The notes under the pieces were generated by a model. It worked only from the letters and a program-made list of their open reading frames with translations, had not been told where the DNA came from and did not search any database. 59,216 nucleotides of DNA. Origin: Rickettsia endosymbiont of Bradysia coprophila. GTDB lineage: Bacteria > Pseudomonadota > Alphaproteobacteria > Rickettsiales > Rickettsiaceae. The stretch is from assembly GCA_019468145.1 (NCBI GenBank), contig JAHXDM010000022.1, positions 1 to 59,216 on the forward strand, given 5' to 3'. The position numbers and the translations under genes are program-made. Positions within the stretch are counted from its first letter, which is position 1. The number at the start of each line of letters is the position of its first letter. Shown here in pieces: positions 1-59,216 of this stretch.

Positions 1-2023
1 GGTCAGACTGCAGCACGCGGTCGCGGTGTCGCCATGTGACGGTGAAAGTGCCGGTGATGGCTCCAGGATCGTCAGCGCCGGCCATCCGCATGCGAGCCGG
101 GGGGTAGGGAAGGGCCTGGCGCCCGGCGATCGTGACGGACGCCTGGGGAGCCACGTCGATGGGCAGGCCGCCGGTGCTGGAGTTGGTCACAGCGCGCGCT
201 GTGATCTGCTCGCCGATCGCGTACTGCGTCTGCGACAGCACACTGTCGTTGTCGTAGGCCCACAGCCGCACGCCGGTACCCCAATCCTGGGCAGCGTGTC
301 CAGGCAACCGCGGGCCACGGTCAGCTGGGTGCCGTCCTGGCTCATGCCATCGATGCGCACGCACTCGGCATCGGGGTGGGTGCCCAGCCAGGCCGTGCTG
401 CCGATTTCCAGGTAATCCCACTGGCCCAGCTTGTTGGTGATCTTCAGGACGGTTTCCTGCCGCCCAGCGGGCGCCGACAGCGTGGCGGTCGGGGTCAGGT
501 CGCCGGCGCCGGAGTCGAGCCAGTCGGCGCCCTGCCGCACAAAGGCGTTGAAGTTGACCGCGAAGCCAGGCGGCTTGCTGGCGCACATGCCGAAGAAGCC
601 CACCATAGGGTCCAGCTGCTTTGCCGCGTCCAGCCCCAGCGCCTGCACCAGGTCGCGGAACGGAACCTCGAAAGCCTGGACGAACGCCGGCGGCTGAACG
701 GCGCCGTTCGGGTCGACCCAGCCCGGCGGCTGCGGCTTGACGTAGGACGTAAGGCCGAACTTGAACACGTCCTCTGTGCCCTCGATCGTGATCCCGTCGC
801 CGTCCTGGCTGTTGTCGGTCACCTTCAGCACGCGAACGGGCATGTTCAAGATGCCCTCCTCTGGCCAGGACAGGCGGATGACCTGGCCAGGAACCACCTT
901 GTAGGCCTTGCGGTTCGTGCGCAGGCGGACGCGCGCCAGCATCGCCGACAGCACGTCAACGTCGCGCTGGGCCAGGCGCGCGGCGATCGCCTCGGTGGGA
1001 CAGCAGGCGTAGGCCTTGGTCTGGTTGATGACGCCGCCGGTTGCCTGGATCGCGGCCAGGTTGGCCACGGTGATGCCGCGCTCGGCGTTGTTGGCCGAAT
1101 CGTTCCAGGTGACGGTCACCTCATTGACGGTTTCCTCTGCGGTGACGCGCTCCAGGTTCTCCAGCACACAGTCGACGTCGTAGCCCTGGGCGCGCGGCCC
1201 GAAGTGCACCAGCTGGTCCAGCTCGTAATCCCCACGCATGGGGATGATGCGCCACTGCAGGTTTTCAGGATCCTGGATCAGCATGGCGTTGCAGTGGTCC
1301 AGCACTGCTGGAGCGTGTCCTGGATTTGTCCGACTGCACCCACTTCACCCACAGGCCCAGGCCCTCGGCATGGAAAGGTCGGCCGCTGCCCGGAAACTCG
1401 CATCGGTTCAGATTGCGGGCGGGTGGCTCATCCCGTCCTCTGTGTCGGTCAGGATTTCGTAGATGAGTGGGCCGGGTTGGCGCACAGGATCCGCGTGGGC
1501 ACGTCCACGCGCGGAAGGTCCACCTTCACCTCAGCGCCAGGAACTTGAAGGCGCGCGTAGCACGCCCCTGCGGCTGCAGGTCGGGCGCCGGGCCCACGTC
1601 TACCTCTGCTTTTCGGGTACCAGCACACGCCGGTTTCCCATCCGCCTTGGTCTGCGGATCCGGTAGGCCAGGCTTCAGGTACGGCGTAATGGCGCGACCT
1701 TGCCCTGGCGAAAACGGTGCTGAAGATGCCCTATAGGCGGGTTGTAGGTTCCGCCCTGCACGCTGGCAGGTAGTCGTTGGGCTGCTGCGTAGGGCCGCCA
1801 TCATCACGTCCAGCTGGCCATCGATGCCGCCTCCTTTTCATCGCCACCCCACAGCTGGGACGCATCGATGCGGATGCGCTCGTTACGGTGACCTTTCCCG
1901 ACCAGGCGATGCGCTCGCCGCCCATGATCGAAATCAGCATGTCAATCGGACCCTTACAGATGCCATGTGCAGGCCCATGAGATACCAGTAGCCGATGGTC
2001 TGCTTTTTGCTCTTACCGCCCAT
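1..2023 (-). pseudogene. Tail hub protein, partial copy broken by indels
   Basis: This is the left-end copy of the hub gene that is intact at 44436-46799. The ATG is at 2023 and the last ~320 bases of the gene lie off the left edge. Several single-base losses shift the frame: for example the run after 'ccaatcct' near 290 has three G here and four in the right copy, and further losses lie near 1305, 1325, 1545 and 1665-1850. Only an internal part (about 300-1300) reads cleanly. The intact second copy makes sequencing error more likely than true gene decay. Confidence 0.85.
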
Positions 2024-2223
2024 TGCCGGCGCTCCTCTTTCGCACGTCTTCCACCAGTTGCCTGGCCATGTCGTTGCCGGTGGCCAGCATCACGCTGCAG
2101 GGCAGGCCCTCGCGCACGAACTGCTGCCAATCCAGTTTGATGCGCGCGGCAAAACTCGCGGGCGCCGCTGACACACCAGCGCCTGGCGCGAACGTCCGCG
2201 ATCGTCACAACGTCGTGGGTCAC
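2013..2223 (-). pseudogene. Small hub-adjacent protein, copy with 1-base insertion
   Basis: This copy of the 69-residue gene at 46789-46998 has an extra T in the run near 2137 ('ccagtttgatg' here, 'ccagttgatg' in the right copy), which shifts the frame. It is probably a base-calling error. See the intact copy for the description. Confidence 0.75.
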
Positions 2224-2453
2224 TTCTTGCCCCCGGAACTCTTTTTGATGGCCAACGTGGCCAGGTCGCCATACCAAAGCACGTTGTAGCCCGTAAGCCA
2301 CCCTTCACCGAAACACCAGGGGATCGCGCGGCCCTCCTCGGCGGTCGGCACGTCGAAGTCGCTCAACGACGGGGGCTTGGGAATCGGGGGCTTCGGCGCC
2401 ATCGCGTAGCCGATAATCAGCGCCACGATGAGGATCACAATCTGAACGTACAT
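2220..2453 (-). CDS. Small N-terminally anchored tail-module protein (left copy)
   Basis: This is an identical, intact copy of the 77-residue protein at 46995-47228. It has a hydrophobic N-terminal segment (about residues 4-18) followed by a proline/lysine-rich linker, and ends in a basic KKSSGGKK-type tail. It is the only gene in the first 3 kb of the window not broken by an indel. Function unknown. Confidence 0.7.
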   Translation of the reverse strand: MYVQIVILIVALIIGYAMAPKPPIPKPPSLSDFDVPTAEEGRAIPWCFGEGWLTGYNVLWYGDLATLAIKKSSGGKK

Positions 2454-2461
2454 GTCAGGCC

Positions 2462-3285
2462 TCAGTAAACCGGCGAGCCGCCGAACGGGTTTTTTTCCGG
2501 GAAGTACGGGAAGCCGCCATAGTTGGCGACGTTGTCGAACTTCGTTGCACATGTTGCCAGGGTGTGATCGTCGCCTGGGTAGGCCTTCAGCGTCATGCCG
2601 GCGACCAGGCCCAGGGGGAAGTTGGTCAGCGTGAAGCGTGTGCCCACATGCTCACGGATCGGGCGCCGGATCGATCACGCCCGGGGTGATTTCGTAGACG
2701 ATGAATCCACCCATGAACCACCCATCTGCGCGGCCGGCAACGCTGGACACCGTCAGCTGCAGGCCTGCACCTCCTGGGCGATCACCTCGATGGCGAAGGC
2801 CTCCAGGTTGATGCCGCAGCGGCGGCCGCCGGTCAGCAGCGGGCACAGGCGCTGGTAGGCGCGGCGCAGCCCCATGCGCTGCAGGCTGGTGTAGGTCGGT
2901 TCGTGGTTAGCACCGCCTCGCGCGTCTCCATGTCCCACGCCACGCTGGTGACGCGGCCCTGCCACACCGCCCGGCGGTCGGTGGGGTCATCCATCTGCAC
3001 CTCGCGGATGGTCAGCAGCACCGTGTCGATCGGCGGCGTGGACCGGAACAGCTGGGCCACGGGATTGTCGGATTCCATCGTGACGTCGATCGGCGACCGG
3101 ATCGGGTCGCCGCCCTGTTCGATGGGGCCGTGTCGCATCGTGCCGCTGGCCTTGTAGGTCTGGAACTGCAGGACCAAATCCTGGTCGGCGTTGGTGTAGC
3201 GGTACACGTTGCCCCCGCGCGCCCAGGTGTAGGTGTAGACCTTGCGGCCCTGGTACTGGCTGCGCTCCAGGGAATCAAAACTCAT
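2462..3285 (-). pseudogene. BR0599-family tail protein, copy broken by indels
   Basis: This is the left copy of the gene intact at 47237-48061 (274 residues). Here it is split into at least three frames by single-base changes near 2670, 2765 and 2909 (for example a missing G in 'cgtggttagcacc'). It starts at the ATG at 3285. The break is most likely sequencing error. Confidence 0.8.
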
Positions 3286-4975
3286 GGCGGTAAGTCCTCA
3301 TCGGCATGGGTGAATCGGCATGCGCATTGTCGCCGCCCATGTCACCGGACCACCACGCCCATTCGATCCGATCGCTACTCCCGCGCATCACCGACAGGAA
3401 GCTGATTTGCACGCCGGCGGCCGGATCCAGCAGCAGCTGCAGCGGCGCAGCCAGGCCGATGCGCTCGCGGCCGTTGCCCAGGTCGGTGCTGCCGGTGATC
3501 TGGCGATACTGGATGCCGGCCGACGTCTCGATGCGGATATCCGTGCGCCCGACCAGGCCGCGCAGGTAGGCGGTGTAACCCATGAATGCAACGTCGATGT
3601 TCGTTGCGCCCGGGGCGGCCAGCACCTGCAGGTCCATGTCGTTGGCGTAGGAAGGCACCCATAGCGGCCGCTGCTGCCCGGCCAGGTAGTACTGGATGCG
3701 ACGTAGCCTGTCGATCTGCGCGCGCCCCAGCGGCGCGTAGCGGAGCGTCTGGCGCATGGTCGGGTAGCCGGATCGGTCGACCCAGCGCGGCACGCCGTCG
3801 TTGTTGTCGGTGATGGCCAGGCGCCGCTCGGGCGACAGCTGCGGGGCGTTGGACCAGTCCGGCCGATCCTCCAGCACCGGCAGGCCGCGGTGTTGCGGCA
3901 TGGTGGCCGGGTCGATCGCCGGATAGGGGTTGGCCGCGGCTACCTGGAACGTCACCGACACGTCGCTGCAGGATCCGGTGAACCGGACCACGCCGGCGTC
4001 TGTGATGCGGGCCGACTTCGCCGGGTACACCACGCTGCCAGCTGGCCAGCTCCTGGCCAGGTCGCGCTTGACCTGCAGGCCGCTGTCCAGCACCTGGTCG
4101 ATTTCCACCACTTCGCTGGTAAACGCGTCCTCGCCCAGCAGCATGGCCAGGCCGCCGGCGACGAACTCGCGCCCGATCGTTGGCGGCAGCTGCAGGAGGC
4201 GATCGCCGGCGGCTGCAGTCGCCTGCAGGTCGGCGCCGTGTGGCCACAGCGGCAGGGCCCAGGCGCGCGCAGTCCAGCCCAGCAGGGCGGCCTCCATCGC
4301 CTGGCGCTCCACGTCGGTGGCGGTGGCGGTGAAATCCCAGGTTTGCCGCGGCGTCAGGCGCCTGGCCACGCGCTGTTCGTCGCCCTCCTCGGCTTCCATC
4401 ACGTCGGTGAGCCATTCCAGCGACTCGCCGATGCCGCGGCCCCAATCGGGGCGCCAGGTCCACGGGCTCACGCGGTTGCCGGTGATGTGCATCACCAGGG
4501 TGGTGCCGGTGTCGAAGCTCCACGACACCGTCGCATCGATCGTCGGCGGCCCCTCGGGCGACACACGCACCGACCAGGCACGTTCCTGCAGGGGGCCGAA
4601 CGCCAGCGGCGGCGATCCCTGGCCCACCAGCTCGATGCCCTCGCCGTTGGCCAGCACCAGGCTGTCCAGGCGCACGCCGTAGCTAAAGGCGTTCCACACC
4701 GACACGGTGCGCTGCTGCTCGCCCACCACGTTGCCCAGGGCCATCGTGGTGATCGACAGGTGCAGGCGGTTGTAGAAATCCAGGTCGAAAACCGGCTGGA
4801 AGGTGCCGGCCAGGGCCGCCTGCGGCGGCGCGATCGGCGACTGGCCGAGCGGCGTCAGCACGCCACTGCCGCGGCCCGCCATGCGCGCCACGCTGGCGTC
4901 CCGCCCATTCCACGGCGTGCCGACCTGCCACGAAAGCGGGTTCGGCGGATCCGGTGCCCACAATGCCCAGGACAT
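3275..4975 (-). CDS. Tail structural protein, 566 aa
   Basis: The predicted protein has 566 residues and starts at the ATG at 4975, just below the preceding stop (4978). The frame is open further upstream, but there it overlaps the preceding tail gene and reads as a shadow. The protein is rich in Trp, Pro and beta-type sequence, with no signal peptide or catalytic motif that I recognise. It sits between two virion-like proteins and the BR0599-family protein (11-base overlap), where Mu-like siphophages carry distal-tail proteins. A distal tail or baseplate role is inferred from position only. The identical copy is at 48051-49751. Confidence 0.8.
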   Translation of the reverse strand: MSWALWAPDPPNPLSWQVGTPWNGRDASVARMAGRGSGVLTPLGQSPIAPPQAALAGTFQPVFDLDFYNRLHLSITTMALGNVVGEQQRTVSVWNAFSYGVRLDSLVLANGEGIELVGQGSPPLAFGPLQERAWSVRVSPEGPPTIDATVSWSFDTGTTLVMHITGNRVSPWTWRPDWGRGIGESLEWLTDVMEAEEGDEQRVARRLTPRQTWDFTATATDVERQAMEAALLGWTARAWALPLWPHGADLQATAAAGDRLLQLPPTIGREFVAGGLAMLLGEDAFTSEVVEIDQVLDSGLQVKRDLARSWPAGSVVYPAKSARITDAGVVRFTGSCSDVSVTFQVAAANPYPAIDPATMPQHRGLPVLEDRPDWSNAPQLSPERRLAITDNNDGVPRWVDRSGYPTMRQTLRYAPLGRAQIDRLRRIQYYLAGQQRPLWVPSYANDMDLQVLAAPGATNIDVAFMGYTAYLRGLVGRTDIRIETSAGIQYRQITGSTDLGNGRERIGLAAPLQLLLDPAAGVQISFLSVMRGSSDRIEWAWWSGDMGGDNAHADSPMPMRTYRHEF

Positions 4976-4977
4976 GG

Positions 4978-5922
4978 TCAGCCCTCGCGCCGGTAGGCGT
5001 AGCCGTACACGCCCGAATTGACCGTGCCGGCGGCGCCGTTCTTCCTGGCCACGGGGAACACCAGCCAGGTGTCGGTACCGAGTGGGTAATCCTGGCCAGG
5101 CTCCATGTTGTCCAGGCGGACCAGGCGCATGTCGACCGGGTAGCCGATATCGGACCAAAGGGAGCTGCCGCGGGAGACGGCGCACCACAGCGGGATCAGC
5201 GGCGCGCGGCCAGTGATGATGCTCGCCGCCGACTGGTAGGGCAGCAGCACGGTGCCGCGCTGGGCCTGGTCCTGTCGCCATCCGCAGCGCAAGGGCTGCG
5301 CCGCGTTGTAGTCGCCGACGTGGTACCGCGGCGACACGCCGTCATAGTCGGCGCGTACCACAGTGGCGTTTCCGCTGGCCCAGCTCAGGCTCCCGGCGTC
5401 ATCGAAGGGCACGCCGTGGTAGACGGAATCGGGCTGGTCGATACCGGAATTAACCTGGGTGGTCCAGTTAGAAGCGAAAACGAACTGGCCGCCGGTGTAG
5501 GCGCCCACTTTCTTCAGCACGCCCATGCCCAGGTGTCGGTAGGTGCCCGGGTCCGTCTCCACCACCATGTATGCGTACTTTCCGCTGGGCGCTTCGCCGG
5601 CGAAGAAGTGGTAAGCCTGCATGGGCGCGGTCAGGCGGTTGGAACGCACATAGGGCGACACGCCAGGCTGCACTGTGTCGCCGGCGTTGGAGAAAGCCGT
5701 GTGCTGGGCAATCTGGATCGACGGGCCGCTGTTGGTCGTGGTGGTGTCGCTGAACCAGGAATAGAACAGGCCTGCAGCGTTCACCTGCAGGGCCTTGCCC
5801 TGGCCCGCGCTGTTGAGGCGATCGCCCCAATAGTCGATGCCCCAGCCTGCCGCCTGCAGGAACAGGCGGAAGCGGTCCAGTAGGTCGTTTACGTCCAGGG
5901 CGGTGCCGGTTTGGTAGCTCAT
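4978..5922 (-). CDS. Virion structural protein, 314 aa (unknown)
   Basis: The protein has 314 residues from the ATG at 5922. The N-terminal part (DVNDLLDRFRLFLQAAGWG) resembles the start of other proteins in this module that open with a short helical segment. The rest is Tyr/Trp/Gly-rich beta-type sequence typical of phage surface proteins. It lies six bases after the 524-residue gene and two bases before the 566-residue gene, so the three are probably co-translated. Probable role is distal tail structure or receptor contact, from context alone. The second copy is at 49754-50698. Confidence 0.78.
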   Translation of the reverse strand: MSYQTGTALDVNDLLDRFRLFLQAAGWGIDYWGDRLNSAGQGKALQVNAAGLFYSWFSDTTTTNSGPSIQIAQHTAFSNAGDTVQPGVSPYVRSNRLTAPMQAYHFFAGEAPSGKYAYMVVETDPGTYRHLGMGVLKKVGAYTGGQFVFASNWTTQVNSGIDQPDSVYHGVPFDDAGSLSWASGNATVVRADYDGVSPRYHVGDYNAAQPLRCGWRQDQAQRGTVLLPYQSAASIITGRAPLIPLWCAVSRGSSLWSDIGYPVDMRLVRLDNMEPGQDYPLGTDTWLVFPVARKNGAAGTVNSGVYGYAYRREG

Positions 5923-5928
5923 GGGGGA

Positions 5929-7503
5929 TCAGTCCTGGCGGATAGCGAAGAAGTCGGCCGCAGCGTTGCGGAAAGTGTTCTGGAACACCAGGTGGTCGAA
6001 GCCATCCATGCGGATGGTCGTCTCGGGCACCAGGTTGAAACCCGGGGTGAAATAGCAGCCGTCCAGCTCGCCCCACATGTGGCGCGGATCGTTGCTGGTC
6101 AGCACGATTTCGTACAGCACGCGGGTACCGTCCAGGGCCTCGCGGAAATCGGCCTCGCGCCCGCTGTTGTTGATCGCTGCCGGGTACACCTTGCCGCGCG
6201 TTTCGCTGTCGCCAGTGTCGTTGCTGCTCAGGTAGCGATTGGAGTGTGGGCGCCAGACGCCATCCGGGTACCGGGCAACCATGCCGTAGCGCCCCGGGCT
6301 GCTGAAGCCGCGGAAATTGGCGCTGGTGCTGGTGGCCACGCCGGCGGCGTCATTGCCGGTACCGGCGTTGATTGCGGGATACGGGTGCACGCTGGGCAGC
6401 TCGTAGGGCTTGCCCAGGCCCTGGTAGAACGGCACGTACACTGCGCCGATCTTGGCCACCCCGGTGATGCGCCGACCGTTCACCGCTGCCCACCAGTTGA
6501 AATTGTTGGACGTCAGCGGGACGTTGCGCAGGCCACTGTTGGCCCCCTGGCTCCGCACCATCACCTGCGGGTCATAGGCCCGGAACTGGTAGAAATTGAA
6601 CGATCGCGCCGCCACTGCGGCGTCCTCGTACAGCTCCACGCCCAGGAAAATGGCATCGAGCCCATCATTCCCAGGAGCCGACACGATCCACTCTGGCCGG
6701 CGCTGCAGCTCAATATCGCCGGTGGTGCCCTTCAGGAACCGCAGCTCGGTGATTTCCACCTGGCCGCTGGTCGATGCGGTGAAAACCGCGCGCCAGTAAA
6801 GGTGCTGGCCAACGCTGGGAACGTTGAACGTGCGCGACTCGCCGGCGTTGGCCCACTGGATGCCGGTAAACGTAGCTGCGGCCTGCCAGGCCTGGCCATC
6901 GTCGGAGTACTCGACACGGAACGCGGTTGGATAGCGCGACGGCGCGTCGTAGATGCTCACATTCACCCGGCGCACGTCCGCCGGGCCGATCATCGAGAAA
7001 CCGGCGCTCGCCGGCAGCGTGGCCGCCAGCGCCTGGTAGTTGGTGCTGGTGCCGGCCTGGTTGTCCCACAGCCTGGACGGGTTGGCGAACCCATCGGAGA
7101 AACGCATGCTCGGCAGCGCCCCGTGCCGGCGTACCAGCGACCACCGCGGCGACGTCGAAAGCTTGAACGCATCGCCCACGGCAAAGGGCGTGGTGCCGCC
7201 GTTGATGCGGAATGCCACCTGGCCGCTGGTGAAAGGCTGGTCGGTAGTGGCCACGCCGATATCGCCGGCGAGACTGCCCACCACCTGGAACGTGCTGGAG
7301 CTGGTGGCGGTGATGGTGAAGGTTTCGGCGGCTGATGCGGATCCGCCGGTGTACCCGCCAGGAACGCCCGTGGTGCCGGTCAGCGTTCCGTTGCCGGTAC
7401 CGGAATACACCAGGCCGAACGCATGCCCGGTATCGCACAGCAGCGCCTGCAGCTGGTCCATGAAGTTGATGTAGCCGGTGGCCACGCCGGTTGCCCAGGT
7501 CAT
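5929..7503 (-). CDS. Virion structural protein with discoidin-like segment, 524 aa
   Basis: The protein has 524 residues and starts at the ATG at 7503, four bases after the tape-measure stop. Residues about 175-260 (YDAPSRYPTAFRVEYSDDG, then SGQVEITELRF) read like an F5/8 type C (discoidin) or galactose-binding fold, which in phages often gives carbohydrate contact or structural decoration. The rest is Gly/Thr/Ser-rich. Directly after the tape measure one expects distal-tail proteins; a distal-tail or adhesin role is inferred. The domain call is by eye. The identical copy is at 50705-52279. Confidence 0.78.
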   Translation of the reverse strand: MTWATGVATGYINFMDQLQALLCDTGHAFGLVYSGTGNGTLTGTTGVPGGYTGGSASAAETFTITATSSSTFQVVGSLAGDIGVATTDQPFTSGQVAFRINGGTTPFAVGDAFKLSTSPRWSLVRRHGALPSMRFSDGFANPSRLWDNQAGTSTNYQALAATLPASAGFSMIGPADVRRVNVSIYDAPSRYPTAFRVEYSDDGQAWQAAATFTGIQWANAGESRTFNVPSVGQHLYWRAVFTASTSGQVEITELRFLKGTTGDIELQRRPEWIVSAPGNDGLDAIFLGVELYEDAAVAARSFNFYQFRAYDPQVMVRSQGANSGLRNVPLTSNNFNWWAAVNGRRITGVAKIGAVYVPFYQGLGKPYELPSVHPYPAINAGTGNDAAGVATSTSANFRGFSSPGRYGMVARYPDGVWRPHSNRYLSSNDTGDSETRGKVYPAAINNSGREADFREALDGTRVLYEIVLTSNDPRHMWGELDGCYFTPGFNLVPETTIRMDGFDHLVFQNTFRNAAADFFAIRQD

Positions 7504-7506
7504 TGC

Positions 7507-10500
7507 TTACCCCTTGTTTGCGTTCGTGAGTCGGTTCCGCTGCATGTGACGCACCACGATGCGTTCGCCTGCAGCGCTTTCCAGGAATTTTTCAGCCGAG
7601 CGGGAATCATCCACCAGGACGATGCGCGTTGCGCCATCGCTGCCGGGCTCCCCGTCCCTGCCGCCGTTGAGGCGGTGCCGCGGATCCATTCGCGTGATGA
7701 CCTCCTCGCCTTTCTGCAGGACCGCCGGCACTTCGTCCGGGGCCAGGCCGGCCACGCCGCCGGTGTGGTACCGCGGCGCTGCCGACCACAGGTAGGCAGG
7801 CAGTTGGCGCGTGTGGCCACCCTCGCCGACCACGCCGCCCGAGTGCTTCACGTTGCCGGCAACGGCCGCCGTCATCTTGCCCAGGCCCGGATAGATGGCA
7901 TCCAGCAGCTGCAGCACCAGGTAGGTGGCCAGCGCATCGGCAGCAATCTGGACCATCGATTGCGCGAAATTAACCACGAAATCGCGCAGCGCCTCGCCGG
8001 CGCTCTTGGTCCCGCTGGCCAGGTCGGTGAACAGCTGCGTAAGCGGGCCTTTCAGGGCCTGGGTAGCCTTGTAGGCCAGGCTGTCGGTGTTGATCGCAAG
8101 CTGCGCAATCTGGCCGTTCACTTCCTGCAGCGAGTCCAGCGCCCGCTGCTCGCTCATCGCATCATTCGCAGCGCGCGCGGCCGCGGCAATGGCCTGGTAC
8201 TCATCGCGCATCTTGACCAGGGTGGCCAGCGCGGTTTCCCGCTGGGCCTGGACGCGGGCCGAACCGTCATCCTTGCCGAGAATGCCGGCATCGACCTGGG
8301 CGCCCACGGCGGTTTCAGTCTGCTGGAAGCGCTGCACGGTCTGCTGCACGCGCTGGTCGACCTCATCAAGGCGCGCCTTGAATGTCTCCATGTCGATCAG
8401 CTTATTTACCAGGTCGATTCCGTCCTGGTCGGCGTTGGCCATCAACCGTGATTTCAGCTCCAGGAACTCGCTTTCCAGCTGGGCGGTGGTCGCCTTTCCG
8501 GTCTGCCCCATCGCCTGCAGGATGCGGATCTGGACCGCGCCCAGCTCTTTGCTGATTTCCTCCAGCGCCAGGCGCTGCTCGCGCGCGTTGTCCTGCGCCA
8601 GGTTCCGGCGTGCGCGCTCCAGGATGATGATATCGGTAAGGGCCGCCTTGCGTGCCTGGTCGGTCGTGGCGGTGGCAGCGCGGGCGCGTGCCTCGGCAAT
8701 GTCGGCATCAATGCTGGCCTGCTGCAGGCGCGTTTTTTCCGCGTAGTACTCGCGGGTGGATACCTGCCAGTCGTCGTAGCGCTGCTGCAGCACCACCAGC
8801 GCGCGCTCGGCCGCATCCTTCAGCAGCTTGAACTGGTCGGCTGCAGCCTTGGCGCCCTTGGCGGTACCGCCGCCGCTCGCGTCGCCGTCCAGGGTGTCCT
8901 CGGCGGCCTTGTTGGCCTGGCCTGCCAGCTCGAAAAGGTCGAAGTACGCCGAATCGATCTGCGCCAGCTCGGCCTGGGCCGTGGCGGTCGTGCGCTTGTA
9001 GGCGTCTTCCATCGTCTCGGTGGCCACCACCGAGTCGCGCAGCGCCTGGGACACCCGCGCCGATGCGTTGGCCAGCTTGTCGCCGACCAGCGGCACCGCG
9101 CGCTGCAGGCCCTGGATACTGTCGTAAAAACTGGCCACCCGCGTGGCCACCTCGTTGAACGCGCCCAGGGCGCCAGCCTTCAGGGTGGCCCAGGTCACAA
9201 TGAAGCTGTTTTTGATGATGTTCGCCGCCTTGGTCAGGCCTGCAGTCAGCGCCACGCCAGCCTGGCGCACCACTACGAACTCATTGGACAGGTAGGTGCC
9301 GATTTCCCAGCCGGTGAACGCCGCGAAGGCGAGCGCGGCCGCCGCCTTCAGCTTCGTGGCCCAGCCGGCCGCCGCCAGGGCGGATCCGTTCATGGACAGG
9401 CTGAAGGCGTTTACCGCAGTGGTGGTGCCGTTGATCGTGGTCGTGAGCGCCAGGGCCTGCACCTGGAAAGCGCGCATGGCCGGGGTGTTCAGGGCGATGG
9501 ACGTGCGCAGCGCGGTGAAGGCGGCAGCGGCGCCGGCGACGATCGCCGGCACCAGGCGGAATGCCGCGTACCAGGTAACCCACAGCTTTGCGCCGGTCAG
9601 CAGCAGGTTGGCCACCAGCTGCAGGTTGTTGGCCAGCGCCAGGATGGCATCGGCCAGCTGCCGGCTGGCGCCGTGCGCGCTGTCAGTGTCGCCCACGAAC
9701 TTGATTACCGCGTTGCGCAGCGACGTGAAGGCATCCGAAACGGTCGGCGGCAGCTTGGCGAACTCATCGCGCAGCGTCTGCTGCTGGGTCTGGATGGCCT
9801 GCACCACCAGGTCGCTGGTGAGCTTGCCGTCCGCGGCGAACTTGCGCAGCTGGTCGGTGGTCTTGATCTGGCCCAGCTTCACCAGGCCTTCGGCGATCGC
9901 CGATGCAAGGCGCGGCGTCTGCTCCAGTACCGAATTCAGCTCCTCGCCGCGCAGCTGGCCGCTGGCCAGGCCCTGGCCGAGCTGGAACAAGGCGGCCTCG
10001 CCGGCCTGTGCGGTGGTGAACGAAAGCGCCACCGCCTGGTTAATCGCCTCGGTCAGGCCCAGGGTCTGCTGCTGGGTGGTGCGGCCGGCGCGGGCAATGC
10101 GGGCGTACAGGTTGACGGTGCCCTCCAGGCTCTGCCTGGTGCGCTGGGCAATCACGAACGTCTGCGCCTGGGCGCGGTTGAACTCCTCCTGGCTCTTGGT
10201 GGCCAGGGTCAGCTGGCCGCGCAGGCGGGTGGCGGTGTCGGCGTAGTTGACCAGGGCCTTGATGGCGCCCAGCACGCCGATGCCGGCGACCAGGAGCCGG
10301 GCCTGGGTGACCGCGCCGGCGATGCTGGCCCGCACGGATTCGGCCGCGGTGGCAGTCTGCCGTGCCGCGGCCGTGGTCCGGTTCAAACTACTGGTAAGCG
10401 CGTTGGCGCCGTTGGCCGACTGCTGCGCCTTCGTGTTGACCTGTTGGAACTGCCCGGAGAGCTGGGCGAGCGCCGCCCTGATTTCTGACAGCTGGGCGGT

Positions 10501-10530
10501 TACTCGGATTTCCAGCTCGGTGCTGCTCAT
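7507..10530 (-). CDS. Tape measure protein, 1007 aa
   Basis: This is the tail tape-measure protein, which sets tail length and leaves with the DNA. The N-terminus is a coiled coil (residues 1-50). The tape-measure N-terminal domain follows at about 75-220, including RLRGQLTLATKSQEEFNRAQ and the GQGLASGQLRGEELNSVLEQ segment. A hydrophobic block lies near residues 305-345, a long Ala/Gln-rich helical middle follows, and the C-terminus carries the HTGGVAGLAPDEVPAVLQKG signature of lambda-type tape measures. The ATG at 10530 overlaps the chaperone extension stop (10527). At about 3 bases per residue and 1.5 angstrom per residue a tail near 150 nm is expected (inference). The right copy is split by a 1-base deletion. 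Confidence 0.95.
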   Translation of the reverse strand: MSSTELEIRVTAQLSEIRAALAQLSGQFQQVNTKAQQSANGANALTSSLNRTTAAARQTATAAESVRASIAGAVTQARLLVAGIGVLGAIKALVNYADTATRLRGQLTLATKSQEEFNRAQAQTFVIAQRTRQSLEGTVNLYARIARAGRTTQQQTLGLTEAINQAVALSFTTAQAGEAALFQLGQGLASGQLRGEELNSVLEQTPRLASAIAEGLVKLGQIKTTDQLRKFAADGKLTSDLVVQAIQTQQQTLRDEFAKLPPTVSDAFTSLRNAVIKFVGDTDSAHGASRQLADAILALANNLQLVANLLLTGAKLWVTWYAAFRLVPAIVAGAAAAFTALRTSIALNTPAMRAFQVQALALTTTINGTTTAVNAFSLSMNGSALAAAGWATKLKAAAALAFAAFTGWEIGTYLSNEFVVVRQAGVALTAGLTKAANIIKNSFIVTWATLKAGALGAFNEVATRVASFYDSIQGLQRAVPLVGDKLANASARVSQALRDSVVATETMEDAYKRTTATAQAELAQIDSAYFDLFELAGQANKAAEDTLDGDASGGGTAKGAKAAADQFKLLKDAAERALVVLQQRYDDWQVSTREYYAEKTRLQQASIDADIAEARARAATATTDQARKAALTDIIILERARRNLAQDNAREQRLALEEISKELGAVQIRILQAMGQTGKATTAQLESEFLELKSRLMANADQDGIDLVNKLIDMETFKARLDEVDQRVQQTVQRFQQTETAVGAQVDAGILGKDDGSARVQAQRETALATLVKMRDEYQAIAAAARAANDAMSEQRALDSLQEVNGQIAQLAINTDSLAYKATQALKGPLTQLFTDLASGTKSAGEALRDFVVNFAQSMVQIAADALATYLVLQLLDAIYPGLGKMTAAVAGNVKHSGGVVGEGGHTRQLPAYLWSAAPRYHTGGVAGLAPDEVPAVLQKGEEVITRMDPRHRLNGGRDGEPGSDGATRIVLVDDSRSAEKFLESAAGERIVVRHMQRNRLTNANKG

Positions 10531-11332
10531 TGCTGCGGGCTCCCTGTGATTAGCTTTTCAAAGTCTTTCGATTCGTAGTGCTGGGCCGCGCGCAGCAGGA
10601 TGGCCAACGCTGTTTGATCGCGCTTCCTTGCGCGATCGATCGCGGCACTGAAGGCGTGCACCTGGTCGAGCGTGTAGCCGTCGACTCGATCAGGTGGGTG
10701 GCCGTGGTCGTACAGCTGCTGCAGCGTGTCCGACCACAACCATGTCGCCTCTGTCAGCGCGTCAGCAGTCCGCCGAGCCCGCCGTTTCGGCCCAGGGTCA
10801 AGCCCTGGGCCACGAAAAAACCGGCGTTGACCACGACAACGTGCTTGACCAGCACCAGCACGCTGACCAGCTCCAGGTCATCGAACTGCTGCAGCAGCTG
10901 CCGCTGGGTGTCCTCGTTGTGGTTGGTGTCCAGGGCGCAGGCCAGGGCCTTCAGCACGCTGGGGCCATGTTCTTCCAGCACGGAAATAAGCCAGTCGCCA
11001 TCATTCAGGACGTTCTGGACGTGCGGCGGCAGCGATTCGGCGGCCTGTGCGGCCGGCTGTGCGTCGTTCGGGGTGCCACCCTGCCCAGGGGTAGCGGCGG
11101 ACGGGGGAAGGCCCGCACCGGCGCTGGTGGGCGCCTTGGACAGGGTGGCGAAAATGGGTCGTACCAGCTTCAGGAACGGGAACACCTGCCGCATCTTCAG
11201 CGGGCGAACGGTGAACGTGTACTGGCCCAGCTCGACGGTGACGGGCTCGCCGCTGCCGCTGGCCAGCTGGTCGACGTCGCGCTGGACGTCCTGGGCTGCA
11301 TTGGGGATCTGCTGCTGATGGCGCTTGCTCAT
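10527..11332 (-). CDS. Tail assembly chaperone, -1 frameshift fusion (G-T type)
   Basis: This is the predicted long product made when ribosomes slip -1 at TTTTTTC (10820-10814) in the 192-residue chaperone gene. After the slip the frame stays open through the end of the upstream gene and continues into a 70-residue tract that ends at 10527, overlapping the tape-measure ATG. The tract has no ATG: the first usable in-frame codon is a TTG at 10739 with no good ribosome site. That fits expression by frameshifting, as for lambda gpG/gpGT. In that family the short form binds the tape measure and the long form recruits tail-tube subunits. Both window copies keep the slip site (copy: 55302-56106). 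Confidence 0.82.
10754..11332 (-). CDS. Tail assembly chaperone, short form (G type), 192 aa
   Basis: The protein has 192 residues from the ATG at 11332, which follows a purine-rich ribosome site (AAGGAGG near 11344). It sits between the tail-tube gene and the tape measure, the canonical place for the chaperone. The N-terminal half is compact and mixed (TFTVRPLKMRQVFPFLKLVR), the middle is a Pro/Ala-rich linker (about residues 65-105) and the C-terminal half is helical. It has no enzyme motif. The final codons overlap the -1 extension frame. Similarity is by length, context and slip site rather than clear sequence identity. The right copy (55529-56106) lost one G near 56078. Confidence 0.85.
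   Translation of the reverse strand: MSKRHQQQIPNAAQDVQRDVDQLASGSGEPVTVELGQYTFTVRPLKMRQVFPFLKLVRPIFATLSKAPTSAGAGLPPSAATPGQGGTPNDAQPAAQAAESLPPHVQNVLNDGDWLISVLEEHGPSVLKALACALDTNHNEDTQRQLLQQFDDLELVSVLVLVKHVVVVNAGFFVAQGLTLGRNGGLGGLLTR
10789..10820 (-). promoter_or_regulatory. Programmed -1 frameshift site: slippery heptamer plus stem-loop
   Basis: On the minus strand the chaperone frame reads GGT TTT TTC, so the heptamer T TTT TTC (10820-10814) is in the exact phase for -1 slippage with full re-pairing. Two bases downstream lies a perfect 9-bp hairpin, GGCCCAGGG / CCCTGGGCC (10811-10803 and 10797-10789) with a 5-base loop. The -1 frame is open from here to 10527. The element is identical at 55564-55595, which argues against a homopolymer error. 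Confidence 0.85.
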
Positions 11333-11385
11333 GGTGTGGGCCTCCTTCCAGGCCTGGGGGTCAGTGGATCAGGTGGAACGGTGAT

Positions 11386-11419
11386 GGTGCACGCCGGAAC
11401 ATTCGCGCCGGCGTGCACC
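11386..11419 (-). terminator. Strong hairpin between tail tube and chaperone genes
   Basis: There is a perfect 12-bp inverted repeat, GGTGCACGCCGG / CCGGCGTGCACC (11386-11397 and 11408-11419), with a 10-base loop. It starts six bases after the major tail protein stop. No U-tract follows on the minus strand, so it may be an attenuator or a 3' end stabiliser that lets the tail tube be made in excess over the chaperone and tape measure. It is also present at about 56160-56193. Confidence 0.55.
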
Positions 11420-11425
11420 AGGTGC

Positions 11426-12190
11426 TTACGCGGTGGTGTCTTCGATGAACGTCTGGAAGTACTGCGACGTGCCGGCCGGACGGCTGGCATCGGCCATCGC
11501 CGCGCCGGTCATTTCCAGGGCGGCGTAGTCGTCGCCGATCAGCGGGATGGACTGCGCCGGGCCGAGCTTCGCGCGCCACAGGTTGACGGTCACGGCGCTG
11601 CCGCTGTCCGCTTCGTTCAGGCCCAGGAACATGAACTCCAGCTCGGGCGCGGCCGTCATCAACGCCTGCACCAGGTTGCCCTTTTTCTGCGTATAGGTCG
11701 CCTTGATGTTGGGCGTGCTGCCGGTGGCCGCCGGGATGCTGGAGTTTTCCGGGATCCACAGGCCGCCGTGCTGGAACACGTAATCGACGCCGGCCACATA
11801 CGGGTCGGTACCGGAGCCGGTCGCCGGCGACACGCTGGTGATGGCGGACGGCTGGCCAGCCAGGCCCACATAGCTGCCCTTGGTGGCCACGGCGTTTTCG
11901 TCGGTCACCGGGCCGCCGGTCACGGCGGTGGTGGTGCCGTAAAGCGCCAGCGACAGGTTGAGCGGCGACAGGTCGTGCGCGGTCAGCGAGACATTCACCG
12001 CGGTGATGCGGTCAACGCGGTTATAGGTGCCACCGCCCGGGGCGCGGAAGTCGCGCAGCTGCTTGACCTCCGATTCAACGGCCAGGGCCAGGGCGCTGCA
12101 GTTGCCCATTTCGACAAAGCCGGCGCCGGCGACGTTCCGGCGGCGGACCAGGATACGGCCGGAGCCGATGTAGGAATAATCAGTGCGCAT
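11426..12190 (-). CDS. Major tail tube protein, 254 aa
   Basis: The protein has 254 residues from the ATG at 12190. It has a beta-rich composition with no signal peptide. The opening (YIGSGRILVRRRN) is followed by a Gly/Thr-rich body, and the C-terminal third (KKGNLVQALMTAAPELEFMF to IPLIGDDYAALEMTG) is of the kind seen in tail-tube proteins of Mu-like siphophages. It is followed by a strong hairpin and then the chaperone pair and tape measure, and preceded by the tail terminator. That order identifies it as the tail-tube subunit. In the right copy (56200-56958) the gene is broken by several small indels. Confidence 0.82.
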   Translation of the reverse strand: MRTDYSYIGSGRILVRRRNVAGAGFVEMGNCSALALAVESEVKQLRDFRAPGGGTYNRVDRITAVNVSLTAHDLSPLNLSLALYGTTTAVTGGPVTDENAVATKGSYVGLAGQPSAITSVSPATGSGTDPYVAGVDYVFQHGGLWIPENSSIPAATGSTPNIKATYTQKKGNLVQALMTAAPELEFMFLGLNEADSGSAVTVNLWRAKLGPAQSIPLIGDDYAALEMTGAAMADASRPAGTSQYFQTFIEDTTA

Positions 12191-12202
12191 GTGTATCTCC
12201 GA

Positions 12203-12682
12203 TCAGGGGGTGCCGACGTAGCTTGCGGCGGTGGTGAAAGCGATTGGGTAGTAACCGAACCCTGCCGACGAAACGGCAGCGCCCGGGGCGGGATCCAGCG
12301 TCATGGGCAGGAAGCCCTGCAGGGGCCGGAAACCCAGCAGGGCCTTTAGCACCGCATCGAACAACGGTGAAACTTCGTCCTGGATGCCTTCAGCGGTGGC
12401 GGTGTCGTAGGCGCTGGAGACGTTGAGCACTACCAGGAACTGGAAACCCACCTGCTGCCGGTTGGCCTGGTTGGCGGCCTGGCCAGGGCGCTGGATCGGG
12501 GTGTACCCGCTGTAGATGACGGCCACGGACGGGCAAAGCATGTTGTTCTCGGCCACTGCGTCGTACTCGCGCGCGCTGTAGACGGTTTCGGCCAGGGCCG
12601 GCTGGCCGGCGGCGGTAGGGGCATCGATCAGCACCTGGCGCAGGCGCGCCTGCAGGGCCTTGCTGATGGCGGCAACACTCAT
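12203..12682 (-). CDS. Tail terminator / Gp37-like protein, 159 aa
   Basis: The protein has 159 residues and starts at the ATG at 12682, which overlaps the end of the Mu G-like gene by four bases. The N-terminal helix (AAISKALQARLRQVL) and the later VGFQFLVVLNVSSAYDTATA strand-helix resemble the Gp37/minor-tail terminator families that cap the tail tube. The family call rests on pattern and gene order (after the virion morphogenesis gene, before the tail tube). The right copy (56971-57445) carries net five missing bases. Confidence 0.65.
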   Translation of the reverse strand: MSVAAISKALQARLRQVLIDAPTAAGQPALAETVYSAREYDAVAENNMLCPSVAVIYSGYTPIQRPGQAANQANRQQVGFQFLVVLNVSSAYDTATAEGIQDEVSPLFDAVLKALLGFRPLQGFLPMTLDPAPGAAVSSAGFGYYPIAFTTAASYVGTP

Positions 12683-13224
12683 GCGGGCAGCTCCAGGGCT
12701 CGGGCCATTGCCTGCAGCGCGGATTGCGCCCAGGACGGCGGAAGGTTGACGCGGCCGGTTGCATCCATCGGCATGAACGGGCGCGCGGGGATCACGGCGC
12801 GCTTCAGGAAAATGGTGCCCTTGCTGGCCGTGCGGATCGGGCCCAGCAGGCGGCCGCGGTAGGTCTGGCCAGGGCCTTCCATCGGCTCGACGGTGGCGCC
12901 GAACTGGTGGATAGCGCCCAGGCTGTGATGGCCATCCGGCGTGCGCAGGTTCGTGCCGACCAGGACAGCGTCACCGACGCGGCGCGCCTGGATCGAGCCG
13001 TACAGGCGGCCGGTGTCGCGCAGCGGCTGGCCAACGCGGAAGAACGGATTAAGCGGCTTCCAGGCGGCACCGCTCGGCGATCGGCCGGTGCGGAACCCCA
13101 TCTGGATCCGGGTGCGCAGTACACGGGCGAAGGCATCAACGGCGCGGCGCACCTCGGGGCTGTCGCTCGACAGCTGCCGCAGGCGCGCCTCGACCTGGTC
13201 GGCCAGGAGCTGGAACTTAACCAC
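12679..13224 (-). CDS. Phage virion morphogenesis protein (Mu gpG-like), 181 aa
   Basis: The protein has 181 residues when started at the GTG at 13224, which overlaps the DUF1320 gene end by eight bases. An upstream open stretch in the same frame is a shadow of that gene. The motif order matches the Mu gpG / phage virion morphogenesis family (PF05069): RIQMGFRTGRSPSGAAWKPL, then a RDTGRLYGSI segment, GAIHQFGATV and a C-terminal IPARPFMPM. These proteins act at the head-tail joint or tail completion. The right copy (57442-57986) is broken by indels. Confidence 0.85.
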   Translation of the reverse strand: MVKFQLLADQVEARLRQLSSDSPEVRRAVDAFARVLRTRIQMGFRTGRSPSGAAWKPLNPFFRVGQPLRDTGRLYGSIQARRVGDAVLVGTNLRTPDGHHSLGAIHQFGATVEPMEGPGQTYRGRLLGPIRTASKGTIFLKRAVIPARPFMPMDATGRVNLPPSWAQSALQAMARALELPA

Positions 13225-13687
13225 GGCGCCACCTGCCGCCGCGCTCGCCAGGCACGCCCACGAAATCGCGCAGGCTGCAGTCGGTGAAGGTGCGGCCGTT
13301 CGTGCGGTAGCCCACGCGGTAGATCGGGTTTCCGGTGTTGTCCACCGGGGTTTCCTCATCAACCACCAGGCGCGCCTTTCCGGCTACCAGGTCTTTCAGG
13401 TAGGCAATCGCCTGGTCGTAGCGGCGCTGCACTTCCTCGCTGGCGCTCTGCGCCCACAGCTCGTAGCGGGCGATATCGGCCGTAACGCCCTTGATCTTGG
13501 CGGGCGGCACGGTCAGGGGAAGGGTGAAGGCACGCCCAGGGATGGCCGCCAGGTAGCTGTCCACCGTCTCGGTGGCGTCCGATGCCGCGGCGTCCAGCTT
13601 CAGGGATCCGCCAGCGGTCTGCAGCAGCTGCTGCAGCTCGCGCTGGGTGAAGCGTTCGGCGTAGTCGGTGGCGGTGATGTAGGCCAT
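13217..13687 (-). CDS. DUF1320 head-tail connector protein, 156 aa
   Basis: The protein has 156 residues from the ATG at 13687. The opening MAYITATDYAERFTQREL, the middle ADIARYELW segment and the YDQAIAYLKDLVAGKA helix are the hallmark of DUF1320 (PF07030), the Mu gp36-like head-tail connector found directly after the capsid genes in Mu-like phages. The C-terminus is Arg/Gly-rich. Neighbours are the Mu G-like gene downstream and a Lys/Ala-rich protein upstream. The right copy (57979-58446) has three missing bases. Confidence 0.88.
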   Translation of the reverse strand: MAYITATDYAERFTQRELQQLLQTAGGSLKLDAAASDATETVDSYLAAIPGRAFTLPLTVPPAKIKGVTADIARYELWAQSASEEVQRRYDQAIAYLKDLVAGKARLVVDEETPVDNTGNPIYRVGYRTNGRTFTDCSLRDFVGVPGERGGRWRRG

Positions 13688-13712
13688 GTGGGCGTGCCCT
13701 CAGTTGCTGCGG

Positions 13713-14153
13713 TTACTTGGTTTCGTCGGCGCCGGCGCCGGCGGTACCGGCCGGATCCTGCGGCGGGGTGTTGCCTTCGCCGTCGTCTTCGTCTTCCTCG
13801 ACGTCGTCCAGCTCGATCACATGGCCACTGGCCAGGAAGCGCTCGGCATCGGCCGGGCCCAGGTCGATGAAATCGCCCAGGTCGCCGCGGTAGGTGACGC
13901 CGCCCTTGCGGATGGACTGGCCCTTGGCCACGGCGAAACGGGTTTCCTCGACGTCGCCGGCGGCGCGTTCCTGCGCAGCCTTGGCCAGGGTCTTGACCGC
14001 ATCGGCCTTGGCATGGCCGCCGGTGGCGCCTTCCAGGGCGGCCTGGTCGATGGCCTGGGTGTGGGCGTTGTCGCCAGCCTTGGCGGTGGTCTTCGGCGCG
14101 GCCTTCGGCTTGGCGGCGGTCTTGGCGGGCTTGGTGGTGGTGGTCTTGGCCAC
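13713..14153 (-). CDS. Basic/acidic head-region protein, 146 aa
   Basis: The protein has 146 residues from a GTG at 14153 with a good ribosome site (GAGGAAACAACC before it). Residues 1-28 are Lys/Thr/Ala-rich and probably disordered. Residues about 75-115 are compact (KGGVTYRGDLGDFIDLGPAD). The tail is very acidic (ELDDVEEDEDDGEG). Small proteins with this layout lie between capsid and DUF1320 in Mu-like phages (compare the HI1506 type). No defined function; a head-completion role is inferred. The right copy (58472-58910) has two missing bases. Confidence 0.75.
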   Translation of the reverse strand: MAKTTTTKPAKTAAKPKAAPKTTAKAGDNAHTQAIDQAALEGATGGHAKADAVKTLAKAAQERAAGDVEETRFAVAKGQSIRKGGVTYRGDLGDFIDLGPADAERFLASGHVIELDDVEEDEDDGEGNTPPQDPAGTAGAGADETK

Positions 14154-14200
14154 GGTTGTTTCCTCGCTGGTTGCGGTGGAGTACTTCGGTTGGAACTACG

Positions 14201-14222
14201 GCGCCCAGGTTGCCCTGGGCGC
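14201..14222. terminator. Hairpin after major capsid gene
   Basis: A perfect 9-bp stem, GCGCCCAGG / CCTGGGCGC with a TTGC loop, lies 18 bases below the capsid stop. A TTTT run follows on the plus strand, so the canonical terminator orientation is against late transcription. On the capsid transcript it is an A-tract-preceded hairpin that could act as a partial terminator or stabiliser. Confidence 0.45.
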
Positions 14223-14239
14223 TTTTACGCTGGCTGGGT

Positions 14240-15169
14240 TCAGCCGATCACGCCCTGCAGCAGGTAGCCCGCTTCCTTGGACTGGATGACCTCGCCCACC
14301 GACTCGCCGACACGCACGCGCACGGCGCCGCGAAGGCCGGTCTTCGGCTCCGGGATCTGCTTGGCCACGCGGGTGCCCCACTCGGCGGTCATGCCCCAGG
14401 ACGGTTCAGTGACGCCGCGCAGGCCCAGGTTGCGGCCGCGGCGAATCAGGCTGAAGTCGTTGCCCCACACGCGCGAATACACCGGCGTCTGGCCCGGCTT
14501 GGCGGTGTTCGCGTAGGCCTGGCCAATCTCGATGGCCTCCAGCTCGAAGTAGGCGGCCAGCTGCTGGGCGCTCACGATGCCGCGGCCGCTGGTGTTGCCG
14601 GTGATGGCCGAAACGATGGCCACATTCTTGCGCAGGATGTTCAGCACACCCAGCGAAGTAACGGCGACGTTCGGGCGCACCAGCGGGGTGCTGATGGCGT
14701 CCAGGATCTGCACGGACGGGTCGCTGTTCGGGTCGGTCCAACGGTCGCCGGCGGCCACCACTTCATGGTGGTTGTAGTTGGCCGGATCGCGCGACAGGCC
14801 AGCCACGCGGATTTCGCGGCCCAGGGCGATCAGGTCGGTAAGGCCTTCGGTGGCACGGCCCAGCGGGTCCAGCGTCGAGCCCGGCGGGATATCGTTGATA
14901 TCGTCCAGCGGGATCACGTCATCCAGGCCGTGATCCTCGACCGAGCCATCACGCTGCACCGAGCTGAACTCAACCTCGGTCGGGCGGCCCTTGCGGCCCA
15001 CCTTGGTGACCGGCAGGGCCAGGCCCTCGGCGAAGTCCCATTCGTCCCACTTGAAAGACGACGTGGGAACCTCGACGCGCGGCATGACGCGATCGGCGAT
15101 GAAATCCGGGTTGCGGTAGGCGATCGTCAGGCCGGTCAGGCGGACGTCGTTGGGGTAGGGGCGCTGCAT
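14240..15169 (-). CDS. Major capsid protein, 309 aa
   Basis: The protein has 309 residues from the ATG at 15169. It follows the decoration and protease/scaffold genes and precedes the connector genes. Length, absence of a signal, and features such as DVRLTGLTIAYRNPDFIADR at the N-terminus, the acidic DVIPLDDINDIP loop and the YANTAKPGQTPVY stretch fit the major capsid proteins of Mu-like siphophages (HK97-type fold expected, not visible by eye). The AELWGMTAEWGT-type C-terminal region probably packs at capsomer contacts. The right copy survives only as 58996-59216 with a net loss of about 20 bases near 59017. Confidence 0.85.
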   Translation of the reverse strand: MQRPYPNDVRLTGLTIAYRNPDFIADRVMPRVEVPTSSFKWDEWDFAEGLALPVTKVGRKGRPTEVEFSSVQRDGSVEDHGLDDVIPLDDINDIPPGSTLDPLGRATEGLTDLIALGREIRVAGLSRDPANYNHHEVVAAGDRWTDPNSDPSVQILDAISTPLVRPNVAVTSLGVLNILRKNVAIVSAITGNTSGRGIVSAQQLAAYFELEAIEIGQAYANTAKPGQTPVYSRVWGNDFSLIRRGRNLGLRGVTEPSWGMTAEWGTRVAKQIPEPKTGLRGAVRVRVGESVGEVIQSKEAGYLLQGVIG

Positions 15170-15228
15170 GGTTTCTATCCTCTAATCGGGTTGAGGGGTT
15201 ACTGCATTTCGGGCTGGATCAACCCGGA

Positions 15229-15612
15229 TCAGGCGCCGGCGACGGCGTTGATACCCAGGGTGACGTGGACGGTGCCCAGGTCGCCGACGACGCCCGACAG
15301 GACGGCGAAGCCGACCAGGCGCTGGCCGGCGGCGGTGGCCGCGATCGCGCGGCCCTGGGCGTCGGACGTCAGCGGCTGGCCGCGGGTCACGGTGCCGCCG
15401 TATTCCACGGTGGCGTAGCCGCTCACAACGGTATCCGTCACGTCGCCGGCGACCGCCGGCAGCGAGCCATGCACGCCCATGATGGCGTCGGTGGCAGCGG
15501 CGGCCTGGGCGGTGTTGGAGTCGGTGGAACCGGCCTTGACGATGCGATGCGGCGCAATCGCGGCATCGGCGGTGTAAGACTTGATGAGTCCGTCAGTGCG
15601 CATGCTGGTCAT
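15229..15612 (-). CDS. Head decoration / DUF2190-like protein, 127 aa
   Basis: The protein has 127 residues from the ATG at 15612, preceded by a GAGG ribosome site. It is small, Gly/Ala/Val-rich and beta-type: APHRIVKAGSTDSNTAQAAA, then ATDAIMGVHG, then QPLTSDAQGRAIAATAAGQR. This matches DUF2190-like capsid decoration proteins (gpD-like trimers that stabilise the expanded head). Its place between protease/scaffold and major capsid is the usual one. It is preceded by a 9-bp inverted repeat that would mask its ribosome site. Confidence 0.75.
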   Translation of the reverse strand: MTSMRTDGLIKSYTADAAIAPHRIVKAGSTDSNTAQAAAATDAIMGVHGSLPAVAGDVTDTVVSGYATVEYGGTVTRGQPLTSDAQGRAIAATAAGQRLVGFAVLSGVVGDLGTVHVTLGINAVAGA

Positions 15613-15613
15613 T

Positions 15614-15670
15614 GGTAGAACCTCGTTTCTCTGCTTGGGTTGGTACTGCGGGGATGTGCCGGGTTCTACC
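15614..15670 (-). promoter_or_regulatory. Inverted repeat masking the decoration gene ribosome site
   Basis: Perfect 9-base arms GGTAGAACC (15614-15622) and GGTTCTACC (15662-15670) flank 39 bases. In the minus-strand mRNA the second arm lies directly before the ATG and includes two G of the GAGG ribosome site. The first arm overlaps the end of the protease/scaffold-decoration gap. Pairing would reduce initiation of the decoration gene. A long loop makes stability uncertain. Confidence 0.4.
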
Positions 15671-15673
15671 TGG

Positions 15674-16189
15674 TCACACGTTCGGGGTGCCGTCCTGGGC
15701 GACCACTTCAAAGTCCGCGGCCACCTGCAGGGATGCCGCGGCAAACGACAGCTCAACGCCATTGGCCTTGGCTTCGTTCACCTTGGCGGTGATCTTCTCG
15801 GCGTACTCGCGCTGGCTGATGGTGCCCTTGCCGCCGGTGTTGGCGTTGGAGCGTTCCTTGAAGTCCACGGCCTTGGGCAGCTTGCCCAGGAAAGCGTCCA
15901 TGAAGGCATACGGCGACAGCTTCGGCGCCTGCTGGCCTTCGGCGGCCTCGCCGAACTCGACCACCTGGGCCGAATCGTCAAGGGTAGCCATGAAGGCGGC
16001 GACCTGCGGGCGCTGCGCCGGCAGCAGGCGGCCAGCGTCGACATGCGGCTGCAGGGCAGCGTTGATGCGCGCCAGCTTGGCCTCGGATTCGGCCTTGCGG
16101 ATGTTCTCCTCGCGCTCGCTGAACTCACGATTTCTCGCGGCCAGGCGCTCGTTTTCCTTCTTCATGGCTTCGATTTCGGCAGGGGTCAT
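15674..16189 (-). CDS. Internal in-frame scaffold start, 171 aa
   Basis: An ATG at 16189 inside the protease gene is preceded by GGAGA at an ideal distance (GGAGACAGCACCATG) and opens the coiled-coil half (MTPAEIEAMKKENERLAARN). It would give a separate 171-residue scaffold protein sharing its C-terminus with the protease, as with Mu Z or lambda Nu3. This internal start has a clearly better ribosome site than the full-length gene, as expected if more scaffold than protease is needed. Confidence 0.65.
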   Translation of the reverse strand: MTPAEIEAMKKENERLAARNREFSEREENIRKAESEAKLARINAALQPHVDAGRLLPAQRPQVAAFMATLDDSAQVVEFGEAAEGQQAPKLSPYAFMDAFLGKLPKAVDFKERSNANTGGKGTISQREYAEKITAKVNEAKANGVELSFAAASLQVAADFEVVAQDGTPNV

Positions 16190-16948
16190 GGTGCTGTCTC
16201 CGGTGGTGTCGGTCGTGGTGACCTGGGGGCCGGTCTTGCCGGCGGGTTCGGTATAGGACGGGCTGCGGCTTTCCGCTTCAGCGCGCGCGCGCTCCTCCAT
16301 TCGCACCGACTGGCGGGTGGGGTCTTCCACCTCCCATTCGGGCAGGATGCGGTCGGCCTCCTCCTGGCCCTTTTCCGCGATCAGGAAGTTTTTCACCGTG
16401 CGCAGGGTGCGGCCCACGCTGGCCAGCGCGCTGGCCATCGACCAGCGGTCATCCGCGGTCATGTCGGCGAACTCCAGCAGCAGCTCCGGGTGCGGATCCT
16501 CGGCGAAGTCCACGGGGCTGGCCTGCTCGTTGAACTGGATATCACCCAGGCCCTTCAGCGCCGGCGGCACCGCGCCCAGGAATCCGATGTGCTTGGGGTA
16601 CAGGTTGCCCGGGGATGGGTTGTTCGGGTGGTCGGGCATGTACCAGGACGCGCTGCGGTTGCGGAACGCCTTGTTTTCCACCAGCTCGGCGAACTGCGGT
16701 TCCACATGCTCCGGGTTCACCCACAGATGACCGTCGCTGTAGGACAGGCTGGCCGCCCAGCCATAGGCGCGATCCTCCTGCTTGGGGTGGCCGATCACCA
16801 GCGGGGTGGCGTACAGGCCGGGGTCGTACACCTTCACCGCATCCAGCAGCTGCTGCTCGGTGAACTCCACCACGGTGCCGCACGATGCGGTGTGCTTACC
16901 GGGGCGGAAAATCTTGAAAGACTTCATGGGCTTGCGATCGGTGGGCAT
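15674..16948 (-). CDS. Mu I-like head protease with C-terminal scaffold, 424 aa
   Basis: This is a head maturation protease fused to its scaffold, as in Mu gpI/Z. The protein has 424 residues if it starts at the ATG at 16948; the ATG at 16927 (MKSFKIFRPGKH) is an alternative, and neither has a strong ribosome site. Residues about 10-190 form the protease-like half (TPLVIGHPKQEDRAYGWAAS, then KAFRNRSASWYM). Residues about 254 on are the scaffold half, with a charged coiled coil (AMKKENERLAARNREFSERE). It is the first gene of the head run after a divergent gap. Catalytic residues were not assigned by eye. Confidence 0.85.
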   Translation of the reverse strand: MPTDRKPMKSFKIFRPGKHTASCGTVVEFTEQQLLDAVKVYDPGLYATPLVIGHPKQEDRAYGWAASLSYSDGHLWVNPEHVEPQFAELVENKAFRNRSASWYMPDHPNNPSPGNLYPKHIGFLGAVPPALKGLGDIQFNEQASPVDFAEDPHPELLLEFADMTADDRWSMASALASVGRTLRTVKNFLIAEKGQEEADRILPEWEVEDPTRQSVRMEERARAEAESRSPSYTEPAGKTGPQVTTTDTTGDSTMTPAEIEAMKKENERLAARNREFSEREENIRKAESEAKLARINAALQPHVDAGRLLPAQRPQVAAFMATLDDSAQVVEFGEAAEGQQAPKLSPYAFMDAFLGKLPKAVDFKERSNANTGGKGTISQREYAEKITAKVNEAKANGVELSFAAASLQVAADFEVVAQDGTPNV

Positions 16949-17010
16949 CTTGGTGGGCTCGCGCTCCTGGGGACGGTGCGAAATGTACGGGCCCAGGGCC
17001 AAGGGGGGTA

Positions 17011-17028
17011 GGTGCGGCCTCCCGCACC
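17011..17028. promoter_or_regulatory. Perfect dyad upstream of head operon
   Basis: GGTGCGG / CCGCACC with a CCTC spacer lies in the 201-base divergent gap between the head run (starts 16948, minus) and the small-gene island (starts 17150, plus). No T-run follows on either strand, so an operator or activator site is more likely than a terminator. I found no convincing -35/-10 pair for the minus strand here. Confidence 0.35.
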
Positions 17029-17076
17029 GATCGGCGGGGCCGGCGATATCATCCCCACCGGACGCATCGATACTTG

Positions 17077-17105
17077 TTGCATCGCCTCGCTACTCTGTGT
17101 AGCAT
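17077..17105 (+). promoter_or_regulatory. Candidate sigma70 promoter for the small-gene island
   Basis: TTGCAT (17077-17082), a 17-base spacer and TAGCAT (17100-17105) point into the plus-strand island, 44 bases before its first ATG. The spacer and -10 contain the inverted repeat GCTAC-TCTGT-GTAGC, a possible operator. The segment CGCTACT is shared with the candidate promoter at 38193-38221. Confidence 0.6.
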
Positions 17106-17149
17106 TCAATTCACGGCCACGCCCGGCCGCATTCCCAGGAGCAATACCC

Positions 17150-17641
17150 ATGACCGTTTTCGCCTCGACCCTCACCCCGATCGCCACCGACCTGCAGGAA
17201 GTCGCGTTCGCCGACATGACCCAGCAGCAGGCCGCCGAGCTGGGCGACCACGCCCGCCGCCTGGCCAACGAAACCCTGCTGGGAATCATCCCGTTCCTGG
17301 GCAGCATGGGCGCCCGCGAGCGCGCCGGCATCATCGACCGCAGCGTGGCCTACGCCTACGGCGAGGCATACCTGCAGCATGTCCAGCGGAACACCGACTC
17401 GGTGCTGTGCGACGACAACAACTGGCTGCACAGCAGCGCCCTGTCGTCGGGTTACGTCGACCTGCAGGTGGCCTATCACACCGCGTTCAAGTCCATGCGG
17501 GAAATGCTGGACGCGCACGCCGGGTACCGCCCGAGCCTGGACATGCGCGAGCCGGTGATGGTCCGCATTGCCGACGTCTACGACGCCCTGCAGGCCGAAC
17601 GCGGCGATGCCCGCCGCGCCTATCGCTACGGGACGAACTGA
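17150..17641 (+). CDS. Unknown protein, first gene of the plus-strand island, 163 aa
   Basis: The protein has 163 residues from the ATG at 17150, with CAGGAG eight bases ahead. It looks soluble and mainly helical: DMTQQQAAELGDHARRLANE, a possible GIIPFLGSMGARERAGII hinge, and YVDLQVAYHTAFKSMREMLD. No family recognised. It is the largest gene of the island and the one next to the promoter, so it should be the most strongly expressed. Its TGA overlaps the next ATG (TGATG). Confidence 0.75.
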   Translation: MTVFASTLTPIATDLQEVAFADMTQQQAAELGDHARRLANETLLGIIPFLGSMGARERAGIIDRSVAYAYGEAYLQHVQRNTDSVLCDDNNWLHSSALSSGYVDLQVAYHTAFKSMREMLDAHAGYRPSLDMREPVMVRIADVYDALQAERGDARRAYRYGTN

Positions 17642-17754
17642 TGAACCGCCGCCACGTCGAGGCGCGCACCCGCGCGCCGCTGGTGGCCCTGCTGGCCGTG
17701 GTCGACCTGGTGTCGATCGCGGCCGCCTGCAGGGCCGTGCTGGGGCTGCTGTGA
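17641..17754 (+). CDS. Small membrane protein, 37 aa
   Basis: The ATG at 17641 overlaps the previous stop. The predicted product has a basic head (MNRRHVEARTRAP) and one hydrophobic segment (LVALLAVVDLVSIAAACRAV), so it should be a single-pass membrane peptide. Overlapping starts and stops on both sides support it as a real coupled gene. Function unknown. Confidence 0.55.
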   Translation: MNRRHVEARTRAPLVALLAVVDLVSIAAACRAVLGLL

Positions 17755-18011
17755 TGGCCCGGCCCGCCAGCATGCAGGGTGGCCAGGTGACGCTTACCCT
17801 GACCGGATCCCAGGACAAGCTGCTGCGGCGCGCACTGGAAGGCGGCCGCGACTGCTGGGCCGCCCTGGCCATCCAGGCCAAGGCCACCGCCGAGCGCCGC
17901 GACAAGCGCATTCCAGGCACCGAGCGCGAACGCAACATGGCCCGATCCGCCGAGTACCAACGCCGCGCCGAACAGGTGCAGGCACTCATCGACCAACTGC
18001 CCCAGGAGTGA
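17754..18011 (+). CDS. Unknown soluble protein, 85 aa
   Basis: The ATG at 17754 overlaps the previous TGA. The protein has 85 residues with a short strand-like start (GQVTLTLTGSQDKLLRRAL) and a basic helical rest (RDKRIPGTERERNMARSAEY). No family recognised. Its end overlaps the ribosome site of the next gene. Confidence 0.65.
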   Translation: MARPASMQGGQVTLTLTGSQDKLLRRALEGGRDCWAALAIQAKATAERRDKRIPGTERERNMARSAEYQRRAEQVQALIDQLPQE

Positions 18012-18016
18012 ATCCC

Positions 18017-18196
18017 ATGCACCCGCAAGCTGTCCGCCGCCCGCCCTCTTTCTTCGCCAAGCGCGCCAGGCTGCGCGCCATCGTCCGCTGGTACCGCGGC
18101 CTGGATCTGCAGACGCAAGCCGATGCCGCGTTCGGCGCCGCCGTGATCGTTGGTTTCTTCCTGGTGGGCATCGGCCTGCAGGTGGTGGGCAAGTGA
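18017..18196 (+). CDS. Small membrane protein, 59 aa
   Basis: The start at the ATG at 18017 is chosen over a GTG at 18008 because AGGAG lies eight bases ahead of the ATG. The N-terminal half is basic (RRPPSFFAKRARLRAIVRWY) and the C-terminal half is one membrane segment (FGAAVIVGFFLVGIGLQVVG), so the charged end should face the cytoplasm. Unknown function. Its TGA overlaps the GTG of the next gene (GTGA). Confidence 0.6.
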   Translation: MHPQAVRRPPSFFAKRARLRAIVRWYRGLDLQTQADAAFGAAVIVGFFLVGIGLQVVGK

Positions 18197-18669
18197 GCGC
18201 CCCGCACCCGACTGACACCATAGGCTGGCGCTGCCGCGGCTGCGGCTGCACCGACACCCAGGCGTGCCCAGGCGGTTGCCATTGGGTCGACGTGGAGCTG
18301 TGCAGCGCCTGCGTCCAGGATCCGCCGGTACCGGCACCGCTGCCCCTGCTGCGCATCGGCATCGAGGATTGGCAGGCGCTGCCCGATGCGGTGCTGCCGC
18401 GGTGCGCCACTGGCGGCGGCGTCACCCACGACGTTTACAGCGCCACCATGTACCTGTCGCGCGAGCGCTTCAGGCCGGAAAGCGCGCAGCCCCTGCCGGC
18501 GTTCGTGGCGGTACCGCAGGATCTGATGGCCGAGCTGCAGCGCGCGCTGCATGACGCCCAGGTGCAGCTGTCCAGGGCCGGGCGTGGCCTTCGACTCAAC
18601 CCCCTGAAGGCCGGCAAGGCATGCGGCGCCCTGGCCGTGGTGGCTGAAAAGCTCGGGGGTGGCGAGTGA
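18193..18669 (+). CDS. Zinc-ribbon protein, 158 aa
   Basis: It starts at a GTG at 18193 overlapping the previous stop (GTGA). Residues about 13-41 hold a Cys-rich knuckle: WRCRGCGCTDTQACPGGCHW followed by ELCSACV. This pattern is common in small phage zinc proteins. The rest is a linker and a helical C-terminus (VPQDLMAELQRALHDAQVQL). It may bind nucleic acid or protein. No specific function can be given. Confidence 0.7.
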   Translation: MSAPHPTDTIGWRCRGCGCTDTQACPGGCHWVDVELCSACVQDPPVPAPLPLLRIGIEDWQALPDAVLPRCATGGGVTHDVYSATMYLSRERFRPESAQPLPAFVAVPQDLMAELQRALHDAQVQLSRAGRGLRLNPLKAGKACGALAVVAEKLGGGE

Positions 18670-18830
18670 GCCGGCGCAACCGCAGCGAGGCATGGGCCAA
18701 CCAACAGCTGGCCCAGCGTCCGGTACCGGTGGCGCCTCGGATCATGCCGAGAAAACCGCCCACCGTCTGGCAGCGCCTGCGCGCGCTGGCCAAGCGCCTT
18801 GGCCTGGGGGTGCACCGTGGCGACGTTTGA
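18666..18830 (+). CDS. Small basic protein, 54 aa
   Basis: The GTG at 18666 overlaps the previous stop as GTGA. The product has 54 residues and is very basic (SRRNRSEAWANQQLAQRP, then QRLRALAKRLGLGVHRGD). The next gene starts inside it at 18817. It is supported mainly by the start-stop coupling and by filling an otherwise empty 150-base gap. Confidence 0.5.
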   Translation: MSRRNRSEAWANQQLAQRPVPVAPRIMPRKPPTVWQRLRALAKRLGLGVHRGDV

Positions 18831-19239
18831 CCCCAAAACCTTCCTGCAGGACATGGCCAGGCCGCGATCGCTGGCCGAGCTGGTGGCCGCCGGTGACCTG
18901 GTCGACTGCACGCTGATGGCCAACTGGCACGGCTTCCAGTTTCCGTGTTTCCTCACGATCGGCGCCTGGGAAGCGGTCATCGGCCCGCGGGGCAAGGTCA
19001 GCGCCATGCTGCCGCCGGCGGAAATGCGGCGCCAGGGCGAACGCCAGCACTCGCTCTGGCGCATTGCCGCGCAGCAGATGAACCGCTACGCCGCCACCGC
19101 CAAGGGCAAGCGCGTGCCCGATGCTGTGCCGCTGCATGTGCCCGGGGTGAACTCGGCCGACCTGCAGCGCCTGGAAATCCGCGTGGCCACCGACAGCGCC
19201 GGCCAGCTCTATGTAACCGTCCGCCTCACTGGAGAATGA
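18817..19239 (+). CDS. Unknown protein, 140 aa
   Basis: It starts at a GTG at 18817, 14 bases inside the end of the previous small gene. The protein has 140 residues and looks soluble and mixed alpha/beta: FDPKTFLQDMARPRSLAELV, NWHGFQFPCFLTIGAWEAVI, and a strand-rich end (RLEIRVATDSAGQLYVTVRL). No family recognised. Confidence 0.65.
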   Translation: MATFDPKTFLQDMARPRSLAELVAAGDLVDCTLMANWHGFQFPCFLTIGAWEAVIGPRGKVSAMLPPAEMRRQGERQHSLWRIAAQQMNRYAATAKGKRVPDAVPLHVPGVNSADLQRLEIRVATDSAGQLYVTVRLTGE

Positions 19240-19242
19240 CCA

Positions 19243-19605
19243 ATGGCAGAACACCATATGACCCCGGAACAGCAAGCGCGCTGGCACGCCGTTGGCCAGC
19301 AGCTGAAGCGATTGGGACCGCCGGAGCCGCCGGCGCCGTTGCCGTTCCTGCAGTGCCGGTGCGTGATCCGGCCGCAGACGGAGCTGGCCATGCGCCGCCG
19401 CCTGTTCCAAACGCGCATGGCCGCAATCCGGTACCGAGTGGAAGACATGGGCCGCCAGGCCGCCGACCAGGTCATGGCCCAGCGCATCGAGCGCCACGCC
19501 CGCACCGATCGATATCTGCGCAACGCCGGCCTGGCGCTGGGCGTGCTGGCGCTCCTGGCTGGCCTGGCTGCGATCGCCGCCGGCACGATCGGGGGTGCTG
19601 CATGA
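19243..19605 (+). CDS. Membrane-anchored helical protein, 120 aa
   Basis: The ATG at 19243 has GGAG ahead. Residues 1-90 are helical and basic with several Arg. Residues about 93-117 form one hydrophobic segment (AGLALGVLALLAGLAAIAAG), giving a tail anchor. Its stop overlaps the next ATG. Unknown function. Confidence 0.65.
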   Translation: MAEHHMTPEQQARWHAVGQQLKRLGPPEPPAPLPFLQCRCVIRPQTELAMRRRLFQTRMAAIRYRVEDMGRQAADQVMAQRIERHARTDRYLRNAGLALGVLALLAGLAAIAAGTIGGAA

Positions 19606-19904
19606 AGGCGCTGCCGACCACGAACCGCCCGTGCAAGGGCCGCGGCGTAGCCTGGTCGCGCACGGTCACGCCGGACGTCATCACCGTGCGCGCGTTCAAG
19701 CGCGACAGCACCGGGCGAAGCCACATGCACGCCCGTGAACTGCCAGTGCGCGAGCTGGCCAGGCATCGGCACCCGCGCACGGTGCTGGCCCTGCAGCTGC
19801 TCGCCTGCAGGGCGCAGGTGCGGTGGGCGGTCGACCAGGTCGATTTCCAGCTGCTCGGCCTGGTCGACACCACGCCGCGGCCGCGTGCCGGGGTGGTGCT
19901 GTGA
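19602..19904 (+). CDS. Unknown basic protein, 100 aa
   Basis: The ATG at 19602 overlaps the previous stop (ATGA). The protein has 100 residues, rich in Arg and His (RSHMHARELPVRELARHRHP), with a helical end. No family recognised. It is coupled to the next gene through GTGA. Confidence 0.6.
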   Translation: MKALPTTNRPCKGRGVAWSRTVTPDVITVRAFKRDSTGRSHMHARELPVRELARHRHPRTVLALQLLACRAQVRWAVDQVDFQLLGLVDTTPRPRAGVVL

Positions 19905-20185
19905 ACCGCAGGATGCGCCGCGAGCGCGAGCGGGCGAAGTTTGAGGGGGCCAGGCAGCGCGCGCTGGCCAGGCTGGGCGAACAGTGGCGCCAGCTGCAGG
20001 AGCGCCTGCGCCGCGAGGATGTGCCGGAGCCGCTGCCGCCATCGATCCGCCGCACAGTGGACGGATACGCCGGTACCGGCCGGGTATTGGTGGTCGGGCC
20101 TGGTGGCGTCACCACTGACCTGGGCATCAAGGACATTTCCTTCGCGCTCGGCCACCGTCCAGTACCGCACCAGGTGAAGCCATGA
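19901..20185 (+). CDS. Unknown protein with basic coiled N-terminus, 94 aa
   Basis: The GTG at 19901 overlaps the previous stop. The first 45 residues are a highly charged helix (RRMRRERERAKFEGARQRAL), followed by a short Gly-rich beta segment (GYAGTGRVLVVGPGGVTTDL). It might bind nucleic acid. No family recognised. Confidence 0.6.
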   Translation: MNRRMRRERERAKFEGARQRALARLGEQWRQLQERLRREDVPEPLPPSIRRTVDGYAGTGRVLVVGPGGVTTDLGIKDISFALGHRPVPHQVKP

Positions 20186-20475
20186 CCACGCCATGCGATC
20201 ACCTGCTGGGCCTGGTCGGCTGGGATTCGGACACCGAGCTGCGCCCCAGCAACCTGGCCGAGCAAGCGGAATGCAACCGCCGGCGCGATCAGCGCTGGCT
20301 GGAACGCGCGGTGGCCATGGAGCGGCCGCCGGCTCCGGATGCCATCCAGCGCGTGCGCGAGCGCCTGGCCGGCGACAGCCTGGAGCTGCTGCGGGAATCC
20401 ATCCATCCGTACCTGTTCAAGCACTGCCCCGACTGCGGCGCCGAGCTGCCGCCCCTGCAGGAGCTGCTGCCATGA
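20182..20475 (+). CDS. Unknown protein with C-terminal CxxC motif, 97 aa
   Basis: The ATG at 20182 overlaps the previous stop (ATGA). The protein has 97 residues, with a helical middle (AIQRVRERLAGDSLELLRES) and a single HCPDCGAEL knuckle near residue 82. One CxxC with a preceding His could hold zinc in a dimer. Unknown function. Confidence 0.6.
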   Translation: MTTPCDHLLGLVGWDSDTELRPSNLAEQAECNRRRDQRWLERAVAMERPPAPDAIQRVRERLAGDSLELLRESIHPYLFKHCPDCGAELPPLQELLP

Positions 20476-20870
20476 CCCTGGACCAGTTGGACCTGTTCAC
20501 CGAGCGCGAACACCGCGCCCTGGGCGCGCCGCCGGTACCGAACCGGCACGGGGTGTTTGAGCCCGACGAAACGCTGACCCTGGCCAGCCCAGGGCGCTAC
20601 GGCATGGCCACCGCTGAAATCGACCTGGTGCATGTGCCGGCGTTCGGGTGGATCTACGCGACGGCGTACCACGTCGGCGATGCGGGGGCGAGCTCGCCCC
20701 TGATGCTGACCAGGGCAGCGCGCGGGGACAGCCGCCACGATGCCCTGGTGCGGGCAGTCGATGAACTGTGCGGCCGCATGGACGGCTACCTGCAGTGCAG
20801 CAACGACAGCGCCACACGCAAGGCAACCGCCCGCAAGGTGAAGGCGTGGGCCAAGGCGCTACTGGCCTAA
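20472..20870 (+). CDS. Unknown protein, last gene of the island, 132 aa
   Basis: The ATG at 20472 overlaps the previous stop. The protein has 132 residues with an acidic start (LDQLDLFTEREH) and a compact mixed domain (TAEIDLVHVPAFGWIYATAY, then SRHDALVRAVDELCGRM). No family recognised with confidence. It is followed 41 bases later by a strong terminator, which closes the island transcript. Confidence 0.65.
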   Translation: MTLDQLDLFTEREHRALGAPPVPNRHGVFEPDETLTLASPGRYGMATAEIDLVHVPAFGWIYATAYHVGDAGASSPLMLTRAARGDSRHDALVRAVDELCGRMDGYLQCSNDSATRKATARKVKAWAKALLA

Positions 20871-20910
20871 AACCTGCAGCTGCTGCACCACCTGGTCCAC
20901 TCAACGCGCA

Positions 20911-20936
20911 AGCCCCGGATTCCCGGGGCTTTTTTC
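20911..20936 (+). terminator. Rho-independent terminator ending the plus-strand island
   Basis: A perfect 8-bp stem, AGCCCCGG / CCGGGGCT with an ATTC loop, is followed directly by TTTTTTCG. It lies between the last island gene (stop 20870) and the oppositely directed head protein gene (stop 20961), so it stops plus-strand transcripts before they run antisense into the head genes. Confidence 0.9.
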
Positions 20937-20960
20937 GTGGGCGAAAGTGGACCAGTGCCG

Positions 20961-22481
20961 CTACACCAGGCCACGGCCGGCGCGGATCCGCGCGACCAGC
21001 GCCTGCAGCTGCTCCTCGGGCAGGTCGACGCCGGCGGCCTTCAGCTCGGCGCGCAGCTCCTGCAGCAGCGCGGCGGCCAGCGCCTGGCGCGACTCGGCCG
21101 TGCGCAGCTCGACCATGACCGCGGCCAGCAGCTCGCTGGGCTTGGCATCACCGGCGTATGCCTCCACGGCCTCCAGGGCGGCCCGCTGCGGGCTTTGCAG
21201 GGCCATGCCGCGGATATCCTCCAGCTCGGCCCGCGCGGCCGCCTGCAGCGCGCTGTCGGCCCGCTGCGCGTCGATGGTCGACCGTAGGGCGGCCTTCGCC
21301 TCATCCGGCAGGGCGTCGAAAGCGGCCTGTGCACGCGCGCTGGGCTTGCGGTCGGCCAGCAGCGCCTTGCGGTAGGCCTGCAGGCCTGCAGACGCCTGCA
21401 GGCGGTCGGCCTGGGCCTGGGCCTGCAGCAGCTGCTGCGATGCCGGCAGCGCCTTGCCCTTGTCGGTCGCCTGCAGGTTGCGCAGCGCCGGCGCCAGGTA
21501 CGGCGTGTTTTCGTCCAGGGCGGCCATGATCTTGCGCTGGGCCGATCGCTCGGCCGCCCTGCTGGTGCCCTTGGCCAACCCGCTGGCGGCCAGGCCGGTG
21601 CTGGTGCTGGCGCCGGACTGTGCCGCGGCCTGCTTGCCGGCGGCCGCTGCCGCCTCCAGGCCCTTGGCAGCTGGGCCCTGCAGCGCCGGCGGGTATCCCT
21701 GCAGCTTCTCCTTCACGGCCTTGGCCAGCGCGCGGTTGCGGGCCTCGCCGACGTTGGTTTGCCAGCCAGGGTCGATGCCTTCGGGGATCCGCTCCACCTT
21801 GCCGGTGTTCGGGTTCGTCCAGGGCACGGTCGGCGATGCCGGCGCCTTCGACACCTGCAGGCCCATGTCGGCCAGGTCGTCGGCCGACAGCTGGATGACG
21901 CTACACCGGCAGTTCCACCCGTTGGGCGGGTAGTGCGTCTGCCACCACACATGGCCAACGGGCAACACCGTGCCGTCCCAGGCCTTGTGTTCGGGCCGCG
22001 TGCGGCCATCGTCCACGGCGTCGTACAGCAGGTAGGGCGCCAGCTCGGCCTGGTCGGCGATCGCATCCCAGGCGCCGGCGGCGTAGGCGCTCTGCACGTT
22101 GCTGCGGTAGATGGTCTGCAGGCGCGCCGGCGAACCCAGCTGGACATTGACCGGGTTCCCACCTGGTGCAACGACGTCGCGCCGCCCCCACCAGCCGCGC
22201 TCCTGCAGCGCCGGCGCCAGCTGCTCGGCCCACGCCTTGAACGGCACGCCGTTGGCCAGCGCCTGGTCGAGGGACTGCTGCACGAACGCCAGCAGGTCGG
22301 TGTCGGTCAGCTTGGCCACGGTGAACGCTCGGGCGTGTTCCTCGCCCAGCATTTCGTACCAGTTGAACGTCGGTTGCAGGCCTCGGTTGCGGAAGTACTC
22401 CACGGCCTGCTCAGGCGACAGCATCCAGGACGCGCCGGTGGGCACGTCCACGAACTCCAGCACCTGGCGGGCCAGGTTCAT
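20961..22481 (-). CDS. Mu F-like head morphogenesis protein, 506 aa
   Basis: This is a minor head protein of the SPP1 gp7 / Mu gpF family, which binds the portal and helps start head assembly. The protein has 506 residues from the ATG at 22481. The family core is at about residues 120-205: IYRSNVQSAYAAGAWDAIAD, then DGRTRPEHKAWDGTVLP and WNCRCSVIQL. The C-terminal 250 residues form a long Ala/Gln-rich helical extension. The ATG overlaps the portal stop by four bases. It ends next to the oppositely directed small-gene island. Confidence 0.9.
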   Translation of the reverse strand: MNLARQVLEFVDVPTGASWMLSPEQAVEYFRNRGLQPTFNWYEMLGEEHARAFTVAKLTDTDLLAFVQQSLDQALANGVPFKAWAEQLAPALQERGWWGRRDVVAPGGNPVNVQLGSPARLQTIYRSNVQSAYAAGAWDAIADQAELAPYLLYDAVDDGRTRPEHKAWDGTVLPVGHVWWQTHYPPNGWNCRCSVIQLSADDLADMGLQVSKAPASPTVPWTNPNTGKVERIPEGIDPGWQTNVGEARNRALAKAVKEKLQGYPPALQGPAAKGLEAAAAAGKQAAAQSGASTSTGLAASGLAKGTSRAAERSAQRKIMAALDENTPYLAPALRNLQATDKGKALPASQQLLQAQAQADRLQASAGLQAYRKALLADRKPSARAQAAFDALPDEAKAALRSTIDAQRADSALQAAARAELEDIRGMALQSPQRAALEAVEAYAGDAKPSELLAAVMVELRTAESRQALAAALLQELRAELKAAGVDLPEEQLQALVARIRAGRGLV

Positions 22482-23995
22482 GCGTTGCCCCGGAACCTGG
22501 CCAGCAGGCGGGCAAAGAACGTGGCATTGCGCATTTCCAGCACGCCGTCGTTATCGGGCAGCTGCTGGGCCAGGCGCTGCAGCTCGGTGGCCATGTCGGC
22601 GTAGTCGACGCCCTCGCCCTGGGAGTACGCCAGGATCTGCGCCACGCGCGCGCCGACCAGGCCGCCGCGGTTGGCCAGGAACTCGGCCGCCTCCTTCATG
22701 GACTGCTGGTCTGCCCGCTTGCCGGCCTTCAGGATGGCCACCGCGCCCAGCTCGGCGAAGTCCGCCGCGGCACCGATCGGGCCAGGCTGCGCGGCGAAGG
22801 ATCCGCCGGCGCCCAGGTTCAGCGGCTCGGCCTTTTCCCAATGCTCGCCATAGCGCTGCTTGATGTACTCCTCAGACGGCTGAAACCCCAGCTCTTTGAT
22901 GGCCTTGTCAGTGGCAGCGGCCTTGCCCAGGTCTTCCTCGGGCTCGACCTTGCGCCACACGCGCGGCGGCTTCGCACCAGGGAAATTCCACTCGGTGAGC
23001 CAGGCGCACACCTGGCGATTGAAACTGTCGGTAATCAGGTCGGCGTCTGCCTTCACCAGGTCGCTGCGCACCTCGGCCTGCAGCTCCTCGTTGCCGAGCC
23101 GGCCGGGCGTGCCCTGGCTGCTGGCGGTCTGGCCAATAATCAGCTTGGCCAGTGCGGCGTCCATCTTGTCGTACAGGTCGCCGTAGGTAGCCGTCCCCGA
23201 TCGCGTGGCCTCCAGCAGCTCCACGGTGGTTTCCTCGGGCACCACAATGGCGGCCTCGGTGCTGAACTGCAGGAGCGCCTCCAGTACGGCCTCCTTCAGC
23301 GCCTCATCATCCCACTTACCGCCGGGCACCTTGCCGATGGCCGTGGGCGCGCCGAATTTCTCGATGAACACCAGCCAGAACTTCAGGCCGTTGCGCTTGA
23401 AGAACACCGGCCAGTAGCAGTAATGGGCCAGGCCCAGGCCATAGGGCTCATCGTCGTTATCGGCACCGACAGCGACGTGCCAGAACTTGCGCTCGGGCAT
23501 CGGCTCCCACTGCCCGCGATCGCCCAGCAGCCAGATGCCGCCCTCGGTGTCGTACAGGAAGCGGCCGCGGTCCCGTACCTTGATCTTGTCCAGGCGCACC
23601 AGGTTGCCATCGATGCGGTACAGGCATTCGGCCACCGAATGGCCATACCAGCGCGCGTAGAGCATCTTATCGGTGACCGAATCCCAGCCGATCCTGGTCA
23701 GCTCCTCGCGGATGAAGTCGGCTGCGGCGACGTCCAGCGGATCCTCGCTGGCGGCATCCACTACCCACTCCTTTGACGTCACCGCCAGGCGGCGATCGTT
23801 GAACGTGGCGGCGCACTGGTCGTCGCGCAGCGTCTCCCGGTAAATCTTCAGGTCTTTGCCGCCCTTGGCGATCAGCACCGAGTCGGTGGGCTGCAGCAGC
23901 TCCACGAACCGGCCGCCGACCGGTACACCGATCTGGCGCGACTTGGCGAATTCAGCGGGGGATGGGCGCTTGGGGGTGGGCAGTTGGTCGGCCAT
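22478..23995 (-). CDS. Portal protein (DUF935, Mu gp29-like), 505 aa
   Basis: This is the portal protein forming the DNA entry ring. The protein has 505 residues from the ATG at 23995, two bases after the terminase stop. The DUF935 signature is clear: EWVVDAASEDPLDVAAADFI, MLYARWYGHSVAECLYRIDG, WLVFIEKFGAPTAIGKVPGG and the helical ATYGDLYDKMDAALAKLIIG stem. The C-terminal part (after about residue 400) is helical and variable. Gene order terminase-portal-F is that of Mu-like phages. Confidence 0.93.
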   Translation of the reverse strand: MADQLPTPKRPSPAEFAKSRQIGVPVGGRFVELLQPTDSVLIAKGGKDLKIYRETLRDDQCAATFNDRRLAVTSKEWVVDAASEDPLDVAAADFIREELTRIGWDSVTDKMLYARWYGHSVAECLYRIDGNLVRLDKIKVRDRGRFLYDTEGGIWLLGDRGQWEPMPERKFWHVAVGADNDDEPYGLGLAHYCYWPVFFKRNGLKFWLVFIEKFGAPTAIGKVPGGKWDDEALKEAVLEALLQFSTEAAIVVPEETTVELLEATRSGTATYGDLYDKMDAALAKLIIGQTASSQGTPGRLGNEELQAEVRSDLVKADADLITDSFNRQVCAWLTEWNFPGAKPPRVWRKVEPEEDLGKAAATDKAIKELGFQPSEEYIKQRYGEHWEKAEPLNLGAGGSFAAQPGPIGAAADFAELGAVAILKAGKRADQQSMKEAAEFLANRGGLVGARVAQILAYSQGEGVDYADMATELQRLAQQLPDNDGVLEMRNATFFARLLARFRGNA

Positions 23996-23997
23996 TT

Positions 23998-25521
23998 CTA
24001 GAATCCTTCGGTTCCTGCGGGTCCGCGGCGAACTGTACGCGATCGCGGTTTGGGGGTTCGGGTGCGGCTGGCCGCATCCCTGGTTTCGCGCTTCTCGCTC
24101 AGGGCGCCCGGCGCGGCGGTGCCCTCGCTGGTCAGGCCCATGCGGGTGCCGGCGCTGGCCACCTGCGGGATGTGGGTCAGCGGGAAGGTCCGCAGCCACA
24201 TGAGGAACTGGCTCACGCTGTCCACCTGGTCGTCGTGCACGCCCTTGGTGGGGAAGCTGGTCAGCTCGTTTTCAAAGTCCAGCAGCCAGGTGGCGCGGGT
24301 CGGGAGCCACATGCGGCCGGCTTCCATCAACAGGGTGGCGCTGACAGCGCGCGTCACCTTGTTGCCGTCCGGTTCCACGGGTTTCACGGGCAGCTTTGTG
24401 CTGGCGCGTAGATCCTGGATCAGGGACGTGCCACTGGCCTTGTCCTCGATCAGCACCACGTCGGCGCCCCACTTGTCGTACAGGTCCGTGGCGGCTTTCT
24501 TCAGCTCGGGGTACGTCATGCGCTCGCGCACGACGTCGACCAGGTAGGCGTTGCCCGTCTCATGGACGGCCCACACCGTGCCCACGCTGTAGTCGTTTAC
24601 CTCGTTGTCTTTCTGCGCCGTGTCCCAGCTGTGCACCCAAGCCACGATCTTGCCCGGCGGCAGCGCCAGGCGGCGCTCCAGGGGCGTGGCGTCGGGCTCA
24701 TCGATGGCGTACCGCTTCCACCATTTCGACTTGATGACGCCGCCCTCCTGGGTGGCGTACCAGTCGCCGTTCAACCACGCCGCCACCAGCCAGGACGGGC
24801 CCGAGCCGCGCAGGCGGCGCATGTACCCCGGATCGTTGGCCAGCAGCGCCTGGTTGTCGGTCAGCCGGCTGGGGATGTAGACGCGCACGCGGCCCGTTTC
24901 GGGGTCGCGCCACGGGACCATAGGCTGGCGGTTGCGTATGTACCGATCAACGATCCAGGGCTGGCCAGGGCCGCCTGGGTTGGCCGTCATGATCTCGCGG
25001 ATGGGCACGCCGTTGCGATCGCGCAGGGTGGCAGACAGCTTGTCCAGCGGCCGCACGTCGGGGAAGTTGCCGCCCTCATCCTTGCCCAGCCAGTTGTAGC
25101 TGTGGCCCTGGTACCGGCTCGCGTCTTCGTCGCGCTTCAGGTAGCGCATTTTCAGGAAGCCGCCCCACGGGAAACGCCAGGTGTAGCGGCCCGCCTGCCA
25201 CTTCGCGCCCAGCGGCAGGAACAGCTCCTGGCTGCGCGCCACCACTTCGTCCAGCTCATCGTAGGTACGGCGGATCAGCATCCCGCGGAAGTGCGGCGCG
25301 TAGGCCTGGCTGTAAATGCCGGCATCGCCCAGGAGCGCGTCTGTCTTGCCGCCGCCGCGGGCGCCGCCGAACAGGATATCGTCGGCCGGACACGCGATCA
25401 GGAGCGTCTGCGGGCCAGCCTGCGGACGCCACACCAGGTTTACGGGGAAGCCGCCGGCCTGCAGCTCGGCGGCGGTGCCGGTTAGCCCGCCTTTCCGGCG
25501 CGCGCTTGCTGTTCGTGCCAT
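23998..25521 (-). CDS. Terminase large subunit, 507 aa
   Basis: This is the packaging motor ATPase and nuclease. It starts at the ATG at 25521, inside the end of the small subunit gene (40-base overlap). Walker A is GARGGGKT at residues 53-60. A WLGKDEGGNF segment sits where the Walker B region is expected. The RNase H-like nuclease half shows HSWDTAQKDNEVNDYSVG, LIEDKASGTSL and HDDQVDS near residue 429. The last 50 residues are basic and low in complexity. Likely a headful enzyme given the apparent permuted genome, but that is inference. Confidence 0.95.
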   Translation of the reverse strand: MARTASARRKGGLTGTAAELQAGGFPVNLVWRPQAGPQTLLIACPADDILFGGARGGGKTDALLGDAGIYSQAYAPHFRGMLIRRTYDELDEVVARSQELFLPLGAKWQAGRYTWRFPWGGFLKMRYLKRDEDASRYQGHSYNWLGKDEGGNFPDVRPLDKLSATLRDRNGVPIREIMTANPGGPGQPWIVDRYIRNRQPMVPWRDPETGRVRVYIPSRLTDNQALLANDPGYMRRLRGSGPSWLVAAWLNGDWYATQEGGVIKSKWWKRYAIDEPDATPLERRLALPPGKIVAWVHSWDTAQKDNEVNDYSVGTVWAVHETGNAYLVDVVRERMTYPELKKAATDLYDKWGADVVLIEDKASGTSLIQDLRASTKLPVKPVEPDGNKVTRAVSATLLMEAGRMWLPTRATWLLDFENELTSFPTKGVHDDQVDSVSQFLMWLRTFPLTHIPQVASAGTRMGLTSEGTAAPGALSEKRETRDAASRTRTPKPRSRTVRRGPAGTEGF

Positions 25522-26039
25522 ACCTTCTCTGCCTGCTCCTGCCATGCGCCCAGGTCGACGGTGGGACGCATGGGCAGCGTCCAGTGCCCCGGCGGTACGC
25601 CGTCGCCACCTTCACCCAGCGGCACGCCCGTTTCCGGGTTGACCTTGGCGAAGTTGCCCCAGCCCATCAACCGGCCTTGCTGGCCGATCAGGCGCTGGAC
25701 CTCACGCATGCACTTCACGTCGCCTTTCATGGCGCCCAGCATGGCCCTGGCCAGTACCTTTTCCAGGCGGGCATAGGCCAGCGCGCGCAGGCGGTCGCTG
25801 GCCTCTTTCTGTTCTTCGTCCAGCTCCTGCAGGGCGTGCGTCAGGTGGGTGTGCACCACCGACTTGCTGCGGTTCACGCGGGCCGCGATTTCATCAAGGG
25901 TCAGCCCCAGCGTGCGGTACGCCAGGATTTCGCTGCGCAGCTGTGCGGCCTCGGCGTAGCGCGGCTGTGCGGTACGCCTGGAACGCTTCGCCCCCGGCTT
26001 GGCCGGGGGCGTCTTCGGGGTCTTTCCCTTGCTTGGCAT
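25482..26039 (-). CDS. Terminase small subunit, 185 aa
   Basis: This is the DNA-recognition subunit. The protein has 185 residues from the ATG at 26039. The N-terminus is Lys/Pro-rich, and a helix-turn-helix follows at about residues 38-62 (LGLTLDEIAARVNRSKSVVH). A helical oligomerisation region (EEQKEASDRLRALAYARLEK) comes next, then a Trp/Pro-rich tail likely to touch the large subunit. It lies directly before the large subunit gene and overlaps it. A 9-bp GC hairpin (25990-26010) sits about 30 bases into the gene. Confidence 0.88.
   Translation of the reverse strand: MPSKGKTPKTPPAKPGAKRSRRTAQPRYAEAAQLRSEILAYRTLGLTLDEIAARVNRSKSVVHTHLTHALQELDEEQKEASDRLRALAYARLEKVLARAMLGAMKGDVKCMREVQRLIGQQGRLMGWGNFAKVNPETGVPLGEGGDGVPPGHWTLPMRPTVDLGAWQEQAEKVWHEQQARAGKAG
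25990..26010. other. GC hairpin in the 5' part of the small terminase gene
   Basis: GCCCCCGGC / GCCGGGGGC with a 3-base loop forms a perfect 9-bp stem inside the Lys/Pro-rich coding region. Packaging sites often lie in or next to small-terminase genes, so this could be part of a recognition site, or a translation brake. It could also simply follow from the Pro/Ala codons. Confidence 0.35.
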
Positions 26040-26040
26040 G

Positions 26041-26340
26041 TCAGCCCTGGTCGTGGTCGGTAGCGGCCGGATCCTGCACCACGGTGCGCAGGTTGATTGC
26101 CTCGCGCAATGCCCACTCATCCAGGCGCTTTCCGCGGTCGACCACCTCCGCATCACCGATGGCCTGCAACACGATAGCTGCATCCTCGCGCACCGTCAGC
26201 GGGTGGTCGCGGCCCTCCAGCGCTACGGTGGCGCGCGCTGCATTGCCGTCGCGCATCTGCAGCCTGGTCACGGTCACCACGCGATCGGCGCGGACGTGGA
26301 CCTCATCCCCGTTGGAGTTGGTCAGAACGATGAAAGCCAT
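26041..26340 (-). CDS. Unknown protein, 99 aa
   Basis: The protein has 99 residues from the ATG at 26340. The N-terminal half is beta-like (MAFIVLTNSNGDEVHVRADR, then VVTVTRLQM) and the C-terminal half helical (DEWALREAINLRTVV). It ends one base before the small terminase start, so it belongs to the packaging transcript. No family recognised. Confidence 0.7.
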   Translation of the reverse strand: MAFIVLTNSNGDEVHVRADRVVTVTRLQMRDGNAARATVALEGRDHPLTVREDAAIVLQAIGDAEVVDRGKRLDEWALREAINLRTVVQDPAATDHDQG

Positions 26341-26344
26341 TGGG

Positions 26345-26713
26345 TTACGCCTCGCTGCAGGGGCCCGACAGGGGCCGGTCGAAAATCCTTTCCAGTACGT
26401 CGGAAAGGCGCTGGTAGTCCTCTGCCGCAGCCGCGAAACGCTCCTGTGCTTCGGAGTACTCGCCAGCGGCGGCCAGCCAGATATCGCTATCCAGGTTGTC
26501 GGCCTGGGCCTGCAGCTCGCCGGCAAAGTAACCCTTGGCCAACAGCTGCCTGACCGCCGGCAGCGCCTCCTGCAGGTCATCGTCGGTCGCATCGAAGTGA
26601 CAGCAGTTGTCCGTGCACATGGTGGCCACGATCACGCGGAAAACTTCGGGCGCTCGCTCGATGATCTGCTGGGGCAGCAGCTGCTGCCCGTTCCCCTGGT
26701 CCTGTGTGGTCAT
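26345..26713 (-). CDS. Unknown helical protein, 122 aa
   Basis: The protein has 122 residues from the ATG at 26713, mainly helical and acidic (QIIERAPEVFRVIVATMC, then YSEAQERFAAAAEDYQRLSD). A CTDNCCHFD stretch near residue 33 could bind metal. It lies between two unknown genes in the pre-terminase run. Function unknown. Confidence 0.68.
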   Translation of the reverse strand: MTTQDQGNGQQLLPQQIIERAPEVFRVIVATMCTDNCCHFDATDDDLQEALPAVRQLLAKGYFAGELQAQADNLDSDIWLAAAGEYSEAQERFAAAAEDYQRLSDVLERIFDRPLSGPCSEA

Positions 26714-26717
26714 GGCG

Positions 26718-27419
26718 TCAGTCCTGCGGGTCGCTGTGGACCACGCCCGAGTCGCCAAGGTCGAGCCCCGGCTGCTGCAGGTCGGCCTGCGGCTGCTGGA
26801 TTTCGTCGGCGGCGTTCAGCTCGCCGGCCAGCACCAGGATGACCTGCTGCTGTACCGACTCGGTCAGGTTCTCATCGATCAGGTGGGCGGGGATGGCCAG
26901 CACGGCCTTGGCGCCTTTCTTGATCGTGATCTGCTCCAGGGTGGCCACGATGTGGTGCGTGCCGCGGGCGGCCAGCTCGCGCACGGTCAGGCGGGCGACC
27001 TCGCGCACGCGCTGGGTGGCGCGCTCCAGGATGGTTTCCTGCTGGTCCTCGGTCAGGGTCTGCCACGGCTTCGACAGCGCGCGCAGCTCCTGCACCACCA
27101 CGTCCATCAAGCCGTCGCCCAGCACCAGCTCGGCCTTGGGGGCAACGGTGGCCAGCAGGTTGCGCTGGTCGTCGCGGGCGGCGGCGTCGATCGCGGCCTG
27201 GTCCAGCTTGTCGAACGCCTGGATGCAGTAGCCGCGGCGCTCCACGTCGCTGGCCGCGTTCCAGGCTGCAGGCACCTGGGATTCGTCCAGGCCAGGGAAT
27301 GCCTGGTGGTACAGCTTCACCGCGTGTTCGGCGATCAGCTCGCCGGCGGAGATTACCCGGCCGCTGGCCAGGGTGAACTCGGGTTCCATGCCAGCGTAGC
27401 CGGCGTAAGTGGGCGACAT
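26718..27419 (-). CDS. Unknown acidic protein, first gene of the packaging transcript, 233 aa
   Basis: The protein has 233 residues from the ATG at 27419 with CTGGAG nine bases ahead. It looks soluble and helical, with FTLASGRVISAGELIAEHAV and a long DQQETILERATQRVREVARL helix, and an acidic Gln-rich end. No family recognised. A well-formed promoter (27504-27533) lies 85 bases upstream, making it the first gene of the run leading into terminase. Confidence 0.72.
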   Translation of the reverse strand: MSPTYAGYAGMEPEFTLASGRVISAGELIAEHAVKLYHQAFPGLDESQVPAAWNAASDVERRGYCIQAFDKLDQAAIDAAARDDQRNLLATVAPKAELVLGDGLMDVVVQELRALSKPWQTLTEDQQETILERATQRVREVARLTVRELAARGTHHIVATLEQITIKKGAKAVLAIPAHLIDENLTESVQQQVILVLAGELNAADEIQQPQADLQQPGLDLGDSGVVHSDPQD

Positions 27420-27503
27420 GCGTTTTTCTCCAGTAAGGGTGTTGGTGTTCGGGGGATTCGTGTTTCGTCCCGCTTTTCCCCCGTGCCCAGCTCGGGCGTG
27501 GTC

Positions 27504-27533
27504 ACTGTATCAGCTCGCTTATCGCTGTAGCAA
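27504..27533 (-). promoter_or_regulatory. Promoter for the packaging/head run (TTGCTA-18-TACAGT)
   Basis: On the minus strand TTGCTA (27533-27528), an 18-base spacer ending in TGA, and TACAGT (27509-27504) form a -35 and extended -10. The same hexamers, spacing and TGATACAGT block recur at 38143-38114. It lies between the ParB-like gene stop (27547) and the 233-residue gene (27419). Confidence 0.75.
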
Positions 27534-27546
27534 TGACGCCGGGGTG

Positions 27547-28296
27547 TCAGACGGGTGGCAATCGCTCGCAGGCCTTGCCGGTCATGGCCTCCCACACCGT
27601 AACCATTGAGTCGCACAGGTGCGCGTCGTCGGTGATGATGAACAGCGGGCCGGCGGATTTCGTCCTGGCCAGGGCCGTGATGATGGCCGATGCAATGTCC
27701 AGAACGGGTGCCCCGGGTTGTCCTGCAGTTACCGCCAGGCGGTGTGCGTCGTCGTCAATGTCGCCACACAGCAGCCGGTGCTGGCCCAAGGCGATGATTT
27801 CGCCCCACACCGTGGTGGGCTCCTCGGGCTTGCTCTTGCCGCCACCGTCGCCACCGTCGCCGGTACCGAGCTGGGGCTGCAGCTCCTGCAGGAACTCCAG
27901 CAGCGGCTCGTTGGTCGCTTCGACCTGGGCCAGCAGCTCGTTGAGCAAGTCGGCGTCGGTACCGGCCATTGCAGCGATAGGGTCGAGGGTGGCCAGCGCA
28001 ATGCGCTCCTCGTTCTCGGTCAGCTCGACGTACACCACGGGGATGGTGGGCTCGTTGCGCCGCAGGGCGCGGCTGACCCGCAGGTGGCCATCAACGACGT
28101 GGCCGGTAGTGCGGTTGACGATCACGCGCTGGATCCAGCCGATTTCGTCCAGGGCGCCGTCGATCGCGCGGCCCTGCTCGGTGCTGTGCACTCGGAAGTT
28201 GTAGGGGTTGGCCAACAGGTCGGCCGGGGAGATTTCCCCCTCCCCAACGATCCGCGATCGCCAGGTGTCAGGGGTGGGCTTCTTCTTACGGGGCAT
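27547..28296 (-). CDS. ParB-like protein with degenerate methyltransferase tail, 249 aa
   Basis: The protein has 249 residues from the ATG at 28296. Residues about 21-110 form a ParB/Spo0J nuclease-like domain: EISPADLLANPYNFRVHS, then GHVVDGHLRV. Next come a Gly/Asp-rich linker and, at 171-179, GQHRLLCGD, the standard lead-in to N6-adenine or N4-cytosine methyltransferases in ParB-methylase fusions. The catalytic D/N-P-P-Y/F block is missing. Only a short end remains (DDAHLCDSMVTVWEAMTG). So the methylase is probably dead or was deleted, leaving a DNA-binding protein. It lies alone between two strong terminators and the next promoter. Confidence 0.75.
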   Translation of the reverse strand: MPRKKKPTPDTWRSRIVGEGEISPADLLANPYNFRVHSTEQGRAIDGALDEIGWIQRVIVNRTTGHVVDGHLRVSRALRRNEPTIPVVYVELTENEERIALATLDPIAAMAGTDADLLNELLAQVEATNEPLLEFLQELQPQLGTGDGGDGGGKSKPEEPTTVWGEIIALGQHRLLCGDIDDDAHRLAVTAGQPGAPVLDIASAIITALARTKSAGPLFIITDDAHLCDSMVTVWEAMTGKACERLPPV

Positions 28297-28459
28297 GGGT
28301 CCGCGCTCCAGGTGGGTGGCGCGCGCAGTGTACGCCCAGGGCTGGGCTGTTCGCGGAATGGCCGGAATGCGTCACTGAACAGGCGCGGAGCGTCCACAAA
28401 AATCGAAAAAGCGTGCGTGGGTGGCGCGGATCCGGCCGAGCCGAGCTTGGCTCTGCCCT

Positions 28460-28500
28460 GGAAAGAAGAAGGCCCCGACCAGGGGGTGGTCGGGGCCTTC
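28460..28500 (-). terminator. Second terminator, perfect 14-bp stem
   Basis: GAAGGCCCCGACCA / TGGTCGGGGCCTTC (28468-28481 and 28487-28500) with a 5-base loop is followed on the minus strand by TTCTTCTTT. It acts as a backup for the terminator at 28581-28618 and separates the lysis run from the ParB-like gene. Confidence 0.85.
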
Positions 28501-28580
28501 GGGGGGCGGATAGCTGGCTCGACAGGATCCGCGGGTGGCCAGGGGATTGGCCTGTGCTGTGGAAGGGCACGGGGCGATCC

Positions 28581-28618
28581 TAAAACGAAAAACCCCCGGG
28601 GTGCAATCCCCGGGGGTA
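28581..28618 (-). terminator. Rho-independent terminator of the lysis run
   Basis: On the minus strand ACCCCCGGGG-ATTGCA-CCCCGGGGGT forms a 10-bp stem followed by TTTTCGTTTT. It is the first strong terminator below the Rz1 stop (28880). Confidence 0.9.
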
Positions 28619-28879
28619 GTCGGCCTGTGCCTTGGGCCGCAGGGTGGCACCCCTTTGGCTTGGTCCCGGTCGCCCCCGGGTCCGCGGCTCCTATCGCTCA
28701 CTGGAGAGTGAGTGGAACCTGGCTGTCAGCTTCCCATGTACCGCCAGCCAGTTGTTGCTCGAAAGGTTCGCGCGCCACTTGATGCCGCCGGGTGTCCCGG
28801 TTTGTCCCTGTCCGCAATGCTGAGTTGCGGGGCGGCGGTGACCCGTTTTTTTCTGCCCGGGTGAACCTTGGGCCGAATC

Positions 28880-29269
28880 CTACGGGGGCGTGCCGGCGTC
28901 GTCAATCGCGGCCTGCAGCGCGCGCCTGGTGCGCAGGCATCGCCACTGGTACCAGCTGCAGCTCGGCAGGCGCGATTGCTCGATGCGGAGCGTGGCGGCG
29001 TTGACGAACCGGCGAATGCGGCGCTTGTCGTCATTCTGCAGCCAGTTGGTGTCCTCCAGGGCGATGGTCAGGCCGAACAGCTGTTCGCCGTCCTTCGCGT
29101 CTTCAGTCCTGGTCACCACTCCCTGGGGCTCGCGCTCCCTGGTCAGCTGCTCCACGCCCAGGCGCACCAGTTGCAAGTCGGTCGCGGGCTTCACGTCGCT
29201 GGCGGGCAAGCTCGCGCAGCTGCACAGGAATGTCAGCGCGCATCCAATGATCCAGGCTCGGGTTTTCAC
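28880..29269 (-). CDS. Rz1-like outer-membrane spanin, 129 aa
   Basis: This is the outer-membrane half of the spanin pair, which disrupts the outer membrane in the last step of lysis. The start is a GTG at 29269, nested inside Rz in another frame. Residues 1-20 are a lipoprotein signal (VKTRAWIIGCALTFLCSC) with Cys near 18 as the probable lipidated residue. The periplasmic part is longer than most Rz1 proteins (about 110 residues) and not especially Pro-rich, so the C-terminal half may have an added function. The nested position in Rz strongly supports the call. Confidence 0.78.
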   Translation of the reverse strand: MKTRAWIIGCALTFLCSCASLPASDVKPATDLQLVRLGVEQLTREREPQGVVTRTEDAKDGEQLFGLTIALEDTNWLQNDDKRRIRRFVNAATLRIEQSRLPSCSWYQWRCLRTRRALQAAIDDAGTPP

Positions 29270-29549
29270 GGCGCAGCTTCTCCAGGTCGCGGGCCATCTG
29301 CGCGGTGTCGGCGGTGATGCGGACCTCCACGCGCTGGCGGTCGGTGGTGGTGGTGGCCAGGTCATCGGCGATCGCGCCGGCGGCCGCGGCGGTGTTGTCG
29401 CGCTGCTCGATGCGCTCGGCACCGGTGCGGGCGTCCTCGCGCCAGGTGCGGATCTGCAGCCAGGTGGCCACCAGGACGATGGCCAGCAGCAGGTAGATGG
29501 CCAGGCGGGCGGCGTTTCGGGCGGCCCAGCTCTGCGGGGTATCGATCAC
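29103..29549 (-). CDS. Rz-like inner-membrane spanin, 148 aa
   Basis: This is the inner-membrane spanin. It starts at a GTG at 29549, overlapping the previous stop as GTGA. Residues about 14-32 are one membrane segment (RLAIYLLLAIVLVATWLQI), followed by a charged coiled coil through residue 125 (QMARDLEKLRRENPSLDHWM) that would span the periplasm. It overlaps the Rz1 gene in a different frame, as in most Rz/Rz1 pairs. Confidence 0.85.
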   Translation of the reverse strand: MIDTPQSWAARNAARLAIYLLLAIVLVATWLQIRTWREDARTGAERIEQRDNTAAAAGAIADDLATTTTDRQRVEVRITADTAQMARDLEKLRRENPSLDHWMRADIPVQLRELARQRREARDRLATGAPGRGAADQGARAPGSGDQD

Positions 29550-29974
29550 GGCAGCGGCCCCTGCGGGCCGGCCATCGGCTTGCGGCTGCGGCGCGGGCGG
29601 AAGCTATCGCGCAGCGCGCGCCACTCGCCGCGGATCCGGGCGCGCAGGCCCTGGTCGCGCCATTCGTGGGTGCGGCGGTGCACGCCCAGGATGAAGTCCC
29701 ACCACGGCGGCATGCCCGGGGTCGTCAACCACACCAGCGCCCAGGACCAGGCCAGGCCTGCAGTGCGCCAGGTTGCGCTCGGGTACGCCCATCCATCCTT
29801 GGTGAACGGCATGGCCAGCATGATGATGCCCATGCCCCCCACGCCGATCATGCCCAGGCGCCGGACGTGGTCGGTTGTGGCCCATTGCGCGCGGTCCATG
29901 TCAGCCAGGCGCGCAACGGCGGTGATGAACAGGATTACCCACGCGGGGGCAGCGATCAGATACCAGGAATTCAT
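29546..29974 (-). CDS. Membrane protein, second holin/antiholin candidate, 142 aa
   Basis: The ATG at 29974 overlaps the previous stop (ATGA). The protein has 142 residues with probable membrane segments at about 5-22 (YLIAAPAWVILFITAVA), 40-58 (MIGVGGMGIIMLAMPF) and 72-86 (GLAWSWALVWLTTPG), then a basic soluble tail. Position between another membrane protein and the spanins suggests a holin or antiholin. Sequence alone does not settle the function. Confidence 0.68.
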   Translation of the reverse strand: MNSWYLIAAPAWVILFITAVARLADMDRAQWATTDHVRRLGMIGVGGMGIIMLAMPFTKDGWAYPSATWRTAGLAWSWALVWLTTPGMPPWWDFILGVHRRTHEWRDQGLRARIRGEWRALRDSFRPRRSRKPMAGPQGPLP

Positions 29975-30450
29975 GGGCGGGGGCCCTCATCGTCGGACGG
30001 GGCATTCTGCCCCGGGTTGGCGGGGGTTGGCGTGCGCTTGCGCATCCAGGGGATGAAATCGGACAGCTTCAGGTCAGCCGTGAACTGGCCCTGCGCCCAT
30101 TTCTTGATCGGGTCGAACAGGTAATACACCGCGATCGCGGTCAACCCTGTGACGGCGCCCTCTGCAGCCTGGACGTCCCAATGCCAGCCGGTGATCGCCG
30201 GCACGCCGCCCACCAGCAGGCTGGCCATGACGATGGTGGACAGGGAGCGGATGACCAGGCGCCCGCCTGGCCGCGGCGGGTTGTTGTCGTAGCCCAGGGC
30301 GGCCAGCGTGCCCAGGGCGGCGCCCACGATCGTGGTTGCTCCCACGCCGATCACGGGCACCGTCATGTCGTTGGACAGGCTGGACAGGAACGCCGGCACG
30401 CCGGCGATCACCGTCACCGCGATGCCGGCGGCTTTCTCCGCGGCCATCAC
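29971..30450 (-). CDS. Membrane protein, holin candidate, 159 aa
   Basis: The start at the GTG at 30450 overlaps the endolysin stop as GTGA; an ATG follows at 30447. The protein has three or four hydrophobic segments: AGIAVTVIAGVPAFLSSL, VIGVGATTIVGAALGTLA, STIVMASLLVGGVPAIT and GAVTGLTAIAVYYLF. It ends in a charged tail. Directly after the endolysin, this is the best holin candidate, though it is larger than classic class I or II holins. Confidence 0.7.
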   Translation of the reverse strand: MMAAEKAAGIAVTVIAGVPAFLSSLSNDMTVPVIGVGATTIVGAALGTLAALGYDNNPPRPGGRLVIRSLSTIVMASLLVGGVPAITGWHWDVQAAEGAVTGLTAIAVYYLFDPIKKWAQGQFTADLKLSDFIPWMRKRTPTPANPGQNAPSDDEGPRP

Positions 30451-30926
30451 CGGGCGACCGCCTGCAGCTCAAAATGCGGGCCATCCAGGAACGCCTTACG
30501 GCCTGCGCGCTTGCGCTCGGCGGTGTAGGCCTGGCGCGCGGCCAGGATCTGCGCCGGGCTGGCCAGCTGGTTGAGATTGAACCACCCGCCGCCCCACCGG
30601 ATCTGTACGCCCAGCTGGATGGCCGCGCGGCGCATGGCGTCGGCGATCACGTCGTAACGCTCCCAGGGATCCCATGCCACCTTGCCATTCACCCAGGCGG
30701 CCAGGTCGACGGCGTGGCCGTAGCCGTCGCCCTGCACCAGGTGCTTGCTGTCCATCGTCTGGCTGGAGCCCTTGGCCACGTTCGCTTTCTGCGCCGCCAG
30801 GCTGCGCACGCCCTCCAGGACGGTGAAGTCCTGGGCGGACAGGGTGATGGCCAGCTGCACCACCTGGACCAGGCGCGGGTGCACGCCCTTCAGGTTGGCC
30901 AGCGATCGTGAACCGAGTTGATACAT
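30447..30926 (-). CDS. Endolysin, M15-type L-alanyl-D-glutamate peptidase, 159 aa
   Basis: This enzyme cuts the peptide stems of the cell wall. The start at the ATG at 30926 is chosen for the GGGGG ribosome site eight bases ahead. The zinc ligands of the M15 family are visible: SKH with H62, GHAVDLA with D74, and GPHFE with H151. There is no signal peptide or membrane segment, so release depends on a holin. At 159 residues it fits single-domain phage M15 lysins. It is the first gene of the lysis set and follows a Mor-type activator gene. Confidence 0.92.
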   Translation of the reverse strand: MYQLGSRSLANLKGVHPRLVQVVQLAITLSAQDFTVLEGVRSLAAQKANVAKGSSQTMDSKHLVQGDGYGHAVDLAAWVNGKVAWDPWERYDVIADAMRRAAIQLGVQIRWGGGWFNLNQLASPAQILAARQAYTAERKRAGRKAFLDGPHFELQAVAR

Positions 30927-30979
30927 GGTGATGCCCCCGTGTGGAATGGGGGGCATTGTTCACCGATTGGCCGCCGGCG

Positions 30980-31357
30980 TCAGGTGCGGGAACCCGCACG
31001 CTGCAGGCGCAGCTCGCGGTGCCCCATCGCGTCCAGGATTGTCTGGATCTGCCGGCGGCTCACGCCGTACAGGCACGACAGGGACAGAATGCTGCTCCCC
31101 GCCGTGAAGTCGCTCACGATCGCCGCATTGCGCAGGTCGATCAGGAAATTACGCTCGGCCGGCAGGTCGAGCTCGGTGCTGCCGTAGCGCCTGGCCAGCT
31201 TCTGCGCCGACTCCAGCCCAACGACAAAGGCCAGGGGGTGGTCCTGGCCCAGGGATTCGGGAACCTTGATGCGTCGACCACCCCAGGCGCGCAGCAGCTC
31301 GATGGCGTGGTGGTGGCCGATCAGCTGCACCAGGTCATCCAGAATCGCGCTTGCCAT
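30980..31357 (-). CDS. Mor-family transcription activator, 125 aa
   Basis: The protein has 125 residues from the ATG at 31357. It matches the Mor/C family of Mu activators: an N-terminal dimer part (LVQLIGHHHAIELLRAWGG, IKVPESL, HPLAFVVGLESAQKLARRYG), then a C-terminal helix-turn-helix (SILSLSCLYGVSRRQIQTIL). Mu Mor and C turn on middle and late genes at promoters lacking a good -35. Here the gene is immediately upstream of the lysis genes, so late or lysis activation is the likely role. No other Mu regulatory or transposition gene was found. Confidence 0.85.
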   Translation of the reverse strand: MASAILDDLVQLIGHHHAIELLRAWGGRRIKVPESLGQDHPLAFVVGLESAQKLARRYGSTELDLPAERNFLIDLRNAAIVSDFTAGSSILSLSCLYGVSRRQIQTILDAMGHRELRLQRAGSRT

Positions 31358-31375
31358 CGTTTCCCCTTCGCTTCA

Positions 31376-31801
31376 CTAAACCGCAGAAAGCCTATCACCT
31401 GTAGCGGATTGCTGCAGGACAAAGGCCTGGACCTCGATAAGCTCCAGCTCGGTGCCGAACGTCTCGCGGAACTCCCGGCCGTTGTCATGCAGGTTCGGGC
31501 CCCAGCGCGCGCGGGCCTCCTCCTTCGACATGCCAAGGGCATGCAGCTGCTGGGTGCCAAAGTGGTGCCACAGACAGCACCCGTAGCCGTCCAGGTGGCC
31601 CATGCGCAGGTTTCCGCTCTTGCAGTGCTGGTAGGTGACCATTGGCAGCGGCATGCCGTCGTCGTCGTCGCCACCGCGCACGGCGTGCGCTGGGTCGATC
31701 AGGCCCAGCTGCACGCCGACCAGGCAGGGGATGCACACCCGGGTCTTGCACGCCTCCATGTGCGCCCATTCGCGCTTGCTGGCTCGCTTGCTGCCGATCA
31801 T
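31376..31801 (-). CDS. Ref-like / HNH-type nuclease candidate, 141 aa
   Basis: The ATG at 31801 overlaps the HTH gene stop (ATGA); a GTG three codons earlier is an alternative. The protein has two Cys (CIPC near residue 24) and a conserved block MVTYQHCKSGNLRMGHLDGY followed by CCLWHH and a downstream H. This is like the P1 Ref recombination-enhancing nuclease family, where a His-rich zinc/HNH core cuts DNA with RecA. The family match is by pattern only. It lies between an HTH protein and the Mor-family activator. Confidence 0.6.
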   Translation of the reverse strand: MIGSKRASKREWAHMEACKTRVCIPCLVGVQLGLIDPAHAVRGGDDDDGMPLPMVTYQHCKSGNLRMGHLDGYGCCLWHHFGTQQLHALGMSKEEARARWGPNLHDNGREFRETFGTELELIEVQAFVLQQSATGDRLSAV

Positions 31802-32067
31802 ACGTCCCACCCTTCATGGCGCGCGGCCAGGCGGTGCAGCAGCTGTCGATCGACGCCCAGGTGATTGGCGATCGCCGTCACCTGGTGCGGCTGCAGTGAG
31901 CGCTTGCCGCGTGACTTCGACAGCCTGGCTCGGATGGTATCCGGCTTCATGCCAACCGCCTTGGCCAGGGCGGTGAGCGTGACGTCCTTTTGCCAGGCCG
32001 CCAGCTTGACCATGCCGGCGAACGTCTCCGGGTCGTATCCGTGCTGGCGGACAGGATCCAGCCTCAC
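31798..32067 (-). CDS. Helix-turn-helix DNA-binding protein, 89 aa
   Basis: The start at the GTG at 32067 overlaps the previous stop as GTGA. The protein has 89 residues with a helix-turn-helix at about residues 28-50 (LTALAKAVGMKPDTIRARLS) and a second helical part (QPHQVTAIANHLGVDRQLLH). It is a probable transcription regulator in the middle gene run. Target unknown. Confidence 0.7.
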   Translation of the reverse strand: MRLDPVRQHGYDPETFAGMVKLAAWQKDVTLTALAKAVGMKPDTIRARLSKSRGKRSLQPHQVTAIANHLGVDRQLLHRLAARHEGWDV

Positions 32068-33089
32068 AGCGGCACCGTGCGCTTGATGGCGCCCTCGCCC
32101 TTGCACATGCGGCAGTCGATGTGCGCCGGCCCAGTTACGCCGCGCCCGTCGCAGCTCGGGCAGATGACCAGGCCGTGGTCGTCTTCGTCCTCCTCGGCCG
32201 CCGGCGGATCCTCGGCGACTACCGCCGGGCCTGCAGGGCGATCGCCGGTGTAGCCGCCCGGCACGAACGATCGGGCGCCGCCCAGCAGGTTGGCCAGGCC
32301 GCCCTCCTGCAGCTCGGCCCGGGCAATGCGTGCCGCGGTAGGCTCCGGGTTCACGGTGACGGTGATCGTTTTGGATTCGACGTTCTCCGGTACCGGCGTG
32401 GCGAGCATCTTCTGCACCAGCGGATGGCTGACCGGCAGGATTGCCTCGCCGCGGGTAAGCACGGGCTCTGCCAGCGCCTCGGGGGACAGCGTGACCATGC
32501 CCCCGGTGTGCCGCTGGGTGGCGTCCTCGATCACTTCCAGCACGCGCCCGTTTGCGTCCAGCACCACCATTCCCGTGTCGTCGTCATCTGCCGGCAGGAT
32601 CACCCCGGCGCCGCCGGCCAGGCGGTCGAACGTCTCCAGCGTTTCCTGCAGCTCGGCCGGGCCCATCGGCCTGCAGGTGGCCACCGCGGCGCTGGCAGCC
32701 TGGACGGCGCCGCGGATGCACCGCTGGACCTCCAGCAGCGGCATGCGCTGCAGCAGCGCGCGCAGCAGCCGCTCATCGAGCTGGTGCTGCTCGGCCAGGT
32801 CCAGCACGTCCTCGAGGATCTGCTGCCGGCGCTCCTCGCCCGTGCGCAGGTCCAGCTCGCCGCGCTGGCCAGCGTCCCAGGCCTGCAGCGCTCGCGTGCC
32901 CAGGTCGGTGATTCGCACCTTGATCCCGATCGCCGGCACCTGCTCGACCCATCCCAGCTGTCGCATGGCGGTGCATGCAGCACCGAAAGCGGCGCCGCGC
33001 GCCCTGCAGCCCACGCTGCCGGCGGCGTTCACCAGCTGCAGGAACTCGTGCCGGTTCTTGGTGTAGGTCGGCTTTGCGTCGCCCATCAT
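32064..33089 (-). CDS. Unknown protein with DnaJ-type zinc motif, 341 aa
   Basis: The ATG at 33089 overlaps the previous stop. The N-terminal part (residues 1-80) looks like a winged helix (FLQLVNAAGSVGCRARGAAF, then MRQLGWVEQVPAIGIKVRIT). The middle is helical, then beta-rich. The C-terminus (about 310-335) has two C-x-x-C-x-G-x-G repeats, CPSCDGRG and CRMCKGEG, as in the DnaJ zinc domain. It may be a DNA-binding or replication accessory protein. No family name can be given. Confidence 0.7.
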   Translation of the reverse strand: MMGDAKPTYTKNRHEFLQLVNAAGSVGCRARGAAFGAACTAMRQLGWVEQVPAIGIKVRITDLGTRALQAWDAGQRGELDLRTGEERRQQILEDVLDLAEQHQLDERLLRALLQRMPLLEVQRCIRGAVQAASAAVATCRPMGPAELQETLETFDRLAGGAGVILPADDDDTGMVVLDANGRVLEVIEDATQRHTGGMVTLSPEALAEPVLTRGEAILPVSHPLVQKMLATPVPENVESKTITVTVNPEPTAARIARAELQEGGLANLLGGARSFVPGGYTGDRPAGPAVVAEDPPAAEEDEDDHGLVICPSCDGRGVTGPAHIDCRMCKGEGAIKRTVPL

Positions 33090-33307
33090 GGCTTTTGTCT
33101 CCGTTGCTCGATGTGGTGGACGGCGGCCAATGCGGCCGCCTCCGTTGGGTGGTACTGCCCGACCACGCCCCGGGTTGCCCCGGGGCCGGTCCAGTTGATG
33201 GCCAGGCCGCGATCGGTCGACCTGGTGCGGTAGGTGCGGCCGCCGGCCTGCAGGAGGGGCGGCGGATCCGCCGGCGCCGGCGCGGCGGCGAACAGGTCAG
33301 CCTGCAC
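33086..33307 (-). CDS. Unknown small protein, 73 aa
   Basis: The GTG at 33307 gives a 73-residue protein with a Pro/Ala-rich start (MQADLFAAAPAPADPPP) and a short mixed domain (YHPTEAAALAAVHHIEQRR). It overlaps both neighbours (11 bases upstream, 4 downstream), as is usual for coupled genes here. Unknown function. Confidence 0.6.
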   Translation of the reverse strand: MQADLFAAAPAPADPPPLLQAGGRTYRTRSTDRGLAINWTGPGATRGVVGQYHPTEAAALAAVHHIEQRRQKP

Positions 33308-33740
33308 GTTCTACCCCCTTCAGTCGCTCGACCAGCGCGGCCACTCGCCGATGCCCGTACACCATCTGCGGCGGCTGGCCGGATCCCTTCGTGAAAACCT
33401 GGGCCTTGCCGCCACTCGGCCACCAGTCCACCCGAGTGTCGTAGAACCACCGGCGGTAGTGGTACGGCGACAGCTGCTGCCAGCCGGTGGTGTCGGCCTT
33501 GGCCAGCATCGCCGCCCGGTGTTCCTTGTTTTGCTGGGCCAGGGCACGGAACACCCAGGCTGCGCCGTCGTCATCGTCCTGGGCCGGCTTGGGCTTGGGC
33601 TTCGCCTGGGCCTGCGCCGCGGCCACCAGGTTGCCGGCATCGCGGCGGGTGATGTGGTGCAGGTCGCGCATGTGGTCCAGCACGCCCTGCCGGCTGTAGT
33701 AGCGGCCGCACCGCGGGCAGGGAATGTCGCCGTTGCTCAT
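33297..33740 (-). CDS. Zinc-finger protein, 147 aa
   Basis: The ATG at 33740 overlaps the stop of the P-loop gene (ATGA). The N-terminus carries one C2H2-type finger (IPCPRCGRYYSRQGVLDHMR followed by DLHH). The middle is a Lys/Pro/Asp-rich linker, and the C-terminal half is compact (WQQLSPYHYRRWFYDTRVDW). It may bind DNA. The open frame runs further upstream, but that part is a shadow of the P-loop gene. Confidence 0.7.
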   Translation of the reverse strand: MSNGDIPCPRCGRYYSRQGVLDHMRDLHHITRRDAGNLVAAAQAQAKPKPKPAQDDDDGAAWVFRALAQQNKEHRAAMLAKADTTGWQQLSPYHYRRWFYDTRVDWWPSGGKAQVFTKGSGQPPQMVYGHRRVAALVERLKGVERAG

Positions 33741-35059
33741 CGCGCGGGCGCCTCCCTGCTGGTGAACACAATCCCGCCGGTGGGGATCTTCAGCTGCTGC
33801 AGCTGCTTGCCACGCCAGTCCGTCGTGGCCACTACGGACGGGCCAATCTCGACGCTGCCGCCGGCGGCGTCGACAAGGGCCCACGCCAGGCGCTGGGCGT
33901 CCACCACGCGGCGTTCGCTGTCGTTGAGCTGCGCCTGCAGGGACGCGGTGCGGCCCTGCAGCATGCCGATGACACCGCAACCGCTGGCGTGATCCTTGGC
34001 GCCCAGCAGGTCCAGCAGATGCTGGTGCAGCGTCGGGCCTGGCACTTCCCGGGCGTGCGCCTCTGCGGCCCACTCTGGCCAGGTCGACGGCGGCACGCGG
34101 GTGAAGGTGACCAGGCCGGCGCCGTCGTGGGTGTAGTACTCCGGGGCAAAAACGCTGACGTCAGCGGGATGCGTCGTTGCCGGCATGCTCACGCCGCCGA
34201 CCACGAACTGGCGAAGGCACCCCATCGCCTCATTCACCATTCCAACCGGCCGCGGATCCGGCGAGCTGGCCAGGTCATCAACCGCGGTGGACAGGTAGCC
34301 CAGGGCCGTGTCTATCAGCGCCATGCCGGCGAAGTCCGGCACGCGGTTGTGGGCACGGTCCTGGCTGGCGCGCGCGCGCTGCAGGGCGGCGATGATGGCC
34401 ACCTGCAGTTCGGCGCGCTTGCGCGGTTCGTTCTCCGACGTGAACTGCGTGGCCACCTGCAGGGCGGCGGTGTCGTCGTCGTTGTCGGCGATGAACTGCT
34501 GCTCGCTGTCGCCGGCGTTGACGAACGCCCGGCCCGTGGCCACGGCGCTGGCGCCGGCCATGAACCACCGGCGTTCCTCGCCGTTCTTCGGGTGGGCAAT
34601 GTCGGCGCTGAACAGCAGCTGCGGGTCGCCTTCGGGAACACCCAGGAAGATGGCGCCACCCTCGGGCACGTCGTCAAAACTGGCGTACAGGCCGGGGCCG
34701 GAATGCCCGACATGCCCCAGCGTCAGCTGCAGCACGTCCTGGTCCTCCTCGGCGGTGCCTTCGACCGGAACGCCGGCGAAATCGGCAAGCTGCTGGATCT
34801 GCCCCTGGCGTAGCTGCAGGCGGCCGATGGGCCACTCCGGCCACCTGCTGGGGTTCGTTTCGATCAGGCGGATGGTGGGGCGTTCTTCCATCGCGGCGAT
34901 ATCGCCGGCGCCGGTACCCAGGTTGCGCTCGGACTGCTCATCGTCCCAGGTGCAGGCCAACCCGGCAGCGCGTAGCGCGTCGAGGATCGCAAGGGACACG
35001 GCGGATTTTCCGACCCCGATGTGGCCGTGCACGGTGATGGTGATTTCGTTCTCAGACAT
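33737..35059 (-). CDS. P-loop protein of unknown role, 440 aa
   Basis: The protein has 440 residues from the ATG at 35059. Residues 10-17 form a Walker A motif (GHIGVGKS) inside a strand-loop-helix (ITITVHGHIGVGKSAVSLAI), so it probably binds ATP or GTP. No Walker B or helicase motif is clear afterwards. The middle is mixed (GLYASFDDVPEGGAIFLGVP) and the last third is helical. It sits in the replication run, where a helicase loader or kinase-like ATPase might be expected. It could also be a composite protein made of several small domains. Confidence 0.7.
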   Translation of the reverse strand: MSENEITITVHGHIGVGKSAVSLAILDALRAAGLACTWDDEQSERNLGTGAGDIAAMEERPTIRLIETNPSRWPEWPIGRLQLRQGQIQQLADFAGVPVEGTAEEDQDVLQLTLGHVGHSGPGLYASFDDVPEGGAIFLGVPEGDPQLLFSADIAHPKNGEERRWFMAGASAVATGRAFVNAGDSEQQFIADNDDDTAALQVATQFTSENEPRKRAELQVAIIAALQRARASQDRAHNRVPDFAGMALIDTALGYLSTAVDDLASSPDPRPVGMVNEAMGCLRQFVVGGVSMPATTHPADVSVFAPEYYTHDGAGLVTFTRVPPSTWPEWAAEAHAREVPGPTLHQHLLDLLGAKDHASGCGVIGMLQGRTASLQAQLNDSERRVVDAQRLAWALVDAAGGSVEIGPSVVATTDWRGKQLQQLKIPTGGIVFTSREAPAR

Positions 35060-35468
35060 GGCGGGAAAGCTCCAGTAGCAGATGGTTGATGTGGCGGTGC
35101 GCGTCGACCAGGTAGCGGTCGCGGGCGTGGTCTGGAAGGTCGGCCCAACGGCGGCCGTCCTCGGTTGCAATCGACTTGGCCACCCGCTCGGCGATCGCCT
35201 GGTGGATCGCCGGCGGGGTTTCCACCAGCTGCGCGTCCTGCATGCGCAGCCTGGCGGTGGCCACCCTGTGCCAGGTGTCGACGGTGTGGCGTGCCCTGGC
35301 CATCGCCAGCATGGTCATGTCGGTGCTGCCCAGCTCGCCCAGCCTCACGCGGTTGCCGCCGGTGGTCAGCAGCGTGCGCGGCACGTCGTCGGCCAGGTTC
35401 AGTGTGAGTTGAGCCACCGGCAGCGGCACCAGGCGCGGCCGCAGGTAGTCGAGCGGGGAAGTAGACAT
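35052..35468 (-). CDS. Unknown protein, 138 aa
   Basis: The protein has 138 residues from the ATG at 35468 and overlaps the P-loop gene by eight bases. It is helical and rich in Arg and His toward the end (DHARDRYLVDAHRHINHLLL). No family recognised. Confidence 0.65.
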   Translation of the reverse strand: MSTSPLDYLRPRLVPLPVAQLTLNLADDVPRTLLTTGGNRVRLGELGSTDMTMLAMARARHTVDTWHRVATARLRMQDAQLVETPPAIHQAIAERVAKSIATEDGRRWADLPDHARDRYLVDAHRHINHLLLELSRHV

Positions 35469-35497
35469 AGGGGCTCCAGGGCGATGGCGCTGCAGGC

Positions 35498-35833
35498 TCA
35501 GGCCTGCGGGGTTTCGTCAATCTTCGTGTAGGGGAACAGGGCCTCATTGGCCTTGATCTGCTTGATGAAGAAACTACCCACCGACTCGGCGGCGCAGAAC
35601 TCGGCGAACTGGTCGGCGTTGAAGTTGGCGTAGTGGTACAGCGAGCCCGGCTTGTCATCCCAGCCCGGGAAGCGGATGGCCAGGGTGTTGGTGGCAGGGT
35701 CGTGGCCGATGGCCTGGACCTGGCTGGACACGACGGGCTCCAGGCGGATCTGCGGCACCTCGCTGATGTGCTTGGTGGGCACGATCTTGCGCGGCTTGGC
35801 GGGCGGCTTCGGGGTGGTCGACTTACGGGGCAT
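35498..35833 (-). CDS. KTSC domain protein, 111 aa
   Basis: The ATG at 35833 gives a 111-residue protein: a Lys/Pro-rich start (PRKSTTPKPPAKPRK), then a KTSC domain at about residues 40-105 (SSQVQAIGHDPATNTLAIRF, LYHYANFNADQFAEF, SVGSFFIKQIK). KTSC proteins are small and occur with lysyl-tRNA synthetase, RecA-like or ribonuclease partners, or alone in phages. Their activity is not known. It overlaps its upstream neighbour by 11 bases. Confidence 0.8.
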   Translation of the reverse strand: MPRKSTTPKPPAKPRKIVPTKHISEVPQIRLEPVVSSQVQAIGHDPATNTLAIRFPGWDDKPGSLYHYANFNADQFAEFCAAESVGSFFIKQIKANEALFPYTKIDETPQA

Positions 35834-36080
35834 GGTGATGGTCCTCGTTGAGTGGCACGTCATGGAAACAGCGGGGGCAGCGGTTGCCGGGGTTGTAGGC
35901 CGCGGGCCGGTACCAGGTGGGGCGCGCTCTACCGCGGGGCCTGGGTGTCCAGCCGCAGCGCGCGGTGTAGCTGGCCAGGTGCTTGCCTTCGTCATCGGTG
36001 GGCAGCAGGTGGACGATGTACGCCCGAGCTGCACGCGCCACCATGAAGCCGGCGGGGGTCTTTTCTTCTTCAGGGGTCAT
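35823..36080 (-). CDS. Small Cys/His protein, 85 aa
   Basis: The ATG at 36080 gives 85 residues. The C-terminal half contains CGWTPRPRGRARPTWYRP and NRCPRCFHDVPLNEDHHH, so Cys-x-x-Cys plus His residues could hold one zinc. It overlaps both neighbours by 11 bases. Unknown function. Confidence 0.65.
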   Translation of the reverse strand: MTPEEEKTPAGFMVARAARAYIVHLLPTDDEGKHLASYTARCGWTPRPRGRARPTWYRPAAYNPGNRCPRCFHDVPLNEDHHHAP

Positions 36081-36291
36081 GGGTCACCTGTCGGGCAAAG
36101 TGCAGCGCGCGGTAACACTCGACCTGGGCGCAGACGGCGTGCTGCAGCACCGACGTGCCCAGGGTGAACTGCGCGGCCACCAGGAGATTCACGGCGGCCA
36201 GCGCTTCCTCTGCCAGGCGGATCTGTTCGGCCGCCGGCAGCTGCTGGTCGGCGAACAGGTCATCGTCCTGGAAGTCGTCGCCGGCGTTCAC
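36070..36291 (-). CDS. Unknown acidic protein, 73 aa
   Basis: The start at the GTG at 36291 overlaps the RusA stop as GTGA. The protein has 73 residues with an acidic start (NAGDDFQDDDLFADQQ) and one long helix (QIRLAEEALAAVNLLVAAQF). Unknown function. Confidence 0.65.
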   Translation of the reverse strand: MNAGDDFQDDDLFADQQLPAAEQIRLAEEALAAVNLLVAAQFTLGTSVLQHAVCAQVECYRALHFARQVTHDP

Positions 36292-36890
36292 CGGCCCACC
36301 AGGCGCATGGTGCGCATGCGCGTACCCAGCCCCAGGTGATTCATGCGGATGGACGGCGTGGGGTAGTTGGCCAGGAAGTCGACGGCCTCGGCGCGCGTGG
36401 CGGTGCAGCTCACGCCGGCGCGGCGGTACCCGTGCACCACGATGCACTCCTGCTCAGTGGTGAATGCCTTGTCGGTGATGCAGCCGACCACCTGGCCGTC
36501 ATCCTTGAACAGCACGCCGTTGCAGGCGTCTTCGATCGCCTTTACCAGGTTGCTGCAGTCCGGCTTTTTCGTGTGGTGCAGCAGACCCTCGGCGGCCAGG
36601 TCACGCTGCCACTTCGTGTAACTGCTTGGGATCTTGAAACGGAACTGCACCAGCAGGTCTACGGGGCAGGTCAGCAGCTCGCCGCGGGCGGCCTGCTGTG
36701 CGTAGTCGCGCACAAGCGCCTCAAAGTCGCGGGTCTTCTCCGGCGTGTAGGTGCTGATGATCGGCTGGCCCTCCTTCGTGAGGATCGGCTTACCGCCCTT
36801 GGCACGCTTGATCGTGGAGCGTGCGCGGCCCTTGGCCACGGGCGTGTGGGGGATGATGAAGTGGAACAGCAGGGCGGGCTGGTCGGGCAT
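36288..36890 (-). CDS. rusA: RusA-like Holliday junction resolvase, 200 aa
   Basis: This endonuclease cuts branched DNA made during replication and recombination, before packaging. The protein has 200 residues from the ATG at 36890 with GGAG ahead. The RusA pattern is clear at about 108-135: KKPDCSNLVKAIEDACNG then VLFKDDGQV, with acidic residues D111, D121, D130 and D131 in the expected places. The N-terminus (IIPHTPVAKGRARSTIKR) also fits. At 200 residues it is longer than E. coli RusA (120), mostly by a C-terminal addition. Confidence 0.9.
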   Translation of the reverse strand: MPDQPALLFHFIIPHTPVAKGRARSTIKRAKGGKPILTKEGQPIISTYTPEKTRDFEALVRDYAQQAARGELLTCPVDLLVQFRFKIPSSYTKWQRDLAAEGLLHHTKKPDCSNLVKAIEDACNGVLFKDDGQVVGCITDKAFTTEQECIVVHGYRRAGVSCTATRAEAVDFLANYPTPSIRMNHLGLGTRMRTMRLVGR

Positions 36891-36910
36891 GGGCGATTGC
36901 TCCAGTGGGG

Positions 36911-37777
36911 TTACTTCAGCAGGGCAAACGCTTCGGCGAAGCGCTTGCGGTTCTCATCGGGCGATAGGGGGCTGGACGGGGTAAACGCTGCTATCACTTC
37001 AGCGGCCGGCGGCTGTCGGCCTTGCTGGGTTTCTACGGGCGGCCCCGGGGTACCGGGGTAGCGCGGGCGGTACGGCTCGGGCTTGCCGGCGGCCTTGGCC
37101 GCCATCGCGTCGCGCTGCTGCTTTTTCTCGGCCTGGGTGCGGACGTGCCAGCAGAAAACCGAATCCCAATCCTTGGCATCGCCGCGCTTGGTCCAGTAGG
37201 TGCGGAACTCGGGCAGCAGGCTGGCCGCGAACTCAGGATTGAACCCGGCAATGCGCAGCTCGTTTTGGCATTGGTCGCTCGGAAGCCAGCCCATCGGCAT
37301 GGGCTTTTCGGTGTTATCCACACCCCCCTGTAGTTGTAGAGTCTCAGAATCTAAAACCTCTTTAATAGTGACCCTACCCACAATGGGTAGGGTACCCACC
37401 CCATCCTGGGTAGGGGCCCTACCCACATTGGGGCGCCCCATTTTGGGTAGGGGGTTGTCCAGCACCGCGGTGATCGCTTCGTATTCCAGGCGGTACCGGT
37501 TCGGCTGGCCAGACTGTTCCTTGATGGTCAGCAGGCCCGCGTCGCGGAGCTTGTAAACAGCGCGAAACAGGGTGTTTTTGCTCAGGAATGGGAACGTGTG
37601 CTGCAGGTCGGCATTGCCCATTTCCACCCAGCGTTCACCGCCGCGGCCAGGCCGCCGGCAGTTGGCCAGGAAATGCAGCTGCTGCAACACCATTGCCTCA
37701 TTCAGCCCGACAGCCACCGCCAGGCTGGGCAGTACCAGCAATGGCGGCTCGGGGATCAGGGCACGGCTGCTGCTCAC
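36911..37777 (-). CDS. Replication initiation protein with DnaT-like domain, 288 aa
   Basis: The start at the GTG at 37777 overlaps the regulator stop as GTGA. Residues about 20-105 look like a winged helix (NADLQHTFPFLSKNTLFRAV, then YKLRDAGLLTIKEQ). Residues about 110-136 are coded by the iteron repeats and form a Gly/Pro-rich linker. Residues about 164-215 resemble the DnaT single-strand-binding and helicase-loader domain (WLPSDQCQNELRIAGF, then FRTYWTKRGDAKDWDSVFCW). The arrangement, initiator with the origin inside its own gene, is that of lambda O. Probable role: binds the iterons and brings in host helicase. Confidence 0.82.
   Translation of the reverse strand: MSSSRALIPEPPLLVLPSLAVAVGLNEAMVLQQLHFLANCRRPGRGGERWVEMGNADLQHTFPFLSKNTLFRAVYKLRDAGLLTIKEQSGQPNRYRLEYEAITAVLDNPLPKMGRPNVGRAPTQDGVGTLPIVGRVTIKEVLDSETLQLQGGVDNTEKPMPMGWLPSDQCQNELRIAGFNPEFAASLLPEFRTYWTKRGDAKDWDSVFCWHVRTQAEKKQQRDAMAAKAAGKPEPYRPRYPGTPGPPVETQQGRQPPAAEVIAAFTPSSPLSPDENRKRFAEAFALLK
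37331..37453. other. Candidate replication origin: iterons plus AT-rich tract
   Basis: Within the replication gene, 37372-37453 carries five copies of CCTACCCA in either orientation (CCCTACCCA at 37372 and 37417; TGGGTAGGG at 37384, 37407 and 37444), arranged as near palindromes. On the gene-distal side, 37331-37371 is AT-rich (TTGTAGAGTCTCAGAATCT, then AAAACCTCTTTAATAG) in a genome otherwise near two-thirds GC. Order in the direction of transcription is iterons then AT-rich, as in the lambda O gene. Confidence 0.8.
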
Positions 37778-38079
37778 TCCTGCGGCGCTCCTTCGGGGGT
37801 GTAACCCAGCTCTTTGCAGGTCAGGCCGCCATACACGGACGGCAGGATTTCCTGCAGGGTGACGACGCCGCCGCACAGCTTCACCAGCTTGCGGGCCTGC
37901 TCGGGCTTCGGGTGGCTGTTGGTGTTCTTCCACCAGCGGCTCACGCTTTCGTGATTCTGCAGGCCGACGCCCTGGGCCACCTTGGTGACGCCGCCGGCAG
38001 AACGGATGGCGACATAGCGAGCGCGCAGGACCGGGTCCAGGGGCAGCTCGGGGTTGGTGGTGTCGTGTTCGTTGCTCAT
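37774..38079 (-). CDS. Cro/YdaS-like regulator, 101 aa
   Basis: The protein has 101 residues from the ATG at 38079. Residues about 26-58 form a helix-turn-helix (RSAGGVTKVAQGVGLQNHES, then VSRWWKN) typical of the YdaS/Cro-like family. It is the first gene of the minus-strand early run and faces the plus-strand recombination module across a 189-base divergent region. This makes it the likely regulator of one or both promoters. No opposing CI-like repressor was found. Confidence 0.75.
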   Translation of the reverse strand: MSNEHDTTNPELPLDPVLRARYVAIRSAGGVTKVAQGVGLQNHESVSRWWKNTNSHPKPEQARKLVKLCGGVVTLQEILPSVYGGLTCKELGYTPEGAPQE

Positions 38080-38113
38080 GGGGTGAAACGCTCCGGGTTG
38101 TGGGTGCCGGTGG

Positions 38114-38143
38114 ACTGTATCAGGACGATGCACGGATTAGCAA
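38114..38143 (-). promoter_or_regulatory. Promoter for the regulator/replication run (TTGCTA-18-TACAGT)
   Basis: On the minus strand TTGCTA (38143-38138), an 18-base spacer ending in TGA and TACAGT (38119-38114) lie 35 bases before the regulator ATG. The hexamers, spacing and TGATACAGT block equal those at 27533-27504, though the spacers differ, so the match is functional rather than a copy. Confidence 0.78.
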
Positions 38144-38192
38144 CATGCCACACGATTGTCGCAGTCGGTTTGTGGGTTGCGCTGCATGGGTG

Positions 38193-38221
38193 TTGCATTC
38201 CGCTACTTTGCGCATCATCAT
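38193..38221 (+). promoter_or_regulatory. Candidate promoter for the recombination module
   Basis: TTGCAT (38193-38198), 17 bases and CATCAT (38216-38221) point to the ERF gene at 38269. The -35 is identical to that at 17077, and CGCTACT is found in both spacers. The -10 is weak, so help from an activator is possible. Confidence 0.45.
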
Positions 38222-38268
38222 GTGCCGGCGCCAGCAATCCCGCTGGCCAGCACTGGAGATTCCCACCC

Positions 38269-39171
38269 ATGAACGATGAAACCCCGCAGCAGCTGCCGCC
38301 GATCAGGTGCAGCACCACGTTTGCCCAGGTGGCCACCGCCCTGGCCAAAGCCCAGGGCGCATTCCCGCCGATCCCCCGCGATCGCACGGTAACCGTCGAT
38401 ATCAAAGACAGGGAAACCCGCCGGATCGTCGGTAACTACAGCTACAAATACGCCCCGCTGGAAACGATCATCGAGAAAACCCGGCCGGCGCTGTCGGAGG
38501 CGCAGCTGGCCACGCTGCAAAGCCCCGAGCTGGTGCCGGTCGACGGCAAGATGGTGGAAGTGGTCCGCACGGTCCTGGTGCACTCCAGCGGCGAATGGAT
38601 GGCGGTGGATATCCCGTTGTTCTTCAGCCGCGGCCAGAATGCCGCGCAGGACTACGGCAGCTCGCTGACCTACGCCCGCCGCTACGGCATGACCCTGATT
38701 CTGTGCGTGGCTGCAGACGACGACGACGACGCCAAGCACCTGGAAGGATCGGAGCGCCCGGGGCATACCGGCAGCGGCCGCGGTAGCTCGGATGTGGCAA
38801 TGCCGGCGCGCCGCAGCCAGCAGCCTGGGCATGACGAACTCGACCAGGCCATGCGCGAGCTGCAGACACAGCTGGACCAGCGCCGCGCACCGATCACCAG
38901 CGCCGCACCGGAAGACGCCGAGCCCAGCGCGCTGCCGCCGCGCCAGGACGCCCCGGCGGATCCGGCGGTGGACGTGGCCACCGGTGAGTGCACCAGCCCG
39001 TGGGGCTCGGATCTGACAGACGGCCAGCTGTCGATGGCCAAGCAACGCGCCAAGGTTGCCGGCATGTCGGACCCGGCGGTGTTTGAGGCGTTCGGCATCA
39101 TCACCCAGGCCAATATCCGCGAGTCGCTGGCGGGCCTGAAGCAACGCGCCGACGCGGCGCTGGGCGTCTGA
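38269..39171 (+). CDS. ERF-family single-strand annealing protein, 300 aa
   Basis: This is a phage recombinase that anneals single strands and helps circularise or repair phage DNA. The protein has 300 residues from the ATG at 38269 (CTGGAG ten bases ahead). The ERF core is at about residues 15-150: FAQVATALAKAQGAFPPIPR, then YKYAPLETIIEKTRPALSEA and QDYGSSLTYARRYGMTLILC. The acidic AADDDDDAKHLE follows, then a disordered linker and a helical end. It heads the recombination module. Confidence 0.93.
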   Translation: MNDETPQQLPPIRCSTTFAQVATALAKAQGAFPPIPRDRTVTVDIKDRETRRIVGNYSYKYAPLETIIEKTRPALSEAQLATLQSPELVPVDGKMVEVVRTVLVHSSGEWMAVDIPLFFSRGQNAAQDYGSSLTYARRYGMTLILCVAADDDDDAKHLEGSERPGHTGSGRGSSDVAMPARRSQQPGHDELDQAMRELQTQLDQRRAPITSAAPEDAEPSALPPRQDAPADPAVDVATGECTSPWGSDLTDGQLSMAKQRAKVAGMSDPAVFEAFGIITQANIRESLAGLKQRADAALGV

Positions 39172-39173
39172 CC

Positions 39174-39803
39174 ATGCGCGGCTTGACCTTCGATGAAGCC
39201 CGGCATGAGTACCGCCTGGACGGCGTCAAGCTGCCAGGCGTCACCACGGTGCTGAAGCCGATCAGCTCGGCCCACTACGCCGGCGTGGATCCCGACGTGA
39301 TGGCGCGCGCCGCAGCGCTTGGCCAGGCCGTGCACAAGGTGATCGAGCTGGACCTGCAGCAGGATCTGGACACGGACAGCCTCGACCCCGAGCTGGTGCC
39401 CTACTACCGCGGCTGGCGCATGTTCCTGCGCCAGTCCGGTTTCCAGGCGTACCTGTCGGAAAAGAAGCTGGCCAGTGTCCAGGGCCGCTACGCCGGCACG
39501 CTCGACCTCATGGGCGTGCTGAACGGCCTGCCGTCGCTCATCGATGCCAAGCGCGTGGCCGTGGTGACTCCCAGCACCGGCCCGCAGACGTTCGCCTATG
39601 GCCAGCTGGTCCGGGAAAACTGCCCCGAGCTGCTGGGCCCCACCACCCCGCTGCGGCGCTACGCCCTGCAGCTGAAGAAAGCTGTTCCCAACGCCGTTAC
39701 TGCCGACTGGCAGCTGCTCCCCTTCACCAACGATTCGCGCGACCGCCTTGTGTGGCAGTCGTGCCTCAACATTGCCCATTACCTCCAGGAATCCAAAGCA
39801 TGA
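39174..39803 (+). CDS. PD-(D/E)XK exonuclease (recombination partner of ERF), 209 aa
   Basis: The ATG at 39174 lies two bases after the ERF stop. The protein has 209 residues. Motifs of the PD-(D/E)XK exonuclease superfamily are present: the PGVTTVLKPI start, an AALGQAVHKVIE helix, YAGTLDLMG carrying the Asp, and LIDAKRV with the D-x-K pair near residue 123, then a QTFAYGQLV helix. Such enzymes make the 3' single strands that ERF anneals. The stop overlaps the next ATG. Confidence 0.87.
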   Translation: MRGLTFDEARHEYRLDGVKLPGVTTVLKPISSAHYAGVDPDVMARAAALGQAVHKVIELDLQQDLDTDSLDPELVPYYRGWRMFLRQSGFQAYLSEKKLASVQGRYAGTLDLMGVLNGLPSLIDAKRVAVVTPSTGPQTFAYGQLVRENCPELLGPTTPLRRYALQLKKAVPNAVTADWQLLPFTNDSRDRLVWQSCLNIAHYLQESKA

Positions 39804-40732
39804 ACGCACCCACCGCAACCCCTATCGCCCAAGCCGTTGCCGAGCTGGTCAAGCCGCAGGAAGTGATCGCCGCCGAGCGCCAGGCCCAGGCCGCGATCGA
39901 CGGCGCACGCCTGCTGGTGATCGACTCCCGCGAAGGCTACGAGGCGGCCGCCGATGACCTGCAGTCGCTGAAGGATCGTTTTCGTGCCGTCGAGGCGCAG
40001 CGCGTCCACCTGAAGGAGCCATTCCTGGAAGGCGGCCGCCGCGTTGACGCCTTTTTCAAGGTGCCCCTTGACCGCCTGAAGGAGGCGGCCGATATCGTCT
40101 CCCGCGGCATGCTCGACTATGACCGCCGCGAACAGGAACGCCTGCGGAAGGAGCGCGAGGAAGCCGACCGGAAGGAGCGCGAGCGCCTGGCGGAAGTGAA
40201 GCGCCAGCAGGAGGAGGCGGACAAGGCCGCGCGCCAGGCCGCTGAAGCCCAGGCCGCTGCGGACAAGGCCGCGCGGCAGGCCGCTGAAGCCGCCCAGGCC
40301 GCCACCGATGCCGCTGCCCAGGAAGCGGCACAGGCCGCTGCCGCTGCCGCTGAAGCTGCAGCCGCTGAAGCTGCAGCCGCGACCCAGGCCGCCCAGGCCC
40401 AGGCGGTGCAGGTCCAGGAAACGGTCGACCTGCTGGCCGTGACGCCGGCCGCACCGGTGGCCACGTCGCAGGCGCGCGCTGCAGGCACGTCCACCGTGCG
40501 CACCTGGAAGGCCATAAGCATCGACCTGCGCGAGCTGGTGTTGGGTGCGGCCAAGGCCATCCAGGAAGGCAGCGAGCGCGCGGACGAACTGCTGTCCTAC
40601 CTGCAGGCCAACGAAAGCGCGCTGAACGCCACCGCCAAGGGCCTGAAGGGCGCAGCGCGCGTGCCTGGCGTCCTGTTCGGAGAGTCGGCGAGCATCCGCG
40701 CCTCCAGCCGCGGCAAGGGCCGCGCGGGCTGA
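39800..40732 (+). CDS. Ala-rich coiled-coil protein of the recombination module, 310 aa
   Basis: The ATG at 39800 overlaps the exonuclease stop (ATGA). The protein has 310 residues: a helical head (YEAAADDLQSLKDRFRAVEA), a charged coil (EQERLRKEREEADRKERERL), an Ala-rich repeat zone at about residues 140-210, then a C-terminal domain (TVRTWKAISIDLRELVLGAA). The layout recalls DUF1351 or Gam-like helical proteins found beside phage recombinases, but the match is not certain. It may protect DNA ends or act as an accessory protein. Confidence 0.75.
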   Translation: MNAPTATPIAQAVAELVKPQEVIAAERQAQAAIDGARLLVIDSREGYEAAADDLQSLKDRFRAVEAQRVHLKEPFLEGGRRVDAFFKVPLDRLKEAADIVSRGMLDYDRREQERLRKEREEADRKERERLAEVKRQQEEADKAARQAAEAQAAADKAARQAAEAAQAATDAAAQEAAQAAAAAAEAAAAEAAAATQAAQAQAVQVQETVDLLAVTPAAPVATSQARAAGTSTVRTWKAISIDLRELVLGAAKAIQEGSERADELLSYLQANESALNATAKGLKGAARVPGVLFGESASIRASSRGKGRAG

Positions 40733-40739
40733 CAATGAC

Positions 40740-40761
40740 GGGGCGCCGGCAGCGGCGCCCC
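40740..40761 (+). promoter_or_regulatory. Hairpin in the leader of the ssb gene
   Basis: GGGGCGCCG / CGGCGCCCC with a GCAG loop makes a perfect 9-bp stem between the coiled-coil gene (stop 40732) and the ssb ATG (40787). It has no T-tract. It may be an attenuator, a processing site, or a stabilising 5' end for a separate ssb message. Confidence 0.5.
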
Positions 40762-40786
40762 TACAACCTGGACGGAGAAAATCAAC

Positions 40787-41293
40787 ATGGCACGCGGCAT
40801 CAACAAAGTGATCCTGGTGGGGAACCTGGGGAATGACCCCGATGTGAAGTACACCCAGGGCGGGATGTGCATCACCCGCATTTCGCTGGCCACCACCAGC
40901 GTGCGCAAGGCGCGCGACGGGGAAATGCAGGAGCGCACCGAGTGGCACCGGGTGGTGTTCTTCGGGAAGCTGGGCGAAATCGCCGGCGAGTACCTGCGCA
41001 AGGGCAGCTCGGTGTACGTCGAGGGGGCCCTGCGCTACGACAAGTACACCGGCCAGGACGGGGTGGAGAAGTACACCACCGACATTGTGGCCGACGAAAT
41101 GCAGATGCTCGGCGGCCGCGTGAGCGGTGAAGGGAGCCAGGACCGGCCCCAGCGACAGCGCCAGCCTGCGCAGGCGCCCCGCCAGGAGTACGGGCAGGGC
41201 GGTGGTGGCGGGTACAGCCAGGCGGCCGGCACAGGCTCATACAGTGCGCCGCCGCCTATGGATGACTTCGCCGACGACGACATTCCGTTTTAG
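40787..41293 (+). CDS. ssb: Single-stranded DNA-binding protein, 168 aa
   Basis: This is the phage SSB, coating single strands in replication and recombination. The ATG at 40787 follows a GGAG site. The OB fold is at about residues 1-110: INKVILVGNLGNDPDVKYTQ, then EWHRVVFFGKLGEIAGEYLR and GSSVYVEGALRYDKYTGQDG. A Gly/Gln-rich linker leads to the acidic tip MDDFADDDIPF, the contact for partner proteins. Close to the bacterial length (178 in E. coli). Confidence 0.96.
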   Translation: MARGINKVILVGNLGNDPDVKYTQGGMCITRISLATTSVRKARDGEMQERTEWHRVVFFGKLGEIAGEYLRKGSSVYVEGALRYDKYTGQDGVEKYTTDIVADEMQMLGGRVSGEGSQDRPQRQRQPAQAPRQEYGQGGGGGYSQAAGTGSYSAPPPMDDFADDDIPF

Positions 41294-41301
41294 GGGGCAC
41301 C

Positions 41302-41616
41302 GTGGCCACAACCTTCACCCGCGGCCAGCTGGTCCGCTGGCACACCCAGGGCAACGGCAGTCGCGTGAACCACGTTGGGGTCGTGGTGCTGCAGGTGCCC
41401 GCCGGCGTGCCGCTGGGGCCGCTCATGGACAGCCTGCAGAAACGCTACAACACCCGGGCCATCGTCGGCCGCGGGCCCAGGTCGGAAACGTCCTACCTGG
41501 TCGCCCGCACCGGCGGCCGCGGCCTGGCCAAACTCCACTGGCCGCACGCCGCGGCCATCCGCCCTTATGAGGATCCGTGCAATGCGACAGACGAAACGCC
41601 GCCCCTTGTGGGCTGA
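41302..41616 (+). CDS. Unknown protein, 104 aa
   Basis: The start codon is a GTG at 41302, eight bases after the ssb stop, with GGGG ahead. The protein has 104 residues; the first part looks like an SH3- or KOW-type strand set (RGQLVRWHTQGNGSRVNHVG) followed by VVVLQVPAGVP. No family recognised. It is probably co-transcribed with ssb. Confidence 0.65.
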   Translation: MATTFTRGQLVRWHTQGNGSRVNHVGVVVLQVPAGVPLGPLMDSLQKRYNTRAIVGRGPRSETSYLVARTGGRGLAKLHWPHAAAIRPYEDPCNATDETPPLVG

Positions 41617-41665
41617 TGTGGTCACCCTGGTGCTGGTCGGCCTGGCCATCATGGTGAAGTGGTGA
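41582..41665 (+). CDS. Small membrane peptide, 27 aa
   Basis: The ATG at 41582 lies inside the end of the previous gene and the TGA overlaps the next GTG. The predicted product has a basic head (MRQTKRRPLWAD) and one hydrophobic segment (VVTLVLVGLAIMVKW). Coupled ends support it, but at 27 residues it could be chance. Confidence 0.4.
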   Translation: MRQTKRRPLWADVVTLVLVGLAIMVKW

Positions 41666-41970
41666 GCGCCTACGGCCCCGGGATGCCGCCGCGGAACCCG
41701 GCCGCGGAAGCCAGGCGAGTGCAGCAGGAGCTGCAACGCCACCAGCGCCGGCTGCTGATGCGGCAGCAGGTCGAGGCATCGGCCGTTGGCCTGCTGGAGC
41801 TGGCCAGGATCGTGGGCGCGGTGCTGCTGGTGCTGGATCTGCACGGGCTCACGCCGGTGCCGATGCTGGCCAGCCTGGTGCTGGCCTTTGCCCCCAACCT
41901 GGCCAGCTTGGCCAGCCTGGCCTGGGTGCTGTACCGAGCCCGGCGCGCTCGCCGCCTCGGCGATCGGTAA
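41662..41970 (+). CDS. Membrane protein, 102 aa
   Basis: The GTG at 41662 overlaps the previous TGA (GTGA); a GTG one codon earlier is possible. The first 45 residues are charged and helical (AEARRVQQELQRHQRRLLMR). Two hydrophobic segments follow (GLLELARIVGAVLLVLDLHG and MLASLVLAFAPNLASLASLA), then a short basic end. Last gene of the plus-strand recombination module. Unknown function. Confidence 0.6.
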   Translation: MSAYGPGMPPRNPAAEARRVQQELQRHQRRLLMRQQVEASAVGLLELARIVGAVLLVLDLHGLTPVPMLASLVLAFAPNLASLASLAWVLYRARRARRLGDR

Positions 41971-41977
41971 CTGCAGC

Positions 41978-42000
41978 GGTGCCGGCGCTATGCCGGCACC
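41978..42000. terminator. Hairpin between converging gene runs
   Basis: A perfect 9-bp stem, GGTGCCGGC / GCCGGCACC with a GCTAT loop, lies where the plus-strand module (stop 41970) meets the minus-strand tail run (stop 41988). It is placed to stop both transcripts, but neither side has a T-tract, so it may act with Rho. Confidence 0.5.
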
Positions 42001-42482
42001 GTCGACAGCTTGTCGAGGATCACGGCGTTTTGGTTCACGCCGCCGTCCGGGTCGAACGCCACCACGTAGTAGGACGCGGCGTCAGGCATCAAATCCTTGA
42101 AGCGATAGAACCCGTTCGCATCGGTCTTGGTTGTGGCGATCGCCACACCATTGGCCCGGTAATGCAGGCGCACACGGCACAGGTAAATCGGGGTGTCGTT
42201 GCCCTCATCGTCGCGCTGGTAGACGTGACCCTCAATCTTGAAATCAGGAAGCGGCAGCGTGCCGATGGGGCGCGACCCCCACCACGTTGGGGTGAAAATG
42301 GTTCGCCGCGTAAGGTCGATGTATTTCGTTGTCTGTACCGTGGTGAACCACGGCACAAACAGAACGGGGATGAATCGTGAAATGACCCTGCCAGGAATCT
42401 GGCCCGGTCCAGAAAACCGGGCCGAAATCAACGGCAGGCGCGCACCTTTCGGCAGTCCAGCGATCGCGCCAAGGTCTGCCAT
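41988..42482 (-). CDS. Tail-end protein with Ig/CNA-B-like domain, 164 aa
   Basis: The protein has 164 residues from the ATG at 42482. Residues about 80-125 look like a carboxypeptidase-regulatory/Ig-type beta sandwich (FKIEGHVYQRDDEGNDTPIY, RVRLHYRANG, TDANGFYRFKDL). Such small domains decorate phage tails and bind surfaces weakly. It is the last gene of the minus-strand late run, next to the converging module. Confidence 0.7.
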   Translation of the reverse strand: MADLGAIAGLPKGARLPLISARFSGPGQIPGRVISRFIPVLFVPWFTTVQTTKYIDLTRRTIFTPTWWGSRPIGTLPLPDFKIEGHVYQRDDEGNDTPIYLCRVRLHYRANGVAIATTKTDANGFYRFKDLMPDAASYYVVAFDPDGGVNQNAVILDKLSTVPA

Positions 42483-43444
42483 TACGTTCCCCAGGTGTCG
42501 CTAATTTCGATCGCGGCGCGCGCGGTGTAGTGCTGCCATACAAGAAAATTCCTTCCGGCCAGCTGACCCTGGCCGGCGAAGGTGTCAAGCCCTGCAAGGC
42601 CACGCTGCAGCGGAACCCACACACCAGGAAGCGTTCCGCGAATCGCGGCCGCGTTGGTTCCGCCTGGCTGATGAACCCACACAGGTGACATGTAGAGCGC
42701 GCCGTCAGGCCCATGCGGATACTGCAAATAACTGCTATCCGATCCCCAATCCGAAACCCCGGATTTGACGTAGTCGTGATGCCAGCCGGCCTGGATTTCG
42801 CCGCCGATACCGGTGTAAGCACGCGGCATATACAGGCCGGATCGGGTGGTGGCCACGTTTACCGAGTCCATCGGCCAAATTTGCGAGCTGTTTCCGCTGG
42901 TCGACGTCTCGCCAAGAATGATGGTTGCATAGGCGTCATTGGGGCCTGTGTTCTGCAGGTCGCCGAACATGAAAAGCTCAGAGTAGTAACCAGGGCTTGA
43001 ACTCCACTGGCTTGGGTAGGTCTGGATCATAAAGATTACGAAAGACTCGCTCGCCACAACCCACCACTGGCGAGGATCTGCAGCGGCCGAACCGGAATAG
43101 CTCTTGTACCAAAACAACCCATTCGGCAAGCGGCTGGGCGCGGGGAACGGACCATTTCCGGTGTTTACGTCGGTCATGGTTTCGTAGCCGCGCACCTTGG
43201 CGCTGGGATAGTTGGTGTTCGTATCCACCGGCTCCTCAATCCGCAGGTACATACCATTGGATCCGGCGCCTGTCTTGAACGCTGCCACGTTGGTACCGGT
43301 AAACGGCTTCGTCCAGCCGGCGCCTGCTTTGCTGCCGTAGCCGGTGACCAGGCACTTGTCCATCAAGTTGATGATATCGCCGGCGGTGTTGCCGCGAACT
43401 GCAGGTGCGCCGGGATCTGCGGATGAGTAAACGCGAACGGTCAT
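42482..43444 (-). CDS. Virion surface/tail protein, 320 aa
   Basis: The protein has 320 residues from the ATG at 43444. The beginning (AVRGNTAGDIINLMDKCLVT, then GYGSKAGAGWTKPF) is of the type seen in tail-associated proteins, and the rest is Tyr/Gly/Ser-rich beta sequence. In general style it resembles the 314-residue protein at 4978-5922. Lower GC and less biased codon use than its neighbours (for example the 42600-43100 stretch) suggest later acquisition, common in receptor-binding genes. A host-contact role is inferred. Confidence 0.72.
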   Translation of the reverse strand: MTVRVYSSADPGAPAVRGNTAGDIINLMDKCLVTGYGSKAGAGWTKPFTGTNVAAFKTGAGSNGMYLRIEEPVDTNTNYPSAKVRGYETMTDVNTGNGPFPAPSRLPNGLFWYKSYSGSAAADPRQWWVVASESFVIFMIQTYPSQWSSSPGYYSELFMFGDLQNTGPNDAYATIILGETSTSGNSSQIWPMDSVNVATTRSGLYMPRAYTGIGGEIQAGWHHDYVKSGVSDWGSDSSYLQYPHGPDGALYMSPVWVHQPGGTNAAAIRGTLPGVWVPLQRGLAGLDTFAGQGQLAGRNFLVWQHYTARAAIEISDTWGT

Positions 43445-43451
43445 GGTTGCC

Positions 43452-43619
43452 TCACATAGGGATAAAGATCAGGAAATTGGTCTGCAGGATCAGGTCGCCG
43501 GCGTCGTCATCGTCGGCACCGAAAATCAGGTCTGCAGCATCGGGAAGCGGCGAGACGTAGGGTTTACCCCTGAAAACCAGGTCGGCCGCATCGGGCAGTG
43601 GTGGCGTGTACTCGCTCAC
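43452..43619 (-). CDS. Small repeat protein (PLPDAADLxF), 55 aa
   Basis: The start at the GTG at 43619 overlaps the fibre stop as GTGA, and the TGA is at 43452. The product has 55 residues with two copies of a PLPDAADL-V/I-F motif (about residues 7-16 and 24-33), then a GADDDDAGDLILQ third, partial copy. Such short P-x-x-D-A-x-D-L-x-F repeats occur in phage tail-fibre regions; their function is unknown. It is short, but the coupling and the repeat make it likely to be real. Confidence 0.65.
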   Translation of the reverse strand: MSEYTPPLPDAADLVFRGKPYVSPLPDAADLIFGADDDDAGDLILQTNFLIFIPM

Positions 43620-44443
43620 GTTCCAGGGATACCTCGCGTCAGCGCGATCAGGTCATAGCGCGAATCGGTGCCATCGTATCGGAAGCCCAGCAGGTCGGAG
43701 ACGTTGGCGCCCAGGCTCGGGTTGTACGACGGGATATTCAGATTGAACCGCATCACCAGCACCGGCAGGGCGATGGTGTGGCCGCCGGCACTGTCCTGGC
43801 GAATCTTCAACATGCAGCCCTGCCCATTCCGCGCACCGCTGAAAGTGAAAGTGGTGTCGGTGGTGACCGTCACCCGGATTTCGTCGTATGCGTCCCAATC
43901 GCAGGCCACCGTGCCGGTTCCGCTGTTGGCGATCACCTGCACGCGGCGATCGGCGGAGATACCCGCCGGGCCCTGCTCGCCTCGGTCGCCTTTCTCGCCC
44001 TTCAGGCTGGCCAACCACTGCGCCTGGGTACCCGCAAAGCCGTTGGCCACCGCTACCTGGTAGGCCGACAGGCCCTGCTGCCCTTGCGGGCCAGTTGAAC
44101 CGGTCGGCCCACGATCGCCCTGCGGACCCTTCAGCGAGACGCCGGCGGGCCAAGCGCCGTTGACCTTGGGCCCGTACAGGATGGGATTACCGTTGTTCGG
44201 CCAGATGGCGTACTCCCCATCATTGCCGGTCGCCGCGGTCGGCGGCGCCGACAGGGTGATGATGGCCGCGCCGCTGATGTAGGAAAGATCGTTGTACCGC
44301 TTGATGCCGTCGCCCAGCTTCATGCGCTTGGTGTCGACCTCCACCACCAGCTCACGGGCCATCGGGATTTCGTTCACCACAGCCAGGTCAGCGGCGGTAC
44401 CGCCGCGCACCAGGAATCGGTAGTGGATGACGGTGTCAGCCAT
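43616..44443 (-). CDS. Tail fibre protein with collagen-like repeats, 275 aa
   Basis: The protein has 275 residues from the ATG at 44443 and overlaps the hub stop by eight bases. Residues 1-60 resemble the N-terminal head of phage fibre/MTD-type proteins (VIHYRFLVRGGTAADLAV, then KRMKLGDGIKRYNDLSYI). Two collagen-like Gly-X-Y tracts follow at 106-124 (GPQGDRGPTGSTGPQGQQG) and 149-161 (GEKGDRGEQGPAG), separated by the common SAYQVAVANGFAGTQAQWLA linker. The C-terminal domain is beta-rich and probably trimeric. It is not present in the left end because the window opens inside the hub gene. Confidence 0.87.
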   Translation of the reverse strand: MADTVIHYRFLVRGGTAADLAVVNEIPMARELVVEVDTKRMKLGDGIKRYNDLSYISGAAIITLSAPPTAATGNDGEYAIWPNNGNPILYGPKVNGAWPAGVSLKGPQGDRGPTGSTGPQGQQGLSAYQVAVANGFAGTQAQWLASLKGEKGDRGEQGPAGISADRRVQVIANSGTGTVACDWDAYDEIRVTVTTDTTFTFSGARNGQGCMLKIRQDSAGGHTIALPVLVMRFNLNIPSYNPSLGANVSDLLGFRYDGTDSRYDLIALTRGIPGT

Positions 44444-46799
44444 TCGGGGTTACCTCGCCGCCGTCAATGATGGTTTCGGGTCGCTTCCAGGTCGGCGCCT
44501 CGATCACATTCTGCGTCGGGCCAGGCTCGGGCGTGAACATGAAGCTGCGCCGCCAACGCTGCCACGACGTGCCGTCATCGTTGATCGCCCACAGCTCCAT
44601 GTCGACGCGACCAGCCACCACCAGGGTGACGGTGGCCTGGGTGCCGGCGATATCGCCGCGGGCCACGATATCCGCGCCGGTGCTGTCGATGAACCGCAGC
44701 CCGTAGCGGGTCAGCGGATCCGGGCCGGCGCCGGCGTCCTCCTGGCCGATGACCTGGTCAGACTGCAGCACGCGGTCGCGGTGTCGCCATGTGACGGTGA
44801 AAGTGCCGGTGATGGCTCCAGGATCGTCAGCGCCGGCCATCCGCATGCGAGCCGGGGGGTAGGGAAGGGCCTGGCGCCCGGCGATCGTGACGGACGCCTG
44901 GGGAGCCACGTCGATGGGCAGGCCGCCGGTGCTGGAGTTGGTCACAGCGCGCGCTGTGATCTGCTCGCCGATCGCGTACTGCGTCTGCGACAGCACACTG
45001 TCGTTGTCGTAGGCCCACAGCCGCACGCCGGTACCCCAATCCTGGGGCAGCGTGTCCAGGCAACCGCGGGCCACGGTCAGCTGGGTGCCGTCCTGGCTCA
45101 TGCCATCGATGCGCACGCACTCGGCATCGGGGTGGGTGCCCAGCCAGGCCGTGCTGCCGATTTCCAGGTAATCCCACTGGCCCAGCTTGTTGGTGATCTT
45201 CAGGACGGTTTCCTGCCGCCCAGCGGGCGCCGACAGCGTGGCGGTCGGGGTCAGGTCGCCGGCGCCGGAGTCGAGCCAGTCGGCGCCCTGCCGCACAAAG
45301 GCGTTGAAGTTGACCGCGAAGCCAGGCGGCTTGCTGGCGCACATGCCGAAGAAGCCCACCATAGGGTCCAGCTGCTTTGCCGCGTCCAGCCCCAGCGCCT
45401 GCACCAGGTCGCGGAACGGAACCTCGAAAGCCTGGACGAACGCCGGCGGCTGAACGGCGCCGTTCGGGTCGACCCAGCCCGGCGGCTGCGGCTTGACGTA
45501 GGACGTAAGGCCGAACTTGAACACGTCCTCTGTGCCCTCGATCGTGATCCCGTCGCCGTCCTGGCTGTTGTCGGTCACCTTCAGCACGCGAACGGGCATG
45601 TTCAAGATGCCCTCCTCTGGCCAGGACAGGCGGATGACCTGGCCAGGAACCACCTTGTAGGCCTTGCGGTTCGTGCGCAGGCGGACGCGCGCCAGCATCG
45701 CCGACAGCACGTCAACGTCGCGCTGGGCCAGGCGCGCGGCGATCGCCTCGGTGGGACAGCAGGCGTAGGCCTTGGTCTGGTTGATGACGCCGCCGGTTGC
45801 CTGGATCGCGGCCAGGTTGGCCACGGTGATGCCGCGCTCGGCGTTGTTGGCCGAATCGTTCCAGGTGACGGTCACCTCATTGACGGTTTCCTCTGCGGTG
45901 ACGCGCTCCAGGTTCTCCAGCACACAGTCGACGTCGTAGCCCTGGGCGCGCGGCCCGAAGTGCACCAGCTGGTCCAGCTCGTAATCCCCACGCATGGGGA
46001 TGATGCGCCACTGCAGGTTTTCAGGATCCTGGATCAGCATGGCGTTGCAGTGGTCCAGCACCTGCTGGAGCGTGTCCTGGATCTTGTCCGACTGCACCCA
46101 CTTCACCCACAGGCCCAGGCCCTCGGCATGGAACAGGTCGGCCGCTGCCCGGAAACTCGCATCGTTCAGATTGCCGGGCGGGTGGCTCATCCCGTCCTCT
46201 GTGTCGGTCAGGATTTCGTAGATGACGTGGGCCGGGTTGGCGCACAGGATCCGCGTGGGCACGTCCACGCGCGGAAGGTCCACCTTCACCTCAGCGCCCA
46301 GGAACTTGAAGGCGCGCGTAGCACGCCCCTGCGGCTGCAGGTCGGGCGCCGGGCCCACGTCTACCTCTGCCTTTTCCGGGTACCAGCACACGCCGGTTTC
46401 CCATCCGGCCTTGGTCCTGCGGATCCGGTAGGCCCAGGCCTTCAGGTACGGCGTAATGGCGCCGACCTTGCCCTGGCGAAAAACGGTGCTGAAGATGCCC
46501 CTATAGGCGGGGTTGTAGGTTCCGCCCTGCACGCTGGCCAGGTAGTCGTTGGGCTGCTGCGTAGGGCCGCCCATCATCACGTCCAGCTGGCCATCGATGC
46601 CGCCCTCCTTTTCATCGCCACCCCACAGCTGGGACGCATCGATGCGGATGCGCTCGTTACCGGTGACCTTTCCCGACCAGGCGATGCGCTCGCCGCCCAT
46701 GATCGAAATCAGCATGTCAATCGGACCCTTACAGATGCCCATGTGCAGGCCCATGAGATACCAGTAGCCGATGGTCTGCTTTTTGCTCTTACCGCCCAT
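44436..46799 (-). CDS. Tail hub / tip attachment protein, 787 aa (intact copy)
   Basis: This is a large tail-tip protein in the place of lambda J. The protein has 787 residues from the ATG at 46799. The start (KQTIGYWYLMGLHMGICKGP) is characteristic of hub proteins of Mu-like and YuA-like siphophages. Residues about 255-480 resemble a phage hub/tail domain (VNEVTVTWNDSANNAERGIT, then RTNRKAYKVVPGQVIRLSWP). The C-terminal 200 residues look like fibronectin or Ig-type beta domains (TGTFTVTWRHRD, ATVTLVVAGRVDMEL). It lies between the 69-residue gene and the fibre. A broken partial copy is at 1-2023. Confidence 0.87.
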   Translation of the reverse strand: MGGKSKKQTIGYWYLMGLHMGICKGPIDMLISIMGGERIAWSGKVTGNERIRIDASQLWGGDEKEGGIDGQLDVMMGGPTQQPNDYLASVQGGTYNPAYRGIFSTVFRQGKVGAITPYLKAWAYRIRRTKAGWETGVCWYPEKAEVDVGPAPDLQPQGRATRAFKFLGAEVKVDLPRVDVPTRILCANPAHVIYEILTDTEDGMSHPPGNLNDASFRAAADLFHAEGLGLWVKWVQSDKIQDTLQQVLDHCNAMLIQDPENLQWRIIPMRGDYELDQLVHFGPRAQGYDVDCVLENLERVTAEETVNEVTVTWNDSANNAERGITVANLAAIQATGGVINQTKAYACCPTEAIAARLAQRDVDVLSAMLARVRLRTNRKAYKVVPGQVIRLSWPEEGILNMPVRVLKVTDNSQDGDGITIEGTEDVFKFGLTSYVKPQPPGWVDPNGAVQPPAFVQAFEVPFRDLVQALGLDAAKQLDPMVGFFGMCASKPPGFAVNFNAFVRQGADWLDSGAGDLTPTATLSAPAGRQETVLKITNKLGQWDYLEIGSTAWLGTHPDAECVRIDGMSQDGTQLTVARGCLDTLPQDWGTGVRLWAYDNDSVLSQTQYAIGEQITARAVTNSSTGGLPIDVAPQASVTIAGRQALPYPPARMRMAGADDPGAITGTFTVTWRHRDRVLQSDQVIGQEDAGAGPDPLTRYGLRFIDSTGADIVARGDIAGTQATVTLVVAGRVDMELWAINDDGTSWQRWRRSFMFTPEPGPTQNVIEAPTWKRPETIIDGGEVTPNG

Positions 46800-46998
46800 T
46801 GCCGGCGCTCCTCTTTCGCACGTCTTCCACCAGTTGCCTGGCCATGTCGTTGCCGGTGGCCAGCATCACGCTGCAGGGCAGGCCCTCGCGCACGAACTGC
46901 TGCCAATCCAGTTGATGCGCGCGGCAAAACTCGCGGGCGCCGCTGACACACCAGCGCCTGGCGCGAACGTCCGCGATCGTCACAACGTCGTGGGTCAC
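46789..46998 (-). CDS. Small hub-adjacent protein, 69 aa (intact copy)
   Basis: The start at the GTG at 46998 overlaps the previous stop as GTGA, and the gene overlaps the hub start by 11 bases. The protein has 69 residues, probably soluble and helical (ADVRARRWCVSGAREFCRAH, then LDWQQFVREGLPCSVMLATG). Small genes of this size precede the hub in related phages, possibly as assembly helpers. Function unknown. Confidence 0.7.
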   Translation of the reverse strand: MTHDVVTIADVRARRWCVSGAREFCRAHQLDWQQFVREGLPCSVMLATGNDMARQLVEDVRKRSAGNGR

Positions 46999-47228
46999 TT
47001 CTTGCCCCCGGAACTCTTTTTGATGGCCAACGTGGCCAGGTCGCCATACCAAAGCACGTTGTAGCCCGTAAGCCACCCTTCACCGAAACACCAGGGGATC
47101 GCGCGGCCCTCCTCGGCGGTCGGCACGTCGAAGTCGCTCAACGACGGGGGCTTGGGAATCGGGGGCTTCGGCGCCATCGCGTAGCCGATAATCAGCGCCA
47201 CGATGAGGATCACAATCTGAACGTACAT
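46995..47228 (-). CDS. Small N-terminally anchored tail-module protein, 77 aa
   Basis: The start at the ATG at 47228 is chosen because residues 1-18 (MYVQIVILIVALIIGYAM) form a membrane segment and the upstream open part is a shadow of the BR0599 gene. A Pro-rich linker (APKPPIPKPPSLSDFDVP) and a short soluble end follow. A membrane-bound protein in the tail module is unusual; it may help tail-tip assembly or DNA entry. Left copy at 2220-2453. Confidence 0.7.
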   Translation of the reverse strand: MYVQIVILIVALIIGYAMAPKPPIPKPPSLSDFDVPTAEEGRAIPWCFGEGWLTGYNVLWYGDLATLAIKKSSGGKK

Positions 47229-47236
47229 GTCAGGCC

Positions 47237-48061
47237 TCAGTAAACCGGCGAGCCGCCGAACGGGTTTTTTTCCGGGAAGTACGGGAAGCCGCCATAGTTG
47301 GCGACGTTGTCGAACTTCGTTGCACATGTTGCCAGGGTGTGATCGTCGCCTGGGTAGGCCTTCAGCGTCATGCCGGCGACCAGGCCCAGGGGGAAGTTGG
47401 TCAGCGTGAAGCGTGTGCCCACATGCTCACGGATCGGGCGCCGATCGATCACGCCCGGGGTGATTTCGTAGACGATGAATCCACCCATGAACCACCCATC
47501 TGCGCGGCCGGCAACGCTGGACACCGTCAGCTGCAGGCCCTGCACCTCCTGGGCGATCACCTCGATGGCGAAGGCCTCCAGGTTGATGCCGCAGCGGCGG
47601 CCGCCGGTCAGCAGCGGGCACAGGCGCTGGTAGGCGCGGCGCAGCCCCATGCGCTGCAGGCTGGTGTAGGTCGGTTCGTGGGTTAGCACCGCCTCGCGCG
47701 TCTCCATGTCCCACGCCACGCTGGTGACGCGGCCCTGCCACACCGCCCGGCGGTCGGTGGGGTCATCCATCTGCACCTCGCGGATGGTCAGCAGCACCGT
47801 GTCGATCGGCGGCGTGGACCGGAACAGCTGGGCCACGGGATTGTCGGATTCCATCGTGACGTCGATCGGCGACCGGATCGGGTCGCCGCCCTGTTCGATG
47901 GGGCCGTGTCGCATCGTGCCGCTGGCCTTGTAGGTCTGGAACTGCAGGACCAAATCCTGGTCGGCGTTGGTGTAGCGGTACACGTTGCCCCCGCGCGCCC
48001 AGGTGTAGGTGTAGACCTTGCGGCCCTGGTACTGGCTGCGCTCCAGGGAATCAAAACTCAT
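47237..48061 (-). CDS. BR0599/DUF2163-family distal tail protein, 274 aa (intact copy)
   Basis: The protein has 274 residues from the ATG at 48061. The C-terminal half matches the BR0599 family (PF09356): YQRLCPLLTGGRRCGINLEA with two Cys, then TLATCATKFDNVANYGGFPY near the end with NPFGG. The N-terminal half is a DUF2163-like beta domain. Members form part of the distal tail or baseplate hub in siphophages and gene transfer agents. Broken copy at 2462-3285. Confidence 0.85.
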   Translation of the reverse strand: MSFDSLERSQYQGRKVYTYTWARGGNVYRYTNADQDLVLQFQTYKASGTMRHGPIEQGGDPIRSPIDVTMESDNPVAQLFRSTPPIDTVLLTIREVQMDDPTDRRAVWQGRVTSVAWDMETREAVLTHEPTYTSLQRMGLRRAYQRLCPLLTGGRRCGINLEAFAIEVIAQEVQGLQLTVSSVAGRADGWFMGGFIVYEITPGVIDRRPIREHVGTRFTLTNFPLGLVAGMTLKAYPGDDHTLATCATKFDNVANYGGFPYFPEKNPFGGSPVY

Positions 48062-49751
48062 GGCGGTAAGTCCTCATCGGCATGGGTGAATCGGCATGCG
48101 CATTGTCGCCGCCCATGTCACCGGACCACCACGCCCATTCGATCCGATCGCTACTCCCGCGCATCACCGACAGGAAGCTGATTTGCACGCCGGCGGCCGG
48201 ATCCAGCAGCAGCTGCAGCGGCGCAGCCAGGCCGATGCGCTCGCGGCCGTTGCCCAGGTCGGTGCTGCCGGTGATCTGGCGATACTGGATGCCGGCCGAC
48301 GTCTCGATGCGGATATCCGTGCGCCCGACCAGGCCGCGCAGGTAGGCGGTGTAACCCATGAATGCAACGTCGATGTTCGTTGCGCCCGGGGCGGCCAGCA
48401 CCTGCAGGTCCATGTCGTTGGCGTAGGAAGGCACCCATAGCGGCCGCTGCTGCCCGGCCAGGTAGTACTGGATGCGACGTAGCCTGTCGATCTGCGCGCG
48501 CCCCAGCGGCGCGTAGCGGAGCGTCTGGCGCATGGTCGGGTAGCCGGATCGGTCGACCCAGCGCGGCACGCCGTCGTTGTTGTCGGTGATGGCCAGGCGC
48601 CGCTCGGGCGACAGCTGCGGGGCGTTGGACCAGTCCGGCCGATCCTCCAGCACCGGCAGGCCGCGGTGTTGCGGCATGGTGGCCGGGTCGATCGCCGGAT
48701 AGGGGTTGGCCGCGGCTACCTGGAACGTCACCGACACGTCGCTGCAGGATCCGGTGAACCGGACCACGCCGGCGTCTGTGATGCGGGCCGACTTCGCCGG
48801 GTACACCACGCTGCCAGCTGGCCAGCTCCTGGCCAGGTCGCGCTTGACCTGCAGGCCGCTGTCCAGCACCTGGTCGATTTCCACCACTTCGCTGGTAAAC
48901 GCGTCCTCGCCCAGCAGCATGGCCAGGCCGCCGGCGACGAACTCGCGCCCGATCGTTGGCGGCAGCTGCAGGAGGCGATCGCCGGCGGCTGCAGTCGCCT
49001 GCAGGTCGGCGCCGTGTGGCCACAGCGGCAGGGCCCAGGCGCGCGCAGTCCAGCCCAGCAGGGCGGCCTCCATCGCCTGGCGCTCCACGTCGGTGGCGGT
49101 GGCGGTGAAATCCCAGGTTTGCCGCGGCGTCAGGCGCCTGGCCACGCGCTGTTCGTCGCCCTCCTCGGCTTCCATCACGTCGGTGAGCCATTCCAGCGAC
49201 TCGCCGATGCCGCGGCCCCAATCGGGGCGCCAGGTCCACGGGCTCACGCGGTTGCCGGTGATGTGCATCACCAGGGTGGTGCCGGTGTCGAAGCTCCACG
49301 ACACCGTCGCATCGATCGTCGGCGGCCCCTCGGGCGACACACGCACCGACCAGGCACGTTCCTGCAGGGGGCCGAACGCCAGCGGCGGCGATCCCTGGCC
49401 CACCAGCTCGATGCCCTCGCCGTTGGCCAGCACCAGGCTGTCCAGGCGCACGCCGTAGCTAAAGGCGTTCCACACCGACACGGTGCGCTGCTGCTCGCCC
49501 ACCACGTTGCCCAGGGCCATCGTGGTGATCGACAGGTGCAGGCGGTTGTAGAAATCCAGGTCGAAAACCGGCTGGAAGGTGCCGGCCAGGGCCGCCTGCG
49601 GCGGCGCGATCGGCGACTGGCCGAGCGGCGTCAGCACGCCACTGCCGCGGCCCGCCATGCGCGCCACGCTGGCGTCCCGCCCATTCCACGGCGTGCCGAC
49701 CTGCCACGAAAGCGGGTTCGGCGGATCCGGTGCCCACAATGCCCAGGACAT
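48051..49751 (-). CDS. Tail structural protein, 566 aa (right copy)
   Basis: Second, identical copy of the gene at 3275-4975, at the exact 44776 offset. See that entry. Confidence 0.8.
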   Translation of the reverse strand: MSWALWAPDPPNPLSWQVGTPWNGRDASVARMAGRGSGVLTPLGQSPIAPPQAALAGTFQPVFDLDFYNRLHLSITTMALGNVVGEQQRTVSVWNAFSYGVRLDSLVLANGEGIELVGQGSPPLAFGPLQERAWSVRVSPEGPPTIDATVSWSFDTGTTLVMHITGNRVSPWTWRPDWGRGIGESLEWLTDVMEAEEGDEQRVARRLTPRQTWDFTATATDVERQAMEAALLGWTARAWALPLWPHGADLQATAAAGDRLLQLPPTIGREFVAGGLAMLLGEDAFTSEVVEIDQVLDSGLQVKRDLARSWPAGSVVYPAKSARITDAGVVRFTGSCSDVSVTFQVAAANPYPAIDPATMPQHRGLPVLEDRPDWSNAPQLSPERRLAITDNNDGVPRWVDRSGYPTMRQTLRYAPLGRAQIDRLRRIQYYLAGQQRPLWVPSYANDMDLQVLAAPGATNIDVAFMGYTAYLRGLVGRTDIRIETSAGIQYRQITGSTDLGNGRERIGLAAPLQLLLDPAAGVQISFLSVMRGSSDRIEWAWWSGDMGGDNAHADSPMPMRTYRHEF

Positions 49752-49753
49752 GG

Positions 49754-50698
49754 TCAGCCCTCGCGCCGGTAGGCGTAGCCGTACACGCCCGAATTGACCG
49801 TGCCGGCGGCGCCGTTCTTCCTGGCCACGGGGAACACCAGCCAGGTGTCGGTACCGAGTGGGTAATCCTGGCCAGGCTCCATGTTGTCCAGGCGGACCAG
49901 GCGCATGTCGACCGGGTAGCCGATATCGGACCAAAGGGAGCTGCCGCGGGAGACGGCGCACCACAGCGGGATCAGCGGCGCGCGGCCAGTGATGATGCTC
50001 GCCGCCGACTGGTAGGGCAGCAGCACGGTGCCGCGCTGGGCCTGGTCCTGTCGCCATCCGCAGCGCAAGGGCTGCGCCGCGTTGTAGTCGCCGACGTGGT
50101 ACCGCGGCGACACGCCGTCATAGTCGGCGCGTACCACAGTGGCGTTTCCGCTGGCCCAGCTCAGGCTCCCGGCGTCATCGAAGGGCACGCCGTGGTAGAC
50201 GGAATCGGGCTGGTCGATACCGGAATTAACCTGGGTGGTCCAGTTAGAAGCGAAAACGAACTGGCCGCCGGTGTAGGCGCCCACTTTCTTCAGCACGCCC
50301 ATGCCCAGGTGTCGGTAGGTGCCCGGGTCCGTCTCCACCACCATGTATGCGTACTTTCCGCTGGGCGCTTCGCCGGCGAAGAAGTGGTAAGCCTGCATGG
50401 GCGCGGTCAGGCGGTTGGAACGCACATAGGGCGACACGCCAGGCTGCACTGTGTCGCCGGCGTTGGAGAAAGCCGTGTGCTGGGCAATCTGGATCGACGG
50501 GCCGCTGTTGGTCGTGGTGGTGTCGCTGAACCAGGAATAGAACAGGCCTGCAGCGTTCACCTGCAGGGCCTTGCCCTGGCCCGCGCTGTTGAGGCGATCG
50601 CCCCAATAGTCGATGCCCCAGCCTGCCGCCTGCAGGAACAGGCGGAAGCGGTCCAGTAGGTCGTTTACGTCCAGGGCGGTGCCGGTTTGGTAGCTCAT
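49754..50698 (-). CDS. Virion structural protein, 314 aa (right copy)
   Basis: Second, identical copy of the gene at 4978-5922. See that entry. Confidence 0.78.
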   Translation of the reverse strand: MSYQTGTALDVNDLLDRFRLFLQAAGWGIDYWGDRLNSAGQGKALQVNAAGLFYSWFSDTTTTNSGPSIQIAQHTAFSNAGDTVQPGVSPYVRSNRLTAPMQAYHFFAGEAPSGKYAYMVVETDPGTYRHLGMGVLKKVGAYTGGQFVFASNWTTQVNSGIDQPDSVYHGVPFDDAGSLSWASGNATVVRADYDGVSPRYHVGDYNAAQPLRCGWRQDQAQRGTVLLPYQSAASIITGRAPLIPLWCAVSRGSSLWSDIGYPVDMRLVRLDNMEPGQDYPLGTDTWLVFPVARKNGAAGTVNSGVYGYAYRREG

Positions 50699-50704
50699 GG
50701 GGGA

Positions 50705-52279
50705 TCAGTCCTGGCGGATAGCGAAGAAGTCGGCCGCAGCGTTGCGGAAAGTGTTCTGGAACACCAGGTGGTCGAAGCCATCCATGCGGATGGTCGTCTC
50801 GGGCACCAGGTTGAAACCCGGGGTGAAATAGCAGCCGTCCAGCTCGCCCCACATGTGGCGCGGATCGTTGCTGGTCAGCACGATTTCGTACAGCACGCGG
50901 GTACCGTCCAGGGCCTCGCGGAAATCGGCCTCGCGCCCGCTGTTGTTGATCGCTGCCGGGTACACCTTGCCGCGCGTTTCGCTGTCGCCAGTGTCGTTGC
51001 TGCTCAGGTAGCGATTGGAGTGTGGGCGCCAGACGCCATCCGGGTACCGGGCAACCATGCCGTAGCGCCCCGGGCTGCTGAAGCCGCGGAAATTGGCGCT
51101 GGTGCTGGTGGCCACGCCGGCGGCGTCATTGCCGGTACCGGCGTTGATTGCGGGATACGGGTGCACGCTGGGCAGCTCGTAGGGCTTGCCCAGGCCCTGG
51201 TAGAACGGCACGTACACTGCGCCGATCTTGGCCACCCCGGTGATGCGCCGACCGTTCACCGCTGCCCACCAGTTGAAATTGTTGGACGTCAGCGGGACGT
51301 TGCGCAGGCCACTGTTGGCCCCCTGGCTCCGCACCATCACCTGCGGGTCATAGGCCCGGAACTGGTAGAAATTGAACGATCGCGCCGCCACTGCGGCGTC
51401 CTCGTACAGCTCCACGCCCAGGAAAATGGCATCGAGCCCATCATTCCCAGGAGCCGACACGATCCACTCTGGCCGGCGCTGCAGCTCAATATCGCCGGTG
51501 GTGCCCTTCAGGAACCGCAGCTCGGTGATTTCCACCTGGCCGCTGGTCGATGCGGTGAAAACCGCGCGCCAGTAAAGGTGCTGGCCAACGCTGGGAACGT
51601 TGAACGTGCGCGACTCGCCGGCGTTGGCCCACTGGATGCCGGTAAACGTAGCTGCGGCCTGCCAGGCCTGGCCATCGTCGGAGTACTCGACACGGAACGC
51701 GGTTGGATAGCGCGACGGCGCGTCGTAGATGCTCACATTCACCCGGCGCACGTCCGCCGGGCCGATCATCGAGAAACCGGCGCTCGCCGGCAGCGTGGCC
51801 GCCAGCGCCTGGTAGTTGGTGCTGGTGCCGGCCTGGTTGTCCCACAGCCTGGACGGGTTGGCGAACCCATCGGAGAAACGCATGCTCGGCAGCGCCCCGT
51901 GCCGGCGTACCAGCGACCACCGCGGCGACGTCGAAAGCTTGAACGCATCGCCCACGGCAAAGGGCGTGGTGCCGCCGTTGATGCGGAATGCCACCTGGCC
52001 GCTGGTGAAAGGCTGGTCGGTAGTGGCCACGCCGATATCGCCGGCGAGACTGCCCACCACCTGGAACGTGCTGGAGCTGGTGGCGGTGATGGTGAAGGTT
52101 TCGGCGGCTGATGCGGATCCGCCGGTGTACCCGCCAGGAACGCCCGTGGTGCCGGTCAGCGTTCCGTTGCCGGTACCGGAATACACCAGGCCGAACGCAT
52201 GCCCGGTATCGCACAGCAGCGCCTGCAGCTGGTCCATGAAGTTGATGTAGCCGGTGGCCACGCCGGTTGCCCAGGTCAT
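50705..52279 (-). CDS. Virion structural protein with discoidin-like segment (right copy)
   Basis: Second, identical copy of the gene at 5929-7503. See that entry. Confidence 0.78.
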   Translation of the reverse strand: MTWATGVATGYINFMDQLQALLCDTGHAFGLVYSGTGNGTLTGTTGVPGGYTGGSASAAETFTITATSSSTFQVVGSLAGDIGVATTDQPFTSGQVAFRINGGTTPFAVGDAFKLSTSPRWSLVRRHGALPSMRFSDGFANPSRLWDNQAGTSTNYQALAATLPASAGFSMIGPADVRRVNVSIYDAPSRYPTAFRVEYSDDGQAWQAAATFTGIQWANAGESRTFNVPSVGQHLYWRAVFTASTSGQVEITELRFLKGTTGDIELQRRPEWIVSAPGNDGLDAIFLGVELYEDAAVAARSFNFYQFRAYDPQVMVRSQGANSGLRNVPLTSNNFNWWAAVNGRRITGVAKIGAVYVPFYQGLGKPYELPSVHPYPAINAGTGNDAAGVATSTSANFRGFSSPGRYGMVARYPDGVWRPHSNRYLSSNDTGDSETRGKVYPAAINNSGREADFREALDGTRVLYEIVLTSNDPRHMWGELDGCYFTPGFNLVPETTIRMDGFDHLVFQNTFRNAAADFFAIRQD

Positions 52280-52282
52280 TGC

Positions 52283-55200
52283 TTACCCCTTGTTTGCGTT
52301 CGTGAGTCGGTTCCGCTGCATGTGACGCACCACGATGCGTTCGCCTGCAGCGCTTTCCAGGAATTTTTCAGCCGAGCGGGAATCATCCACCAGGACGATG
52401 CGCGTTGCGCCATCGCTGCCGGGCTCCCCGTCCCTGCCGCCGTTGAGGCGGTGCCGCGGATCCATTCGCGTGATGACCTCCTCGCCTTTCTGCAGGACCG
52501 CCGGCACTTCGTCCGGGGCCAGGCCGGCCACGCCGCCGGTGTGGTACCGCGGCGCTGCCGACCACAGGTAGGCAGGCAGTTGGCGCGTGTGGCCACCCTC
52601 GCCGACCACGCCGCCCGAGTGCTTCACGTTGCCGGCAACGGCCGCCGTCATCTTGCCCAGGCCCGGATAGATGGCATCCAGCAGCTGCAGCACCAGGTAG
52701 GTGGCCAGCGCATCGGCAGCAATCTGGACCATCGATTGCGCGAAATTAACCACGAAATCGCGCAGCGCCTCGCCGGCGCTCTTGGTCCCGCTGGCCAGGT
52801 CGGTGAACAGCTGCGTAAGCGGGCCTTTCAGGGCCTGGGTAGCCTTGTAGGCCAGGCTGTCGGTGTTGATCGCAAGCTGCGCAATCTGGCCGTTCACTTC
52901 CTGCAGCGAGTCCAGCGCCCGCTGCTCGCTCATCGCATCATTCGCAGCGCGCGCGGCCGCGGCAATGGCCTGGTACTCATCGCGCATCTTGACCAGGGTG
53001 GCCAGCGCGGTTTCCCGCTGGGCCTGGACGCGGGCCGAACCGTCATCCTTGCCGAGAATGCCGGCATCGACCTGGGCGCCCACGGCGGTTTCAGTCTGCT
53101 GGAAGCGCTGCACGGTCTGCTGCACGCGCTGGTCGACCTCATCAAGGCGCGCCTTGAATGTCTCCATGTCGATCAGCTTATTTACCAGGTCGATTCCGTC
53201 CTGGTCGGCGTTGGCCATCAACCGTGATTTCAGCTCCAGGAACTCGCTTTCCAGCTGGGCGGTGGTCGCCTTTCCGGTCTGCCCCATCGCCTGCAGGATG
53301 CGGATCTGGACCGCGCCCAGCTCTTTGCTGATTTCCTCCAGCGCCAGGCGCTGCTCGCGCGCGTTGTCCTGCGCCAGGTTCCGGCGTGCGCGCTCCAGGA
53401 TGATGATATCGGTAAGGGCCGCCTTGCGTGCCTGGTCGGTCGTGGCGGTGGCAGCGCGGGCGCGTGCCTCGGCAATGTCGGCATCAATGCTGGCCTGCTG
53501 CAGGCGCGTTTTTTCCGCGTAGTACTCGCGGGTGGATACCTGCCAGTCGTCGTAGCGCTGCTGCAGCACCACCAGCGCGCGCTCGGCCGCATCCTTCAGC
53601 AGCTTGAACTGGTCGGCTGCAGCCTTGGCGCCCTTGGCGGTACCGCCGCCGCTCGCGTCGCCGTCCAGGGTGTCCTCGGCGGCCTTGTTGGCCTGGCCTG
53701 CCAGCTCGAAAAGGTCGAAGTACGCCGAATCGATCTGCGCCAGCTCGGCCTGGGCCGTGGCGGTCGTGCGCTTGTAGGCGTCTTCCATCGTCTCGGTGGC
53801 CACCACCGAGTCGCGCAGCGCCTGGGACACCCGCGCCGATGCGTTGGCCAGCTTGTCGCCGACCAGCGGCACCGCGCGCTGCAGGCCCTGGATACTGTCG
53901 TAAAAACTGGCCACCCGCGTGGCCACCTCGTTGAACGCGCCCAGGGCGCCAGCCTTCAGGGTGGCCCAGGTCACAATGAAGCTGTTTTTGATGATGTTCG
54001 CCGCCTTGGTCAGGCCTGCAGTCAGCGCCACGCCAGCCTGGCGCACCACTACGAACTCATTGGACAGGTAGGTGCCGATTTCCCAGCCGGTGAACGCCGC
54101 GAAGGCGAGCGCGGCCGCCGCCTTCAGCTTCGTGGCCCAGCCGGCCGCCGCCAGGGCGGATCCGTTCATGGACAGGCTGAAGGCGTTTACCGCAGTGGTG
54201 GTGCCGTTGATCGTGGTCGTGAGCGCCAGGGCCTGCACCTGGAAAGCGCGCATGGCCGGGGTGTTCAGGGCGATGGACGTGCGCAGCGCGGTGAAGGCGG
54301 CAGCGGCGCCGGCGACGATCGCCGGCACCAGGCGGAATGCCGCGTACCAGGTAACCCACAGCTTTGCGCCGGTCAGCAGCAGGTTGGCCACCAGCTGCAG
54401 GTTGTTGGCCAGCGCCAGGATGGCATCGGCCAGCTGCCGGCTGGCGCCGTGCGCGCTGTCAGTGTCGCCCACGAACTTGATTACCGCGTTGCGCAGCGAC
54501 GTGAAGGCATCCGAAACGGTCGGCGGCAGCTTGGCGAACTCATCGCGCAGCGTCTGCTGCTGGGTCTGGATGGCCTGCACCACCAGGTCGCTGGTGAGCT
54601 TGCCGTCCGCGGCGAACTTGCGCAGCTGGTCGGTGGTCTTGATCTGGCCCAGCTTCACCAGGCCTTCGGCGATCGCCGATGCAAGGCGCGGCGTCTGCTC
54701 CAGTACCGAATTCAGCTCCTCGCCGCGCAGCTGGCCGCTGGCCAGGCCCTGGCCGAGCTGGAACAAGGCGGCCTCGCCGGCCTGTGCGGTGGTGAACGAA
54801 AGCGCCACCGCCTGGTTAATCGCCTCGGTCAGGCCCAGGGTCTGCTGCTGGGTGGTGCGGCCGGCGCGGGCAATGCGGGCGTACAGGTTGACGGTGCCCT
54901 CCAGGCTCTGCCTGGTGCGCTGGGCAATCACGAACGTCTGCGCCTGGGCGCGGTTGAACTCCTCCTGGCTCTTGGTGGCCAGGGTCAGCTGGCCGCGCAG
55001 GCGGTGGCGGTGTCGGCGTAGTTGACCAGGGCCTTGATGGCGCCCAGCACGCCGATGCCGGCGACCAGGAGCCGGGCCTGGGTGACCGCGCCGGCGATGC
55101 TGGCCCGCACGGATTCGGCCGCGGTGGCAGTCTGCCGTGCCGCGGCCGTGGTCCGGTTCAAACTACTGGTAAGCGCGTTGGCGCCGTTGGCCGACTGCTG

Positions 55201-55305
55201 CGCCTTCGTGTTGACCTGTTGGAACTGCCCGGAGAGCTGGGCGAGCGCCGCCCTGATTTCTGACAGCTGGGCGGTTACTCGGATTTCCAGCTCGGTGCTG
55301 CTCAT
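52283..55305 (-). pseudogene. Tape measure protein, right copy split by one missing G
   Basis: Same gene as 7507-10530. Near 55003 the run 'gcaggcgggtggcgg' of the left copy reads 'gcaggcggtggcgg' here. This breaks the frame after residue 100. The left copy is intact, so this is most likely the first of the sequencing errors toward the right end. Confidence 0.88.
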
Positions 55306-56106
55306 TGCTGCGGGCTCCCTGTGATTAGCTTTTCAAAGTCTTTCGATTCGTAGTGCTGGGCCGCGCGCAGCAGGATGGCCAACGCTGTTTGATCGCGCTT
55401 CCTTGCGCGATCGATCGCGGCACTGAAGGCGTGCACCTGGTCGAGCGTGTAGCCGTCGACTCGATCAGGTGGGTGGCCGTGGTCGTACAGCTGCTGCAGC
55501 GTGTCCGACCACAACCATGTCGCCTCTGTCAGCGCGTCAGCAGTCCGCCGAGCCCGCCGTTTCGGCCCAGGGTCAAGCCCTGGGCCACGAAAAAACCGGC
55601 GTTGACCACGACAACGTGCTTGACCAGCACCAGCACGCTGACCAGCTCCAGGTCATCGAACTGCTGCAGCAGCTGCCGCTGGGTGTCCTCGTTGTGGTTG
55701 GTGTCCAGGGCGCAGGCCAGGGCCTTCAGCACGCTGGGGCCATGTTCTTCCAGCACGGAAATAAGCCAGTCGCCATCATTCAGGACGTTCTGGACGTGCG
55801 GCGGCAGCGATTCGGCGGCCTGTGCGGCCGGCTGTGCGTCGTTCGGGGTGCCACCCTGCCCAGGGGTAGCGGCGGACGGGGGAAGGCCCGCACCGGCGCT
55901 GGTGGGCGCCTTGGACAGGGTGGCGAAAATGGGTCGTACCAGCTTCAGGAACGGGAACACCTGCCGCATCTTCAGCGGGCGAACGGTGAACGTGTACTGG
56001 CCCAGCTCGACGGTGACGGGCTCGCCGCTGCCGCTGGCCAGCTGGTCGACGTCGCGCTGGACGTCCTGGGCTGCATTGGGATCTGCTGCTGATGGCGCTT
56101 GCTCAT
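55302..56106 (-). pseudogene. Tail chaperone pair, right copy with 1-base loss
   Basis: Same as 10527-11332, including an intact slip site and hairpin (55564-55595). One G is missing near 56078 ('cattgggatc' versus 'cattggggatc'), which breaks the first codons of the short form. Confidence 0.85.
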
Positions 56107-56199
56107 GGTGTGGGCCTCCTTCCAGGCCTGGGGGTCAGTGGATCAGGTGGAACGGTGATGGTGCACGCCGGAACATTCGCGCCGGCGTGCACCAGGTGC

Positions 56200-56958
56200 T
56201 TACGCGGTGGTGTCTTCGATGAACGTCTGGAAGTACTGCGACGTGCCGGCCGGACGGCTGGCATCGGCCATCGCCGCGCCGGTCATTTCCAGGGCGGCGT
56301 AGTCGTCGCCGATCAGCGGGATGGACTGCGCCGGGCCGAGCTTCGCGCGCCACAGGTTGACGGTCACGGCGCTGCCGCTGTCCGCTTCGTTCAGGCCCAG
56401 GAACATGAACTCCAGCTCGGGCGCGGCCGTCATCAACGCCTGCACCAGGTTGCCCTTTTTCTGCGTATAGGTCGCCTTGATGTTGGCGTGCTGCCGGTGG
56501 CCGCCGGGATGCTGGAGTTTTCCGGGATCCACAGCCGCCGTGCTGGAACACGTAATCGACGCCGGCCACATACGGGTCGGTACCGGAGCCGGTCGCCGGC
56601 GACACGCTGGTGATGGCGGACGGCTGGCCAGCCAGGCCACATAGCTGCCCTTGGTGGCACGGCGTTTTCGTCGGTCACCGGCCGCCGGTCACGGCGGTGG
56701 TGGTGCCGTAAAGCGCCAGCGACAGGTTGAGCGGCGACAGGTCGTGCGCGTCAGCGAGACATTCACCGCGGTGATGCGGTCAACGCGGTTATAGGTGCCA
56801 CCGCCCGGGGCGCGGAAGTCGCGCAGCTGCTTGACCTCCGATTCAACGGCCAGGGCCAGGGCGCTGCAGTTGCCCATTTCGACAAAGCCGGCGCCGGCGA
56901 CGTTCCGGCGGCGGACCAGGATACGGCCGGAGCCGATGTAGGAATAATCAGTGCGCAT
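56200..56958 (-). pseudogene. Major tail tube protein, right copy broken by indels
   Basis: Same gene as 11426-12190, but six bases shorter through single-base losses near 56485, 56535, 56637, 56659, 56681 and 56750. Intact in the left copy. Confidence 0.85.
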
Positions 56959-56970
56959 GTGTATCTCCGA

Positions 56971-57445
56971 TCAGGGGGTGCCGACGTAGCTTGCGGCGGT
57001 GGTGAAAGCGATTGGGTAGTAACCGAACCCTGCCGACGAAACGGCAGCGCCCGGGCGGGATCCCAGCGTCATGGGCAGGAAGCCTGCAGGGGCCGGAAAC
57101 CCAGCAGGCCTTTAGCACCGCATCGAACAACGGTGAAACTTCGTCCTGGATGCCTTCAGCGGTGGCGGTGTCGTAGGCGCTGGAGACGTTGAGCACTACC
57201 AGGAACTGGAAACCCACCTGCTGCCGGTTGGCCTGGTTGGCGCCTGGCCAGGGCGCTGGATCGGGGTGTACCCGCTGTAGATGACGGCCACGGACGGGCA
57301 AAGCATGTTGTTCTCGGCCACTGCGTCGTACTCGCGCGCGCTGTAGACGGTTTCGGCCAGGGCCGGCTGCCGGCGGCGGTAGGGCATCGATCAGCACCTG
57401 GCGCAGGCGCGCCTGCAGGGCCTTGCTGATGGCGGCAACACTCAT
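56971..57445 (-). pseudogene. Tail terminator-like protein, right copy broken by indels
   Basis: Same gene as 12203-12682 with net five missing bases (for example near 57055, 57085, 57107, 57241 and 57370). Confidence 0.8.
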
Positions 57446-57986
57446 GCGGGCAGCTCCAGGGCTCGGGCCATTGCCTGCAGCGCGGATTGCGCCCAGGACG
57501 GCGGAAGGTTGACGCGGCCGGTTGCATCCATCGGCATGAACGGGCGCGCGGGGATCACGGCGCGCTTCAGGAAAATGGTGCCCTTGCTGGCCGTGCGGAT
57601 CGGGCCCAGCAGGCGGCCGCGGTAGGTCTGGCCAGGGCCTTCCATCGGCTCGACGGTGGCGCCGAACTGGTGGATAGCGCCCAGGCTGTGATGGCCATCC
57701 GGCGTGCGCAGGTTCGTGCCGGACCAGGACAGCGTCACCGACGCGGCGCGCCTGGATCGAGCCGTACAGGCGCCGGTGTCGCGCAGCGGCTGGCCAACGC
57801 GGAAGAACGGATTAAGCGGCTTCCAGGCGGCACCGCTCGGCGATCGGCCGGTGCGGAACCCCATCTGGATCCGGTGCGCAGTACACGGCGAAGGCATCAA
57901 CGGCGCGGCGCACCTCGGGGCTGTCGCCTCGACAGCTGCCGCAGGCGCGCCTCGACCTGGTCGGCCAGGAGCTGGAACTTAACCAC
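57442..57986 (-). pseudogene. Mu G-like morphogenesis protein, right copy broken by indels
   Basis: Same gene as 12679-13224. Compensating and non-compensating small changes near 57720, 57771, 57873, 57888 and 57926 break the frame. Confidence 0.8.
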
Positions 57987-58446
57987 GGCGCCACCTGCCG
58001 CCGCGCTCGCCAGGCACGCCCACGAAATCGCGCAGGCTGCAGTCGGTGAAGGTGCGGCCGTTCGTGCGGTAGCCCACGCGGTAGATCGGGTTTCCGGTGT
58101 TGTCCACCGGGTTTCCTCATCAACCACCAGCGCGCCTTTCCGGCTACCAGGTCTTTCAGGTAGGCAATCGCCTGGTCGTAGCGGCGCTGCACTTCCTCGC
58201 TGGCGCTCTGCGCCACAGCTCGTAGCGGGCGATATCGGCCGTAACGCCCTTGATCTTGGCGGGCGGCACGGTCAGGGGAAGGGTGAAGGCACGCCCAGGG
58301 ATGGCCGCCAGGTAGCTGTCCACCGTCTCGGTGGCGTCCGATGCCGCGGCGTCCAGCTTCAGGGATCCGCCAGCGGTCTGCAGCAGCTGCTGCAGCTCGC
58401 GCTGGGTGAAGCGTTCGGCGTAGTCGGTGGCGGTGATGTAGGCCAT
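57979..58446 (-). pseudogene. DUF1320 protein, right copy broken by indels
   Basis: Same gene as 13217-13687 with three missing bases (near 58110, 58130 and 58213). Confidence 0.8.
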
Positions 58447-58471
58447 GTGGGCGTGCCCTCAGTTGCTGCGG

Positions 58472-58910
58472 TTACTTGGTTTCGTCGGCGCCGGCGCCGG
58501 CGGTACCGGCCGGATCCTGCGGCGGGGTGTTGCCTTCGCCGTCGTCTTCGTCTTCCTCGACGTCGTCCAGCTCGATCACATGGCCACTGGCCAGGAAGCG
58601 CTCGGCATCGGCCGGGCCCAGGTCGATGAAATCGCCCAGGTCGCCGCGGTAGGTGACGCCGCCCTTGCGGATGGACTGGCCCTTGGCCACGGCGAAACGG
58701 GTTTCCTCGACGTCGCCGGCGGCGCGTTCCTGCGCAGCCTTGGCCAGGGTCTTGACCGCATCGGCCTTGCATGGCCGCCGGTGGCGCCTTCCAGGGCGGC
58801 CTGGTCGATGGCCTGGGTGTGGGCGTTGTCGCCAGCCTTGGCGGTGGTCTTCGGCGCGGCCTTCGGCTTGGCGGCGGTCTTGCGGGCTTGGTGGTGGTGG
58901 TCTTGGCCAC
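58472..58910 (-). pseudogene. Basic/acidic head protein, right copy broken by indels
   Basis: Same gene as 13713-14153 with two missing bases (near 58768 and 58883). The C-terminal 70 residues still read normally. Confidence 0.8.
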
Positions 58911-58995
58911 GGTTGTTTCCTCGCTGGTTGCGGTGGAGTACTTCGGTTGGAACTACGGCGCCCAGGTTGCCCTGGCGCTTTTACGCTGGCTGGGT

Positions 58996-59216
58996 TCAGC
59001 GATCACGCCTGCAGCAGGTAGGGTTTCGCCACCGACTCGCCGACACGCACGCGCACGGCGCCGCGAAGGCCGGTCTTCGGCTCCGGGATCTGCTTGGCCA
59101 CGCGGGTGCCCCACTCGGCGGTCATGCCCCAGGACGGTTCAGTGACGCCGCGCAGGCCCAGGTTGCGGCCGCGGCGAATCAGGCTGAAGTCGTTGCCCCA
59201 CACGCGCGAATACACC
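58996..59216 (-). pseudogene. Major capsid protein, right-end fragment
   Basis: C-terminal third of the capsid gene (full copy 14240-15169), cut by the window end. About 20 bases of the 3' coding part are missing near 59017, where 'cagcaggtaggg' jumps to 'tttcgccaccgactc'. Confidence 0.82.

Follow-up and report, generated by a model that had tools for sequence, protein, structure and literature searches.

A putative replication origin of dyad repeats within the initiator gene of a Suso-type siphophage

The region at positions 36911-37777 of the window (the whole stretch of 59,216 bases analysed here) is the gene of a replication initiator, and embedded in it lies, very probably, the replication origin of a siphophage of the Suso/StM171 type. 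As far as the sequence can indicate, binding, melting, the use of DnaA and the recruitment of helicase would proceed as follows: dimers of the N-terminal winged helix of the initiator would bind four CCCA-N3-TGGG dyads, the recognition helix, which starts S-K-N68-T, would read the CCCA half-site, and the bound array, together with host DnaA on a single box, would open the AT-rich tract that lies between them. The C-terminal DnaT domain would then hold the exposed strand and recruit the host DnaB helicase, leading to theta replication, and the disordered linker of the protein would be mostly a by-product of carrying the origin. The features concerned are listed in Table 1.

Table 1. Positions in the window of the initiator gene, its domains, the putative origin and the adjoining genes
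Feature	Position	Strand	Remarks
Upstream gene overlapping the start of the initiator gene	37774..38079	-	YdaS/Cro-type repressor matches, sub-threshold; "immunity repressor" in Suso annotation
Replication initiator gene	36911..37777	-	288 aa, GTG start; N-terminal winged helix, linker and DnaT domain
N-terminal winged-helix domain (residues 4-107), phrog_6493 type	37457..37768	-	phrog_6493 E 2.1e-15, residues 4-106; model helices and wing
N68 codon, second residue of predicted recognition helix 67-79	37574..37576	-	Ranked first of 108 columns by its association with the base that flanks CA
Dyad 1	37432..37452	-	Centre 37442
Dyad 2	37417..37437	-	Centre 37427; GGCGCC overlap with dyad 1
Dyad 3	37395..37415	-	Centre 37405
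Dyad 4	37372..37392	-	Centre 37382; best palindrome, 18/20 positions symmetric
Disordered linker (residues 111-158), coding DNA overlaps the putative origin	37304..37447	-	pLDDT <50 for 111-158
AT-rich tract, putative unwinding element	37328..37367	.	33% GC; lowest-GC 40-mer of the 67.5% GC phage unit
Perfect DnaA box TTATCCACA	37314..37322	+	Sole TTWTNCACA on either strand of the window
DnaT domain (residues 159-223)	37109..37303	-	PF17948 E 1.5e-13
RusA resolvase gene, downstream of the initiator gene	36288..36890	-	PF05866 E 9.9e-25

The phage unit and its initiator

The window consists of a phage unit of approximately 44.8 kb and a head-to-tail overlap of 14.4 kb, and it is contig 18 in an assembly of 25 contigs and 2.27 Mb. 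The two copies of the overlap (window 1-14483 and 44756-59216) show 0 mismatches and 76 gap positions, the latter concentrated towards both ends of the overlap; this combination looks like what over-assembly would leave of a phage genome that is circular or permuted. The head-to-tail duplicate is thus probably one such genome, over-assembled with indel errors and binned in the 2.27-Mb assembly. The initiator gene is 99.7-99.9% identical to those of the Stenotrophomonas phages Suso and StM171 and the Xanthomonas phage HXX_Dennis, and 89% identical to that of phage QH16. Suso is a temperate phage for which headful packaging was predicted, and its genome report leaves the origin unmentioned (PMC9022531). 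The same initiator protein is also encoded by SSEB01000020.1 (L009, L010), a contig of 44,466 bases in a Nevskiaceae MAG where the gene is split across the contig ends; here too, a circular phage contig has been binned with a bacterium.

In phages Suso and QH16 the gene is annotated as a DnaD-like primosome initiator. DnaT is the only Pfam match of the protein at E up to 1, and no NCBIfam model matches it at E up to 0.01. Searches of solved structures by sequence returned 0 matches at E up to 1 with a profile of the N-domain, and one regulator, at E 0.2, with a profile of the whole protein. The predicted structure is of modest quality (mean pLDDT 64.5, pTM 0.37); the best structural matches to the model are the N-terminal domains of plasmid initiators, none of them passing E 0.001 and with other winged helices close. 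The structure was built without information on the dyads or the residue-base code described below, and it places residue 68 second in the helix spanning residues 67-79, which has the recognition-helix position of a winged helix.

No helicase loader gene is found directly downstream of the initiator gene, where the RusA resolvase gene lies, and ten neighbouring Suso proteins that were scanned gave no clear match to a helicase or a helicase loader. Their clear matches were to ERF, SSB and KTSC, with an exonuclease as a PHROG match. Hosts of this type probably use DciA rather than DnaC. The divergently transcribed gene at window 38269-39171 (by offset from L002:10873-11775), RecA-like in the Suso annotation, instead matches PF04404 (E 1.2e-16), the family of ERF single-strand annealing proteins.

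Layout and conservation of the array

The first-pass annotation reported five opposed repeat units inside the coding sequence of a DnaT-domain protein. The repeats are real: of the 8 copies of CCTACCCA in the window, 5 are clustered in opposed orientation at 37373-37451, while 100 dinucleotide shuffles of the whole window gave a mean of 1.01 and at most 4 copies. The count of five is better replaced by four 21-bp dyads, CCCTACCCA-N3-TGGGTAGGG, in which one half is often degenerate and whose core, CA-N3-TG, is common to a large family of phage initiators. The array proper covers 37372-37452, with dyad centres 15, 22 and 23 bp apart, and its gene-strand sequence is CCCTACCCA AAA TGGGGCGCCCCA ATG TGGGTAGGG C CCCTACCCA GGA TGGGGTGGGTA CCCTACCCA TTG TGGGTAGGG. 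The longer core CCCA-N3-TGGG (CCCANNNTGGG) is present exactly four times in the 59,216 bases, always in the array, and the full CTACCCA in 5 of the 8 half-sites. The remaining CCTACCCA copies, at 2576, 43013 and 47351, were considered as a second array and rejected; none of them is a CCCANNNTGGG dyad, and the window is therefore without a second array of this type.

The AT-rich tract was also pointed out in that annotation, correctly, as a 40-base stretch downstream of the repeats. It adjoins the fourth dyad directly, and the corresponding tract is the lowest-GC 40-mer of the initiator gene in QH16, L005 and L006 as well. Beyond it, as seen from the array, lies the DnaA box, a perfect match to the DnaA-box consensus. 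A first-order Markov model predicts 0.07 perfect and 0.65 loose boxes per phage unit. The array, the lowest-GC tract and the sole DnaA box all fall within 139 bp, and the box stands beside the predicted unwinding element, as in DnaA-assisted iteron origins. The extent first given to the origin, 37331..37453, includes the array; it should reach 37314, the perfect box having been overlooked. Among 201 initiator genes, TTWTCCACA is confined to the Suso-type phage group and L046; the box may have a role at the origin. The minimum of the detrended GC skew, at 34285, lies 3 kb from the array and is confounded by gene orientation, and neither GC nor AT skew settles the position of the origin.

Four sequences are informative on conservation: the window group, QH16, L005 and L006, whose initiator proteins are, respectively for the last three, 93%, 89% and 61% identical to that of the window. 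L004 is nearly identical to the window and thus uninformative, and L006 is the only clearly diverged relative. Synonymous change is suppressed in codons 109-155 compared with the rest of the gene in each of the three relatives: 1/28 against 56/143 in L006 (one-sided Fisher 6e-5), 1/43 against 60/205 in L005 (3e-5) and 2/41 against 63/218 in QH16 (3e-4). The three differ from the window at 21 places in the array (14 distinct positions). None of these falls in the cores (32 bases) or the half-sites (35 bases), which between them cover 47 bases, whereas 12 are in the 12 spacer bases and 9 in the other 22 bases. The DnaA box shows 0 differences in QH16, L005 and L006. In the array of L006, 23 of 28 bases are retained at the first, second and third codon position alike, against 91, 92 and 68 of 108 in the N-domain: it is the DNA, not the protein, that is conserved. 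Between the array and the box, 14 of 58 bases differ in L006 and the tract is still AT-rich.

A Gly/Pro linker selected for its flexibility could, in principle, have left repeats in the DNA by codon bias; the linker is indeed predicted to be disordered, and it contains recurring similar peptides, LPKMGR and LPIVGR among them. The half-sites, however, occupy all three codon frames and both orientations, so the array is not a protein repeat, and in 20,000 synonymous recodings of the array peptide there were never more than 2 half-sites, as compared with the 5 observed. The four dyad cores were reached by 4 of the 20,000, the peptide partly dictating the cores. When codons are permuted (60 shuffles), the repeat score of the window gene, 73, exceeds the null maximum of 55, and the observed score is reached in 0/60 permutations each for QH16, L006 and lambda O and in 1/60 for L005. 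Finally, L006 keeps 17 of 28 linker residues and yet every half-site base; a dyad DNA that is kept while its peptide changes refutes the idea of a protein feature, which is hardly credible on all this evidence. The first-pass view that the constraint on the DNA dominates over that on the linker is borne out by the synonymous suppression, by the half-sites and cores free of differences and by the recodings, and the scrambling of the repeats by synonymous change in relatives, named in that annotation as what would refute the proposed origin, was seen in none of the three relatives.

The search for further relatives in IMG/VR with a single dyad, CCTACCCANNNTGGGTAGG, returned 18 contigs, of which 3 are the known relatives; the other 15 were rejected as relatives, each having a lone dyad (L015 with one extra half-site). 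Stricter patterns, for the array and for the AT-rich tract plus box, found no relatives in IMG/VR beyond the known 3. These lone dyads bear on another proposal, that the dyads are operators or RNA hairpins serving autoregulation of the initiator or attenuation, with replication starting elsewhere. The dyads are GC-rich and palindromic, and among the 18 contigs with CCTACCCA-N3-TGGGTAGG the 15 have the dyad alone, several looking terminator-like by eye. Against this, four phased copies, an AT-rich tract and a DnaA box are brought together in one place, the spacer bases vary while the arms of both strands are kept, and homologues keep CA-N3-TG and a 23-bp pitch with different outer bases, neither of which an RNA hairpin needs. 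Operators or hairpins are judged very improbable, and an origin remains the preferred explanation of the array.

Dyads and a proposed residue-base code in the wider family

The N-domain has homologues in phages, prophages and genomes, and 26 further ones were evaluated for repeats. The observed repeat score was never reached (0/60 codon permutations) in 17. In the other nine it was reached, out of 60, 10 times in L013, 27 in L014, 20 in L046, 22 in L040, 4 in L057, 1 in L059, 25 in L063, 1 in L065, and 14 and 11 in L038; L014 and L046 are short ORFs, and by codon permutation there is no repeat excess in L063, L038, L040 and L013.

A scan of spacer lengths in 26 genes found the largest excess of dyads at a 3-base spacer (47 against 17.0, sd 4.2, 20 shuffles), and CA is innermost in 30 of these 47. 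In the linkers of the 26 genes that gave the rule discussed below, arm-5 CA-N3-TG dyads number 30 against 6.0 expected (maximum 12, 200 shuffles), and outside the linkers 5 against 2.0; QH16, L005, lambda, L014 and L046 were left out of these counts. The decisive held-out set is that of 27 fresh IMG/VR clusters of homologues, each less than 80% like any earlier gene: their linkers hold 42 arm-5 dyads against 7.5 expected (maximum 14, 200 shuffles) and 37 arm-6 dyads against 3.4 (maximum 9), and outside the linker region there are 0 at either arm length. Ten hits from plasmid records gave 5 arm-5 dyads against 0.65, falling to 4 against 0.67 (9 genes) without L075, which is not homologous, and to 2 against 0.50 (7 genes) when L072 and L074, which closely resemble L062 as near copies, are taken out as well; after these removals the set alone proves little.

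Dyads in the family are phased. In the first 36 genes, 60 of the 74 distances of up to 75 bp lie at 22-24, 45-48 or 68-71 bp, that is, at multiples of approximately 23 bp, in a count that takes related genes separately and includes L075. Half-sites that are exactly CTACCCA are present in L034 and in the Geobacillus plasmid record L067, both with N at the code position, and in the fresh loci L114, L117 and L140. L034 has four dyads at a pitch of 22-23 bp that lead straight into the AT-richest tract of its gene. The longest array among the 26 genes belongs to the prophage initiator L008, with seven arm-3 CA-N3-TG dyads at a pitch of 23-24 bp in gene nt 400-541; the genome record that matches it, L012, is from Moraxella catarrhalis. 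At two places in one genome (L037/L041 and L044/L045) initiator-like genes with linker repeats adjoin, one short (approximately 165 aa) and one long, and these may represent initiators that were duplicated or split.

The base just outside CA varies between lineages together with one residue of the protein. When this base was compared with 108 N-domain columns in 18 representatives (<70% identity), the column of N68 came first, with z 4.2 against 2.1 for the next; 38 of 100,000 shuffles reached this association, before correction for the 108 columns. The scan left out L075 and the ties L041 and L061. Over 26 genes, N goes with C (CCCA) and D with G, while S, K, M, I, T and E go with T and R mostly with C, the exceptions being L037 (D with T) and L070 (R with T). 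The window has N68 and CCCA in 4/4 dyads, and is itself within the set from which the rule was derived.

The rule was fixed before new loci were fetched. Of 80 new IMG/VR loci, 23 lacked an arm-4 dyad, 6 were ties and 14 had residues outside the rule (A, V or P, with base T each); 34 of the 37 testable loci agree. Counted by clusters, agreement is 18/21 at 80% identity (3/20,000 shuffles) and 13/15 at 70% (23/20,000), with N matched to C in 6/6 clusters, and the failures are R with A, K with C and R with T. Without seven near copies, at least 80% like earlier genes, 30/33 loci and 12/14 clusters agree (60/20,000 shuffles). A second set of 34 loci, from genomes, for which A, V and P had been added to the rule, comprised 12 without an arm-4 dyad, 2 ties and 20 testable rows, of which 15 agree; L237 and L238, which the set contained already, and the broken copy L244 had been left out. 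Eight rows were removed as not fresh, seven being at least 80% like earlier genes (L242 equals L013) and L272 being doubtfully aligned. Agreement in the fresh rows is 7/12, or 7 of 11 clusters (82/20,000 shuffles), and the failures in the second set are R with A twice, K with A twice and N with T once. A further 80 loci agree in 77/77 testable cases; they form one cluster and are for that reason not counted as support.

The association between residue and base is real, beyond chance in these sequence comparisons. Where they can be tested, N and S predict the base well; the evidence for D comes from few lineages, and K and R are not predictive, their effect at the code position being context dependent; position 67 probably contributes to the choice. 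The SIKT-type homologues (L125, L129, L130, L132, L134, L136 and L137) have one GCCCA dyad, and Lys is found elsewhere with GTCA or GACA.

This association also bears on the possibility that the array is an origin bound by another factor, be it the upstream repressor or a protein of the host, with the role of the DnaT protein limited to that of a primosome factor. The product of the upstream gene is weakly YdaS/Cro-like, in keeping with such a factor. From one lineage to another, on the other hand, the half-site base follows a residue at the start of the initiator's own recognition helix, less than perfectly where this residue is K or R, and the N-domain and the dyads stay together while the C-domains change: the N-domain is joined to DnaT in the window, L006 and L007, to DnaB_2/DnaD in L060 and L067, to Phg_2220_C in L013, and in L061 to a lambda-O-type C-terminus (phrog_2357, shared with lambda O). 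Binding by another factor is thus very improbable, and the initiator itself is the preferred candidate.

Taken together, these comparisons tilt somewhat in favour of a broader proposal, namely that the phrog_6493-type N-domain and the adjoining linker dyads form a self-contained origin cassette in phages and prophages whose hosts include both Gram-positive and Gram-negative bacteria, which would be recombined with helicase-recruiting C-domains (DnaT, DnaB_2/DnaD, Phg_2220_C, lambda O C-terminal). Its sites would follow a readable code: an invariant CA-N3-TG core, a pitch of approximately 23 bp, and a next base set by whichever residue precedes the conserved Thr in the recognition helix (N for C, D for G, S and small or aliphatic residues for T, with R and K dependent on neighbours). 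If this is true, origins and compatibility groups could be read from sequence in hundreds of phages, the Suso-type group adding a DnaA box to the cassette. A few model systems have provided the known examples of origins within genes. In the present case a likely origin can be located to the base from sequence alone, which also indicates the binding domain and yields a residue-to-base rule open to testing across phages; this would allow origins to be annotated in many temperate phages. Initiator linkers would look repeat-like and yet differ between relatives because the DNA, not the peptide, is selected, and the natural series makes the co-evolution of an initiator with its in-gene site directly testable.

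Comparison with known in-gene origins

The first-pass annotation had called the origin lambda-like. As regards architecture this holds: the lambda ori has four annotated dyad-like iterons within O, with centres 20, 24 and 23 bp apart, followed by an AT-rich tract, and the window presents four dyads and then the tract, within the initiator gene and in the order found in the lambda record. In lambda and in Stx phages, the O protein reportedly forms dimers (PMC7466680). Membership of the lambda O family was considered and rejected: lambda O matches PF04492 and TIGR01610, the window initiator matches neither, and, as had been remarked at first pass, the unit is unlike the lambda iteron (ATCCCTCAAAACGAGGGA for iteron 1, CCCTACCCA-N3-TGGGTAGGG for the window dyad). 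In contrast to lambda, the window initiator has a DnaT C-domain and no P-like gene directly downstream, and no TTWTNCACA occurs in lambda 38300-40500.

A comparable arrangement is that of SPP1, where gp38 is described as binding direct repeats at oriL, which lies within the gp38 gene and has an AT-rich region next to the repeats (PMC6316719), and ORF20 of 80alpha was proposed to bind in-gene repeats like SPP1 gp38 (PMC5499656). The 80alpha gp20, tried as a control, fits another family best (phrog_428), and nt 200-500 of its gene, which hold the annotated rep_origin, contain no arm-5 CA-N3-TG dyad. RepA_N plasmids such as pSK41 offer a close architectural precedent: in pSK41 the middle of rep holds four Rep boxes, which encode a dispensable peptide, and both domains of the protein are DnaD-like (PMC5703833). 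PF06970 (RepA_N) is absent from the Pfam matches of the window initiator at E up to 1; the Foldseek match to a pSK41-type RepA_N, at E 1.3e-3, lies close to those of other winged helices, and the C-domain and the host differ.

Among the open-licence matches listed there is no published description of this origin or code. Relatives by sequence are the DnaD-like helicase loaders of phages in PHROG 6493, with which the window initiator has in common the N-domain, by its profile match, and the CA-N3-TG linker dyads with their residue-base rule, a feature of the type proposed here. The window differs from other members in its DnaT C-domain, its CCCA half-site and the added DnaA box. Judged by sequence, the system would work in the manner of the origins of lambda, SPP1 and pSK41, without being of the lambda O or RepA_N families.
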